NCBI GenBank assembly: GCA_035235625.1
Contig: CP141148.1
Coordinates: 30,629,057-30,693,056 of the forward strand
Reading direction: 5' to 3'
DNA from: Saururus chinensis
Taxonomy: Eukaryota > Streptophyta > Magnoliopsida > Piperales > Saururaceae
DNA length: 64,000 nt
Part shown: positions 1 through 64,000 of the stretch, piece after piece
Layout of the letters: every line of letters begins with the position of its first letter
Numbering within the stretch: the stretch's first letter is position 1
Translations under genes and position numbers: made by a program
Notes under the pieces: generated by a model
What the model saw: the letters and a program-made list of their open reading frames with translations, nothing else
Told to the model about the DNA's origin: nothing
Databases searched by the model: none

Positions 1-505
1 GAGTAAAGTAGGAGTCTCATTCATGCTACAAAATAAAGATGAAGGATATCTCTACTACAGATAAACTGTGGCACATACAAACTCATATGACAAAACTTCT
101 GAAGTACTCGTATGTTAAAAAACTCATATTTCTTGACAAGAATTCTAAGCACATACAGAGGACAACACATTTCTACGTACTAACATACACATCCAACAAA
201 AGCACATAGAATTAAGTAGCTACATTTCACTTTATATAATTAAAATTATAGTACAAACAAAAAGTAAAGTTGGAGTCTCATTCATGCTAAAAAAATAAGG
301 ATGAAGGATATCTCTTAAGAGATAAACTGTTGCAGATACAAACTGTTAAAAGTCTCAATTATGCTAAGAAAATAAGGATGAAGGATAACTCTTAAGAGAT
401 AAACCGTTGCAGATACAATCTTATATGTCAAGAAATTTAAATTGTCACAGATAAAAACTCATATTTTTTTGACATGAATTCTAAGCACAAACAGAGCAGG
501 ATGCA
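1..505. repeat. Imperfect tandem repeat, about three copies
   Basis: Blocks beginning near 1, 262 and 345 share the phrases 'gagtctcattcatgcta', 'aaggatgaaggata', 'agataaactgt' and 'gcagatacaa'. The first and last copies also share a tail with 'ctcatattt' and 'gacaagaattctaagcaca'. The middle copy is short. No coding potential is seen and the array may continue beyond the window edge. Confidence 0.7.
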
Positions 506-1430
506 CTTGTTGACCTTGTAACCCACGGTTTATCATCTAGAGAAAAGTGGGTAAGTATTTGCACAATCAGTATGAATCATGGTTTGGAGGCTCTCACCAA
601 GCAAAACTCTTTTCCTCAAACCATCCATTACACACTTACAAACAATAAAACAACCTTACAACAAATGACAAAGAAAAAACATAACACATATCATGTGTAG
701 GCATAATGTTCCTTCCTATTAATCTGATCATTTTCTTTTACTATCAAATAGTTGAGCTAGATCGAACACATGTAGCCAACTTTCACTTTGTACAAGAAAC
801 TGCTAGTGTTGGGACTTCATTCAGCATAGAAATTGATTGTTCTAAACAAAAACAGTGAGTCTCTGGTAAAAACCATGAACAATGAAATCAGAAGAAAATG
901 ATGAGCATAGAGGAATTTTTCAAATTATGTGGATGATGATTGTTGAAATCTCAATGAGAGGTATATCCCAACTACAGTTCTTCCCCAATAAACCAATTAA
1001 TCTTGCAGGGTACTCTTTTAGAAAGGTGCACATTGCAAAAGCAGTAAACTCCGACACCCACATTCCATACTTCTCTCTCTTCTCTTCTCTTTAACCCCCG
1101 TTATTACAACAACATATATAACAGCAATGTATCCTCAAACATGTAATTAGCAACGGGAAGACACAACTACAACTAGTATGGAATAAATACGATGTTTGCA
1201 TGAGAGCACATAAGCATCCGGATATATACTTGTAGTAACAGTTTTACGACTACAACAGTTGGATGTAATGTCCGAGAGCAATGAACCTAGCAACATTGAC
1301 ATAAGGAATGAGATAACATTTGTGTCCTGTGATGCTATTAAGCTTGACAAATTTACTTTATAATGAGGATACCAAGGGCAACCAATATGGAATGCGCACT
1401 ACATTTTTGTGAACATAGATAAATGAAGGA
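506..1430. other. AT-rich spacer, nothing recognised
   Basis: A 70-codon open frame at 882-1094 has no recognisable domain and the base composition of non-coding DNA. I see no RNA gene or mobile-element end here. Confidence 0.4.
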
Positions 1431-1431
1431 T

Positions 1432-2010
1432 TCAACTCGTTAAGGAACATAATGTAACATAATTCTAAGAGAACAGCCCCAAGCTGTTACATGTATTAAC
1501 ACCATATTATTAAATTAGAAGTAAGAACCTATAGCATCATAAAAATAACAATCCCATTCACCAGCCAAGACAAGATGCTTTTTCATTAACTAGAACATCA
1601 TTGTACTGCTCAAAATCAAGGTATCATACCCACAACTAACAAAGGATGTCTCTATTAGCCATTGCTCAAGCCACCATGGTGCAACAATGTGATCAAGTAG
1701 CTACCACGTGATGATTTACACTCTAAAAGCATCCCAAATAACAGTCAGCAGCTAATCTATTTATATTAGTCCACGTTTATAAAAGGATTCGAATGGCCAC
1801 ACGTGCTAACAACATTATTGATATAGAACTGACACAGCTATTTGGTTCCATTAATAGATAGGACGAACTCTTCTATCTCATAAAAACAACACAAATACCC
1901 AATTTCATGATAGCTTATATGGACTATTCTCACTCAAACTAAGAGCTTAAAAATTTCATAAATGTACAGTAAGAGTATTACCTGGGTGGGCAATTGCGTG
2001 GAAAGGTCAC
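1432..2010 (-). pseudogene. Decayed duplicate of the 3' end of the CstF50 gene
   Basis: This block aligns at the nucleotide level with 46435-47110, the last exons and 3' flank of the CstF50 gene, in the same orientation. Shared landmarks are 'acatgtattaa' with 'cattattaaatta', 'atgctttttcattaact', the last-exon core (reverse complement 'gttatttgggatgct') and the splice donor context at 1981 ('cctgggtg' on the plus strand). Counterparts of exons 13 and 14 are present but interrupted by stops and small indels. The homology ends after about 20 bases of exon 12, so only the gene's tail was copied. It starts about 120 bp downstream of the F-box gene on the same strand. It cannot encode a WD40 repeat as it stands. 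Confidence 0.8.
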
Positions 2011-2127
2011 ACATTTGATTAGCTCAAAACTAGGTACCTATCACCAACAATCAGATAAAAGATTTCTCCCCGCAGCCAGTCAACATTTTAATTGTCCATC
2101 ACAAACAAGAAAAAGAAAACAAAATCT

Positions 2128-3750
2128 TCAATCCTCTTCTTCTGTCGCAACTAAGCAGCCATGCTTTAGGAACAGATCCCTCAGCTTTTCCATCACAATG
2201 ACGTTCGTAGGCAAAACAATCTTCTTCAGACTCACCCTCGAGAATATCAACCTAGCCAAATCTGTGCCACTCAATTTCAAGTCATAGACACCCTTCAGAC
2301 ATAATTCTCTCAACCGTTTATGATTTGTAAACAATTCCTCCAACCCTCTAGCTGTCACTCCAAAGCATGAAGCCATATTTAAGCTGTAGAGGTTCTCAGA
2401 ACTTTTCCAAGTGGTGGATAACCATCTCTCTCCATTTCCTGAATGCCCCACCATTAGCACCTCCAACCTGGGGAATTCACCATTTACCCCAAGACCCTCA
2501 ATCTTCCTGCATCCTGACAAATTTAAATGCCTAATGTTCAGGCAGCTCATTGCATTTCCCTTCATTCCGCACCCTGTAAGCCGTTGACAATGGTTCACAT
2601 CAAGGAGTTCCAATTCGGGACAAGCACAGCCTATCTGCATAAGAGTTTTGTCAGATATGTCACAAAATGCCAACTTTACACAACCAAATGAAAAGGGGAC
2701 TCGGCTGTTGCAAGAAGTATACTTCCCATTTGAATGTAAATTTGGACAATTCTGAAGGAGATTGAACAAGGTAATATCAGATAGGCTATAACAGTAAGTA
2801 AGTTTTATACACACCAATGTAGGAATGTAGTTGGTAATATCTGATACCGAATCATCAGTAAGAAAGTCGACACATTCAAGATCCAGATCACGGAGGGATT
2901 GATACGAGTGCAACAATCTGCAAAGTGCGCCTGTACTGAAGTCCCGACAACGGGAAAGTGCAAGCTTCCTCAGCTTCAAATTCGTTTCAGAGAGTTGGAG
3001 GAGAACATCAGGCACAAACATTGGGCCGAGTTCAAGCAACGATAATAATCCCTTGCTCGGAGTATTTGACACGAATGAAGCAACGCCTCTAAAACTCAAG
3101 AAGGTACAGTCACGGACTGCCAATTCAGATAGAAATGGACAGTTCGACGAGAGATAAGCCAGCAATTGATCAGAAAGGAATCCATACCCAGAGAGATCCA
3201 GTGCATAAAGACATCGGAGTTTGATGGAGATTTCTCGAATTCCAACTCAGTCACATGTTCCAAAGGAGGGTAGTCAGGAAAGTAGCAACTCGATGTCGGG
3301 TAGCTAATACCGAGCCGCTCCAGATAGGGGAAGAACTCGGCAATGACAAATAGGTCTGCATCAAAGAAGGAATCAAACCGGGAGCAGGAAAGGGATCTCA
3401 GGGATTTCTTCATCCTGATTCCCAGGAGTCACATGGCGTGGCCAGGGAATTCGTATTGGGAGAGGAGGTGAAGGGATTCGAGGGGGAGGCCGGAGCGGGA
3501 GAGACTGCGAACGAAGCTATCGAGGTGTTTGGAGGGGACGAAAGAGAGAGTGATGGATTTGAGGTGGGGGAAGCGGAGGAAGAGAGCAGGGAGGAGAAGA
3601 AGAGTGCGGAGCGGAGGAGGTTGGAGATGGAGAGGAACCGCTTGCATACCAGGGAGAGGGGCTCAAGGTGGCGGTGGTGGCCGAGCCGCCGGAAGATGGA
3701 CTCCCAGCACTCGTCCGGCAGCTCGTCCCCCGACCAAAATCTCCCTCCAG
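2128..3750 (-). pseudogene. F-box/LRR-repeat protein gene, disrupted
   Basis: Reading the minus strand from about 3730, an F-box is visible (LPDECWESIFRRLG...LVCKRFLSISNLLRSALF), followed by the linker typical of plant F-box/LRR proteins (FPHLKSI, RSGLPLESL, MKKSLRSLSCSRF, DADLFVIAEFFPYLERLGISYP). Cysteine- and leucine-rich repeats then run to a stop at 2128 (LDLSGYGFLSDQLLAYLSSNC ... LNLSGCRKIEGLG ... FLKHGCLVATEEED). Such proteins are substrate adaptors of SCF ubiquitin ligases. The frame is broken at several points: no ATG precedes the F-box in its frame after an upstream TGA, the frame shifts at about 3600-3650, a TGA lies at 3429-3431 between LHLLSQYEF and MKKSLRSL, and the frame shifts again near 3240. 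The last 345 codons are uninterrupted. No intron signals explain the breaks. It is either a recent pseudogene or an assembly with errors; the F-box/LRR identity is firm. Confidence 0.8.
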
Positions 3751-3828
3751 CAAATCACTTTTCGCAGATTTGTCGTTTTGAGGAACCCAATGAAACGGGC
3801 GCCAAAACAAATTTTTGTAGCAGGTGGG

Positions 3829-4384
3829 TAGGGCCGGGAAAATATAACCCGACCCGAATACCCGACCTGTTAAACCCACACCCATTCAAAATTTTACCTA
3901 TTTTAGAATAAGAAAGGGTCGGAATTTACCCTTATCTTACATAATTTAACTTCGGCCCTATTCTTTAACGATGTCTTGATCCAAGTTCAAGATATTAGAT
4001 AGAAATTTTATTAGAATTTTATCTTTTTTATATATTTTTTATTTAATAATTAATTAGTATTTTTTGTAGGGTTTTTATGATTTTGGACATGTGTTTTGTA
4101 ATGTCACATTGCTCTCTCCAATTCTAATTTTCTCAAATAACATAAAAAATATTTTATATTTATTTATAATGTTGCAATGTACTTAAATTCTTTTTATGAT
4201 TGGCCCCATGTTAAGAAAAAAAATTTATTAAAAAAAAAGTAAGGTTACTTGTATACCTAACCCAACCTAACCTAAATAAGGTTAGGGTTTGCATTTTCAA
4301 CACATTTAATGAATAAGGTCAGGTCATGACCTACATTTAAGTGCAAGTCGAGGCCAACCTAACCTAACCCGATTCTCAGCCCTA
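3829..4384. mobile_element. hAT-like MITE upstream of the F-box gene
   Basis: The ends are imperfect inverted repeats: TAGGGCCGGG at the left, and TAGGGCTGAGAA as the reverse complement of the right end. 'GGTGGG' flanks both ends, part of an expected 8-bp target duplication. The interior has Pro/Gly-rich 'acccgacccg' and 'cctaacctaaccc' subterminal runs. It has no coding capacity. It lies about 80-100 bp upstream of the F-box. Confidence 0.6.
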
Positions 4385-4525
4385 GGTGGGGGAGTAGTAG
4401 TAGTGGAGCAATTTGCTTTGTACACCTATATAGGTAGCAATGGGCTATCCCAAGCTAGTCCATGACCTATTCAGCATAGGCCCAAACATGGCCCATGACA
4501 CATAAGGCTTTTACTCATTTATGTT
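4385..4525. other. Short spacer
   Basis: No gene is seen between the MITE and the copia-like block. Confidence 0.3.
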
Positions 4526-5070
4526 ATTTGTTTCAACAAGTCAATTTGAACCTTATCTCTCACAATTGGTATTTCCATTACTAAATTATTTTTGCTAAGT
4601 TCCTTTTAGGCAATTGAGTTCTAATGAGGGGTTTAAAAATTGAAAAACTAGCATCATTATCATTTAATTTACTAACTTTAACAAACTTAGTACACCCTAG
4701 GGAATTAGAATTCTTGTGTTCAACATAGCCTAGACCACTCTTATCATTCTCATATTATCCAAAAGAGAAAATTCTGTCTAATTTTTCCTTATATTTAACA
4801 AATTCTTTCAATTTAGCATTAGAAACCTTTATTTTTTCTAGTATCTCAATTTTCAAGAGTAACACATGGTTTTTATCATCACACAAAGATTTATCATGCA
4901 AAAGTTTAGAATTCTCATATTCCAAGCACAAAACTTCGATATAAGCAATTTTAATTCATAAAAAATATGATTATTTCTTTCTACAATGAAATTAGAAACA
5001 AAAAAAGACAAACTAATCATGTTTTGAATTTCATGGAAACAAAATAAAAAATAAACCACACAAAATAAAA
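4526..5070 (-). mobile_element. Ty1/copia gag-linker fossil
   Basis: On the minus strand, low-complexity Lys/Asn/Leu-rich peptides occur together with a 'KSGLGY'-like motif. This resembles the linker region of plant Ty1/copia polyproteins. The fragment is broken, has no recognisable LTRs and looks old. Confidence 0.4.
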
Positions 5071-6600
5071 AAATCCTCAGCTACCATTTGTTGGTTTGTG
5101 ATTGCAAAGCATGACAAACAAACCTACAAGAATAATGTGCTCCTAACTCGTATTTGAGTTACAAGGTATATTCTCTTCTTCTAAACAAAACAAAGAAAAA
5201 TCAAACATTTGATTTTATTTAAACTAGTGTGCACTATTCCAATATGTTCTACAGAAAAATAAACAAAATAATCACCAAACAAATACACCAAAATTTTTAC
5301 GTGGAAACCCTCAATGGGAAAAACTACAGGATACTGTGTTCCGATTAACTATACAATATATAAACTTGATATTACAAAGTTACCATTTATAGGATAAATA
5401 CTCATTTCTCTTCAATCGGTTAGTTCTTCACACAACTCTAACTCTTAATCAATTACTCCTTAGTTGTTTATTGGCATCCAATTGGTCATCACACCTCTTT
5501 GTACTTTACAACAATCATGGTCTTCATGGTTTCTCTCCTTGGTATAAATTTCCTTACACTTGATCTTCTCAATAATAATCTTCAATAAACACCTTGCCAC
5601 ACAAGTGTTTTTGTAATCTAATTTTAACACTAATCACTTTTGATTATGGTAGAAAAATCTCATGAGCTAGAAGACTACTTCCCCCTAAAAGCCATTAGAG
5701 AATCATCTCCTTTGTTCTCTAAGTAATTCTTAGCCTTTTTTATGGCCTTCTCATGTTCTAAACCACTTTTTATAAACCCCTCATGTCCAAAAATGAAGTT
5801 TAATCAAACTAGAAATCTAAATCATACCAGAATAGTCTAATTTAGGTAACTACAGCTTGAAACGATTGATCATTTGATAGAATGATTAATTGCTTGCCAG
5901 CTTTGTCCATGCAAGATTCTCAAACTAATCGATCATTTAGTAAGGCAATCGATTATTATGCCTCTCAATTACAAGTATTGAGCAGTTTTTTATGTGACCG
6001 ATCGATTAATCCAACATATGATTGTTCAGTTATGATTTTGGAGAACCTTGTGTAAAACATTCAAGGTTGATTGATCATTTATTCTGGTGATTGATAGCTT
6101 TAAACAAAATTATGAAATAAAATTTCATTCAAAAAATCTTTATCACTCAATTATACTCTCAAATGAAATTTCTTTTACCCTGTGAATGTAATGTGTGTAT
6201 ATATTTTTACCTGTCAAAACACAAATCTAAGTCTTCTTTAAGTTTCATCTTTAGGATCCGATTTTCAGACATAATATGACTCAAAATTATACACATATAC
6301 AACATTATTTTGATCACAAAAATAAGTCAATATTAGGCATATGACAACATATGTTCTTACATGGTTATGAGAAACAAAAAATACTCTTTATGTAAGAGTG
6401 TGAAGTCCCTTTGAAATCTACCTAGACCTTAGACAAATGGCCGATCGAAACCTTTCGTCATAAACCTTACGTCGATGATCTTAGTCAAAATTTGATGGAC
6501 AAAAAAATCTTTGGGTATTTTGTCTTGTTATGAAAGATTTAGGGGTACAATTTTTTTTAAAAAAAATTAAGGCTATGATCATGTTGGGGTACTTATCGTT
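5071..6600. other. AT-rich repeat-derived DNA, no gene recognised
   Basis: No credible coding frame is present. A 'acgtggaaaccctcaatgg' phrase near 5300 is of a type common in plant dispersed repeats, but I cannot assign a family. The segment from 5830 to 6080 is rich in 'gatcgatt' variants ('attgatcatt', 'gaccgatcgatt'), suggesting a degenerate short repeat. Confidence 0.3.
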
Positions 6601-6618
6601 TTGGAAAAAAAATATTTG

Positions 6619-6759
6619 TACTCCACTTTTTCTACACCAAAAGCCCACTCCACCTCTGATTGGTATGGGAAAAGTGAATTCCCATATTATCATGTACAAC
6701 TCAACTTCTCTATCTAATGAGAAGTTGGAGTAGACTTTTGGTGTAAAAATAGTAGAGTA
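6619..6759. mobile_element. Small foldback MITE
   Basis: About 35 bp at each end form an imperfect inverted repeat. The left end reads 'tactccactttttctacac' and the reverse complement of the right end reads 'tactctactatttttacac'; both then continue 'caaaag'. TA at each border suggests a TA target site. It is non-coding. Confidence 0.6.
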
Positions 6760-6799
6760 GGAATATCAACTTCCTTTTTGGATATTTTTTTATGGGAAG

Positions 6800-9060
6800 G
6801 TATTGATGTAAGGAAAATATTAATGCACCCCTATTGAAGATGATCCTAATGAGTTGGAACTTGCTGCACTGGTTAGCAACATGAAGTTTAAACAAGATAT
6901 TGATCTCTTCCATGGATGATTTTATGTTTTTAAGTGATGAACTGTATTATTTATATTTCAAGTTTCCTAATGAATTGTGGAATGTCTTGGGGAAGAAAAT
7001 TATGTAGTGGGGGATACTTTGACTACAAGATGATGAATGATAAATACGTCTATGATCAAGTAGTTGAAGTTCAAAATATTGGGGCTAAGATAGTTGGTAA
7101 ATGAATTCCAATTGATGAACAACTACAAGTATCCAACCTCATATACAAAACTATATATTTATAGAGTAATTTCCAAATTAAGCACAAGAGGGAAGCAATG
7201 TCCTCGAATGTCCTTATTGTAGCAATACAAATGGGAAAATGATAATCACCCAATGAATTTGTCTAGCAAAACCCTCCAACAAGGTTTTGATTAGAAAGAT
7301 AATGCATGACCAAGTGAGTTATATATAATAGCCACGTGTATTATCCCACCAAGACCCAGTTGGAGAGTTTTTTTGAACATATTTGTTGGGTATATGTCAC
7401 TATAAATACAAATTGAGAGAACCATAGGGAGAAGAAGAAGAAACGTGTTGAAAATTCTTCTATCCAATACAATCAACATGCAAACATACTTGTTGAAGGA
7501 AATAAGCCTAAAAACTTTGGCAAGAAGAAGAAGAAGAATGTGACCAAGCTTAAGAATGGGCAACATAATGAAAATGGAGCTCAAAATTTTCAAGCTAACA
7601 TGGTATGGACTAGCAATACTGAAACTGATGAAAAATTTTAGTAACAACTAAATTTGAATTGAACTTGGCTTTTCAACCCGCTAATTGGTGGATGTGAAAG
7701 CAAGATTCAACATTTATAATTTTTAAACATGGTGTATTTGTCATTAAAGTTTATATTTGTAGTGGTCTGTTCATGTTGAACATTATTCCATAATGACTTT
7801 TTTATGAATGCTAAGAATTTTGCTTAGCAAAATGTTAAATTTTGTGTATTAAAGTCAAATGTGGAAGCTCACTCCAAAATTGACTACAAGAGGTATGAAA
7901 TATTTTATAGCTTTTATAGATGATTTCTCCGAATATTGTCATGTTTATTTGCTTAAGTCAAAAGATGATGTTTTTTTATAAATTTAAGTTGTAAACAGAA
8001 CAAATAGGAATGTTAAAAGAGATAGATTTGACCCGGAGAATAGTGTTCACATGATTTTTACAAGTTTTGTGATGATAATGAGTTAATGCATGAAAACACA
8101 ACTCCTTTTTCGCCTCAATCTAATGGGGTAGTTGAAAGGAAAAATAAGGCCCTGCTTGTTATGGTTAACTCTATGTTTTCTTCTTCATACTTACCTAAGA
8201 ACTTGAGGAGAGAAGTAATTATTCCACTTGTTCAATTCTAAATAGTGTCATACAAAGACCAAGATAAAACCATACTTGAACTTGGAAAAAAACTTAGTTT
8301 GAAATGTCAAAGTTAATATTTCTAATATCAAAATAAACAAACTATGACCTACGACTTATAATGGAGCATTCATTTGTTGTGCACATAATAGTCATGCTAT
8401 AGGTTTTTGGTGGTTAAATCAATTTAGTCAATTTTGTACCTATTACCCTCAAAGAATATGATGATGTAATATTCTTTTACTACAATTTCTCTTTTAAAGA
8501 GAAAAAATAAAGAAATAGTGTGTGACTAAAATGGTTTGACATTTGAGTCATAGGGTTGAGAATGACACACCTAAAATTATCAACAAATGATCTAGAATAG
8601 AGAAAATATTTAGTGATGGCTTTTATACTTTCTTAGTAGGAGAAGTGTAATATCCAAAAAATTTTATCAACAAAATTTTCCATTGCATAGGGTCGTCGAT
8701 GGCATACTGACATGTCGATAACTACATAAACAATCACACGGATCTATCGGTAAGGTATCTATGCATTTGTGCACAAACACAAAACTGTTAAAAGCAAGAA
8801 TTGTGGGTGATTATGTAGTTTTAGATGAAATTAACTAATTACGCACCTTAAAATCCCACAAATTGCTTTGGAAAAGAACTCTTTTGAGACTGGAAATCCA
8901 AAAACGAATTCTGAAAGAGTAAGAGCTAAGTATCAAAGTGAACTTGAAGAAAAACCAATTGAAGGGGATGTTGGAGGAATTGAGAAAGAGTTATTCATTG
9001 AAAAACCTAGTAGATGGAAGGAGAATTATTAACAGATTATAAACTAAAGAGATAGGATGA
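6800..9060 (+). mobile_element. Broken Ty1/copia element
   Basis: The plus strand carries, in the expected order, a gag-like stretch (about 6830-7230), a basic/Asn-rich stretch (7400-7640), integrase-core remnants near 7900-8200 ([35 protein letters not shown]) and a hinge-like segment near 8900-9010 (EKPIEGDVGG). No matching LTR pair is evident. The element is heavily broken and old. Confidence 0.6.
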
Positions 9061-10120
9061 TCTAACCTCCACATAAGATTATGTCTTGATGTGCGAGTTT
9101 GAAGATATATGCATATAGTAGTTTTCGATATACAATTTTATGATACGAGTTTATATATGGTGCACTAAGTTGTGCCAACTATGTAGTTTATGTATGATCA
9201 TGGTACAATGTCATATCTTTATTGTACCTTTAGTGTAAGTGGATACCAATAACAAAAGAAAGTTTCCACTGAATAATTTTTCATCTCACACATGAATTTT
9301 AATTGATTTAGATAAGTGAGTTATGTGAACTTTGTGTGAAGCCCATTTGTGAAGTTCAATCAAAACTCTTGTGTAAGTTTTTGTAGGTATTTTTTTGTGG
9401 AAATATCACTATCCTTAAATGTCATCCCAATATTCGTGGGGACTGCAATGAAGGTGTCTTGGTGTGTTTGATATTTTAGCGGACCCTAAGTTTTAGGTTT
9501 TTGAATTATTTATTTTTTGAAAAAAATTGACGTTTGATCTTGACAAGTAAACATTTTCTAACAGAAGGTATGACAATTTTTTAAATTACCCGTAAACTCC
9601 AAATTATTAATCTTTTGGACAAATTTACCCTCTCATTTTTTCCCTATCTTTTCCAAACTTTTTCTACCCCTGGATCTCGATCTTTCCCAAACTTTTTCTT
9701 CCCTTGGATCTCCTGATCTCTTTCTTTCATCTCATTTTTTTCTTCCTTCATCCAGATCCAGATCCAAATTGTGCTTCCACCGGTCTTCTACTAAGTACTC
9801 CTCTATCATCATCGTCACTGGCATCACCTCCGCTTCTTTCTCCTCCATCTTGTTCTCCATCCATGGCAGTTCTAGTGCCTCCTCCATCGCGCCCTCCTCC
9901 CTCTACCACAAGCCACTCACCTCCACCTCTCAACAAGCACTTTTTCCCCGACGAAAACCCTACCGTCACCATCACCACCTAGGACTTCGTCGACAATAGC
10001 CTCACTACCCCTGCCACAGCCAGCTTCTAGCCCCTCCCCGTCAACCCCAACTTCAACAAGATTTGGAGCTTCGCTACCATTGAGATCATCATTCACAGCT
10101 CGTTATCTTTCTTAATAACA
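9061..10120. other. Spacer with a short C-rich open stretch
   Basis: 9061-9690 is AT-rich with nothing recognised. At 9700-10060 the sequence turns pyrimidine-rich and is open in several frames (Pro/Ser-rich peptides, e.g. FFPDENPTVTITT). Openness in several frames reflects the CT bias. It could be a captured exon fragment, but I recognise no family. Confidence 0.3.
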
Positions 10121-10204
10121 ATAGTAAATATTTACTCTATTTGTTATATATAAAAAAATAAATTACACTTTTTGTATATAACAAAATGAGTAAATATTTA
10201 TAGT
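10121..10204. repeat. Near-perfect AT-rich hairpin
   Basis: The left arm contains 'aaatatttactctatttgtt' and the right arm contains its near reverse complement 'aacaaaatgagtaaatattt'. A short 'aaattacac' loop separates them. It is probably a very small MITE. Confidence 0.6.
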
Positions 10205-11063
10205 TTCTACTTATAAAAATCTACAAGGACTCATAGATAAAATAGATATTAGGAACTTTTTGATGTGCATAAGGGAGGATCGAATTTAAGGAACTTCAAA
10301 TTTTGAATCAAACAAATCTATGCGATTTTAGAGAAGAAAATGACACTTCTCCCAGCATAAGGGGGTCCGATTAAGGTAATTGATTAGGAAGAGGAAGAGG
10401 AAGATAGTGAACATGGACAGCAAAAGACCAGTCATGGATTCGAAGAGGACTCCCAACAAAACCTGTCGGAGGCGAGTCTGGCATTTGGGGGCCCTAGGAG
10501 GAGAAGGAGACTGGGTCAGCGCACAAATGTTAAAACAGGTGGGGAAGGGCTTCGAAGCTTGTGGTCACTCCAAGAGCAGAGGAGAGGACTAACAAAGTTA
10601 ACAGAAACTAAATGAAGCTTTGGACTTACTGACTTAAATAAGTTAGAAGATTGACGAACTCCATAGAAGTGGCAAAATAAAAGTGAATAGGAGCAGAAAA
10701 AAATAAACTCAAGAACATGGCAAGTAGTAGAAGCAGAGGAGGAAGAATGAGGAGCGAAGCGGGTGCGTCATAAGGGGGGCATTTTTGTTTAAATATCATA
10801 TTTAGAGTTAATACTTAAATTAGCTAATTTTTTTATAATTAGTGCCTAAACTTTGTTTTTTATTACGACCATTTGGGGATTTGGTCTAAGCCCATAGCGC
10901 AAAACATGGCCAAGGAAGTCTGACCCGACTGTCCGTGCGGACCCTATCCGCGTCCGTGTCTGGTTCCGGCCCATCGACCTCAAGTGAGCTGCTCCATCGT
11001 CTTCCTCGGAAGCCTGAACCCTTCTCCTCCTGCCCATGCGCCACCACCCATAGCGGCGGAAAG
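10205..11063. other. Upstream region of the PPR gene
   Basis: 10380-10790 is purine-rich with no recognisable product. An upstream ATG at 10935 is in frame with the PPR gene and would add 43 residues. The region is therefore a mixture of 5' leader and spacer. Confidence 0.35.
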
Positions 11064-12557
11064 ATGCCTCCTCTCTGTAGGCTCCTCCACCGCCTCCTCC
11101 CGAACTACCACACTCCTCCTCCTCCTCCTATTCGCCCCTTCTCTGCCTTCTTCCGGTTCCTCCACTCACCCCCGGACCCAGATTCGGCGACCCAGATCGC
11201 CCAATCCGTTGCTGACCAGCTCTCCCTCCCCGAAGCCGCCCCCACCGACGACCAGCCCCTCTCGCTCGCCCAGCGCCTCGATGCCCACTTCTCCCACCTG
11301 CGGTTCGACCTCCCCCTCCTCCGCCACGTCCTCGGCCTCGCCCCCTCCGCAGGACGGAACGTGCTTGTTCTCCAGCAGTGGCTAGCGCAGCACCCGGAGG
11401 GCGTGAAGCCCGACGACGCCTCGCTCAGCCATTTCGTCGAACACCTCGGCCGCGCCCGCGACTTCAAGGCCGTCCACGAGCTCCTCGTTTCCCACCGAGG
11501 TGTCTCCGGGGAACAGACCTTTTCGGCCGCCGTCAATCGTCTTGCCCGTGCAGGGCGGCCGACGAAGGTGGTTCGTTTCTTCCGGGATATGGAGAAAGAC
11601 TACGGCTTTGCCCGCGATCGGGCGATGATGGCGGTTGTCGTGTCGGCTCTCTGCGAGAACGGGTTCACTGGGCATGCTGAGAGGTTCGTAAAAGATCTGG
11701 CCGGTGAGTTTTTTCCTGACGAATCGATCTGTGATGCTCTGATCAGGGGTTGGTGCGAAGAGGGGAAGCTCGATGAGGCCAGGCGGCTGGCAGCGGAGAT
11801 GAATCGAGGTGGGTTTGAAGTGAGCACCTCTGCCTACAATTCTATGCTGGACTGTGTGTGCAAACTGTGCAGAAAGAAGGACCCACTTCTGCTTCAAGCC
11901 GAGGCCGACAGGGTTCTGCTTGAAATGGACGTGAAAGGGGTTCCTCGTGATGTGGGCACTTTCAATGTGCTGATCTCCAATTCATGCAAAATTCGCAATA
12001 CTAGTGATGCGGTGCAGCTGTTTGACAGAATGCACGAGTGGGGTTGCTATCCGGATTCTACTTCTTATCTGCTGCTGATAAAGAGTCTATACCAGGCTGC
12101 AAGGATAGGCGAAGGGGACGAAATGATGGACCGCATGAAGTCTGCTGGCTTTAGCGGGGCACTGGACAAGAAGGCATACTATGGGTTCATCAAGGCCTTG
12201 TGTGGGATTGAGCGGGTGGAGCACGCCATGAAGGTGTTTGCGAGGATGAAGAAGGATGGATGTGGTCCGGGGATCAAGACTTACCAGCTGCTCATCGAAA
12301 AGTTGGCTTCTCATGGCAAGGCTGATAGGGCCAATGCTCTTTTCCGCGAGGCAGTCAAGAAGAAGATACGGGTGGAAGCCAAGGTCTATAGGATTGATTC
12401 CCGATATGTGAAGAAATCTAAGAATCAGTTGAAGAAGGAGGCGAAGCCAAAGAGGGAGACCCTGCCTGAGAAAATGGCAAGGAAGAGGCGACGGCTTCGA
12501 AAGCTGAGATTGAGTTTTGTGAAGAAACCCAAGAAAGGAATGATGAGGGCTTATTGA
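11064..12557 (+). CDS. PNM1: Pentatricopeptide repeat protein, PNM1-like
   Basis: This is an intact single exon of 497 aa from the ATG at 11064, or 540 aa from the in-frame ATG at 10935. I prefer 11064 because the peptide then opens with a hydrophobic/basic mitochondrial presequence-like stretch (MPPLCRLLHRLLP). P-class PPR helices run from about residue 140 to 440, with phrases such as DALIRGWCEEGKLDEARRLA, TFNVLISNSCKIRNTSDA and TSYLLLIKSLYQAARIGEGD. The C-terminus is lysine/arginine-rich (LPEKMARKRRRLRKLRLSF, VKKPKKGM), looks like a nuclear localisation signal, and closely recalls Arabidopsis PNM1. PNM1 is dually targeted to mitochondria and nucleus and binds NAP1 and TCP8 in the nucleus; that role is carried over by homology. 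The first 400 bases are strongly GC-rich, unlike the flanks, which fits a monocot GC gradient. No PPR-associated E or DYW domain is present. Confidence 0.82.
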   Translation: MPPLCRLLHRLLPNYHTPPPPPIRPFSAFFRFLHSPPDPDSATQIAQSVADQLSLPEAAPTDDQPLSLAQRLDAHFSHLRFDLPLLRHVLGLAPSAGRNVLVLQQWLAQHPEGVKPDDASLSHFVEHLGRARDFKAVHELLVSHRGVSGEQTFSAAVNRLARAGRPTKVVRFFRDMEKDYGFARDRAMMAVVVSALCENGFTGHAERFVKDLAGEFFPDESICDALIRGWCEEGKLDEARRLAAEMNRGGFEVSTSAYNSMLDCVCKLCRKKDPLLLQAEADRVLLEMDVKGVPRDVGTFNVLISNSCKIRNTSDAVQLFDRMHEWGCYPDSTSYLLLIKSLYQAARIGEGDEMMDRMKSAGFSGALDKKAYYGFIKALCGIERVEHAMKVFARMKKDGCGPGIKTYQLLIEKLASHGKADRANALFREAVKKKIRVEAKVYRIDSRYVKKSKNQLKKEAKPKRETLPEKMARKRRRLRKLRLSFVKKPKKGMMRAY

Positions 12558-13422
12558 ATGGTACTTTCAGCTTCTTGGTCTTTATCTCTTTGATTTTGAA
12601 TTGAAAGAGAATGCGTTGTTGGGTGTCTAATATTATCAGCTGCTTTAGTTTTTCCAATTCTGACTAGATAGGAAACCTGCATCATGGAGAGTCAGAATTT
12701 GCAGAATTTTGTAAACCTGCATCATTGAGAGTTACCAATTCTTCTTTCCAAGTTCATTGTTTTGTTGTTGTGTTTTGCTATGGATTGAGGATCTTCATGT
12801 TTGTAAATCTTTACCAAGCTTCAAATTCACAAATGAGAGTTTGGAATCAAATAATGTCTGTTCTGATTGCTCGAATATATGGGAAAAGGTAAAGAAGACC
12901 TATCAATAGTAATGGACCTGGTATTATTAATCATGACAAGTGCTGCAATAACTGTTTGCATTGTCTTTGCTTGAGGAAAGGTAGTAGGTAAAGCAGGCTG
13001 GCTAATATACTGCCTGGGTCTTTTTCATGGTTTCTGCTTCGGCTATGCTTTGGGAGTTAAATTTTATGGAACTTCCCGTTGCTGACTCCCAAATCTTCTT
13101 TGTGGGATGTGGCATTAACTGCTATAGAAAGATTTGAGGAAAAACTTAGATACACACTCTTTGAAGGACGGAATGATCTATAAAAAAGGGAGCTATGGAG
13201 CTCACTAAACCCCCAATTTTTATTACTCTGGATGACGATGACAAACAATGGTAATAATTAGGCAACAATTTTTTATTTTCCTTTTTTGATTATATTTGTT
13301 CATAATTAACAATTTTATTGGCATGTTTGAAGTTAGTATAGATTTTTTTTATTTGAAAAGCACATAATTACTTATGAGTTTTGCATGTTCTTATGGCGTT
13401 TTTTTTTATGCAATTATATCAA
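12558..13422. other. 3' region of the PPR gene and spacer
   Basis: The 3' UTR begins at 12558, with T-rich stretches and a short direct repeat, 'cctgcatcat(g/t)gagagt', at about 12677 and 12717. I see no further gene. Confidence 0.4.
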
Positions 13423-13532
13423 AGATGGTTGGTTTACCCCCCATTTAGGCAGCTCACCCCCCTTCCAAAGATGGTAAATTGTATATAAGGGGGTGGGTTG
13501 CCTAAATGGCGGGGGTGGCAAACCAGCCATCC
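13423..13532. mobile_element. 110-bp Mutator-type MITE with perfect 9-bp target duplication
   Basis: The ends are inverted repeats: AGATGGTTGGTTTACC at the left, and GGATGGCTGGTTTGCC as the reverse complement of the right end. The arms continue inward through 'atttaggca' and 'tgcctaaat', making one long hairpin. The 9-bp direct repeat TTATATCAA flanks it exactly at 13414-13422 and 13533-13541. A 9-bp duplication is the hallmark of Mutator-like elements. It is non-coding. Confidence 0.82.
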
Positions 13533-13555
13533 TTATATCAAATTTACTCGGTGAA

Positions 13556-15152
13556 AGAAATTTTAGCAATTTAACAAAATGACCCTAGAATATACCATAA
13601 TATACAAAATGTCTTATATTTATGTATAATACAAAAAAAATGACCTATCGTACATGTGAACTCCCACACATGTGGCAATAATTATCTTTTTTTTTTTTCT
13701 TTTTAACTTCACGAACCCACTACTCCCTTTGCCAGCAACTCTATGTTTGGACTCTGTCACCAGCTTCACCCCCACTTGCTCCACTTCATTCACCTTCACC
13801 TCCTCGTCAATTGTCTTCTCTTCCTCTCCTTGACCACCACCACCTCTTCCTCCCATCTTCTCTGCCACGACATCCCTCCCTCCCCTCCTCTCCCCTCTAT
13901 CATCCTTCCCTTTTCCTCATTGATCGCCTCTTTTTTCTCCTTGTAATCTAACAAAAGTAGTTACAAGATAGCTAGTGATATTATAAATTTATTTATTTTT
14001 TCTACAAGCTTAAATCTTAAAAAATGAATATATAAACATGTTAAACTACTTAAAACTAAAATTGAGTTTTATTTTTACTTAATTTTGAGCCTTTTCTAAC
14101 ACTAACCCAAACCTCCAACATGCAATCGAAAAATAAGTTATTGTTTTTTCTAACACTAACCCAAACCTCCAACTAGTAGTCGACAAATAAATTTATTGCA
14201 GTAAATGGGATTCAAGACAATATTTTGAGTGATAGTATCTCTTATAATATTTATAATAAATTATCTCAATAAATGAAATAGATAAACAAAAAAATAAAAT
14301 AGATTTTAAACATGCTATTATCAACTGTCTCAGATGTTGTATTTTGACTGTTGACTTTCATATTGTCCGGCGCCAGAGATTGCCTCTTTCTCCGGTGACG
14401 ACAACCTAGTTCTCTAACATCAACAACCATTTATTGATGCATGTCAGTCAAGAGAAACACATTTAAAATCTACATTATTTTTCTATTTTTTAGTTTGGTT
14501 TATTAAGATAGTTAATTGTAAATATTGAGGGAGATACTGGCTGCTAGAATGTTGTCTTACATCCCCCCTCACTGCAATAAATATGTTTATCGATTGTCTA
14601 CTATTGGTATGCGGTGTGGGTAAGCAATAGAAAAACTCATAATCAAGTAAAAATAAAACTCGCTCTTGGTTTTTAGTAGTTTACCGTATTTATGATTTCA
14701 TTTTGTAAGATTTGAGCTTGTCGGGTAAAAAAATTAATAGCTCCACTAGCTAGGTTTGACTAATTTTATCAGATTTTGGAAAGAAGGAAGAGGAGGTGAT
14801 AGAGGAGGAGGAGGAGGCAATGGTGGAGGCGAAGGTAAATGAAGTAGAGCTGATGGCAAAGATGGTGAAGGTGGTGGCCGAGATAGTCGAGTTGATGGAG
14901 GAGGTAGTGAAGCCAGTGACAAAAGTGGCAGAGTCAAAGCTGGAGCTATTGGTGAAGGAAAATAGTAGGTTGGTGAAGTTAAAAGGAAGAAAATAAGAAA
15001 ATAGTATATATATATAGTTCATGCCACAAGTGTTGAGGTTCACATGTGTACAAGGTTATTTTTTATATTACATAGAAATGTGTGACAATTTATACATTAT
15101 AATATATTTTAGGGTTATTTTGGTAAATTGCTAAAAAAATGTTATTACTATT
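13556..15152. mobile_element. Foldback element with long (about 350 bp) inverted arms
   Basis: The left arm (13556-13910) is the inverted complement of the right arm (about 14780-15150). Outermost is 'ttagcaattta' against 'taaattgctaa', then 'aatgaccctagaatata' against 'atattttagggttatt', then 'acatgtgaactcccaca' against 'gaggttcacatgtgta', then CT-rich tracts against GA-rich tracts. Long arms with no transposase suit a nonautonomous Mutator-like or foldback element. Each arm carries a Glu/Lys/Val-rich open frame (63-97 codons, sharing 'KVNEVE'), but this follows from the biased arm sequence. The loop (13911-14780) is AT-rich with direct repeats of 'tctaacactaacccaaacct'. I could not fix its target duplication. 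Confidence 0.7.
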
Positions 15153-15410
15153 GTGGAGCTGATTGTAATGGCCCTTTGTTTGTTTACAACAAGGCTCCCA
15201 AAGGGGACGGATTGTCGTGACCAAATAGATGAGGATGTGTACATTTTTTATGTGCATATTTTTTTTTGCAAGAAACAAAAACCGTGGGTTCTAGCAATAT
15301 GAGATGATGTTGTTTTATGTTAAAAAAAAATGATGATTTGTACAAAAAAATTGATGACGTTTTAAAATACAATGTTGCTATATGGACCCCAAAAAATTTC
15401 TTTACCTTGT
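15153..15410. other. Spacer
   Basis: No gene or element end is recognised. Confidence 0.3.
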
Positions 15411-16640
15411 TTCTCATTGGACGTGTCTAACCCGACCAAACCCCATGACCAACATACATAGATGTCCATGCATAATACACAGAGGTTTAAGATGCTACAT
15501 AGTTATATAAAATGGTCCTATGATAGTCACCTGATAGTAGGGATGTTGCTGGGTCGGGTTTTGTTAAACCTCGGACTCGATACCATTTCAATAATAGTAA
15601 CTCGAACCTAACATGAATGCTAAACCTCGAACTCGATACCATTTCAAAAATAGTAACTCGAACCCAACATGAGTACCCTATTGTACTAAACTTAAACTTA
15701 AACTTGACTCAATTTGACCAGTTTAGAATTATTTTTTTAAATATATTTTTTTTAAATCACTTGATTATAAATACAAAATATAATATTTTAAATCATTATT
15801 CAATTTTCTCTCTTGCCAATCAATAAATATGAAAAAATACAAATAAAAATGTAAAAAAATTATATTTATAATTTTAATAAGGTTGGGTTGGGTTAGATCA
15901 CTTGAAATTCGAATCCTATCTAAATAACTATTAGATTGAATTTGGAAACCCAAACCCAACCCATTAGGGTCAAGTTGGGTTTTACCATACACCCACCAAG
16001 TGGCATCCCTACCTAATAGCCATGTATCATGTTAGACCTCTATGTATGATTCTAAGACCCATATCCATGTTTGTGATGGACCTTCACCATGGAGCCCAGT
16101 TAGGAAAACATTTTCCTTTCTCGTCTACCCTAGACAAATTTTCAACATGTATACCTTGTAAAACATGTATCTTTTCTCATATACTTTACCTCATACCTAC
16201 CTCTACTTCCTTTCTTTGACAAAGCTATAGTCGCTCATGCCTCTCACTTTCTGGCTTGGATCTGCCAACCCTTATACTCATTGGACATGTCTATCCTAGC
16301 CAGGCTCCATGACCAGCATACATTGAGGTTCATGCATGGTACATAGAGGCTTAACATGCTACATAGATACATAAAATGGTCCCATCAGTCACTTGATAGC
16401 CATGTGCCATGTTAGGCCTTTATGTACAATTTTAAGACACATATTTGCATTGGTGAGGGACCTTAACCATGGAGCCTAGTAAAAAAAACATTTTCTTTTC
16501 TCAACTACCCTAGACAAATATTCAAAATTTCTCTTATATACCTTGTAAAACATGTATTCTTTTCCATCCACTTTACCCTGTACCTATAACTACTTCCTTT
16601 CTTCGACAATGCATTGGTCATGTCTTTCACTTTCTAGCTT
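15411..16640. repeat. Tandem duplication of a unit of about 370 bp, first copy split by a MITE
   Basis: Copy 1 starts near 15411 ('ctcattggacgtgtctaacc') and resumes after the inserted MITE at 16012. Copy 2 starts near 16276 ('ctcattggacatgtctatcc') and runs to about 16640. Shared phrases include 'aaaatggtcc', 'accttcaccatggagccc' against 'accttaaccatggagcct', 'ccctagacaaat', 'ataccttgtaaaacatgta' and 'acttcctttctt'. It is non-coding. Confidence 0.8.
15538..16011. mobile_element. hAT MITE with 8-bp target duplication
   Basis: Ends: TAGGGATGTTGC at the left, and TAGGGATGCCAC as the reverse complement of the right end. It is flanked by CCTGATAG (15530-15537) and CCTAATAG (16012-16019), seven of eight matching. 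The insertion point is confirmed because the second tandem copy of the host repeat lacks it ('ttgatagccatgtg'). The 474-bp interior has 'gggtcgggttt' and 'caacccattagggtcaag' subterminal runs and no coding frame. Confidence 0.82.
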
Positions 16641-16941
16641 GAACCTACGCTTATAGGCAGCTCCCCCCCCCTGCCCCGTTTTGCACTGATACATGGGTAA
16701 AGGGAATCCCCTTCCCTTGTCAAGGGAGGAGTAGACCTCACCCTATTTTCTTGACATCTTCTCCATGTTAGGGATAGGGGGTGGGCTGATTGGACTCATG
16801 CTGACCCCCTATGCAGCTTGGTTGCGACAACTTGAAAAGGGGTACATTGTCATCCTGCTCCCTCCATTAGAGAAGAGGGACCTTCTTGTGTGACCATCTA
16901 GATTGCAGGGGATTTTGATGTCCTTCTTTCTCTTCATTAAT
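16641..16941. other. Spacer with C-run and direct repeats
   Basis: A 'gctcccccccc' tract at about 16659 and G/C-rich text are present. No gene is seen. Confidence 0.3.
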
Positions 16942-17345
16942 GTATAACACCCAAGAATTTTTTAAATTTCCAAACATGGCGATGTAGAAAATAGTAAGTT
17001 TGACCCTTAAAACTTCTTAGTAGAATAACTTCTTATGTAGATAAAGTTTATTTAAACATTGAAGTTACAAAGTAGACAAAAATAACTTTAAAATGCTACT
17101 AAGAACGTATGAATTAGAGTTTGGATGAGGTACTTATACCAAATATAATATTTAAAAATTTCTAAATCCATGTAAAAAATAGTGAATTTCATCATTTAAA
17201 TTTTGTTAGTAGAATAACTTCTTATATATATGGATTTTAGGTCTAAAACTTTAGGATAAGAAAGTAGATAGAAAGATCTTCTAAATGCCACTAAAAATAC
17301 ATGAATCAGAGTTTAAATGAGGAAGTTACTACCGCTCAAAGTTGG
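16942..17345 (+). mobile_element. Ty3/gypsy LTR 5' fragment, internally duplicated
   Basis: It begins 'tgtataacacccaagaattt', a plant TGTAAC-type LTR start. It contains two copies of a block homologous to 26190-26260 of the solo LTR described below ('aagtagacaaaaataac' and 'gaaagtagatagaaagat', each followed by a 'gaatcagagttt'-like phrase). It is only a fragment, and old. Confidence 0.55.
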
Positions 17346-17815
17346 ACCTAAAGTGCTAGATGCACGATGTTTCGATAGTCGCATTAGTGAAACTTTATTT
17401 TTTACTAATGTAGATTATCATAAGCTTATTTTTACCATTCAATAAAAAATATTATTTTTTAAAATATAACTATTAATATGGGACAGAGAAAATATTTATT
17501 TAACTAAATTTTTTTTTCATTGTCCATGAGTTACCACTTACCCATAAATGCATAAAGCCCTTGTTGAATGCTAATATAAGCCATCACAATTGTTGACAAG
17601 TCATAAGGACCCTGCCAACTTAAACTACTATCTATCGATAGATAGAAAAAAAGGACCCTATCAACACCTAATGATAGACTCCACAACCACTCATCGATAT
17701 GCAAAGTGCCGTCAATAGCTACAATCCTGCTTCGAGATAGACACATTGACGCTTGTTGATTATCATACCCAACTTTTGTAGAACTTGAGCATTTTACATC
17801 CCAACTTCAAATTTA
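17346..17815. other. Spacer with Stowaway-like end
   Basis: The phrase 'aactattaatatgggacaga' at about 17467 matches the end motif of the Stowaway-like MITEs found elsewhere in this window. No gene is seen. Confidence 0.35.
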
Positions 17816-18335
17816 GTCATTGATCTCAAATAGAATCTTCGTATTGGGGATATCAGGAGCCCAGCCGCCATCGACTCCCCCCTTCCGTTCCTCCCATCTT
17901 GGCTCGCATCCCCCCGCCGCCCATGCGTCCCTACCGCCGCTCGTCCACACCATGCCCAGCCGCCCTGATTCACCCATAGGCCTTCTGCTGCAACACCCCG
18001 CCGCACACAGCTTCCGATCGCCATGCCCATCCCCCTTTCTTGCCTCCTCTTCCTTTTCCGTCACCATAGGAAGTGGAGAAGGGTGGCGCCAGGTTCCCCT
18101 CTCCTCTCCCTCCCCCCCTCTACTCCCTCCCCACTAAGGAAGCCCTTCGGTTGCTTCCTCGGTGTAGAGGGTGTAGAGGGAGCAGAGGAGGGGGGCTGGG
18201 GGGGAGGAGTAAGGGGGAGAAGGGCAGTGCTCAGCCATTCCCCCCCACGAGGAGAAGTAAGGGGGGAGGGGCGAGAAGAGAGGGGCTGTGCTCCGAAGGC
18301 CGGAGTCCCTTCCCCTCTGGTGGGATTTTATTTTT
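17816..18335. other. GC-rich Pro/Ser/Gly-coding block abutting the CACTA-like end
   Basis: This is an abrupt 500-bp GC-rich island, open on both strands in several frames (e.g. HPPAAHASLPPLVHTMPSRP on plus). No family is recognised. It runs directly into the CACTA-type subterminal repeats. It may be captured host DNA inside the element or simply biased sequence. Confidence 0.35.
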
Positions 18336-19055
18336 TTAATCTTTTATTTTATTTTAGTGATGCTTTTATAGGCGTCGCTAATAACCATTTTTAAATTTTT
18401 TAGTGACGCTTTCTAAAGCATCGCCAATAGATGTTTTTTATTTTTTAAAAAAAGAATTTCTTATTAGGGACGCTTTTATAAGCATTGCTCATAACTATTA
18501 TTATTATTATTTTCTTTATTAATGACCCTTTAAAAAGTGTCGGTAATAGCTATTTTTATTATTTTTTTAAAATTTTTATTTATTAGTGGCACTTTTTGTA
18601 AGCATCGCTAATGATTATTTTTTAATTATTTTTTTATTATTAGGGAAGCTTTCATAAGCGTCACTAATTAAATTTTTTTTATTTTTATTATTAGAGACGC
18701 ATAAATAAGCATCGCTAATAAAATATTTTTTAATTTTTTTATATTAGCAATGCTTTAGAAAGCGTGGCTATTAATTAATTATTAGAGACGCTTAGAATTA
18801 AACATCGCTAATATAATTATTAGCGATGCTTAATAAAACATCAAAAAAGAAAATAATTAGTGACGAAAAAGTAAATATTACTAATAATAGATAATTAGTG
18901 ATGCTTTGTCATAAGCATTGCTAATGAGCAATAGCAATTTTATTTTTATAGACGTATTTAGTGATGCTTTTTATGGGTCGCTAATAGTTATTAGCGAAGC
19001 TAATACAACTATTAACAACGCTTTTAGTCCTTTTTATGGTAGTAAGACCCAACTA
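18336..19055. mobile_element. End of a CACTA (En/Spm)-like element with subterminal repeats
   Basis: At least ten degenerate copies of 'tagtgacgctt' and its complement 'aagcgtcgctaa' alternate through 700 bp. This is the dense subterminal repeat arrangement of CACTA transposons. The right border reads 'tttttatggtagta', the complement of TACTACCATAAAA, a CACTA-type terminus. I found no matching left terminus, so the element looks truncated. Confidence 0.6.
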
Positions 19056-22000
19056 TACCATATGAGGCATTTGACTTCAACCATTACAAAAATGGACATT
19101 TTAAGCCAAAATTCCCAGCAACGTGAAGCTATGTAATTTGCTTATGTGCAAACATAAATATGCTACAAATATCCAAAATTCTTGTAATGATGGGTGAATT
19201 TTTTGCATGGTATGCAAACTTAAATATGAAACATATATTCAAGTTTCCTATCTGCAAACTTGTCTGATGACGATGTTAACTGAATTATTTGCAACACATA
19301 TCATTTGATTATACAACATCGATAATTTGTTCTCCTACGTCATGAAAAATTTAAGACGACCTATAGTCATATCTTATATCCGCCTATGTGAACATGCATT
19401 AATTGTTTGGCTGCCATTATCTGGAGAGTGACAGTCATTTAAATTTGGGCTTGCAAAGCCAGAAGAAGCGATCCCCTCATCACATACACTAACAGGATTT
19501 CCCATCGTAAGAACAGAGAAATCCGATAGGCGACTCTGCGAATGGTAACTACAATGTGTTGCCTCTTCACCCGGCGTTGTGCTACCCAATGTCTTCACCT
19601 CTTTCTTCCTAAATGTGTGAGAAGAAAGATCCTTCTGGTCAAAATGCCTCGCCATGTCTATAATTCTTTGCCAAGCCGATCTTCCAGAGCTTGTCATATA
19701 AATATGCTTGCTCTGGGATGCAAAGGAGACGAAGAATACGATGAGAGCGAAACCGGAAGCTGTCCCTGCAATGAGGAAGAGCCCCCAAAAACAGTCAAGA
19801 GTAAGACTGTTGGATGTTATCTCCGTAGGACAAGTCGTCTGGCCGAACCTGGCCTGCTCTATCTTAGTCATTTTGTCTCCCTCTGTAATATCGAGTATTG
19901 CCCGTGAAACATCGGGTACTAGAGGAGAGCCCCTAGGGAATACCTGTTGCATGCAGTTTGATCACGTGATTACACTAATTAAATGCAGACAAACGGAGAA
20001 TAAAAAAAGAGTGGGATAAATATTAACTCACAAATCCAAAACCAGCGGCCTTGTAGGTAGGGCCAACCATGGCGTACTTGTTGCAGTACTTTGCGAGGAA
20101 GAGCTTGATGTAAGGGATCTCATCGAAGACAGCGGCAACTCCCCCGTTTTGGCTTCCTTTGGAGAGAGCTTCTGCGTACTCATCTGGAGTGGAGTACACT
20201 TTGAACTTCTTCTCGTCAAAGTTCATTCATTTCAGCATGCCTCCAATGAAGGTGCCATTTTGAAAGCCCACGTAATGCCCGTTCTTTAATAGCTCGTTCA
20301 CATCAGTAATGGTTGGCTGGAGTTGTTGCACCGTTAGCATTGAAGTTAAGCTAGCAGTGTAACTGGATGTGAGAATCAAAACCACAAACACCCATATGAT
20401 CACAATAAATCTGGCCAAGTTGCTCACCACCTTCTCCTCTGCAGTGATTTTGGTTAAAAAAAGGTGTTACTATCATGTCAGATTAGAATGATAAGGACCT
20501 GAAATTGATGAAAAGAGCTTATGTAAGGGTGTACAGAACTGTGGGCAAACACAAGGGTGGAGAAGGAGAACCAAAAGATAATGCCTGCTTGTTGGGATGG
20601 GGGCCCTCGGAACTCTTCGTTGATCCGATGTTCGAGGACCCACACCACGAAGCCCGTGAAGATGAAGGCAGCCCCACTTGTCAACCAGAGATTCATGCTG
20701 AGCGGTTTCAAGAAAATCCAGGCATTATTTCTTTCATCAATATCCTTGATGGGCACAATCATAGACACACCTGATTCTGTATATGGCATTGTGAAATCCA
20801 CATATAATGATCGGTTGGCTCGGATTGTAATGTCCCCAACCACAGCATCAAATTTCTACGCAATCAATACATATAGCAACATTGAGATTGCTGCCTAATC
20901 ATATCACTGCAAATGTATCATTTGAACTACGTACTAACAAGTTTATATATGCAATGAGTATTACTGACCTGAAGATAGACTTGGTAAACAAGATCGTCGT
21001 ATGTACCGGCACTTCGTCCATCTGGTCCCTCGAAGGGAACAAATTCATGTGGAAGGGCATATGGTAACTCCTTCAATACAGCGTTGAACACATCTATTGA
21101 GAAGCCCGTCACCTTGATTGCATTAGTCTTTGGATCTCTCTCCACCTTCACGAAGTCTTTCGACCCATATTCATTTGGAACACCTATCTTGAGTATCTTG
21201 CCGCTGGTCGGTATCTCCCAACCCTTTGGAACCGCAGTCGTATCTCCAGGCCATATTGCAGGTTTGAGATCGGCAATAGAAGTTGAATACATTGTTTTGT
21301 TAGGTGGATTTAATACGCGAGAAAGTCCAAACTTTGGTGTCCAAAACCCAAGTACTCTCTCCGACTTTCCAACCAAGTTGATGATTTCAAAAGCTGATGA
21401 CTGCAATTCTCCGTTGACAAGACTGAATTCCCCACCAAGACCTTTAAATCTGGTCTTCAAAATTGCATTGAGGAGTTCCGGGCCCATGAGAGAAACACCC
21501 AGATTTGCCAAGTCGGTTGAGTTATCGCCGAAGTTGGACTTCGTAAAGTTAGAATTGGAGGTGCCGACCACCTCAACAGCCTTAGCAAGGGCCCATACTG
21601 TATCATATGCCCACAACCCGAATATGCTCAGTGCCGCCCACCCTTCCATGGTGGTATACTCTGAAAGCATTTTCTTCTTCCATCTCTCCTTGAAGTTTCC
21701 TAACTCTTTGGACTTGGGAACGTATGGTCTGACCCCTATCACACCCTGCATGGACTCGATTACTGACGAATGCATGGAATCCAAGAGATTAGCTATGCCA
21801 TCGGTTATAATCCATGCACAACCATCAAACAGCCCAATCTCTTTTGCCGCAGAGAACAGACGGGACTTGAGGGATGAAACCATGTGGACAACAAAGACCC
21901 TTGTCTGCATGTTCATCAACTTGTAAAGCTCCTTCAAGATCTGATCGTCAGTTGAGGTGGGAGACAGGACGCTCCTGTAAGGGACGCGTGAGTCGGTCTC

Positions 22001-22302
22001 TTGCAAGGCGTCGATGAGATACGGGATGATGCCATTGCCGTACTCGGTGTCTTCGTAGATGGGAACCACCTGCTTCCACCCGAATGCCCGGACCAGGGAT
22101 GAGACGGCCCTCACCTGGGCGGAATCGTTTTGAGCTGTGCGGATGAAGTAGGGAGATCGAGTGGACAGAGGAGTACTAGTGGCGCTCAAGGAGATGATGG
22201 GCACCTTGGATTTATTGCCCATATCCATCAAGAAGGCTGTCCGGGCTGATGTTTCGGGCCAAATGATGGCTTTCACTTGGACATTTTTCATCAAGTCCAG
22301 AC

Positions 22303-22788
22303 CTGCCACAATAAATAGAGATAGTCGCATTTATAAGAAGAGTAACTCATTTTCAAGGCGTATGAATTTCGCAATGACCGAACTGATAACGACCTTATTA
22401 ATTTAAGTTTAACTTACAACGTTGAGAAAGATTTGTCAAACAAATAATTCGTAATTGTAAGTGCCGTCAACTTTACCTTCGTTATAAAGATGATTTAAAA
22501 AAAAAACCTTTACATTTTAGATTGGCATTTTTTTTCTCCTCATTTTTTTGTAACATGCAAGTCTATCAGTTACTACATTAAGATTGCAGCTCCCAAGGCT
22601 GTTGTACTATAAATTTTTTTTTAAAAAAAAGAGACTAAAATTAAAGGACAAAAGCAAAGCTCCGAGAAATAGAAGTAGAATACTGCTACGCCCAGTAAAC
22701 ACAGCAGTTAACATAAATTGTGATCTAAAGAGTAGATAACTTGGGTATTGATGTTTTTTTTAGCAATCGCGTGGATGCTCTTTTGAAT
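22303..22788. other. GLR intron 1, 3' part
   Basis: This is original intron sequence between the copia insertion and the exon 2 acceptor. It is AT-rich with poly-A/T runs. Nothing coding is seen. Confidence 0.5.
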
Positions 22789-23019
22789 TGTAAAAACTGT
22801 CAATGGTCCAATGGCATTATTTTGTAATTTTTATCATCTCTTTTGGGTAGTTAAGTATGTAATTGTTAAGGGTTTTACCCATTGCCATCTCTGTATTCCG
22901 GCTGTGAATGAAAAAAAAAAGCCGCCATTGCTACAGAAAACAGAACAGTAAAACAGAGATCGTTAGTTATCTTCTTATCTACACCTCCCTTTGATCTTTC
23001 TCATTAACAACTATACACA
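22789..23019 (+). repeat. 5' LTR of the intronic copia element
   Basis: About 231 bp, starting TGTAAAAACTGTC and ending near CTATACACA. It matches 31733-31963 through 'gttaagggttttacccattg', 'ctctgtattccggctgtg' and 'cttcttatctacacctccct'. The exact 3' boundary is set by TG...CA and is approximate. Confidence 0.8.
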
Positions 23020-25877
23020 TTTTCAAATTCCTTAAGTTTTCTAAAACCACCATGGCCTCGTGTTCAAGTTTATCGGAGAAGTTTTCGTTACCGGTGTTCG
23101 ATGGAGAAAACTACAATTTTTGAAGCATACAAATAAGAACTCTCTTTATATCTAAAGAATTATGGGATTATATTGAAGAAGGTTATGAAGAACTACAAAA
23201 TGGAGAAGACCTAGCTACTTGGGATGAAGAGAAGAAGAAGGCATACAAAGAGAACAAAAAGCAAGATGCAATAAATTTTAAGGGACCGAAAAGGTAATTG
23301 CTATCAAGCTTCAAACTTTAGAGAGAAATTTTGATAATTTGGAAATGAAAGATAGTGAGAATGTTCAAGATTTTAATTCTATAGTTGCTATTATTGCTAA
23401 TCAAATTAGAAGTTATGGAGATAGTATTCTGGATAAGAAAATTTTGTAAAAAGTGTTAAGAAGTATGCCGACCAAATTTGAGCATGTTGTGGCCGCTATT
23501 GAAGAGGCAAGAGATTTATTAAAATCAAGCATATATGAGTTGATGAGTTCTCTTGAAACTCATGAAGCAAGAGTGAAGAAATTTACACCTTCCTCAATGG
23601 AGCAAGTTTTCCAATCCAAATTAACTTTTAAAGAGAAGAAGACAGATGGAGGAAATAAATTTTTTTAAAATAATTCATTTCAAGGTAGAGGGAAGGGAAA
23701 TCAGAGAAATGAAAGAGGTAAATATTAGAAGCAAAGCAATGGTTGTTTCATTTGTAAGAAGACAAATCATGTTGCCGATGATTGTTATTTTAGATGTAAG
23801 AGATGCAAGCACCACACTCATGCTCCAAAGGGTTACAAATTTCAAAACAAGGACTAAGCACATTTCATCGAAAATGAGAAAAATAAACAAAGCCACTTGT
23901 TCTACTCTTGTATGAACACACAAGAAGAAAGGAAATAAGTTTGGTACTTGGATAGTGGTGGTAGTAACTACATAACAGGCAACTGGGAAAGCTTTGTGAA
24001 GCTTGAACAAAATAGCAACTCTTAAGTAAAGCTAGGAGATAAAAAAATGCAATAAGTTGAGGGCAAATGAAACATAGCCGTCTAAACAAAGAAAAATGAT
24101 TCTAAACTCATTCATGATGTTCTTTATGTTTCCGGTTTAACACAAAATCTGCTTAGTGTGAGATAATTTACGCAAAGAGGCTATAAAGTATATTTTGAAA
24201 AAGACGAATAAATGTGTTATAATTGATAAAAACATGGGGCAAGTGATAACAAAGGTCAAAATGACATCAAACAAGGTATTTCCATTAGTCATATCTCTTT
24301 GTGCAAACTATGGAATGAAGGTTATTCATATGGATGATTCTCTATTATGGCACTTAAGGTTTGAGCATTTGAACTATAGGAGTCTTAGTTTACTCAATCA
24401 AAAGAAAATGGTCTTTGAACTTCTAAGAATCAATCAATAAGAAAATATTTGTGACGGGTACATATATGAAAAACAACATACACTACCATTTTCGGAGTCG
24501 ACTTAGAGATCAAAAGAACCGCTTGAGCTTGTTCATGCCAACATATGTGGACCAACAAATACACCATCATTCAACAAGAAAATGTATTTTCTACTATTTG
24601 TAGATGATTTTACAAGAATAATGTGGGTTTATATTATAGATGTCAAATCGGATGCATTTTCTATATTTGTGCTATTATAGAAAATCAAAGTGGAAAAAAA
24701 TTAAAAACCTTGAGGACCGATCGTGGTGGTGAATTTACATCAAGAGAATTTTAGAATTTTTGCAAAGAACACGACATCAAGAGAGATCTAACAACTAGCT
24801 ATACACCTCAACAAAATGGTGTAGCGGAGAAAAGAAATATAACTATTGTGGAGATGGAAAGAAGTATGCTAAAAGGGAAGAATCTCCCAAACCAATTTTG
24901 GGTTAAAGCCGTTAATACGGCCACCTATATTCTTAATAGATTTCCAACAAAGGTGGTTCAAAACATGATATCATATGAGGCATGACATAAGAAAAAATTA
25001 CAAATAAGTTACTTCAAAATTTTTGGATGCATTGCTTATGCTCATATTCTTACACAAAAGAGAAGTAAATTTGATTAGAAAGGAGAAAAGTGCATCTTCA
25101 TTAGATATAGTGAAGAATCTAAGGCTTATAGGTTTTTTAATCTTAAAACAAAGGAATTAGTGATCCCAAGAGATGTAATCTTTGATGAAGAATGGTCATG
25201 GAACGTTGAAGAAAACAATGGTCGATCTTCAAAAGTGTATATAGAAGATGAAAAAGAAAGGGTTTCATCAAGTCATCAAACTTTAAATGGTTCATAATCA
25301 CAAAGCATAAAACTCCTCCAAGGCAAGATTCAAGTATAAAGCAAATTAATCCAAATAATATGGATAGTGATTCACCTCTAAGAAAGGTACATTTACTTTA
25401 AAAATTTTATGATGAATGTGATGCTGCATTCTCTTCTTGTGATCTAACAAAATTTAAAAATGCTTCAAGAGAAAAAGTTTGGATAGAAGCAATGGATAGT
25501 GAGATGAATATGATTGAGAAAAATAAGACATGAGAGTTAGTTGATAAACCTCAAGATAAAGAAAGGAAGATCTACAAACTCAACAATGCCTTGTATAAAC
25601 TCAAACAAGCTCCAAGAGCATGAAATAACAAGATTGATAAGTATTTTAAACAAAATGAATTCCAAAGAAGCCTAAGTAAGTCATCTCTCTATGCAAAGAA
25701 AGAAGGTATGCATGATTTTATCATTATTTGCCTTTATGTTGATGATTTGATTTACACTAGCAATAGCCCAGGATGATAAAAAAATTCTAATATACTATAA
25801 AGAAAGAATATGAGATGACTGATCTAAGACTCATGACATATTTTCTTGGAATATAAGTGAAACAAAAAGGTGGTAAA

Positions 25878-26047
25878 ATATTCTTATCTCAAGAAAATAT
25901 GTTGATGATTTGTTGAAAAAGTTTAATTTGACTAGTAATCTTATCTCAAGAAAAATATGTTGATGATTTATTGAAAAAGTTTAATTTGACTAATATTCTT
26001 ATCTAAAGAAAAATATGTTGATGATTTGTTGAAAAAATTTAATTTTA
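25878..26047 (+). repeat. 60-bp tandem repeat inside the copia fossil, left half
   Basis: Three copies of a unit of about 60 bp ('atgttgatgatttgttgaaa' then 'aagtttaatttgactagta') precede the solo LTR. Three more follow it at 29718-29890. The solo LTR therefore landed inside an already expanded array of about six units. Confidence 0.8.
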
Positions 26048-26057
26048 TTAGTATTCT

Positions 26058-29000
26058 TGTAACGTCCGGGAATTTTCTAAATTCCTGAAGTAGTACACGT
26101 GGAAATTAGGGTGCTAGATCCCTTGATATTTCCGTTGGAATAAATTAATCTATGCTCAGATTTGGTGGCTAATATATATATGAATGGAAAGTAGACAGAA
26201 ATAGCTTCGAAACGCCATCAAGAACGCACGAATCGGAGTCCGGACGAGGGAGAAACGGCCGTTTGAAGTTGACTTTAACGTGTAGGACCCGTTTACCCGA
26301 ATTGAACGCGCGAACTGCCCGTTTAAGTTGCGATACGGGCCCGATTAATTACTGTTCCGAAATTCGGTTTTTGGAGGTCTAATTCCTCATGGGATTAGGA
26401 ACCCTAATCCCATACCTATAAAAGGCCTTCTTAGGGTATAATTTGGGGGTCTTTCTGCCCGATCAGAGTAGAGAATTAGGGCTTTTTGGAGGGGAAAAGG
26501 ATGAGCCGTCGTTAGAATCTTCCGGCGAGACTCCGGCGAAGCATGGGCGATGTGGATCGACGTCAACTTGGCCACAGAGGTAGGATTTTAGGTTGCGATT
26601 ATTATCTGTAATTTCGGTTCTGCAATTAGTTCTGTAAATACTGTTCACGTAATAACGTGAACAGTACTGCGATTTCCGGTCACCGGAACAGTTGTCGGAT
26701 CGGAGCCGCGCGGCGGCCCTAGCTCTGGCCAAGATGGCCCTAGCTTCGACCGCAGCGGCCCTGGCTCCGGCGGCCTTAGCGGCGGCGAATTCGCCTGCCG
26801 CTGCGCAGGCCGCCGTTGGTAAAAAAAAAAAAAAGGAAGTGGTTTCCGGCTCTCGGCAGGGCGGAGACGGCCGGCGACGGGCGGCAGCCCCGGACCTCTG
26901 GAATCGCCGGATCCCGGCGATCCGGTCGGTTCTGGAACGTAGTCCGGCCGTGACGGCTGGCCGCCACGCCGATCAGAGCTTTTAAAAAAAAAAAAATAAG
27001 GGAGAAGCCTTTTCTGCGCCGGCCGGTCACCGGACGGCGGCGGGGCTGGGCTGGTCGGAATCGCCGCCAGGCGGCGATCCGATACCGCCTAGCCCTGGCC
27101 GCAGAGCGGTGGCCAGGGGCGGCGCCGCCAGAGGCGTTTCCGCCTCTGGCCGGACGCGGGGAAGACGACCCCGCGGGTCGTCTGTGCTCCCCGGACTGGG
27201 TCGGCTAACCCGACCCGGTTCGGTCCGACAAAAAAAAAAAGGAAAGGGAGTGAATCGGGTCCGGTTCAGGGGGTTAATTGTGTCAAACAAATCCTAGAAA
27301 ATTACTATTAGACCTGGATAGGTTTGGGATTATTCTGACCAAGTTTTAACTCAGGGAAAAATCCCAGATACTGTAAAATGACCTTTTTACCCCTACTAGT
27401 TAATTATCGTATAATATTAACTTACCCGAGTTCGAGGCTCTGGTTCATGGGCCTATGAGTGGATCTAAAAATTGGAGAAAATTCTCAATGAGAGTTTAAT
27501 GGGTAACCTAATTATTGGACAAACCGTTTGGTGAGTAAAAATCCCAGTGAGTGGATAATTGACCTTTTTGCCCCTAGGTTTAACCGTAAACTGTTAAGAC
27601 AACCTGGGTCGGTTCAAGGGGTTCACGACCTCGTCACACACCAGGAAAATTACACAGAGGTCATGAAGCCCAGTAATACCGTTGAGTTTAATTTAAGAGT
27701 CATTGGATGTCATTAAGGCCTTAAACCAAATTACAGAAATACCCCTTAGGGTGGACCCGCCCACGTTCGTGTGAATGGAAGCGTGAGTCGGTCTGAGAAT
27801 GGAGCCTCGTGAGAGGTCAATGAATTAAATCAATAGAGGGGCAGTAAAATTACTGGAATGACCCAAGGGAGGGTACCATACTTTAGGTGGTAAAATTATC
27901 CTAATGCCCTTAGGGGTAATATAATCTGTCTTTGTCGAAATAGATGACCTAGTGAATTAAGAGGTAGAGTACCCTATAAATGACTTCAAAAGGAAGGAGC
28001 ATGACTAGTAAGTGACACGAAGACCTTGTCGGGTCGCAGTGTCATGAGAAGTAAAGGGTAGAACCCTAATTTTCAGGTTTAAAGCAACGTATTTCACGTG
28101 TCTGCAACCGAGTGCACCGATCGACTAGAGTGTTGTATACGTCACTCGTGGAATATGTTAATTTACATATCAGGCTTGAAGTCTCTGAGCCCTGGCCTTG
28201 CGAATGAATGCAATGGGCCTCTGTTTATTATTTATACGTTTGTATGATTGCATGATTATTTATGCTGATGCATGCTTTTGATATTGTTGCATTGATTTAT
28301 ATTAGTAACTTAAGATTAATGAAGATTAATCAAGAGACATGGGTTGCTGTTGGTTTGAGGGGAGAATACCTAACAAAGATAATAACTAAAATACCCTCTT
28401 TAGGGTTGGGACCAGTTCATGGAGTGAACGGGGCCCTAACATAGAATTTGACCTTGGTTAATGAACCGAGGGTGATTGTGGGATGCGTGCCAAGTCATAG
28501 CTCAGTGGATGAGCTATTTAGTGGGCCGATTCACAAGGTGAAGAGGACCCGCATGGTTGAGTGGTTACTTGACTAGATGAAAATAATCTAGTCTAAGTAT
28601 CAGATGTTTGAGGGAGTCAATGGTCATAAGGACCTGAGGCTTCTATGGATATATTAGTAATGTCTTATGAGACATTTTTTCCCAGCGTTGGGAAGGTGGA
28701 GATTGCAATATGCATCTTCATCGCCACGACGGTTTGGGTACTGACCAGAGGGTCTTTACCGTGGGTCTCCCGCAGGTCTTCCCAGGACTATTTAGTACGT
28801 ACGAAAAGCGGAGTTACATGAGCATCATGGAAGGCTTGTGTTTCTTGCCAATCTGTGTCCATGAGCACAGTTGGGATCCTCTTCCCCAGATTCATGGCAA
28901 GCTATTGAGAGCCCTGGGGATTTGGGTCAAGCTGCTGTTAAGCAGTCCACTCCAAGGCTGGAGTACTTTGTTTGGAGGTTTCTCGAGGGGCGAGTTATCT

Positions 29001-29717
29001 CTGAGTTTCAAATTTTATAGTATTAATTATCGAACAAGGGAGGTGAGATAATTAATAACATTGTTTGATATTGCTTGTTAATTAGACAAGTGGAACAATT
29101 AAAGGACTTACTAAAATGTAGGTTGAAAATATCTAAGCATTGCATATGGGATGCTATGCTTCGTAGGATAGAGTAGTTTCTAGGCAGAACTACGTTTGGA
29201 TCCGATCTTGTTGGAAACATTGGAGATGTTGTCTGATAAGTACGTAGGCAACTAACATCGGGTGATGTTGGCCCGATCCAAAAAAATATTAATAAAACCT
29301 TTTGTCCTTTGGAAGCTCTTCTCCTGTAGGTGGAGATGCTCCATTGTGGTTGTAGTTGTTGTGTGGTTTGCTGTGATGCAGATTCTCCAGGCGAAGACAA
29401 GTGAGATCAAGGCAGGCGTGCACACGAGGTCTCCGCGTTTCTGTAACTCCGGTATGTAAGTGTACCTTAAGCGTGAGAGTCAACTTATTATTTATTTTCA
29501 GACGGACGATGGACTTGTACTTAGATGGATGAGCTGGTCTTTATGAATTTTCAGACGTTAAATAATATCGTATGATTTGATATTCGTATTTGTGAACCCC
29601 AGTTATCATGACCTGGATATTTAATCGAATAGTTTGCTTTGTATTTAAAGAAAAAAAATTCTCGCTACTTACCGTTCGTACTATTTAAAAATACTTTTAA
29701 AAATCCGGGTCGTGACA
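26058..29717 (+). mobile_element. Solo Ty3/gypsy LTR (Del/Tekay-like), 3.66 kb, with 5-bp target duplication
   Basis: It begins TGTAACGTCCGGGAATTTTC and ends ATCCGGGTCGTGACA, the TG...CA ends typical of long plant chromoviral LTRs. It is flanked on both sides by ATTCT (26053-26057 and 29718-29722), so it looks like a complete solo LTR left by recombination. A promoter-like 'cctataaaaggcc' lies at about 26416. A GC-rich island (26690-27290) carries open frames in several phases; these are composition artefacts. It is younger than the copia it interrupts. Confidence 0.85.
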
Positions 29718-29890
29718 ATTCTTATCGAAAAAAAAATATGTTGATGATTTGTTGAAAAAGTTTAATTTGATTAGTATTCTTATCTCAAGAAAAATATGTT
29801 GATGATTTATTGAAAAAGATTAATTTGACTAGTATTCTTATTTCAAGAAAAATATATTGATGATTTGCTAAAAAAGTTTCATTTGACTAG
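29718..29890 (+). repeat. 60-bp tandem repeat inside the copia fossil, right half
   Basis: This is the continuation of the array at 25878-26047, separated from it by the solo LTR. Confidence 0.75.
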
Positions 29891-30314
29891 TTGCAAAGAA
29901 ATTATTACTCTTATAGCTATGAATATAAAATTGTCAAAAGATGATAGATGCAAATTGGTGGATGAATCTTCTTATAGAAGTCTTGTTGATTCTTTGATAT
30001 ACTTGACAAACACAAGATTCGATATTGTGCATAGTGTGAGCATTATTGTTAGGTATATGAGCAAACTAAGTAAAACTCATCTTGAGGTGGCAAAGAGAAT
30101 TTTGAGGTATGTGAAGGAAACAAAGAACTTTGGGCTGAAATATAAATGTGAAAAAGAGAATGAATTGATTGACTATTCCAATAGTAATTGAGCTGGTAAC
30201 ATTGATGATAAAAGAAGCACTTTTAGTTACATCTTCACATTAGGAAATAAGGTAATATCATGGTTATCAAAGAAGCAAGACACCGTTGCTCTCTCATCTG
30301 CCGAAGCCAAATAC

Positions 30315-31396
30315 CAGAGCCGGCTCAAAAGAATTGAAAGCCTAAGGCAATAATTTATTATTTTTAACAAAAGCATTGCATTAATTTATCTATTTTTTAA
30401 AAAATTATACCCTAACTCTTTTTTTTAGTAGAATTTTTACATAAAAAAGTAAATGTATACCTCCTCTATCCCACATTAATAGCTTCATTTAATTTTATCA
30501 AATAAATTATTATTTTTTAGAAAACCAAATAGAGCTATTAATATGGAATGAAGGATATTTTATTAAAAGTATTTAAAAAAACTAAAAACCTAAAGGTTAT
30601 GCTAAATAAAATTAGTATATAAATTAAATTCTAAAAAGAATAATATGACCAAATTTTGGTTTTCCGAATTCAAAGAGAGCCTAAGAGATAGAAAGTGTTG
30701 TCTTTAGAAAACGAGATGAGAGAGTATCTATTTTGTAGAATTGAGGAGAGATGAAAACTCTGTTGGGCTACGGAATGGAATAGAATGGAAAAAACTTGGT
30801 AGAATCATGGTTGTGGAGTAGGGATAAAATGAGGAAGAAGGTTATCTTTAGTGGTTATTATGGGGGCTAATTTAAACCTCATTTGGTAAGTACTAGATTA
30901 ATTTTTGACAAAGGTAAATAACTGGGAAGAGTTTTGTCTGCTCTCCATTGACAATGAGCTTAGCTTAAGCTACTCACGGGCAGCCCTTCAACCATAAGAT
31001 TAACGGGACGTTAATGTGCTTTGGCGTATGCATTGTCAATCTTAAATATGAAGGGCTGTTATGCATAGCTTAGGCTAGGCTCTGTTGAAAAACTCTTCCA
31101 AAGAATTGTTATTTATCCCATGATTTTTTTTTTAGAAGATACAACTTTTAAATTATATATTATAAGTTTACAGGCTTATAAATTTACAAATAATAAGAGT
31201 TAATAATAGGAGATGAAGTAGGTACAATTTCTAATATAACATTTATGTTTTTTTAATAGATTATGCAAGTTATTTGTTTCTCATATATTAGATATATTTT
31301 TATTTAATAAAATCACATATTAGTATATATGAGGCCTTATTGTGAGGTGGGGCCTTAGGCAAATGCCTAAGTGGCCTAAGGTTCCAGTCGGCACTA
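30315..31396. mobile_element. hAT element, nonautonomous, inside the copia fossil
   Basis: Ends: CAGAGCCGGCTC at the left and TAGTGCCGACTGG as the reverse complement of the right end, typical of hAT (Tip100/Ac-like) termini. Subterminal 'gcctaaggc' motifs lie at both ends. It is flanked by CCAAATAC (30307-30314) and CCGAAAAC (31397-31404), six of eight matching. It has no transposase frame. A Stowaway-like MITE is nested in it. Confidence 0.75.
30459..30557. mobile_element. Stowaway-like MITE nested in the hAT element
   Basis: The left end reads 'acctcctctatcccacatta' followed by 'atagct'. The right end is its imperfect reverse complement ('agctattaatatggaatgaa'). The CTCCCTC-like terminus is a Stowaway signature. 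Confidence 0.6.
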
Positions 31397-31732
31397 CCGA
31401 AAACATCCCATCTTCAAGAGCATAATGTGTAGCGGTTTGGTTAAGGAGAATTCTTAACGATCTCAAGTGTGAGCAAGTAAATCCAATAATAATTTTTTGT
31501 GATAACATGTCGGCCATTGCAATGACTAAAAACATAATCTTTTATAAAAGAACAAAACACATTGAGTTGAGACATAATTACATTAGAGAATTAGTGGAGA
31601 AAGGTGAAGTTGAATGAAGTTCATTAAGACCAATAATTAATTAGTCGATGTGTTCACCAAGCGGTAATAATTGAAAAGTTTATATATTTTATAAACTATA
31701 TAAAAATTACAAATTAATAAATTAAGAAGGGG

Positions 31733-31963
31733 TGTTAAAAATGGGCTAATAGTCCAATGGTATTACTTTGTAATTTTTATCATTTCTTTGGGTAGTTAAG
31801 TATGTAATATGTTAAGGGTTTTACCCATTGTCGTCTCTGTATTCCGGCTGTGTGAATGAAAAAAAAAGCTGCCATTGCTACAGAACAGTAAAACATAGAC
31901 TTGTTCGTTGTCTTCTTATCTACACCTCCCTTTTTGATCTTTCTCATTAGCAACTATTACACA
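31733..31963 (+). repeat. 3' LTR of the intronic copia element
   Basis: It starts TGTTAAAAATGGG right after the purine tract and ends near CTATTACACA. It is the partner of 22789-23019. Confidence 0.8.
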
Positions 31964-33215
31964 TCTTCTATTTTCTGTTTCATTCTTTGATCCTCTCCAA
32001 CAAAAACCGAGATGCTCTCGCTTTTGATAAAAATCAACTCACATTGGGGGTTGGACCATAGTCACAAAGTTTTGTTTTGGGTTTATTTTGGAGAAGGGTT
32101 ATTCTGGGTTGGTTTCATTTGGTCTTGGTAGTGTAAAGAAAAGTGATAAAAAGATAGGTATTTACTTAAAATCTACTTCATCTTTCCTATATTAATAGTT
32201 TCATTTAAAAAAAAAAATTTGGTTGAAAGGTAAAAATTATATATTTAAAAGAAAGAAAAATAAATTTATGGTACTCTATTTTAAACTATTAATATAGAAT
32301 AATCTTTTTTGTCAGCTATTAATTTAAGAGGAAGGAGTACATCTTATATGTAAATAACCAAATTACTAACACGTATTTAATAAATCAAATAAGAAACACA
32401 AAGAAAAACCCGTAACCCAGACCAAAAGAAAGTAAACAAAAAAAGACTGTAACTCAACCCAGACCGAAATAAACAAAGAAACAAACCAAAAAAATATGCC
32501 AAAATTTTCGTTTTATGCTCGAAGCAGCATAAATAACAAGAAACGAAACACATCATGCCAAGAGTAGAACATGGAACAAGGGTATAACTAACCTCGTCAA
32601 TCTCAAAATTATATGGAAATAAAAGAAAGCAAATTATTAGAATTTATAAAAGAGGTATAAATCAAGAAACAAAATTCATAATCAGAAATAAATATTCAAC
32701 TCTTAAGAGTACATGCAGCATTTGTTTGAAAATTTCTTCAGTTCATAAGGACTGGAGTTAAAAGAGTGCGGAACTAGGCGCAAACATAACCAAATTAGGA
32801 TAAAACTAAATGGGAAAATAAAGAGTGGAAAAGCTTCAGCTTAAAAAATGATTCTCTACAATAATCTATTTAAATTCAATTTTAGTTTTCTATGTCAACT
32901 GGTTATATACTAGGAGCAATAAGCAAAGCCGAAGAGGCCAGAAGTACCGGATTAGTGGAGGAAGCTTTCACCAGTGTCTCTCTGGAAAAGCTATCTTTCT
33001 GTGAGAAAAGAATGGCTTACCATATGAATGTGAATTCTAAGGCATTTTTTTATAAAAGATATTCCAAGAGATTAAGTGTAAACACATTATGAAGTTTTAG
33101 GACACGATAACCATAACACAAAGCTTATTCTTGTCAACTAAAGGTCTGAGCCTTCGTGTTGCATCAACAAGATGAACGGTTTAAGGAAATTAGGGAGGTA
33201 AATAATAAGGTCTAC
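31964..33215. other. GLR intron 1, 5' part
   Basis: Original intron sequence. It includes a Stowaway-like MITE (32169-32342). A 66-codon frame at 32892-33092 is not a recognisable protein. Confidence 0.5.
32169..32342. mobile_element. Stowaway-like MITE in GLR intron 1
   Basis: Left end 'ctacttcatctttcctatat' then 'taatagtttcattt'. The right end carries the complement, 'gctattaatttaagaggaag' then 'gagta', with an internal second copy of the motif ('aaactattaatatagaat'). Confidence 0.55.
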
Positions 33216-33483
33216 CTGCAGATACAGCTCCAACAGCGTCTTTCTTGGAGTCCCTCCGGTGGAGGACTAGCCTTGTGGTGTAATTGTGGGTGGCATAGAA
33301 GTCGAAATGCGCCATGGTGATGCAGTTCCAGCTCATTTTTCCAGCCCATGTTTCTAAATCGAGCACTACCCCGACGTCGACCAAGCTCTCGTTGTTCTGT
33401 GCATTTACAAGTTTTACGACGAGGAGAAGAAAAAGGTGGCTAAAAAGGAACAACCGAGAGGAGACCTTAGTTGGGCTCCTCAT
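33216..33483 (-). CDS. GLR first coding exon (signal peptide and start of the amino-terminal domain)
   Basis: It encodes MRSPTKVSSRLFLFSHLFLL, a cleavable signal ending near VNAQ, then DVGVVLDLETWAGKMSWNC and RLVLHRRDSKKDAVGAVSA. These are the classic first strand and helix of plant GLRs. It ends at TCTGCAG with donor GTAGAC and joins the acceptor ...GGCAG at 22303 to give ...AVSAGLDLMKNVQVKAII, continuous with the family. An upstream in-frame ATG at 33555 would add 24 residues and hide the signal peptide, so 33483 is preferred. A CACTA MITE ends only about 88 bp upstream. Confidence 0.85.
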
Positions 33484-33571
33484 GTGCGACCAAAGAGTTT
33501 GTCTCAAGATTTTTGCTGTTTTTAATCTATGCAGGGAAGAAGAGGAGGAAACCAACAGTTAATGGGAAGTG

Positions 33572-33856
33572 TACTACAAAAAAATTAATTTTTAGCCATG
33601 GTCGCAAATAACTTATTAGCGATGGCCAATTCTTATAGCCGTCGCAAATACATTTTCTGCGACTGTTTCAGCCTTCCCAGAATATTATTCAATAGTGACG
33701 GCTAAATATAGTCGTGGCTGTTTCTCGACTACAAGCTGGAGTGGAAAAAAGCGAAAATTAGAATTTTGGACCATCAGCGTCGCAGATAATAATCAATAGT
33801 GACGACTACCAATTTTAGCAATCACAGATTCGTTGTTGATAAATTTTTTTATAGTG
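33572..33856. mobile_element. CACTA MITE just upstream of the GLR start
   Basis: Ends: TACTACAAAAAAATT at the left and CACTATAAAAAAATTT as the reverse complement of the right end. A 3-bp duplication GTG flanks it (33569-33571 and 33857-33859), as CACTA elements make. Subterminal 'gtcgcaaata', 'gcgatggcc' and 'agtgacggct' repeats are present. It is 285 bp, non-coding, and about 88 bp from the preferred GLR ATG, so it sits in the leader or core promoter. Confidence 0.8.
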
Positions 33857-33912
33857 GTGGCGGATGAGATACGAGGAGAGATGAGTTTAAGGTCACAAAG
33901 TCACATACAACT

Positions 33913-33929
33913 TTTATATATATATATAT

Positions 33930-33997
<68 letters not shown>

Positions 33998-34003
33998 ATA
34001 TAA
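33913..34003. repeat. (TA)n microsatellite upstream of GLR
   Basis: About 90 bp of TA dinucleotides with rare interruptions. Confidence 0.9.
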
Positions 34004-35250
34004 ATAATTAATGTCATCTAGAATCCTTCGCTTTAGTATGGTCATTGGCTCCTTGACCATGAATACGCAAAATCACAGGAAAAAAAATAAAAAACTTACG
34101 ATATCCATCAGTCCAGCTGGGGTAAAACAACTGATGAGCGTTTGAATTGAAAGTGGGAGAATTTGTTTGACCCTAACATACACCCAAAAAAAAAAACATA
34201 ATACAAGTAATAAAGAAAACTGGGTAATGAGACATGTTTTATTTTTTAATGCGTCTATCTCCAGCTGAGCGAATTCGGAAGCTTGGGCAGACGCCTAATT
34301 GTCATCTTCTTCAAACAATTGGATCTCCATTTTTTATTACCAAAACCCAATCACTGGGTACAGGTAGAAAATGAGTCAGTTTTAGACTGTACGGTAACGG
34401 AGGAGGGGTAAAGGGGGAAAATCTCTTCCGCTCTAGAAAGGCCGGAATTGGTCTAAAATATTAAAATGAGTCTATATGTACTTTAATAATCCCTTTAATA
34501 CTCTGTTTTACTCAGTAAATTTATGAAGGGGTTTATAGAAATATTAGGGTACTGAGGTGGTTATTAGGGTGTATATATATATAAACCTATTCAAAATATT
34601 ATACAAGTGGGATAAAAAAGGTATACACTAATAATTTTTTAATTTTTTTAAAGTGTAAAAAGTATGGGCGCCTAAGTACATCTTGAGGGAGAAATAGACG
34701 CATTTTTTTTCTAATTAAGAACTTTCTTTGATTGCTATGCAACCGGGCTCGAGTGTGGCTTTCGGAGCATCTCGAATTATGGACTTGTGGAATGGACTCA
34801 AAGCAAAGAAATGTACTTCGTTTGTCTAGATCGATGACGCTTTGATTGAATAGCAAAAACTCCCTCTCTCCGAAGTTTCAATGTTTGACAATTCAGCCTT
34901 ATGAATGTTTACTTCGACCAAGTTTAGTTGAATATAGAACAATTTTGGTCCGACAAGACTGGCATCGTCACGCGTCGCGTTTTATACTTTACATTGTACA
35001 GGCAATAGCTAGTTTAAAAACCATTTGTATGATGCACAATAATAGGCCGTAATTGGTCATAATTGACGTTACTCGTCCTAGACCTGCATGGCAGAAAGCC
35101 AGAATGATGGAACTTTTTTTTGTCTGCGTTTTGAAGGAGTCTCCTGAGTTAAGCCTGAAAATGGACCACTGATTAAGGCAGAAAATAAGTCTTCCTTAAA
35201 AGAATACGATTCCCGGTCTCGCACATCTTAAAGTCTCTTCGCACGGTGAC
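34004..35250. other. Spacer, no gene recognised
   Basis: No coding frame above about 85 codons and none with a recognisable motif. Confidence 0.4.
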
Positions 35251-35545
35251 CCGGGGATGCAAGTGATGCCTGACTTTTGTCAAACTCAAATTTGATATTA
35301 TTTAAGAAATAATAACTTAAAACTGATTTAGCCCAAATAAATCTAACCCGTTTGACCTATTTAAAATTTTAAAATATTTTAAATTTATATAAAAAATATA
35401 AAATTTATATTTATAATATTATTCGGGTTGGATCACCTAAAATTTTAACTTAACATAAATAGTTATTTGAGTTGAATTTTAAAAATTAAACCCGACTCAT
35501 TAAAGTCAGGTCGGGTGAGGTTTTTATTACCCCTTGACTTTTTAA
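35251..35545. mobile_element. Diverged relative of the 15538 hAT MITE
   Basis: 'gggttggatcacctaaaatt', then 'aaatagttatttgagttgaa' and 'cccgactcattaaagtcagg', parallel the interior of the MITE at 15538-16011 ('gggttagatcacttgaaatt', 'cccaacccattagggtcaag'). The ends are degraded. Confidence 0.5.
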
Positions 35546-35559
35546 ATTACCTTAAAGGT

Positions 35560-37500
35560 TGGAGTATTGATAATTGTAATAATTAAATATGGGTCAAGAT
35601 CAACCGTGAATAGAAGAATAACTATTCATTGATTTAGATAATTACAAAAACCTTACAAAATAAGGTCTATCATGCTTTACAAAATTAAAGTTGCGAACAT
35701 CCAAAATTAATACATAGCAAAAAACATGATAAGGTAAATTCAAAAGTGGATCTTTCAAAACTCTACGGGCACTTTGCATTGACATCAACTTCCTCGATCG
35801 GATTTGCAGTATCTAGGGATGGGCGAGTATAAATAAACTCAGTAGATAAAATTAAATTCTATTAACATGCTAAAACATGAAGCATAAATAAATATATCAT
35901 AATCATTTATATTTAAAAGTTGACTCACACTTCTTATACTTATAAAATAGTTCTTCACAGAATCCAATAAACTCGGATAAATCATTCGTAGCAGAATTCG
36001 ATAAATAATTCAGAATCGGATAATTCATCATTCACAAAATCCGATAAATAATTCAAAATTGGATAAAACATCATTCACATAATGCCGCCGACATACACCC
36101 GTGCTCGTGGGGTTAACAGGATCAGAACGAAGAGGATCTTCCCATGATATCCAACTTCATGGGCGCGTCATATGTCATAATAGGCGATACTTAGGAGTCA
36201 TAACTCCGATAACTTTTAGGTTTTATATCAAATAGCTACCCCTCAAAACTGATTGTAGTTTTTGTGCTTTATACCAAATAACTATCATTCAAATCCAATA
36301 AAATTATTCGTAAATATATTTTAAATAATAATAATATTTTAATAGATGTATCACAACAATAAATTATAAAATATAACGCCTAGTCATAGCACATAATTAG
36401 AGCTTAAAACCACCTACACTTTGAAATCATACGCTCTAGTCATAGCACAAAATTAGAAGTTAAAGCCACCTACCCTTCGTTTGGCTCAAGTGAGGCGGGC
36501 ATAACCTCACCTAGCGTTGTGATAGTCTCTTCGTCCGACTCGGGTGAAGTAGGCAGAACCTCCCCTAACGCTGTGATAGTCTTTGTTTTTAGCCTGAGGG
36601 TGGCGGACAAGGCCCCCTCTTGCCCCGGGTTATTCCCACCTTTTAGAGAGTCTATCTCGAAAAATAGACCCTCTCACGACGTTGGTGCCCTCGAATTAGT
36701 TAAGAATAATTTTTAAACGGAGAAAATCAGATAAGAAAAGATAAAGAAACGCGTGTTTAAGTCCTATAACGCGCACTACGCAGAAGAGAGGAGATGAGGA
36801 AAGGATGGGGGTGAATTGCATCTCCCCTTTCCTTCCCCTTAAATAGCCCCAAACACCTTTCGGATGCACGACACGTGTCGCACATCCGGTGGCACTGCAG
36901 GAGCCACAATTAAAGTAAAGCAAGTCTGTGGCTAGTTCCTCTAGCCTGTTGCGGCAGGTTGCAGCAGGCTACCTGCCGCAGTCGAAAGCCTAATGCCCAT
37001 TGCGGCAGTTAAAAACTACAGCAATGGGAAGTTTTACCGGCATGCACCAAGGTGATGGCTGATTTACTGTGTTAGCCTTTGCGTTAGCTCTCATAATTAT
37101 ACATTTTTATTTTTATTTTTAAAATTTTGTTTTTTTATATACAACAAAATTTAAATATTCAAATGGGCATAACTCCTTACACCAAATAAGGAATTACACG
37201 TTCTTAGTGCCGTTGGACTCGTATTGATGAGCCCTACGAAACAAGACCACACAAGGGCATGTTTTCTCATCAATTAAAAGTGGGTCCTATATATAACACA
37301 CTTCCTTATGCCATAGTCTACTATCTTGGTGTCCGTTTGACATGTTCTTAAGATCAATATGTTCGTCTCTTTGAGTCCTATCACATATCTTAACGCATCT
37401 TTGGACGAATCAAGTTCAAAATAGTCTAATTTTTAGAAAAATCGTTAGTGGGCCCAAACGCTCGAATTTCAAAACATTGAAATTCTGAGCTACAAAAAAT
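35560..37500 (-). mobile_element. Ty3/gypsy LTR (copy A), reverse orientation
   Basis: It is homologous to 42110-43367 in the same orientation. Shared phrases are 'tcttcccatgatatcc', 'taggagtcataactccgat', 'gaaacaagaccacacaaggg' and 'aatcaagttcaaaatagt'. The boundaries are approximate. It lies next to a gypsy gag fossil of the same strand. Broken and old. Confidence 0.55.
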
Positions 37501-37688
37501 TCCTCCTCAAAATTTGCAAAAAATAATTATTCTTTATGCAATCTTAAAAATACAACAATATGAAGAAAGAAAGAAAAACATGAGTAAAACCTAGGGTTAT
37601 CCCTCCCTTAGCACCACAAGTATCTCTATCAGAAAACCATTAAGCAAAATTGGTAAACTTCTCCAAATTAATCCCAAAAGAGCTAATT

Positions 37689-38240
37689 TTATTTTGAAAA
37701 TAAGTTACCTTTGATGATCGCATTAGATGACTGAGTCCCCTTAGCGGTGATTGTAAAAACTCGACCCTCAGTTCTAGGTTTATGCACTTCTTGATTTTTC
37801 TTTTTTGGGCAATCCTGAGCTTTGTGCCCATGCTCGCTGCATGAAAAACAATGTCCTTCATAAAAGTAGCAGGGTCCGTTAGGGTGAAATCTATTACACA
37901 ATGGACATTTCTCCGATTTCTTCTCCTCCCTAGCTAAAGGTTGTGTTTCAGTCCGCTTTTGGAACTTGTGTTTACCATCATTGTCATTAAACAGAGACTT
38001 CTGTTTTCCCTCGTTGAACTTGGTGTCACTGCTCCGGCCTCGGTTCCCTCGCTCCACTAAAAATTCTTTATGATCTTGTTCCAAAATGGATGCTAACTGC
38101 ATTGCTTTAGCAAAGGTGGAGGGTTGGAAGCCTACAACTCTACTTCATAGACCATTATTCAACCCCCTTACGAATTTTCGTGCCTTCTTCAGCTTGGTAG
38201 GATAAGTGTCAGGAGCAAAATGTTGAAGTCGATCCGAAAC
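37689..38240 (-). mobile_element. Ty3/gypsy gag fossil with CCHC zinc knuckle
   Basis: The minus strand reads a retroviral-type gag stretch (VRGLNNGL, AMQLASILEQDHKEFLVE) and ends in a CCHC knuckle, CFSCSEHGHKAQDCPKK. This fits the Del/Tekay chromovirus group. Only the gag remains here; the element is broken. Confidence 0.75.
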
Positions 38241-38249
38241 AAGGTGCAC

Positions 38250-39290
38250 CTAAGAAATTATAGATTTAGTCAATCTATCTACAGGGACCCTTTTACCAAC
38301 AAATATACAACTATTTTTCTCTAACCAAACAAATGTGACATAAATGTTGAAAAAGATTTTCAAAAGAAGAGCTACATAGGTATTCCACTCTATGAAATTT
38401 AGAAGTCATCTAAGTTCTCCATGATAGTCCAAAACAATCTTGTGAATATTATATTGTTGTCAAAACCATCTTCCAAATAGACTTAGCATATGGGCATGTG
38501 AAGAATAAAAGGTCTCGGATCTCAGCATGAGTACAACAAAGAAAGTAAATATTGGCCAAATGAAAACCCCTCATGCAAAAATTATCTTGAGTAAGTAAAC
38601 CATTTTGCAAGGCTAACCAAGAAATTGAAGAATACCGGTTAATTCTATTTTAATACCAAATTAACTTAGACCAAGGCCAAAAATATATTAGTGTCGAATT
38701 CTTTCCCAAGCAGATTTGTAAGTGAAAACACATGTAGCTTTAATCCAACTGTACTTATCCAATGAATATGTGAGAATAGACTTATTAACTTTGTAAAAAG
38801 TTTTTAAACTCATGTGTTTTCAATGTTTGTGGCATAAACAAATATCAACAGCGAGTTGTCATGGCCGATACTCTTCTGACCCAGCCCCACCCCCCCACCC
38901 CCACCCCCACAAAATGTAAAATAGTTTGGTGGCCAAATGTGTTAAGTAAAGGTGGAAAACTAGCCCAAGGGTCTTGCCAAGTCAAAGTGTGATACCCATT
39001 GTCAACACTCAAATGACAAAATTGTGTCATTAAATTTTTTAAATCAAATGTACTTTTGCAAGCAAAGGAACAATTCCCAGGCTTTTCCATCCGAATAGAC
39101 TTATAGTGTAAATAAAAACCATGAATCCATCTACACTATAAAGAGTCTTTTTGAGTTAAAAGCAGCTAAAACAATTTCAATAGACTTGTCAAATTACAAT
39201 CATTAAAAGGCCTACAAATAACTCTCTGTGCAGCATTATGGAAATGTGATAAGGAAGATATCCCCTCCCAAAGAAATCCAAAAATCATTT
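38250..39290 (-). mobile_element. LINE fragment, C-terminal zinc-binding region
   Basis: On the minus strand, peptides such as DPWASFPPLLNTFGHQ, CTHAEIRDLLFFTCPYAKSI and WKMVL resemble the region after the reverse transcriptase of plant L1-type LINEs (zf-RVT). The frame is broken in several places, and neither 5' end nor poly-A tail was identified. Confidence 0.6.
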
Positions 39291-39302
39291 ATTCAATATG
39301 AG

Positions 39303-42060
39303 TGTAACGTCCCTGATTTTTCAGTGATTTTTTTAATCATTTTTGGCGGGAAAATGTGACACTTGTTTTCGTGTACTTGACCCTGGTATTTATACCCGTA
39401 GAGTCGGGTGTAGGGCTTAGTTGCGGCCATTGGGCTTCGATGCATCACAGATGTTTCCAGCGCAAATTTTGGATATACAATGCGTACAAAAGTGGAACAA
39501 TGCGTATGATGGTAAAGTGGAAAAAAAGGTGGATCACGGCTCTTTTGAGCCATGTCCAATTAGTTTTACAATGGAACGTCCAGAAGCTTTGAGAGGGAAA
39601 CAGAGAGTTCTGGTCACTCTAGTGAGCCTTCTCCATCACCGGACTCCACCGCCTCTCACCGGATCCGGATTCGGATTTGGCTTCACTTTACCGACACCAG
39701 TCCGGTGGTACCGGCTATGGCCACTGTCACCCACTCCTTGCTCCTCCTTGAGCTACCGGTGTTTTCCCTGGGTTTTTATTGTTTTTCATTGGTCGCTCTC
39801 CACTGGACTTAGCTTCATCCAGCCGCCAAGACCCCAAAGGCAATGGCTAAATCTACTGCCACCCTCTCCTTTCTCCTCTTAGAGTTGCCGGTATTTCCCC
39901 CCTTTTTTCATTGTTCAACTCATTTTTGAGCCACCTGTGTGCTTCTGGCCACAGTCCAGCCTCCCAACCACCTCCTTCCAGTCATCGTGGGTTGGTGAAG
40001 GCATGACCAACACCCTAGCCTAGGCCTGCTGCCTCTATACCCATGCACTAGTCCATCACCCCATTTTTCAGCCCTCACAGTGTCGCCCACCCTTTTTCTT
40101 CACTTTTCTTCAGTAGAGCTTCTGGGTGGGTCTCAGGTCGCCAGCAGTGGCCATCCGACCTTCAGTCGACTTTGTCATGGTCCTACAATGGTGGGAGGCC
40201 TCCACTCCTATCACTGTCCCACCTAAGTCGGTCCCGTTTCACCCCTCTACTCCTCACCGAGCAACATGATGGCTAACATCTTCCACTTCCTGTTTTGTCT
40301 TTTGATGGATGTCACTGGTCTCCGATATGCCTCCTTTTGCTCCACCTTGGGCTGGCGATGGCAAGGGGTCGCCACCAGAAACTGCTTGGCCTTCTCCGCC
40401 TGGAATGGGCAACTTTCCCCTAGCCCTATGGCATGTGAGATGAACAAAAGTCCACACCAATTGTTTTGGTTGTGGGTGGCAATCAAGGATGTCACCACTT
40501 TAGTTGGCCACCACATCCAAGGCCTTAGCTTTGTCACATTTTGTGGGCCTTAGGCCTCCTTCGTCCAGCCCTCTCCCCTCCCTTTTGGTCGCTTGTGCAA
40601 GTGGTCATGCATGCGTTTCAAGGTATAGGTACTATTTTTGCGCTGCCTAGCCATCAAATAGCTCTGTTACCGATTGAGTTGACCACTACAGCCCTCCCCC
40701 TTATGTGGGCCATAGTCAACGCGAAATCGGCACCATTGGGTGCTATCCATGACCAATTTTGGTGTCTTGCAGCCGGTTGAGTACTTCTCAACCGCCGACC
40801 GACCTTCAATTAGTCCACCTTGGTTTTCAGTCACACTTGCCACTTCTTTGGCATAACCCTTCTCCCAGCCGCCCCTAGTGTGCCTCAGTGGATTGCGGAT
40901 TTTTTCGCATAAACTTCTATCACCCTATTTGGCTGAGATTATTTCTTGATGCTTCTTAAACCTCGGGACAATAACTCTTTCAACTAAGAAATGCTTCTGG
41001 CCGGCAACTCTTCCGCTGACGTTGCCACCGTCGTGTGTTCTCTATCGAATGTAATGGATTATGAGGTAAGGGAGCTTTGAACTCCTAATTTCATGTTAAC
41101 ATGCTTTAAATGTTTAGCAGCATGCTAAGATTGTATATTTTAATGCTTTCGATGCTAAATAATAATATGATTGCATGACGTATGAGGGCAAGATAATGAA
41201 ATATGGTAGGTTTGCTTATGAATGTGATGCACATATAAGCATGAGTATGTGTTATATTGTGGAATATGTGTGTGCTAGTGATGGCTAGCAAGTATGTTAG
41301 TAAGTTATGTATGAAATTATATGTATGTTATACATATGTGTAATGGACATATGTATGTATGATGGCTATAAGCCTATGCAATGGATATCACTATGTTTGG
41401 GGCATATGGATGGGCAATAGACGATAAGAGGTGACAGAGGGTTTGATATAGATTTGTTGTGGATGTGATAATAGAGGTTTCAGAAGGATTTAGGGTAAAA
41501 AGAGAAAAAATGTTAAAAAAAATAGGCAGAATGATTGATCACTTATATTACTTTGATCCGATCTACTCTGATATGCTTTGCTCTTATTTGTTTTGATATG
41601 CTTTGATCTGCACTGTTAAGGAAGGAGATGTCTGACTTTGATTGTTTTATTATATTCTATTTGATTTTGAATTATTTATCCGATATATGACTCTGATGAT
41701 TTATTAGCTTTTGTTTGGCTCCGATGATTTATTAGATTTCTATCTAACTCCAAATAATTTATCTGATTATAAGTACATAAAATATATGATTTTGTATTAC
41801 CTGATGCATGTAATAGTTTTTAGGCAGAACTACATTAGGATTCAATCATATTGGAGTAACATCTTAGATGTTATCTATTACATACATACATAGGCAACCA
41901 ACATTATGGCAACATTGACCCAATCCAAATTAGTTATAAAATATAGTTTTGTTCTTCTTACATATAATGGAGCACTTAAGCTCCGTAGTGAATAGAGGAA
42001 CATTGCAGCTTTCACACATAAAAGATGCGCCTGGAAGAAAAAAATTACTCCGACATTTTT
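39303..42060 (+). mobile_element. Ty3/gypsy LTR related to the 26058 solo LTR
   Basis: It begins TGTAACGTCCCTGATTTTTC. Near 41819-41950 the phrases 'taggcagaactacattagg' and 'taggcaaccaacatta' match 29170-29290 of the solo LTR ('taggcagaactacgtttgg', 'taggcaactaacat'). The C-rich interior (39600-40900) is open in several frames without any recognisable product. The 3' end is lost or abuts the reverse-oriented LTR copy B. No target duplication was found. Confidence 0.6.
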
Positions 42061-42109
42061 CGGACCCCTGGGTCAAGCTATGTCAACAATTATTAGGCTG
42101 CCCAGGGCA

Positions 42110-43367
42110 TGACAGAAAGGAATCTTCCCATGATATCCCAATTCATGGGCACGCCATATGCCTTAATAAGCAACATCTAGGAGTCATAACTCCGATCGAT
42201 AACTTTTGGGCTCCATACCAAATAACTATCCTTCAAATCCGATCATTCAAAACCATTCGTAATGTCATTCAAATGATATTTCAATGTCATATCATGATGA
42301 AATCCCACTAAAAGGTGTGCAAGACGCTATAATTTTAGCGTTAGCCTGACTCTTAATAATACCCTTTTTCGAAATAATCTTTTATTTAAGACAAGAAGGA
42401 AATGCGAAAGCATACACCTTGTTGTAGCATAGAATTAGAGGTTAAAGCCACCTACCCTCTTTATTTGGATTATTCTAGAAAAATGGATGGCGGGCATAGC
42501 CTTCTCTCATTCCTGGGCTCAAGAGCTATGGGCGGAACCTCCCCTTGTGCCTGGACAAAATCTCCTTTCGGGCTCGAAAGCAGTGGACAGAGTTTCCCCT
42601 TGTGCCGGGATAGAATCTCCTTTCAGGCTCGGAAGCAGTAGATGGAGCTTCCTCTTGCCCCATATTGTTTCCCCCCTTTAGAGTAAGTAACTTGGAAAAT
42701 GAACCCTTCCACGACATAGAGAACCCTTAAATTAGTTAGGATAACTCTTTGAACATTGATTTCGGACAAGAAATGGATTTAGAATGGATGATGGAAGTTA
42801 GAAAGACGGGCAAAAATCATAACAGATGAGGAGAGAACAGTGTGAAGGAAAAGACCCTCACCCCATCCCCCTTTAATAGTCCTTCAGAACAGTTGGATGT
42901 TCACCACGTGGTGCGCATCTAACGGCTAGCAAACCATTAAGGCTAGCCACACCGGCGGCCTATGCACTATAGGCCTAGCCTGGCTTCAGTGCACTTACGC
43001 AAATTTTCCAACAACAATAACTCTCTACTTAGAACTCGGATTCGCGCATTCTTGATACCGTTGAGCTCATATCGACGAGTCATTTGAAACAAGACCACAC
43101 AAGGGTATGTTATCTCACAAAATTAAAGTGAGGCCCACCTGCAATCTCCTTCGCAAGGCCGTAGCCCACAAACCTGGTGTCTAATTTACCCGTTCTTGGG
43201 CTTAATACGTTTGTCAATCAAAGCCCTACAAAAAACCTTAATCTTTTGCATGAATCGAGTTCAAAATAGTTCAATTTTAAGAAAAATGGCTATTGGGCCA
43301 TAAAACTCGATATGAACCTGAAAGTAATATTTTTCATAATTCTCAAAAATTTCAGGTTGTTACAGCC
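42110..43367 (-). mobile_element. Ty3/gypsy LTR (copy B), reverse orientation
   Basis: Read on the minus strand, it begins TGTAACAACCTGAAATTTTT at 43367. It is homologous to copy A at 35560-37500. Copies A and B could be the two LTRs of one reverse-oriented element whose middle was rearranged. Broken. Confidence 0.55.
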
Positions 43368-43375
43368 AACTAGAC

Positions 43376-43822
43376 AGATTTTAAATTCTTAGCACCTTCT
43401 ATTAGTCATTTGTTGTTTGCAAATGATGTGCTTTTGTTCTCACAGGATAAAGTCACCTCTACTAAGAAGATTCATGATATTCTTAATGTGTTTGCTTATC
43501 TTTTGGGTTTGGAAGCTAACTTCGCTAAAAGTAATATTTTCTTCTCAGCTAGATGTACCTATAAGAAGGAAATTTTAGCAGTGTTTGGAGATAATGTGGG
43601 TTCTCCACCCATTCGATATCTTGGTCTTCCTCTATCCTCTATGAAACTTTCTTACAGTTTATGTAAGTCTCTATTATACAAGGTGTCATCGAAGATTAAT
43701 GGGTGGAAAACTAAACTTTTATCCTATGCAAGTTGACTTGAACTAATCAAGACACAACTCTTAATCGTCTTTAGCTATATTGGACTTCAGCTTTCAAATT
43801 ACACAAATAGGTATTGTCTCAT
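43376..43822 (+). mobile_element. LINE reverse-transcriptase fragment
   Basis: The plus strand reads SHLLFANDVLLFSQDK, where FAND stands for the usual FADD catalytic box of LINE reverse transcriptases, then LGLEANFAKSNIFFS, IRYLGLPLSSMKLSYSLCK and KINGWKTKLLSYAS. These are the thumb-side motifs of plant L1 elements. After a stop the homology continues briefly (LELIKTQLL). The change at the FADD box and the truncations make it inactive. Confidence 0.75.
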
Positions 43823-43823
43823 T

Positions 43824-44158
43824 GTAACACCCGAAATTTTTCATCGCATTTTCTTAAACATTATATATGCAATGCTTATGTGTTTTCAACCAACCTATAT
43901 TTTATGCAAGTTCTTTAATTGTTCCACTTGTTCTAATTAACAATCAATAATAAATAATATCATTAAATATTTTATAACCCTTATATAATAATTAATAACC
44001 TTGTCTAATCCCTTAAATAGACAGATACATCATATGTCAACTAAAATGACACTTAATACTAACTACCCTTCATTGTTCTAACCCAACTCTGGGTTTAATT
44101 GAATATAACTTTCAATGAAGATCAATACACTACAATCGCAGTGTAGGGAAATAGGAAC

Positions 44159-44160
<2 letters not shown>
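43824..44160 (+). mobile_element. Start of another gypsy-type LTR
   Basis: It opens with TGTAACACCCGAAATTTTTC, the same type of LTR start as at 26058 and 39303. The 3' extent cannot be told because microsatellites and a MITE follow. Confidence 0.4.
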
Positions 44161-44161
<1 letters not shown>

Positions 44162-44238
<77 letters not shown>

Positions 44239-44239
44239 T
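44162..44239. repeat. (TA)n microsatellite, left of the hairpin
   Basis: About 78 bp of TA repeat with single interruptions. Confidence 0.9.
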
Positions 44240-44240
44240 G

Positions 44241-44563
<323 letters not shown>

Positions 44564-46434
44564 CAACCCAAAAATGACACTATTATAGAAGAAATCTATG
44601 AATACCCAACTCCAATATTGGAATAAGACTGTTTAAACAACATCTTGACCCAAATCCTCAGGGCCCTCGCGAGTCTACTGGCTACCACGAATATAGAGAC
44701 GTGGATCCCAACTGTGCTTATAGGGGAGAAACCCAAGTCTTCTAGGATGCTTATGCAACTTCATTTTTCGTGCATACTATGGTCTTGTAAAGACTTGCGA
44801 AAAACTTGTGATAAATACCTCTCTAGGCTAATACCCAAACTGTTATGGCTATGAAGAAAGTATACAAGTATCACAATCCCTACCCTCCCCAACTCTGAGA
44901 GAAATGTTTCCGATGACATTAACAATGTAACTCATAAAAGTTTAAGGTCTATATGACCATCAACTCCCTAATGTTCAAAACTTAAACTCGATTAATCTTA
45001 TTCAACCAAGTATTTGTCAAACCCATTGGGTCCCCTTTACACTGTAAATTAGCCTAATAAGCAACTTATCTTATGAGCTATGATTCAAAAATCATCCCAA
45101 ACCTTATTAATATCCATGAAACTAGGGTAAACTCCCATAACTATCATAGGTTCATTAACTAAAGTAAGTTTCTATGTCAAAGCCCTTGTTCAATCTACAA
45201 ACCAGTCTCAGACCTCGTTGAAGGTATGTTAATCTTTATCTTGAATATGTATTTTCTCTCAATCTAAAACTAACCAATCTCTTTTGATTAATTTTCATTA
45301 ATCTCAATTTAGCAATATATTACTAATACATCAATAATAAAAATATGTATAAAAGTAACTAAGCATAAATAACATCAGCTCACACAAGTCCATTAATAAT
45401 AAACAGAGGTATATTGCAATCATTTGCAGGGCTGGACTAGACAAATTTAAAATCAAGACAATTAATAAATCCTATGTACTATGAAAGGTATTTATATACT
45501 ACCCTAATAATCCCACGTATTGTGTTGTACACACATATATTAAGTTACCTAAAACTTTGGAAATGAAGGTTACTTCCTCCGTTTTTTACTATTCTTATGA
45601 CACAATGACCACTAAAGGTCTTCGGGTCACCTCTTGATTACACTCATTTTATTTAAAGCTATTTACTATCATTATAAGGTACCTAACTTTCTTTGCCTTA
45701 GAAAAAAAAAGTGAAAAGCCCTAAAACTCTATGAAAATTTTAATAGTGACCGCAACTGAACATATTTTGTTTAGGAATCGGAGGCAACATGTCACGAAGC
45801 CTACACACGTATGAAGACTTCTAGCACCTTTAATTTGCCCTTGGACTTTGCCTAAAGTTTTCAGGGATATTTTCGCTATGACAACGATCAACACGGTCAT
45901 TAATCACATGCAAAGCTACAATGAGCCGCCAGTGTATTATTTGTTTGTTGTTTGGCAGTTGCCGGTCTGAACAAGAGGCATTATACAGATTTCCATATAT
46001 ACTGGGGGATATTAGTGGACTCAGAGAAAATGCTCATACCTACTGGCTTGTTCAATATTTTCACTGATTAACTGTACATAGGCTTAAACTTGATTCAGGT
46101 CCCGGCGACATTAAGATAGCAAATGAGCTAATTAGACATTTTGAGATGTCATTTTTCTCAATAAATGTAATTTAGAATGTAAACATCAAAGAATTTCAGC
46201 TGTTCCTGGATGGAATTAATGCAACCTCTATATCAAAGCAGTTTTAAAAAACACAACAGAAAATGCTAATTGCACTTGCACCCAGGATTGGAGAATGTTC
46301 AACGCACATTCACCCACGATGAAGGCCTAGGGCACACAAGTGAACATGGGATAGGAGCAACACATTGTGGGGGCAAGGGGCGCGTGCAGGGAGTGTCCCT
46401 GAGCTCAGTGTTGGTAAACTCTTACAACACTTTT
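44564..46434. other. Spacer, no gene recognised
   Basis: AT-rich. No credible coding frame or element terminus was found. Confidence 0.4.
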
Positions 46435-46683
46435 CAACGGGTTAAACAGAATGTGACTCAACTATCAATGAAGTGTCACATGTATTAAGACCGCATTATT
46501 AAATTAAAAGTTCGAACTCAATAGCATCATAAATAAAACAGTCCCATTCGCCTGCCTTGATGAAATGCTTTTTCATTAACTATAACATGATCTTACCGCT
46601 CAAAACCACGTTGCCTTCCGAATTTGCTGCCAAAAAAACAAAGTTGCCTTTTGAATTAGCTAATATAATAGACACCAAATTAA

Positions 46684-49600
46684 CTATAATATCTCCTTCC
46701 AAAATCGAACTGATCTATCAGTCCCACAAGTCAGAAAGGATGCCTCTGTTGGTGAGTGCTCTAGCCACCGTGGTGCACCAATGTGATTCGATGGCCACCT
46801 TGCAACCTTTTCCGCTGTAAGAGCATCCCAAATAACAATCTGCAGCTAATATATTTCTATTAGTCTAATGTATTTCTATTAGTCCATGCTTCTAAAAGGA
46901 TTAGCAGGGCCACATGCTCTTATCAAGTACAAACTGACCTCATTATTTGGTTCATCTATAGACAGAACAAATTCTTCTGTTTCATTAAAAACAGCCTGCA
47001 TATAGAATATCAAGACAACTTAGATGGACAACTGAAACTCCAACTAAAAGCCTGAAATACCCATAAAATAGAGAGTAAAAATTATACCTGGGTGCGCAAT
47101 TGCATGTGTATGGCCCCACAATATTGTTTAACTAGTCTTCCTGTACCAACTTCCCACAGCTTTGCCATTGAATCTTTACCACAAGACAGGATGAACCTGG
47201 CATTCAAACATGAGAACAATGTTAATGCTTCTCTTGGTGCTACTAATTATATTGTTTATTAGTCTATGTTTGGAAACAGAAATTTCAACTGACCAAACAG
47301 CAGGGAATAGGAAGAAAATTACTACTACCTCATCAATTAGCAGCTCACCTTGCGGAGTTACAGATCAATATAGCTAGTTTAGCAAGCGCAACAACATTTC
47401 TTACCAAAATGTAAAGATAGTTTACCATCATACAGCGTCATTGTGTACATCCAAAAACGTAAAAGAACTTCCTCCAAACAATGACCTTTTTGATGCATTA
47501 TAAACAGAGATGACTAACATGAAGTACAAATTCTGTACCCCCTTTATGTCTCATGTTTTACGACAAGTTCAAGATGATAATAAATATATATAGATCTATG
47601 CTTGATAAGCACAAAGCACACCCTTGCAAGTTGCACCCTCAGACAATATTTTTCTCGTTTTGTAAATGGATTTAGCATACCTCTGGTCCTTCGTAAAAAT
47701 TGCACTAGTGGCTTCTGTAGAACCATGTGCCCCAATAATTGGACGCACACACTGGGAGGTTACACCATCCCATACCCGAACAGCACCATCTTTAGAAGCA
47801 GTGACATATAAGCCACCTGTACATGAATACCGGATCTAAACAAGAAAGCAATCTCCATAAGTTATAGATAAGTCAGTAAACACAGCAAATGATTCATTGC
47901 ACATATAGGGGTTCAAATAAAAAGTAGCATGCCTGGTTGATGGCAGCATTAATATTTAGCTCCTGAACATTAGCAGACAAGTAACACTGGAAAGTGTTTA
48001 TATCATACAAATGGGGAATTGGATGATCTGTGCCTGTTAAGAAAGCAGATGATTATTATTGGAAATATATAAATTCTTCCTCGCTTGGTGCGGTAATTAA
48101 TTGGAGGAAAAGCCACATTAAAGGGTAGCATCAGGCAGGGCTGACACAAGCCATACAAAAATAATAAAGTTCCCAATTGCAGACAAAAATGAGCTTAATT
48201 CGCAAAGAGAAATTTCGTGTACCTGCCAAAAGAAAGTCCCCTGAAGGATGAAATGATACTGATCTCACATTATGAGTATCCTGCGTCCAGATCCATAACA
48301 AATAATCTAGACAGAGTCCTCATTTTTATTTTTATTTTAAACAGGAAAATTTTACTGCCCAACCTGGATAACCCTAAAAGCTCTCTTTGCTACAGTTTTT
48401 GAAAAATCAAAGAACCTGAAAGAAATTTATTTTTAATAATCAGGAAGGCAGTTTGCAATGATGAAAGGAAGAATTTATTTTGACAAAATAATGTGATAGA
48501 GATTAAGAGGTCTTGACTAAATATTGACAAACAAGTTTCACTAAGAGAGATGACCCATCGACAATTCAGTAAATCAATCTGGAATACACTATGGAGTGGA
48601 AACAATATTGAGTGAATCATACTTGATTGTATGATCTTTCGCCCCAGATATCAGTACAGGACTTTGAGGATGAAAATCCAAATCATTAACTGGCTGCAGT
48701 TATCAATAATGGTTTAGAAAAGGAGGTGAAATACATTTAATTGTTATGCATGCATCCACAGTCATCACCAACTACCTATGTGGTCTAAGTCCACAATGCT
48801 GGTTACCTGTATATGATCATAAAATGTCCGAATGACAGGTCGCACAGGTCCATCCCTTGAATCAGGAAGCATCATTTGCTTGATTTTTGATATCTGTGGA
48901 ACAAATTCTATCATTCTTTAAAACCAAAACAGATTAAAAGTGGCATATGAAATGCTCGATAATTAACCTCAAAGAGCTTAATTGACTGGTCGGCACTGCC
49001 AGTTGCAACAAGCCTCCCATCTGGACTGAATCGTGCACATCTTGCAACATTCTGAAAATTTAGCAATAAACTCAGCAGAAGCATTCCTCATAACCATGGA
49101 TTGGACTTAGTTTGAAAAAATAACAAACATTTTTAAGAATTTAAGATTGTGATCTCTCTAAGCACCTTATGCTCTGATACATGCCTGGTTTCATGCTTTG
49201 GGAAACTCTTTGATGAACCCTTTGTGTCCTGTACAACGCTGAATGTAACAAAAAGGCATATCAGCCTTTTGATTCATAACCAGACAAAAAAATGACAATG
49301 AAAGGCAAGGTTTTTAGCTTAAGGACAAGTATCTCTCACGAAAATATTAGGACAAACGTTTCAGAATTGACTAAATTGAACAACACACCAATTTATATTT
49401 AATTGTAGAAAAGATTAGTTTGTAATTGTTATGACGAATAAGTGTAGCAAAAATAGCATTTCATTACTGACGTTCAACCTATGCATCAAACCAAATTGCA
49501 TTACAAAAACTATATTGTTTCAACAATAACAACCTGAAATCCACAGCACCAACAGGAGAGGCTCGGATAGAGCCATAACCAGCAGTTACAGCCGTAGTAG

Positions 49601-50066
49601 AATCAAGAAGAGCAGCATTTGGAAGCCCTCTGGATGTTTCATCTCTTTCCACTGCAAGACCCTGTTAATAACTGAGAATCCAAAAATCTCCAGTCTCCCA
49701 ACCAAAAAAAAAAAATCAAATGACCACCGACTGATGATCTTGGACAAAAAATCACCCTTCACTATTTTCTGCACCCACCTTCGACACAAGCTCAAGTAGT
49801 TTGTGCTGTGGTGCTTCAACGCTCAACGGTGTCATCGTCGCTGATGCCACTGCCATTGCCGCCTGCAAACCAGAGGTTGACAAAAAGCACACTTATATCT
49901 ACAAACACTAACAAGATATAAAGAATTTACAACTTCACATCCCACCCAAATGGTACAGGATTCATGCCTGGTTGAGATTGTGGTCGCGGAGATGGGAAAC
50001 AATGAGGGCATTGACCTGGCGAAGGAGCTTCCCGTCCTGCAAAGTCTGCTCAAGCCCCGCCTCCAT
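46684..50066 (-). CDS. CSTF50: Cleavage stimulation factor subunit 50 (CstF50), WD40 protein
   Basis: Fourteen coding exons (minus): 49968-50066, 49779-49862, 49534-49661, 49166-49238, 48968-49051, 48807-48893, 48623-48693, 48364-48415, 48223-48280, 47933-48033, 47681-47835, 47088-47196, 46939-46995, 46684-46839. They sum to 438 codons (437 aa), matching the family length of about 430. The N-terminus ([30 protein letters not shown]) is the dimerisation domain. WD40 repeats follow: [97 protein letters not shown] and the terminal [13 protein letters not shown]. CstF50 is the scaffold of CstF in pre-mRNA 3'-end cleavage and polyadenylation, bound to CstF77 in the nucleus. All phases agree and no stop interrupts the frame. 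Introns 1 and 10 start with GC, not GT (both CAG then GCATG). The start ATG is the first in frame. Confidence 0.93.
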
Positions 50067-50616
50067 TGCCCAAAAGTTCAGAGGAAAGCTTCCCAACTCT
50101 AATTGTTCTTCAAATTCCACGCTGACCCATCATCTGAAACTCATTGAACATCCGGTTTCCAAATAGAAATTTCCGTAAAGCAACTTGCTTGTATGCAAAT
50201 CATGTACAGCAGATTCACACAAAGGCCACCATTTTTCCCCACTTCTAAAGACTCAATCTTTCAAACCCAAAACAAAACGTGCCCACCATCTTGAACTGTT
50301 TCACCATCAAAACTCCGAACAATCCATACAAATGACACAGAAAATGGAGATCAAAGTTCCAGTTCGAACATACCTGAAGCTCAGCCTGAAATCATCCCGA
50401 AGTTTCACTTCCTTGCGTGACTGCGTCCTTCTGAGCAGAGCCAACAGTCGCATACTATTGCCAATCCCAACTCATTAGCAATGTTGGGCCCAATGTCAAG
50501 GCCCATGCACATATCTATCCATTAAATAGAACCTCAATCACAATTCACAATGGGTTTTCGGGCTGAAGCATAGAAAAGGCCCGTGATTGGAATTGGCCTG
50601 ATTGTAAGGGAAAAAT
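50067..50616. promoter_or_regulatory. Upstream region of CstF50
   Basis: Probable 5' leader and promoter of CstF50. A 97-codon frame at 50185-50478 on the plus strand has no recognisable motif and is not called. Confidence 0.4.
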
Positions 50617-50793
50617 ATTAGGAAATGATAGGGTACCAATGTGGTATGCCTAACACTAATCACAATGTAATATGTTACCATAATTTTTATATTTTTTTAA
50701 GAAGACAAGGGAAAAAAATATGAACAAGTTATTTTTTATTAGTTATAGGCACCACGTAAGCATGCCACATTGATACCCTATCCACACCTAATA
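50617..50793. mobile_element. MITE with inverted ends of about 40 bp
   Basis: The left end reads 'attaggaaatgatagggtac' then 'caatgtggtatgcctaa'. The reverse complement of the right end reads 'attaggtgtggatagggtat' then 'caatgtggcatgctta'. The interior is A/T-rich and non-coding. ATAT-type flanks prevent a firm target-site call. Confidence 0.65.
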
Positions 50794-51296
50794 TCTTTTC
50801 GATCGTTTCCTGTCAAGGAAAATACAGTCTCACAAAAAAAACTTTATCCTCTCACTTACATATACGATTTGTATTGGCCAATATGTATCCAAATCACATG
50901 TGACCGGTAAGAAGAGTGGTACAAATTCCCCTTATTTTATTGATACTCTCAAGTATTGGCCATATTGTCAATACGACCAATACGTATTATCATGTCTTAT
51001 TTCTCAAAAAATAGTTGAATCATCTTCTATCAGAGTGCAATACACAATTTTGATGTCTTACTTTGCAATGTATATTTTCACCTACTATTTTAAAAAATGA
51101 GTCTTGCTTATATGTGCAAGTGCACACATATGCACCTATGCATGTACGTTGGTTGCTTTTGGGTTGCATCACACAACCTGTGAGTAATGGGGTATGTGGG
51201 TTTCAATTCCCCTATCTACCTTGTGATACATTTATGACATTGAATCTCAACCCAATAGTGCATGATGCACTAGGTGCACACCAACACACATGCAAC
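50794..51296. other. Spacer
   Basis: No gene is recognised. Confidence 0.35.
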
Positions 51297-51929
51297 TAGG
51301 GGTCTTAAAGTAAGTTCGAAACTTCAACTCGGCTCGAGCTGGACTTGACTTGACTCGTGTTTGAGCTCAAACTCGAAGTTAATCAAGGCAAGCTCAAACA
51401 TATTTGTGTTTAGCTCGGATCGACTCAAAGCTCAATAAAAGCTTAAACTTACATTAAGTACATTAATTTTTTTATATATAGTATATATTACATATTATAT
51501 ATAGATTTCATGTCTCCCAAGTTTTAATTTTTTATATTTAATATATTATTTTTTTTATGTACAACTACATGAGCTTTTTCTTAGAGGAATTATATAATAT
51601 GTCTCATGAGATCTAAAACCATTTTTTATAAAACTCTACTCTCTCCCTCATGTATTAATAGTCTAAATTAGAAAATCAAAATCAACAAAGACTAGTTTAT
51701 TTGATTTTCTAATCTAACACATTGGACCACTTACTAACCATGTTTGTTTTAGTAATTTTTCTCTAAATACCTCTAGGTCACTAATTATAAAATTAAGTAA
51801 TGATTACAAGACATAACAACTCGACTTTTCTCGAACTCGATTTAAGTTCAACTTGAGCTTGAAATTGAAGTTTCAAGCTCAAGCTTAAATACTCTAAAGC
51901 TTGATGATACTTGGCTCATTAACACCCTA
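51297..51929. mobile_element. hAT MITE with 8-bp target duplication
   Basis: Ends: TAGGGGTCTTAA at the left and TAGGGTGTTAATGAG as the reverse complement of the right end. It is flanked by CATGCAAC (51289-51296) and CATGCATC (51930-51937), seven of eight matching. The subterminal 'ggctcgagct', 'gagctcaaactcg' and 'tcaagctcaagctt' runs are typical of this class. A Stowaway-like motif ('ctctccctcatgtattaata') lies inside at about 51651. Confidence 0.8.
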
Positions 51930-51937
51930 CATGCATC

Positions 51938-52660
51938 CAAACATATATTAATTTTTTTACAAAATATTAATATAACTTGCTTAGTCACCTAAACTTATAT
52001 TGAAAATATTTTAAATGCTAAAAAATCTACAGTAAACTTACTTTTAATGTTCATGTATGCTATTCAAAATGTTTTTTTATATATACTCAATTACCGTGAG
52101 GATTATTATTAGAGGAAATGGATCCTCTTTCTAGTTTTGACCTAATAAAATTATTTTTATTGTAGAAAATCTCTTATGGTAGAGTCAAAAGGGTTAAATC
52201 TCTTATGGATCCTTAATTTGACTGTATATTCACTTACAACTTTTTTCCAATTATACCCTTTACATAAATTATAATAATATTTTGTAAATTTTATTAAATT
52301 TTTATATATCTTAGTAGTGACACATACAAAGGGTTTTATCGGTGCATATTTGTATCGATACCACTACGGCCTTCCATGCTTGCATACCATATGATATAAT
52401 TCACTTTATAGAAGTCAACAATTCTTAGGTACAATATTGCACACTCTAGTGCATGTGTTTGTCATAGTGACGATGTTAAGGGAAGTTTGATGGCCTTTGC
52501 AAAGTGGAGAATATCTTAGAGAATATGAGTTAAATGACAAAAAACATTCCTCTCCACTCCACAAGACCTTACCATTTTACTCCATCCTCTCCAGTAACAT
52601 TGGTTTGCTTGTATTATCTGAAGAGTGGCCGGACCAACGGAAGCACAGTGGGAAGGGGGT
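51938..52660. other. Spacer, AT-rich
   Basis: Nothing recognised. Confidence 0.35.
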
Positions 52661-53611
52661 GACGCACCAATCAAAAATTAATATTTAAATTAATCTACAA
52701 TGAATACATGCATACATCTCTAATCATTTAGAAATAAACATATTCTAGTCAAAGAATCATGAAAATATAATAAGTAAATTGGATCAATACAAACTGACCT
52801 AGGCTATCCATCCCTTGCACGCCCTCCAAAAGATCAGCCCTTGCACACCAATCACATGAATCGACAAGCAATGAAGAAAGGAGGTTACCTATGTATTGAT
52901 CCCTCACAAACCACTACTTAGATGAAGGAAATCTCAACAAGAACCAGCCCTTGATCAGCCACCACAATTTAGCCAAGGAGAGTCTTCTTCCTTGTTCAGC
53001 CCGCCAAAGAGATCAAGGAGAGGGGAGAATATGGGCGACCAACAACATGGATTTCCCCTTCTTTGTGCAAGCTGAAATCAAGAGAGAGAGAGAGAGGGGA
53101 CGACAATTGGGAAGAGAGGAGGAGAGCAGTGGGGCGGCCCAATACTTAGGGCAATCCTCCCCTTTTTCTCTCTTTAAATACTCTTTCCTTTCCTTCTTTA
53201 GGCGGGCCTAATTGTGGGCTTTTCAATGTGGGCCTACTTACTTAATTCATTATGGTTTCTCTTGATGTTCAAACACAACAAGAGCGGGCTCTGTCTTTCA
53301 GAGCCCATGGAGGCCTGGACCCCTTGCATATGGCCAAGCCCGCTATAGGGTCGACCCCTTGCTAACCACAGGTCTCACCCTCGACACATAATTCATGTAA
53401 CTGGGCCCCATAATGTGTTAATGCACAACTTAGTCATATGCCTAGTATATATATATGATATATGTGGGTCCCAATTAAATTAATATAACAAAAGTACATG
53501 TGGGGTCGGCACAACCGCCCTCACCACCCTTTGACCCCATGGTTCGTACTAGCTCACCCGAACTGTAACATCGTTAGACCAAAATAGGCCCGAACCCATA
53601 TCATGGTCTAA
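52661..53611 (-). mobile_element. Probable LTR, reverse orientation
   Basis: Read on the minus strand it starts TGTTAGACCATGATATGGGT. It shows a fairly GC-rich middle with promoter-like 'ctctttaaata' on the plus strand. A 'gagagagagagagagg' tract lies at about 53082. Internal 'ggtctaac' repeats suggest an LTR, but the far end and the target duplication are uncertain. The 86-codon frame at 52951-53211 is not convincing. Confidence 0.35.
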
Positions 53612-54685
53612 CATTATTACGCTACATTTTCGTGTTAACTTCATTACATTTCTCTAAAATGTAATATAATGTTTTTATATATAAGGAATTAACGTTATGT
53701 AATTATTAAAGAAAAAGTTAATATGTGCCCCTGATATGATGCATGCTGTTAGATTTAAATTAACGGCTAACGGGGGTATAATTTATTAAAGGATATTTCT
53801 TGGTTGACGTATGAATTTGCTACCCCTTTGAGCTGGACTCTATGAGAACCTCAAACCGGCTTGACAATGTTGCATAATTTTGTCCAAACTAGTCATAATG
53901 ACTTGTTTCATTATGTGCAATGTCATAATTTAGATACCTTCTAGGTCATTTCAAGGGAGAAGAAATATCTCGATCAATAGTGGGCATCTTTGTGAAGAAA
54001 TTTGCCCGGAAATAACAAGTCTCCATGCAACTCAATGGAATAATTTGATAAACAATTTGAGCAGCAAGTTAGCTTTTCCCCACAGTTGTATAGATGTCAA
54101 ATTGGCAGCAGTAGAAAGTCAGAATGACAATAAAGGATTTGTCTTCACCTTGACAAATGTCTGACCTCACAGCATTAGATTCCTTGTGCAGACTTAGGAA
54201 GTCCTGCATGCTTTTTTTTTTTCTGGTACACAAAAGTCTTACATGCTAATGTGAATCTTGATTTTTGAAGTTTTGTACCCCTATGAGCTCTTGCCTTCTC
54301 CACTCTTCATGTGATCTTGATAGCAAGAGATTCCACCTTTTGTTGGTAGTCCTCTTGATGGGAGCATGATTTTTCAGGCTTTTTGGGTGGTGGGGTTGAG
54401 AAGGAGTGGAAACTGACAAAGACACTGATAGACAGTAACATGTAATTGAAATTCTGATAAAAGATGGGCAGATGGGCGGCACTGATTGGGAGGAAGTGGT
54501 AGGAATGAGTAAATGGCCCACCTGGTGACCCAATCAGATTACTATATGTGCGTGTCACTGTTAGGTCCCACCAATGAAAGTGATGAGACCCTGGCTCTAC
54601 TACCCACCTGCCACCTACTTGGGGCCCAGCTTAATTGGATTGATTGATGGACAACACTATGTCTACGGTTGCTAAAATTATGCTC
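53612..54685. other. Spacer, no gene recognised
   Basis: Frames of 83-95 codons on the minus strand at 54246-54558 have no domain. Nothing else is seen. Confidence 0.35.
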
Positions 54686-55330
54686 CTAATGCAAAGCTGT
54701 GGGCTGAAAATGATAGAAACCTATCCAACTGCCATTACTTCCAGAAGCACTAATAAATTAAAGATGTGAAAGTTAGTTTCAAATTTCATGGCTAGCTTAG
54801 ATTCCATTACAATTTATAGTTGAGTTGCTTTATTTACCTTATTTAATGTCAAGTGGTACACACAGAAAGTGAAATTTCAACATAGCAAATATGGACTGCA
54901 CTAAGTTGAAACATGAAATCCTTCTTTATTTTGGTCCCATTAACTATTTTTTCTTTCTGAGTCTGGAATAAGCACTATACTTAAGCTTGTTAAGAGTTAA
55001 GACAAGTGCTCAACAAGCAAACCTGTGGGCTGAAAATGATAGAAATCTGTCCAAGTGCCATTGCTCCCAGAAGCACTCATAAAGTAAAGATCTAGAAGTT
55101 AGTTTCATGGCTTGCCTAGATTCAATTCTAATTTACTGTTGAGCTGCCCTGTTCAATGCCAAGTGATATTTACAGAGAATGAAGTTTGAACATGGCAAAT
55201 ATGTATTGGACTAATTTGAAACATGAAATCCTTCTCTAAGCTGGACCCATAAACTATTTTATCTTTCTGAGTCTGGAACAAGGCCTTTACTTAAGCTGGT
55301 TAAAAGCTTAAACCAGCAAGACAAGTGGAG
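54686..55330. repeat. Tandem duplication of about 325 bp
   Basis: Copy 1 (about 54690-55012) and copy 2 (about 55020-55330) share 'gtgggctgaaaatgatagaa', 'agttagtttca', 'gaaacatgaaatccttct' and 'tctttctgagtctgga'. They have drifted by perhaps 15-20% by eye. It lies just upstream of the tRNA gene and is non-coding. Confidence 0.85.
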
Positions 55331-55465
55331 GAGAGAGAAGAGACTAAGACATGGATGCTCCCTTTATATGAGCTCCTTGTTTCAATTAACATACATTTCA
55401 CAATGGGATGGCTTTACCTATTTCATAAAATATAATAATAAGAAAGATAAACCAGTTAAACACTG

Positions 55466-55536
55466 GCACCAGTGGTCTAGTGGTAGAATAGTACCCTGCC
55501 ACGGTACAGACCCGGGTTCGATTCCCGGCTGGTGCA
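55466..55536 (+). tRNA. tRNA-Gly(GCC)
   Basis: This 71-nt sequence folds as a canonical cloverleaf. The acceptor stem is GCACCAG with CTGGTGC and discriminator A. The A box includes TGGTCTAGTGGTAG, and the anticodon loop has CTGCCAC with anticodon GCC at 55498-55500. The T arm/B box is GGGTTCGATTCCC. There is no intron. T-rich runs after 55545 can act as the Pol III terminator. It decodes GGC/GGU glycine codons. Confidence 0.97.
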
Positions 55537-55819
55537 GTTCTCTAATTTTAATTTTTTGATTGATGTACATAAGTTATCAAGTTTTGCAGTTTATTTTTTC
55601 TTTCGCAATGAAGTTCTGAATGTTCTTTCAGAAGAAGCTGAGACTGATGAAGACGATTTTAGACTAGGCACTGAGGAGTTCAGCCTTTTTTACACAATTC
55701 TTTGTTTGAATGCAACAGCGAATAAAATATGCAACACTGAAGAAAACTAAAAAAGGAAGACGTTGAAATGGAATTCTCATGAAACAGACCGCCAAAGCAG
55801 GCCATGGATGTTTAGTAAG

Positions 55820-56250
55820 GTTTTATGCGAAGTATGCACTGTGAAAAGAGTAAAAAAGAAAAGAAAATAATCTTCAATAAACTGGAAAAAGTGCTTTTTT
55901 TTTTTGTGGAAAAGAAAAGGATTGAAGGTTGATAGGAGTAATGCATCACATTAAATGATGAAATAGAGTTTTGACGTGTGAATCTTCACGTCGTTCAAGC
56001 ATTTTTCGGTTGATAGAGGTCGTTATGAGATGAAGAGTTTTGAGGCGTTTTAAGCCGACATTGCTGTTTTGTGCTAACTATGCACTGAAAAAGTCTCAAA
56101 AAAAAAAAAAACCTGCACAAACTGGGAAAAAGTGTGCGATCTGTAGAAAAGAAAAAGGGTGAGGGCTGATAGAGGTAATAATGAGATGGAGAGTTTTGAG
56201 GCATTTTAAGGCTCGACATTGCTGTGTTTGGGTGAGACAAAAGCAAGGTG
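55820..56250. repeat. Tandem repeat, about two to three degenerate units
   Basis: 'actatgcactgaaaaagt' recalls 'agtatgcactgtgaaaagag', 'aaactgggaaaaagtg' recalls 'aaactggaaaaagtg', and 'gagatgaagagttttgaggc' recurs as 'gagatggagagttttgaggc'. The unit is roughly 150-230 bp. It is non-coding. Confidence 0.7.
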
Positions 56251-57480
56251 GAGAAAGCAAGAAAACACTTACAAACACTTTTTAAAGGAAAGAAATGACA
56301 GAAACATCAGTTCTTTAAATGAGATGAGTAGATACATGGACCCTCAACTGATAAAATAAAAAAGTTGCATGGAAAAGGGAAAAGTGGGCAATGGGTGGTG
56401 AGGAAGGTAAGTGGAGAACATGTAATGATGTAAAATGACCTGAGAAGTATGAGCTGTGTTTAGAAGAATGATAGAAATTGAGAAGTGGGGACAATGACAT
56501 AGAAGTTAGAAAAAGTTTAGTGAGAGAAATGGTATGGGTGATTGGTGGTGGTAGCATTAGATCAAAACCCAACACAAACAGGATATAGAAGCAAGGGGAC
56601 ACTAGTAGTGCTAGAATTGTAACTAAAGGATCCAACATGACTCTTTTTTCCTTTGGAAACCATCAGACTAAGGAACTCTATTACATGGTCAATGTTGATC
56701 CAAGCCATGCAAAGTTGCAAAAGGAAAATCCTTTCTCTTTTGGTGTATGCTTAGGCAGTCCTTACGAGTTAGAATCACCCAATTGAAGTCTGGATAGCAA
56801 TCCTTCAAGAGATGTGGCCCACCCATTCAGTGGTTCATGTTAGGAACATATGGCACCTGCATCAGGCTCCAGTGATTGGATCCACAAAGAACACCAATAA
56901 TACAAATGTGGGTCACTGCAAAGTGGAGGACAAACAATGGATTGACATTTTCAGTGGCATAGGTTTGTGGGACTGCCACTATGCATTATGGTATTCTTTT
57001 CATGTTACCCAGTATGACTAACTTGAGGTACTGATTAATTCTGTAATTAAAAAAGGCTTTTCAAATAGTTTGCTTCTTAAGGGAAAAGAAGCATACCACC
57101 CACAAATTTGCTCAAGATGTATTTTGTTGTTTTGGCAGAGGAAAAAACAAATTGGAAGCCTAAAAAGCGCTATAACTTGCAGCATAGAGAGGGAAAAGAA
57201 AGGGGCATGACATGACCAAAAGTGTGAAGATCACATGTGATGGAAAGGTGCAGCATAGCCTTCTTTGTGGTAGACAGAGACCAGCACAACAGAGCCCGGT
57301 AAGCTATAAAAAGGTTCTTCAGTCTTTCCATTCTTCAGCATCAATCTTCTTCACAGGAGGAAGAAATACTAGTAGACAAAACAAAGGGGAATAAGAAGAC
57401 AATTTTAACAGCTGGGTTTTGGGGGACAAACAAAAGTTGACCCATGCGCGGAGGATGAGTAGGGACTTGAGATAAAAGTT
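56251..57480. other. Spacer upstream of PGL
   Basis: Short frames only. No family is recognised. Confidence 0.35.
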
Positions 57481-60276
57481 GGCATCTTCCATTATAATAT
57501 TTCATCTGGTCCTTGGCTCTCTAGTACAATTGTCAGCACCTCATTCGTACAGGTGGGTGATTTTCTGTGGTCTTTGGTGGATTTTCCCATGTGGGTTTCC
57601 CTTACTTTTTATCTGTTTTAAGCCGAGAGAGGATCTAGGTGTATAGGAGTGACGGAGTTCTCTGCATGAAGAGTAAGAGATTGGAGTGTGCAGTTTAGTT
57701 TTATCCATTAACTGCAGAGGAGAGAGACACAGAGACACTGAGGGGAGGGGGGGAAGTTGGAGGGGGTGAGTTAATTCTTGTGTTTTGTCACAATCGTGGG
57801 TGCACGTGTGTGCAGCTGGAAGGTGAAATTCCCTTGCGTGTTTGTCTTTGGTATTTTAATGTTCCTGATAATCGGTGTGGATTAAAATATAGATATCGGT
57901 GATACCCATCTTCCATCTTCTCCAGATTTTGGATTCCTCTGCCTCCCATCTGATCCTGTTGCAAGGTTTTTTTTTCTCCTCCTTTGAATCCTGGATTGCG
58001 AGAGACTGAGCTGCAGAAGTTCCTTTTTTTCCCCTTTTTTGCTTGTTATGGATGGGTGTTAGCTTTTGTTTTGTTAGCGTGGCATGTGAAATTCTCAGAT
58101 GATCTGGGGACCAGGGCCCTCATTTTTGGACTGAAAGATGTCTGCTTTGGAGAATTGTGAATTCGTTTGAGATGGTCTTTTTAAGTGATGGAGTTTTGGT
58201 GACTAAAAGATATGTTGGTTTTGCGTATGATCACTGCTTATTTACGTTATAGTCTTCTGGTGGCTACCTGTGATCATTAGAAGTTGAGTTAGCTTTTTTT
58301 TTTGGCATTTTATGTTCTGCTGTTTGTTCTCTCGCAAGTGGGTTTCGATTGCTGTTTGGATCTGGGTATCTGTTATAGGCAGTTACTGGGTTGGGAAGTG
58401 AGAACTCATGTTTATGACAATTTTGGAATTCGAATAGAGATTATTTTTCAGTATTGTAATAGGGATTCTTATTACTGTTTACCTGCACTGTTGACTTGTT
58501 TGTGACATCAATTTTTGAGTTTAATGTCGCACTTTTGGATAATATTTAGCTTTATCTTTCAAATACATTTTCGGAGTATTTAATATCCGGCGCATCAACC
58601 TTTTGTTCTAAATCTTCTGTTTCTGACCGTTTTTGCAGCACTTTGATGTGCTTCTAGTTTTATTTTAAAAGATTTTCCTACGTCACTAATTGTTCAATCT
58701 TTGATTCTTATCGATGGTTAATTTCATATATCCTGAGAATTTATTCATACGAGTTAAATTATTTGCTTTTCATATTTCCACTCTAATGCAAAATTCGTTT
58801 TGTTATATGGACCGGATCTTGCTCATCAAGTGACTATGACTATGACAATCTTCAAATTCTATCTGAATACGGGATCACTCCTTATTAGAATAGCAGTTAT
58901 TCATGTTTTTGTAGTGTTCATCATGAATCTGATTTTGTTTTTGCGGTGGGAGGAATTTCTAAATGTGGACTTCAGCACTGATGTTCTGGTGATATCATTG
59001 TCGCATCCTTATGATTAACTTGTATTCGGGCTCCTCATATGCTTAACTTGCTGGAATTATTTAATTCTGATTCTCTTCTTAGACTTTCAGCTCTGTAATA
59101 AGATGCCTATGACTATTCGATTTTTGAACTTTTTTTGCTTTAATTATGCTCTGTTTCTTGCCCTGTTTTTCTTCTGTTTTTGTTTGGTTAGGAAGATCAT
59201 GTGTATGAGATGTTTTCTTTTGTTTTGGCTCAGTTAACTGTACTATTTTTTAATGCTCAAGATTCAAAGCGAACAATTAAGGTTCATCCATAGGAGTTAT
59301 AACCAATGTTGGGAACTTTTGCAAAGGTTCTTCGGTTGCAAGCAATTGACTTGAACTGGTCCAGCCTTGTATATATATTTATTTATCTCTAGATATCTTT
59401 TTATTTCCATAGATATAGTGTTTCAGATAGAATTTGTGTCTTTGTTCTCGATGTAGCTCGCTAATAATTATTTCTAACATTTTAGTATACCTATTTTTCT
59501 TGTTGCTGTTGTTATCACCCAAAATAATGTCAAATTCCTGAACTGAAAGATAAACGGATTAATCTGTCAACATGAAATTTCAAATGTTGTTTGATGTTTC
59601 TTTTGCTCTAACTATGAGTGTATGCTTGAAGCATCAGCTTCTTTTGTATAAGGTTATTTGATATAAATACCTGAGAACTTTTACTTCTCTGACATTTGCG
59701 GCATGTATAATATTTGTGAGTCTCTTTGTTTGTTTTCCCTTCTTTGATAGTCTAATATGCAATATGTAGTGATTATCTTAACAAATCGAAAATTCAAAAT
59801 TGTTTAAGATATTGATTAAAAAAAATTGTGTTTTTAGTTATTGTCCAATGAATCTAAAATTTACACTATTTAAGATCTGCTTTGCTGAAAATTAAAGTTT
59901 GTTGTTTATATTATTTTGGACCTTAATGACTGTAGTAGCTTCTTTGAAGCCTAAGCTTGTCACCATGCACTTTAGATTTCATTTTGTGAGAGTTTTTAAC
60001 TTGGAAACGTAACTTACTTGAGATTTAAACTATGAAGCACATTTGCATGGAAGATTTCACTTCATTTATGACAAGCTAAGCATATTTGGATGGAGGGTCG
60101 GTCCAAAAGAACTAACGTGATTCTTCTTAATTTTGACGATATGTTAAACTTTTCATTTCGATTTTTTTTTCTTTCTAGGAATACATTTACTAAAGTCTTC
60201 TTCTTAGGACTATTAAAATTAACCTTCTTCCATTTATTGTTTCTGCAGGGTATTGATCTTGTTTATACCTATAAAG
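57481..60276 (+). promoter_or_regulatory. Promoter and 5' leader of PGL, with probable leader intron
   Basis: A consensus acceptor 'tttctgcag' at 60240-60248 lies 28 bp before the PGL ATG, in a position where no coding is needed, so an intron in the 5' leader is likely. A plausible donor is 'ttgcaag' with gttttt at 57965/57966 after a C/T-rich leader. That would give a leader intron of about 2.28 kb. The intron interior is T-rich with no credible gene. The donor choice is inference. Confidence 0.4.
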
Positions 60277-62118
60277 ATGGCAGACTTGGCTGATCGAAAG
60301 GATAAAGGAGAATTGAGAATCTATGACAGCCTAGATGAACTTGCCACTGATTTAGCTGATTATATTGCGGAATTATCAGAAATATCTGTGAAGGAGAGGG
60401 GTTTTTTTGCTATTGCCCTATCCGGTGGATCTCTTATTAGCTTAATGAGGTTTTCTCTTTTGCTTCTCCTCCTACAACCTTCATTTTTTCTTTTTCCGTA
60501 GGAAAGGACTTAGTACAATGATAATGGACTCGTGACAGAAAACTGTGTGAAGCTCCTTACAACAAAACTGTGGATTGGGCAAAGTGGTATATATTTTGGG
60601 CTGATGAGAGGGTAGTTGCCAAGAATCACACAGACAGCAATTATAAGCTAGCAAAGGAAGGCCTTCTTTCCAAGGTAGTTTTACTGCTAGAGAAAATTAC
60701 TGAAATCTTTAAGATGTTTTTCCCTCACTTCAGTTGTGCCCCCGGATGTTTCTGTGTTGAGTCCTTTATAAGGACAGGGTCCTTGTATGTAGTTGATTCT
60801 TGAAGCATGTACTTATTTTGTTCCACCTCTTTCACTTTGAACTTGTAAGGAGTTAAGTCTAGGTTCTTTGCAGGCGCCTGAATAAGTACTTTTATTAAAA
60901 ATTTGATGAGCTTGTGCCTTTTAATTGTTTAGGTAGGCAAAATTTTTACGCTGTTTTGTATCCATATGCTGATGGAAGTCCTCTTCCCAGTGTTCCAATG
61001 GTTGAGCAGTGAATGCAATTGACTTTATCTGGCGCCATTTGTTTGACATTACAGCAGGATCCTAGCCACAGGTCCTTTAGGACATTTCACATGATTTTGA
61101 AGGGTGAATTGTGAATCTGGTGGTTGTTGATTAATAAGACAATTTGATAATTCTAGCATGCTTATATCTATACCTATGTTGGAGTTTCTCTTACAAGTTG
61201 CTAATCTATGTTTGACGCTGCCAATTTGGTGGTTATGAATATAACTGACAGGCTTGACAGAGGAAACAAAATAATCCTAATTGTTGAGAGCTTGGCCATA
61301 CTTTTAGGTAGAGATCTATAGTTTACAAAAGTTAAACGTTACAAACTTACATACCTTATCTAGATGTCCAACAATCTTTCAAATTTTGTAATTTTTTGTT
61401 CTATGGAAACTAACTGCTATGCTGTAACCATAGCTCAAAAACCTGAATGGCGCTCCCTGTCCCACTTTTTTGTTAAATCCTTCAAGCACGCGACACTTCT
61501 TTTGTGCCTCAATATTTTACCTTTTTTAGATGTGGGAAATTACTTTAAATTTCTTTGTTTAGTTATTCTGCATAATTTGGTTATTTATGAAGTAAAAAGA
61601 AAACGTTAATATCATATGTTTTCCAGGTGCCTGTTCTGCCAAGTCATGTGTACTCCATTAATGATACCCTTTCAGCTGAGGAGGCTGCAAATGATTACGA
61701 GTTCATCCTTCGCCAACTTGTAAGGACTCGCACAGTGAGTGCGTCTGAGACTAGCGATTGCCCCAAGTTCGACCTGGTACTACTGGGGATGGGACCTGAC
61801 GGCCATGTGGCTTCTCTCTTCCCCCAGCATGGTGCCCTCAATGAAATCGATGAATGGGTCACATTCATCACAGACTCTCCCAAACCGCCTCCTGAGCGCA
61901 TCACCTTCACCCTTCCTGTCATCAATTCAGCATCAAATGTGGCCTTGGTGGTGACAGGAGCTGGCAAAGCGGAGGCCATTCGTCAAGTCATCGATGGTGC
62001 AGAACCGAATGCCGTGTTGCCTGCTCAAATGGTCCAGCCAACACATGGAAAATTAGTATGGTTTTTGGATAGCGCAGCTGCTTCTAAGCTTGATCAGACT
62101 CAGAAGCCTACAGACTAG
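60277..62118 (+). CDS. PGL: 6-phosphogluconolactonase, cytosolic type
   Basis: Three coding exons: 60277-60449, 60539-60674 and 61627-62118, all GT-AG and in phase, giving 266 aa. The start [18 protein letters not shown] fits cytosolic plant PGLs (about 268 aa) and lacks a plastid transit peptide. Conserved sites: SGGS (49-52) in the sugar-isomerase-like fold, WADERVV near 78-84, [14 protein letters not shown], and the family signature [13 protein letters not shown] (157-169) with the catalytic-region His. The enzyme hydrolyses 6-phosphogluconolactone to 6-phosphogluconate, the second step of the oxidative pentose phosphate pathway. No lesions are seen. The 3' UTR follows from 62119. Confidence 0.92.
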
Positions 62119-62640
62119 AGAGAATTCCACCGAATAGAATTTTGTGTATGTGTACGTAGTTGAGGTGAACTGGGCAACACATTATGCTCTTCCATTTTCG
62201 TCATCTTCTTTCTTTTTTCACCCCTGGATGCTGAGCCCTCTGGTGTCTGTTTTGTTTCCCAGGGTCAGTGCCTGTTGTTTCTGTTTAGGATGTCCAATAA
62301 GTGTGCCTCTTACAATTGGGGGCCAGAGGCCTTTGGTTTTGTGTGACCCTTTGATGGGAGAATAGCTAGTGTAGTGGAGGGGGAAGGTTTTCTTTGTTCA
62401 TATGTACTCGCTGTTAATTCCATACTTCTGTCCCAGAAGCAAGATATTCATCCAGATGAAGAAAAGGAACTTATTCAACGTGATCAAGAATCTTATAATG
62501 CAGACCAAGCTTTTTAAGAACAATATATGTTGTTTCTCTTAGGAATAACAAAGTAGTATTATTAAGTTCATATTTTATATACCTTTGTGTAAAAATATGT
62601 CCTCCCTGGCTGTTGCGGGTTTCGCAGATGAATCAACTTA
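62119..62640 (+). other. 3' UTR of PGL and spacer
   Basis: T-rich 3' flank. No further gene is seen. Confidence 0.4.
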
Positions 62641-63240
62641 GGTGCTGTTTGGATATTGAATCGTCAAGGGATTCAGTTGATTCAAAGTCAATTGAGCACT
62701 AAATTTTTAGAATCTTATTTATGTGTAGAAGTTATGCTAAATTAAAAATTCAATAATAAATTTAGATTCAGGCCATTTTAAGCTTAAATTGGCCTAAATT
62801 ATTGAATTACTTCAGTCGATTTAGTCTCTTAATCACTATTATAAGAATTATATATTTTATATTTATTAATAGTTATCATTTATATCGATTTGAGCCTAAA
62901 AAAATATGTCATATAGGTAGGGATTATTTTAAAAATTTAAAATTACCTGCCCTTGTGGGATCTTGTTTAATAGAACTCGAATTTAGAAGTGTAATGATAT
63001 GAAGAACGTACATATTCGAGTTCGATCGAGAGAGAGTTATATTAATTTAAAGTTTTAAAATTAGGTTGGATGCAATATCTAAATTTATTCTAACAAATTC
63101 TTTTACCAAACGTAATTTACTTTCGATGGTAAATTTTTTGAATTAATTCACTATTAAATCAATTTGCTACTGAATTAATTCAGTACTCAAATGACCCCTT
63201 AAATTAATACAATATAACATTATTGATGTCAAACAACCCC
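62641..63240. mobile_element. Tourist-like (PIF/Harbinger) MITE, 600 bp
   Basis: The left end is GGTGCTGTTTGGAT and the reverse complement of the right end is GGGGTTGTTTGACATC. The 3-bp target TTA flanks both sides (62638-62640 and 63241-63243). A 44-bp direct repeat ('ccccttaaattaatacaat' type) lies at the right end, so an alternative border at 63198 is possible. It is non-coding. Confidence 0.6.
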
Positions 63241-63448
63241 TTAAATTAATACAGCATTACATTATTGATGTAGAAGCTAGGCTCTTAAAGACCAATAAAC
63301 TTCACCAAAGATTTAGAAGGAAAATCAGTAAAACTTAAAAACGAACTTTATTAGTATATTAAAAGGATTTCTTCTTTAACATTTCTTCATTAGTTCATAT
63401 AGACTATCCTAACATTTTTACATGGCAGCATATGTCAAAATTTAGGTA

Positions 63449-63650
63449 CAATTATTTTGTCCATATTAATAGCTCTATTTAGTAAAATAGCAATGTTTAT
63501 TGAATGATGGGATCCACAGCTAAGAGAACAAAAAATAACTTCTTATATACATTTTTAAGTATCCAACCACTTAAATTGAGCCAAATAGAGCTATTAATAT
63601 GAGGCAAAAAAATTTCCAACAGAACTATTAATATGACATAGAGTGAGTAA
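63449..63650. mobile_element. Stowaway-like MITE
   Basis: The left end reads 'tgtccatattaatagctcta'. The right part carries the complement twice ('tagagctattaatatgaggc' and 'agaactattaatatgacata' then 'gagtgag'). It is related to the copies at 30459 and 32169. Confidence 0.6.
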
Positions 63651-64000
63651 ATAGTGGAGATGGAAGTTCATCTGGATGTACCTGAACTTTTAATGACTAT
63701 TTTTAAGAAAAATAATATTTATACACTTATTTTTTCTACATTATAGTCCTTATACCACATATGATTTGATAAGAAAGGCTATCAAATTATAAGTGATATA
63801 AGGCATATAAGTGTAGAGAAAGTGGTGTAAAAATATCACTATCCATCTTTAACTTCTTGTTCATTTCATGTTTCATATCTTTTTTTGATTTGCTAATTTT
63901 TATGTAGGATAGACAATGAAGTAGGCAGTATCAACTCGTTTGCTAATTAACAACTAAGAAATCCATGATTGGTCTTAAAAAAATTTAAAAACATAAATGG
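63651..64000. other. AT-rich spacer at the window end
   Basis: Nothing recognised. Confidence 0.35.

Follow-up and report, generated by a model that had tools for sequence, protein, structure and literature searches.

In the window, by which we mean the whole 64,000-nt stretch of Saururus chinensis DNA analysed here, a plant glutamate-receptor-like (GLR) gene is split between its first and second exons by a transposon-filled intron, and its reading frame is open apart from a single stop codon that is private to this copy. We consider it likely that a copia retrotransposon landed in this gene while it was working, that the transcript went on being spliced over the long intron with selection holding the frame open, and that the stop was gained later. 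Loss of function would thus probably have come late.

The gene, which we take from its general resemblance to be clade-2-like, lies on the minus strand and consists of five exons and four introns, the first intron being about ninefold longer than in sibling genes of the same genome. Its parts, together with the features at its start, are as follows.

33572-33856, unstranded: extra promoter DNA, about 285 bp long and 88 bp upstream of the start codon
33481-33483, minus strand: start codon ATG
33216-33483, minus strand: exon 1, 268 nt, ending in phase 1; encodes a signal-peptide-like start and the first part of the amino-terminal domain
22303-33215, minus strand: intron 1, 10,913 bp, GT-AG, phase 1
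20969-22302, minus strand: exon 2; most of the ANF_receptor domain and the start of S1
20540-20855, minus strand: exon 3; weak donor A/GTTCTGT (the slash marks the exon border)
20032-20438, minus strand: exon 4; first half matches Lig_chan, premature stop
20229-20227, minus strand: premature TGA, in frame, codon 710 of 965
19374-19943, minus strand: exon 5; normal stop TAA at 19376-19374

An earlier note on this DNA had claimed that 33216-33483 and 20969-22302 join in phase. Indeed, their fusion is in frame, and while exon 2 alone matches the Pfam ANF_receptor profile from position 44 to 352 (229.5 bits), starting inside the domain, the joined exons match it from 6 to 352 of 353 positions (248.1 bits). 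In addition, the alignment with the best solved relative, the plant GLR AtGLR3.4 (E 1.7e-67), runs across the junction. Further Pfam matches, to Lig_chan, were obtained in exon 3 (E 9.4e-10) and the first half of exon 4 (E 1e-16); neither the second half of exon 4 nor exon 5 gave a Pfam match when scanned alone. Across 964 codons, the frame is free of frameshifts and is interrupted by the one stop only. The weak donor of exon 3 could be dismissed as a lesion, since the siblings carry the same one.

A genome search with exons 4 and 5 returned 17 matches, the best of which outside the window were siblings at 75-78%. The exon 1 protein is 73.5-83% identical to that of six sibling loci, two of them partial. 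The splice sites of intron 1, previously described as consensus, are conserved among these loci: the donor reads CTGCAG/GTAGACC in the window copy, CTGCAG/GTAGAG in five of the six siblings read and CTGCAA/GTAGAG in the sixth. At the other end, the border with exon 2 is TGTGGCAG/GTCTGG, and all eight sibling loci have their AG at the same place (GTGGCAG in seven, GTGCAG in L013), with exon 2 beginning GTCT in seven and GCCT in L014. With the edges of the intron untouched, the transcript should still be spliceable from exon 1 to exon 2, and splicing over 10.9 kb is what these sites predict.

The siblings also preserve the empty site. In four loci with both exons on one fetched stretch, intron 1 measures 1,186, 1,191, 1,249 and 1,583 bp. 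The stretches that flank the insertion in the window lie only 43-78 bp apart in all six siblings compared, and the sibling bases between them recur in the window right after the 3′ LTR, from 32003 (5/5 aligned). Because both flanks match the sibling intron, insertion into a conserved intron is established, in line with the earlier view of one gene split by a transposon-filled intron. Exons 1 and 2 lie far apart, and the sibling on contig C5 contains a duplicate of an intron piece, as might be expected if exon 1 came from another broken copy, sat next to exon 2 by chance and left the true gene start near 22302. However, the intron is colinear with that of the siblings on either side of the insertion, and exon 2 on its own begins within the ANF_receptor domain, so that we regard such an origin of exon 1 as highly improbable.

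The long intron contains the following elements.

~22789-32002, plus strand, antisense to the gene: Ty1/copia element including nested inserts
22789-23023, plus strand: copia 5′ LTR, its 3′ end and the primer-binding site apparently lost
25879-26057, plus strand: left half of a 58-bp tandem array inside copia, about 3 units
26058-29717, unstranded: nested insert 1, 3,660 bp, solo-LTR-like
29718-29891, plus strand: right half of the 58-bp tandem array inside copia, about 3 units
~30314-31395, unstranded: nested insert 2, hAT-like, about 1.08 kb, high copy number
31733-32002, plus strand: copia 3′ LTR, ending CTCCAACA; sibling-like intron resumes at 32003 (AAAACC)
~32053-32529, unstranded: further insert outside copia, about 475 bp, absent from siblings (5/5 aligned there)

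Assignment of the largest element draws on its LTR pair, an LTR alignment with other copies, copia-type pieces and the sibling empty site. The LTRs have TG...CA ends and, as detected (22802-23032 and 31748-31976), delimit a 9.2-kb insertion; gag, pre-integrase and SH3 pieces of copia type all lie on the plus strand, which agrees with the antisense copia of this size proposed before. The SH3_retrovirus match exceeded the cut-off (1.3e-13), and those to gag_pre-integrs (6e-06) and Retrotran_gag_2 (0.0014-0.021) all fell below it. What we take, by eye, to be the reverse transcriptase/RNase H part is broken up, and two short frames in it (29829-30188 and 31426-31614) gave no Pfam match. The left edge of the element is either 22789, where the LTR starts with TGTAAAAAC, or 22798, if AAAAC is its target-site duplication; this motif is found on both sides only with the latter edge, and the former leaves no duplication.

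Two further elements had been noted inside the copia, and both can be delimited. Nested insert 1 sits between the two halves of the tandem array, with TG...CA-type ends (TGTAACGTCC...GGGTCGTGACA) and a 5-bp duplication, ATTCT, at 26053-26057 and 29718-29722. Its terminal motif is presumably that of a Ty3/gypsy-type element; the two of its frames that were scanned had no Pfam match. Relatives of this insert lie near a reverse transcriptase frame in the intron of the C5 sibling. Nested insert 2, which we assume from its motif to be a hAT, has terminal repeats like CAGGGCCGGCTC. These form inverted ends in two further copies of the element, whereas those of the window are degenerate, as is the accompanying 8-bp duplication (CCAAATAC/CCGAAAAC, 6/8 bases matching). 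As for the intron's size, the earlier estimate of about 1.7 kb without insertions holds for removal of the copia, which leaves 1,699 bp. Since the ~475 bp at ~32053-32529, overlooked at the time, are absent from siblings too, the ancestral intron would have been about 1.2 kb. This insert matches repeated DNA of the genome in pieces. A scan against Rfam with gathering thresholds yielded no hit in the intron and only a tRNA-Gly elsewhere.

At the position of the premature TGA, six of the seven sibling loci read (the eighth was not among them) have CGA and one has CAA; CGA becomes TGA by a C-to-T change at a CpG. Given the domain layout of GLR proteins, the stop would cost the product the S2 half of its ligand-binding domain as well as the last membrane span, so that this allele has probably lost its function or is in the course of losing it. 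With codon 710 of 965 affected, we class the locus, within the GLR family, as a probable pseudogene or a broken allele. Its start has moved as well. In all four sibling loci with the flanking motif (L011 is without it), the ATG lies 27 nt upstream of the window's, where the window has TTG (33508-33510), and siblings have ACA or ACG in place of the window's ATG. The latter leaves the signal peptide in frame despite the loss of the siblings' ATG. The extra promoter DNA is absent from the promoters of 4/4 siblings. The locus is more than an intact gene prone to mis-split models, since it has a private stop, a displaced start and extra promoter-proximal DNA. The earlier note had overlooked all three.

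Might the gene still be functional? The TGA might reflect a faulty assembly or a rare allele, and the gene might simply put up with its long intron, as other plant genes do with transposons in theirs. All codons but one are open, the new ATG preserves the signal peptide frame, and the C5 sibling, composed of L004 (open exon 1) and L012 (exons 2-5 open as far as fetched), has about 13.8 kb between exons 1 and 2. Nevertheless, the assembly does read TGA, a CpG C-to-T change is a common kind of real mutation, and the promoter-proximal DNA may lower expression, which makes continued function doubtful in our judgement, if the least doubtful of the alternatives considered.

Timing argues for a gene that outlived its insertion. 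The two copia LTRs differ at 22 of 227 aligned bases (K2P 0.105), less than intron 1 differs from that of seven siblings (K 0.129-0.138), which places the insertion after the window copy's split from them. We simulated neutral decay over half the LTR divergence (branch length 0.0525; 2000 runs; two indel rates) and obtained a mean of 4.4 stops and 6-12 frameshifts, as against one and none observed in 2.9 kb. At most one stop without any frameshift was reached in fractions of 0.0005 and 0 of the runs under the two indel rates, rising to 0.002-0.02 at half the time, 0.04-0.17 at a quarter and 0.22-0.43 at an eighth. The assumed indel rates were 0.05-0.1 per substitution, and the intron itself shows more (12-17 gap openings against 66-71 mismatches). 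Were LTRs to mutate faster than genes, the insertion would be younger and the test weaker.

Pairwise dN/dS, which mixes the time before and after the insertion, was 0.09-0.18 in exon 3 and 0.11-0.16 in exon 4. The values for exon 2 (0.31-0.66) and exon 5 (0.31-0.58) were no more than moderately low. For exons 3-5 these ranges refer to the seven siblings whose exon 4 was usable; L014 was dropped for its broken alignment there and gave 0.45, 0.29 and 0.45 for exons 3, 4 and 5. Both the near-intact frame and the low exon 4 ratio speak against the copia having killed the gene outright, by blocking transcription or splicing, with neutral drift ever since. Such a course would account for the premature stop, the missing sibling start codon and the extra promoter DNA, and gene death is common in this family, as the exon 2 frame is broken in five of eight siblings, one of which (L013) carries a retroelement in its first intron as well. 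Even so, we judge death by insertion unlikely. Antisense LTR-element DNA lies between exons 1 and 2 in two of the six measurable siblings. Excess CpG decay, a signature of transposon methylation, was looked for in the exons of the window copy and not found; CpG changes in the window copy versus siblings numbered 5:5 in exon 2, 3:2 in intron 2 plus exon 3, 9:6 in exon 4 and 2:5 in exon 5.

Under the history we favour, the clade-2-like GLR copy on contig C9 would have received an antisense Ty1/copia in its conserved first intron, and the copia in turn an LTR element, of which probably just a solo LTR is left, and a hAT-like element, with other small elements entering the intron and promoter. Splicing of exon 1 to exon 2 would have persisted over 10.9 kb, and selection would have maintained an open frame through much of the period after insertion, until a late C-to-T change at a CpG created the stop in exon 4. 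We infer this order from the features described above.

Enlargement of introns by transposons is an ordinary, well-known kind of event in plant genomes. More informative here, it seems, is a frame that stayed open long after the insertion and acquired its stop only later. Among the titles and opening lines of abstracts listed by literature searches, none describes a GLR gene whose first intron is filled with transposons. The Arabidopsis thaliana gene RPP7 offers a parallel: COPIA-R7 in its intron 1 carries H3K9me2 and recruits EDM2, and the COPIA-R7 5′ LTR serves as a polyadenylation site (PMC7529245). Both loci have a copia in the first intron of a member of a clustered plant receptor family, upstream of the main coding exons. 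Unlike RPP7, the GLR gene has a premature stop and is known here from its sequence alone; its own copia lies antisense to it. In Arabidopsis, Le et al. 2015 place 206 of 241 intragenic transposons in introns, most of them short and about 17% at least 1 kb long (PMC4417168). The GLR insertion resembles these in being intronic and differs from most in being 9.2 kb long and nested.

One could speculate that large LTR elements land again and again in the first introns of this GLR subfamily and are kept only when antisense (three of three seen), that at least one copy held its frame over millions of years with a silenced 9-kb insert in place, and that expression then came to depend on a system reading intronic heterochromatin, such as EDM2/IBM2, as at Arabidopsis RPP7; we think this quite unlikely as a whole. 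With its empty-site siblings, the locus provides a worked case of how long a receptor gene can tolerate a transposon-filled first intron, and a warning that a gene whole by its splice sites can conceal a stop private to that copy and a start codon that has moved. As exons 1 and 2 of this subfamily lie anywhere from about 1.2 to 13.8 kb apart in one genome, gene models may lose exon 1.

Within intron 1, the left part (K 0.26-0.27) is twice as diverged as the right (K 0.13). We set aside a mosaic there, as L003 and L004 likewise differ twofold (0.148 and 0.073); the nearly identical pair L003-L005 lacks such a difference (0.033 and 0.027). A mosaic between exons 1-3 and exons 4-5 withstood this comparison.

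The glutamate-receptor-like (GLR) gene on the minus strand of the window (C9:30629057-30693056; the assembly comprises 11 contigs totalling 516 Mb) has intron phases 1, 0, 1 and 0 and comprises 965 codons, with the final stop counted, in five exons:

33216-33483, minus strand, GLR exon 1
20969-22302, minus strand, GLR exon 2, ANF_receptor match (7.7e-68)
20540-20855, minus strand, GLR exon 3
20032-20438, minus strand, GLR exon 4, with a premature TGA
19374-19943, minus strand, GLR exon 5

This is a common GLR layout: published figures give five exons and four introns for 47% of the GLR genes of habanero pepper, 64% of those of pear and about half of those of Arabidopsis (PMC10975470). Among solved structures, AtGLR3.4 was the top match of exon 2 (1.7e-67). 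Joining exon 1 to exon 2 raised the ANF_receptor score from 229.5 bits (exon 2 alone) to 248.1 bits and lengthened the match to profile positions 6-352 of 353.

Searching the genome with the exon 2 protein returned at least 33 matches, such counts being lower bounds where a family is large. Eight loci besides the window gene are close siblings, with 78-89% protein identity per matched stretch:

contig C4, 6.266-6.498 Mb, six sibling loci
contig C5, 40.190-40.222 Mb, two sibling loci

Over the fetched stretches, the frame of exons 2-5 is open in three siblings (L010, L011 and L012) and broken in the other five.

The siblings preserve an empty site for the DNA that fills intron 1 of the window gene:

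~22789 to 32002, Ty1/copia element, antisense to the gene
~32053-32529, ~475 bp of extra DNA outside the copia element

In the six siblings compared, only 43-78 bp separate the stretch that adjoins exon 2 (up to 22796 in the window) from the one that adjoins exon 1 (32534 onward). Alignment of five siblings places these intervening bases directly behind the 3′ LTR in the window, starting at 32003. This arrangement argues that exons 1 and 2 belong to one gene whose single intron was split at the insertion point, in agreement with the earlier note. That note had put the intron without insertions at ~1.7 kb; once the extra DNA outside the copia element is also removed, ~1.22 kb is left, matching the sibling length. 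Intron 1 measures 1,186, 1,191, 1,249 and 1,583 bp in four siblings.

The distance between exons 1 and 2 exceeds 6 kb in three of seven measured loci: the window gene, a C4 sibling with 6,793 bp between L006 and L013, and a C5 sibling with 13,793 bp between L004 and L012. Two of the eight siblings fall outside this count, exon 1 not being found in the fetched stretch: that of L015 reaches only 1.5 kb upstream, and that of L002 (C4:6264266-6267717) holds only the last 21 bp of the exon. The C4 intron (L006, L047 and L013; C4:6407476-6417771) carries an antisense LTR retroelement, in which a pair of ~400-bp repeats (80%) flanks frames that match reverse transcriptase and RNase H and run opposite to the gene. 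Similarly, the C5 stretch (L012, L039 and L004; C5:40219296-40236618) has a reverse transcriptase frame opposite to its gene, so that all three elements, the window copia included, are antisense to their hosts. Because an intron piece is partly duplicated in the C5 sibling, its exons 1 and 2 may not be one gene.

The 5′ LTR of the window copia apparently lacks its 3′ end, and the primer-binding site is missing too; without the nested inserts, ~4.5 kb of the element remains. Among the frames of the element, the SH3 match alone exceeds the Pfam cut-off; the short frames scanned in the polymerase part gave no Pfam match. Insert 1 (26058-29717), with ends TGTAACGTCC and GGGTCGTGACA and a 5-bp duplication, landed inside an array of 58-bp tandem units in the copia, about six in number (25879-26057 and 29718-29891), leaving about three on either side; as 58 is no multiple of 3, the array shifts the frame. 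Relatives of insert 1 occur in the C5 sibling intron (71-85% identity). Insert 2 (~30314-31395) has hAT-like ends and is present in high copy (at least 53 matches after scoring 40 of 1013 candidates).

Between the two copia LTRs, 22 of 227 aligned sites are different (K2P 0.105); assuming 1.3e-8 substitutions per site per year, this corresponds to about 4 million years. Since this divergence is slightly below that of the intron from its siblings (0.129-0.138), we infer that copia inserted after the window copy had separated from them.

Codon 710 of the window gene is TGA, as against CGA in six and CAA in one of the seven sibling loci read; L014 is outside this count, its fetched stretch lacking exon 4, and an exon 4-5 match at C4:6477805-6478830 may belong to it. 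In the start region (33481-33510), TTG occupies the position of the siblings' start codon; the ATG of the window gene is displaced 27 nt in the downstream direction, to a position that reads ACA or ACG in siblings (4/4 loci with the motif found; L011, without it, was left out). The signal peptide is retained despite this displacement. In addition, ~285 bp (33572-33856) and a long TA run separate promoter parts that adjoin each other in four of four siblings.

We simulated neutral decay of the window coding sequence (2000 runs per setting; 0.05 or 0.1 indels per substitution, 80% frameshifting). Neutrality since the insertion would give means of 4.4 stops and 6-12 frameshifts; one and none are seen. 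The share of runs with this outcome was at most 0.0005 over the full time, 0.002-0.02 at half, 0.04-0.17 at a quarter and 0.22-0.43 at an eighth of it. Lesions so far below the simulated numbers suggest that the gene probably went on working, its long intron being spliced out, for a good part of that intron's existence, the stop arising late.

Intronic transposable elements are common in plants, accounting for 206 of 241 intragenic elements in an Arabidopsis survey (PMC4417168). The nearest functional parallel in the literature cited is COPIA-R7 in intron 1 of RPP7, where premature polyadenylation at the LTR is suppressed by EDM2 and H3K9me2 (PMC7529245); the window copia lies antisense to its gene. 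Heavy methylation spreading out of the insert is unsupported, as no excess CpG decay was seen over the compared parts (19 vs 18 changes in all).

Near the end of exon 3, the close siblings go from ~92% identity with the window gene (20600-34240) to ~80% (19374-20600), and Ks against seven siblings is 0.13-0.24 in exon 2 and 0.73-0.93 in exon 4. This would fit either a mosaic gene or an old gene-conversion tract with its edge here.

Elsewhere in the window, the plus strand carries reading frames for a PPR protein (10890-12557; PPR_2, 1.1e-37) and a 6-phosphogluconolactonase-like protein (61591-62118; Glucosamine_iso, 3.8e-47), as well as a tRNA-Gly(gcc) gene (55466-55536). A self-complementary stretch of ~1.6 kb (13561-15136; 62.6% identical to its reverse complement) is perhaps a foldback element.
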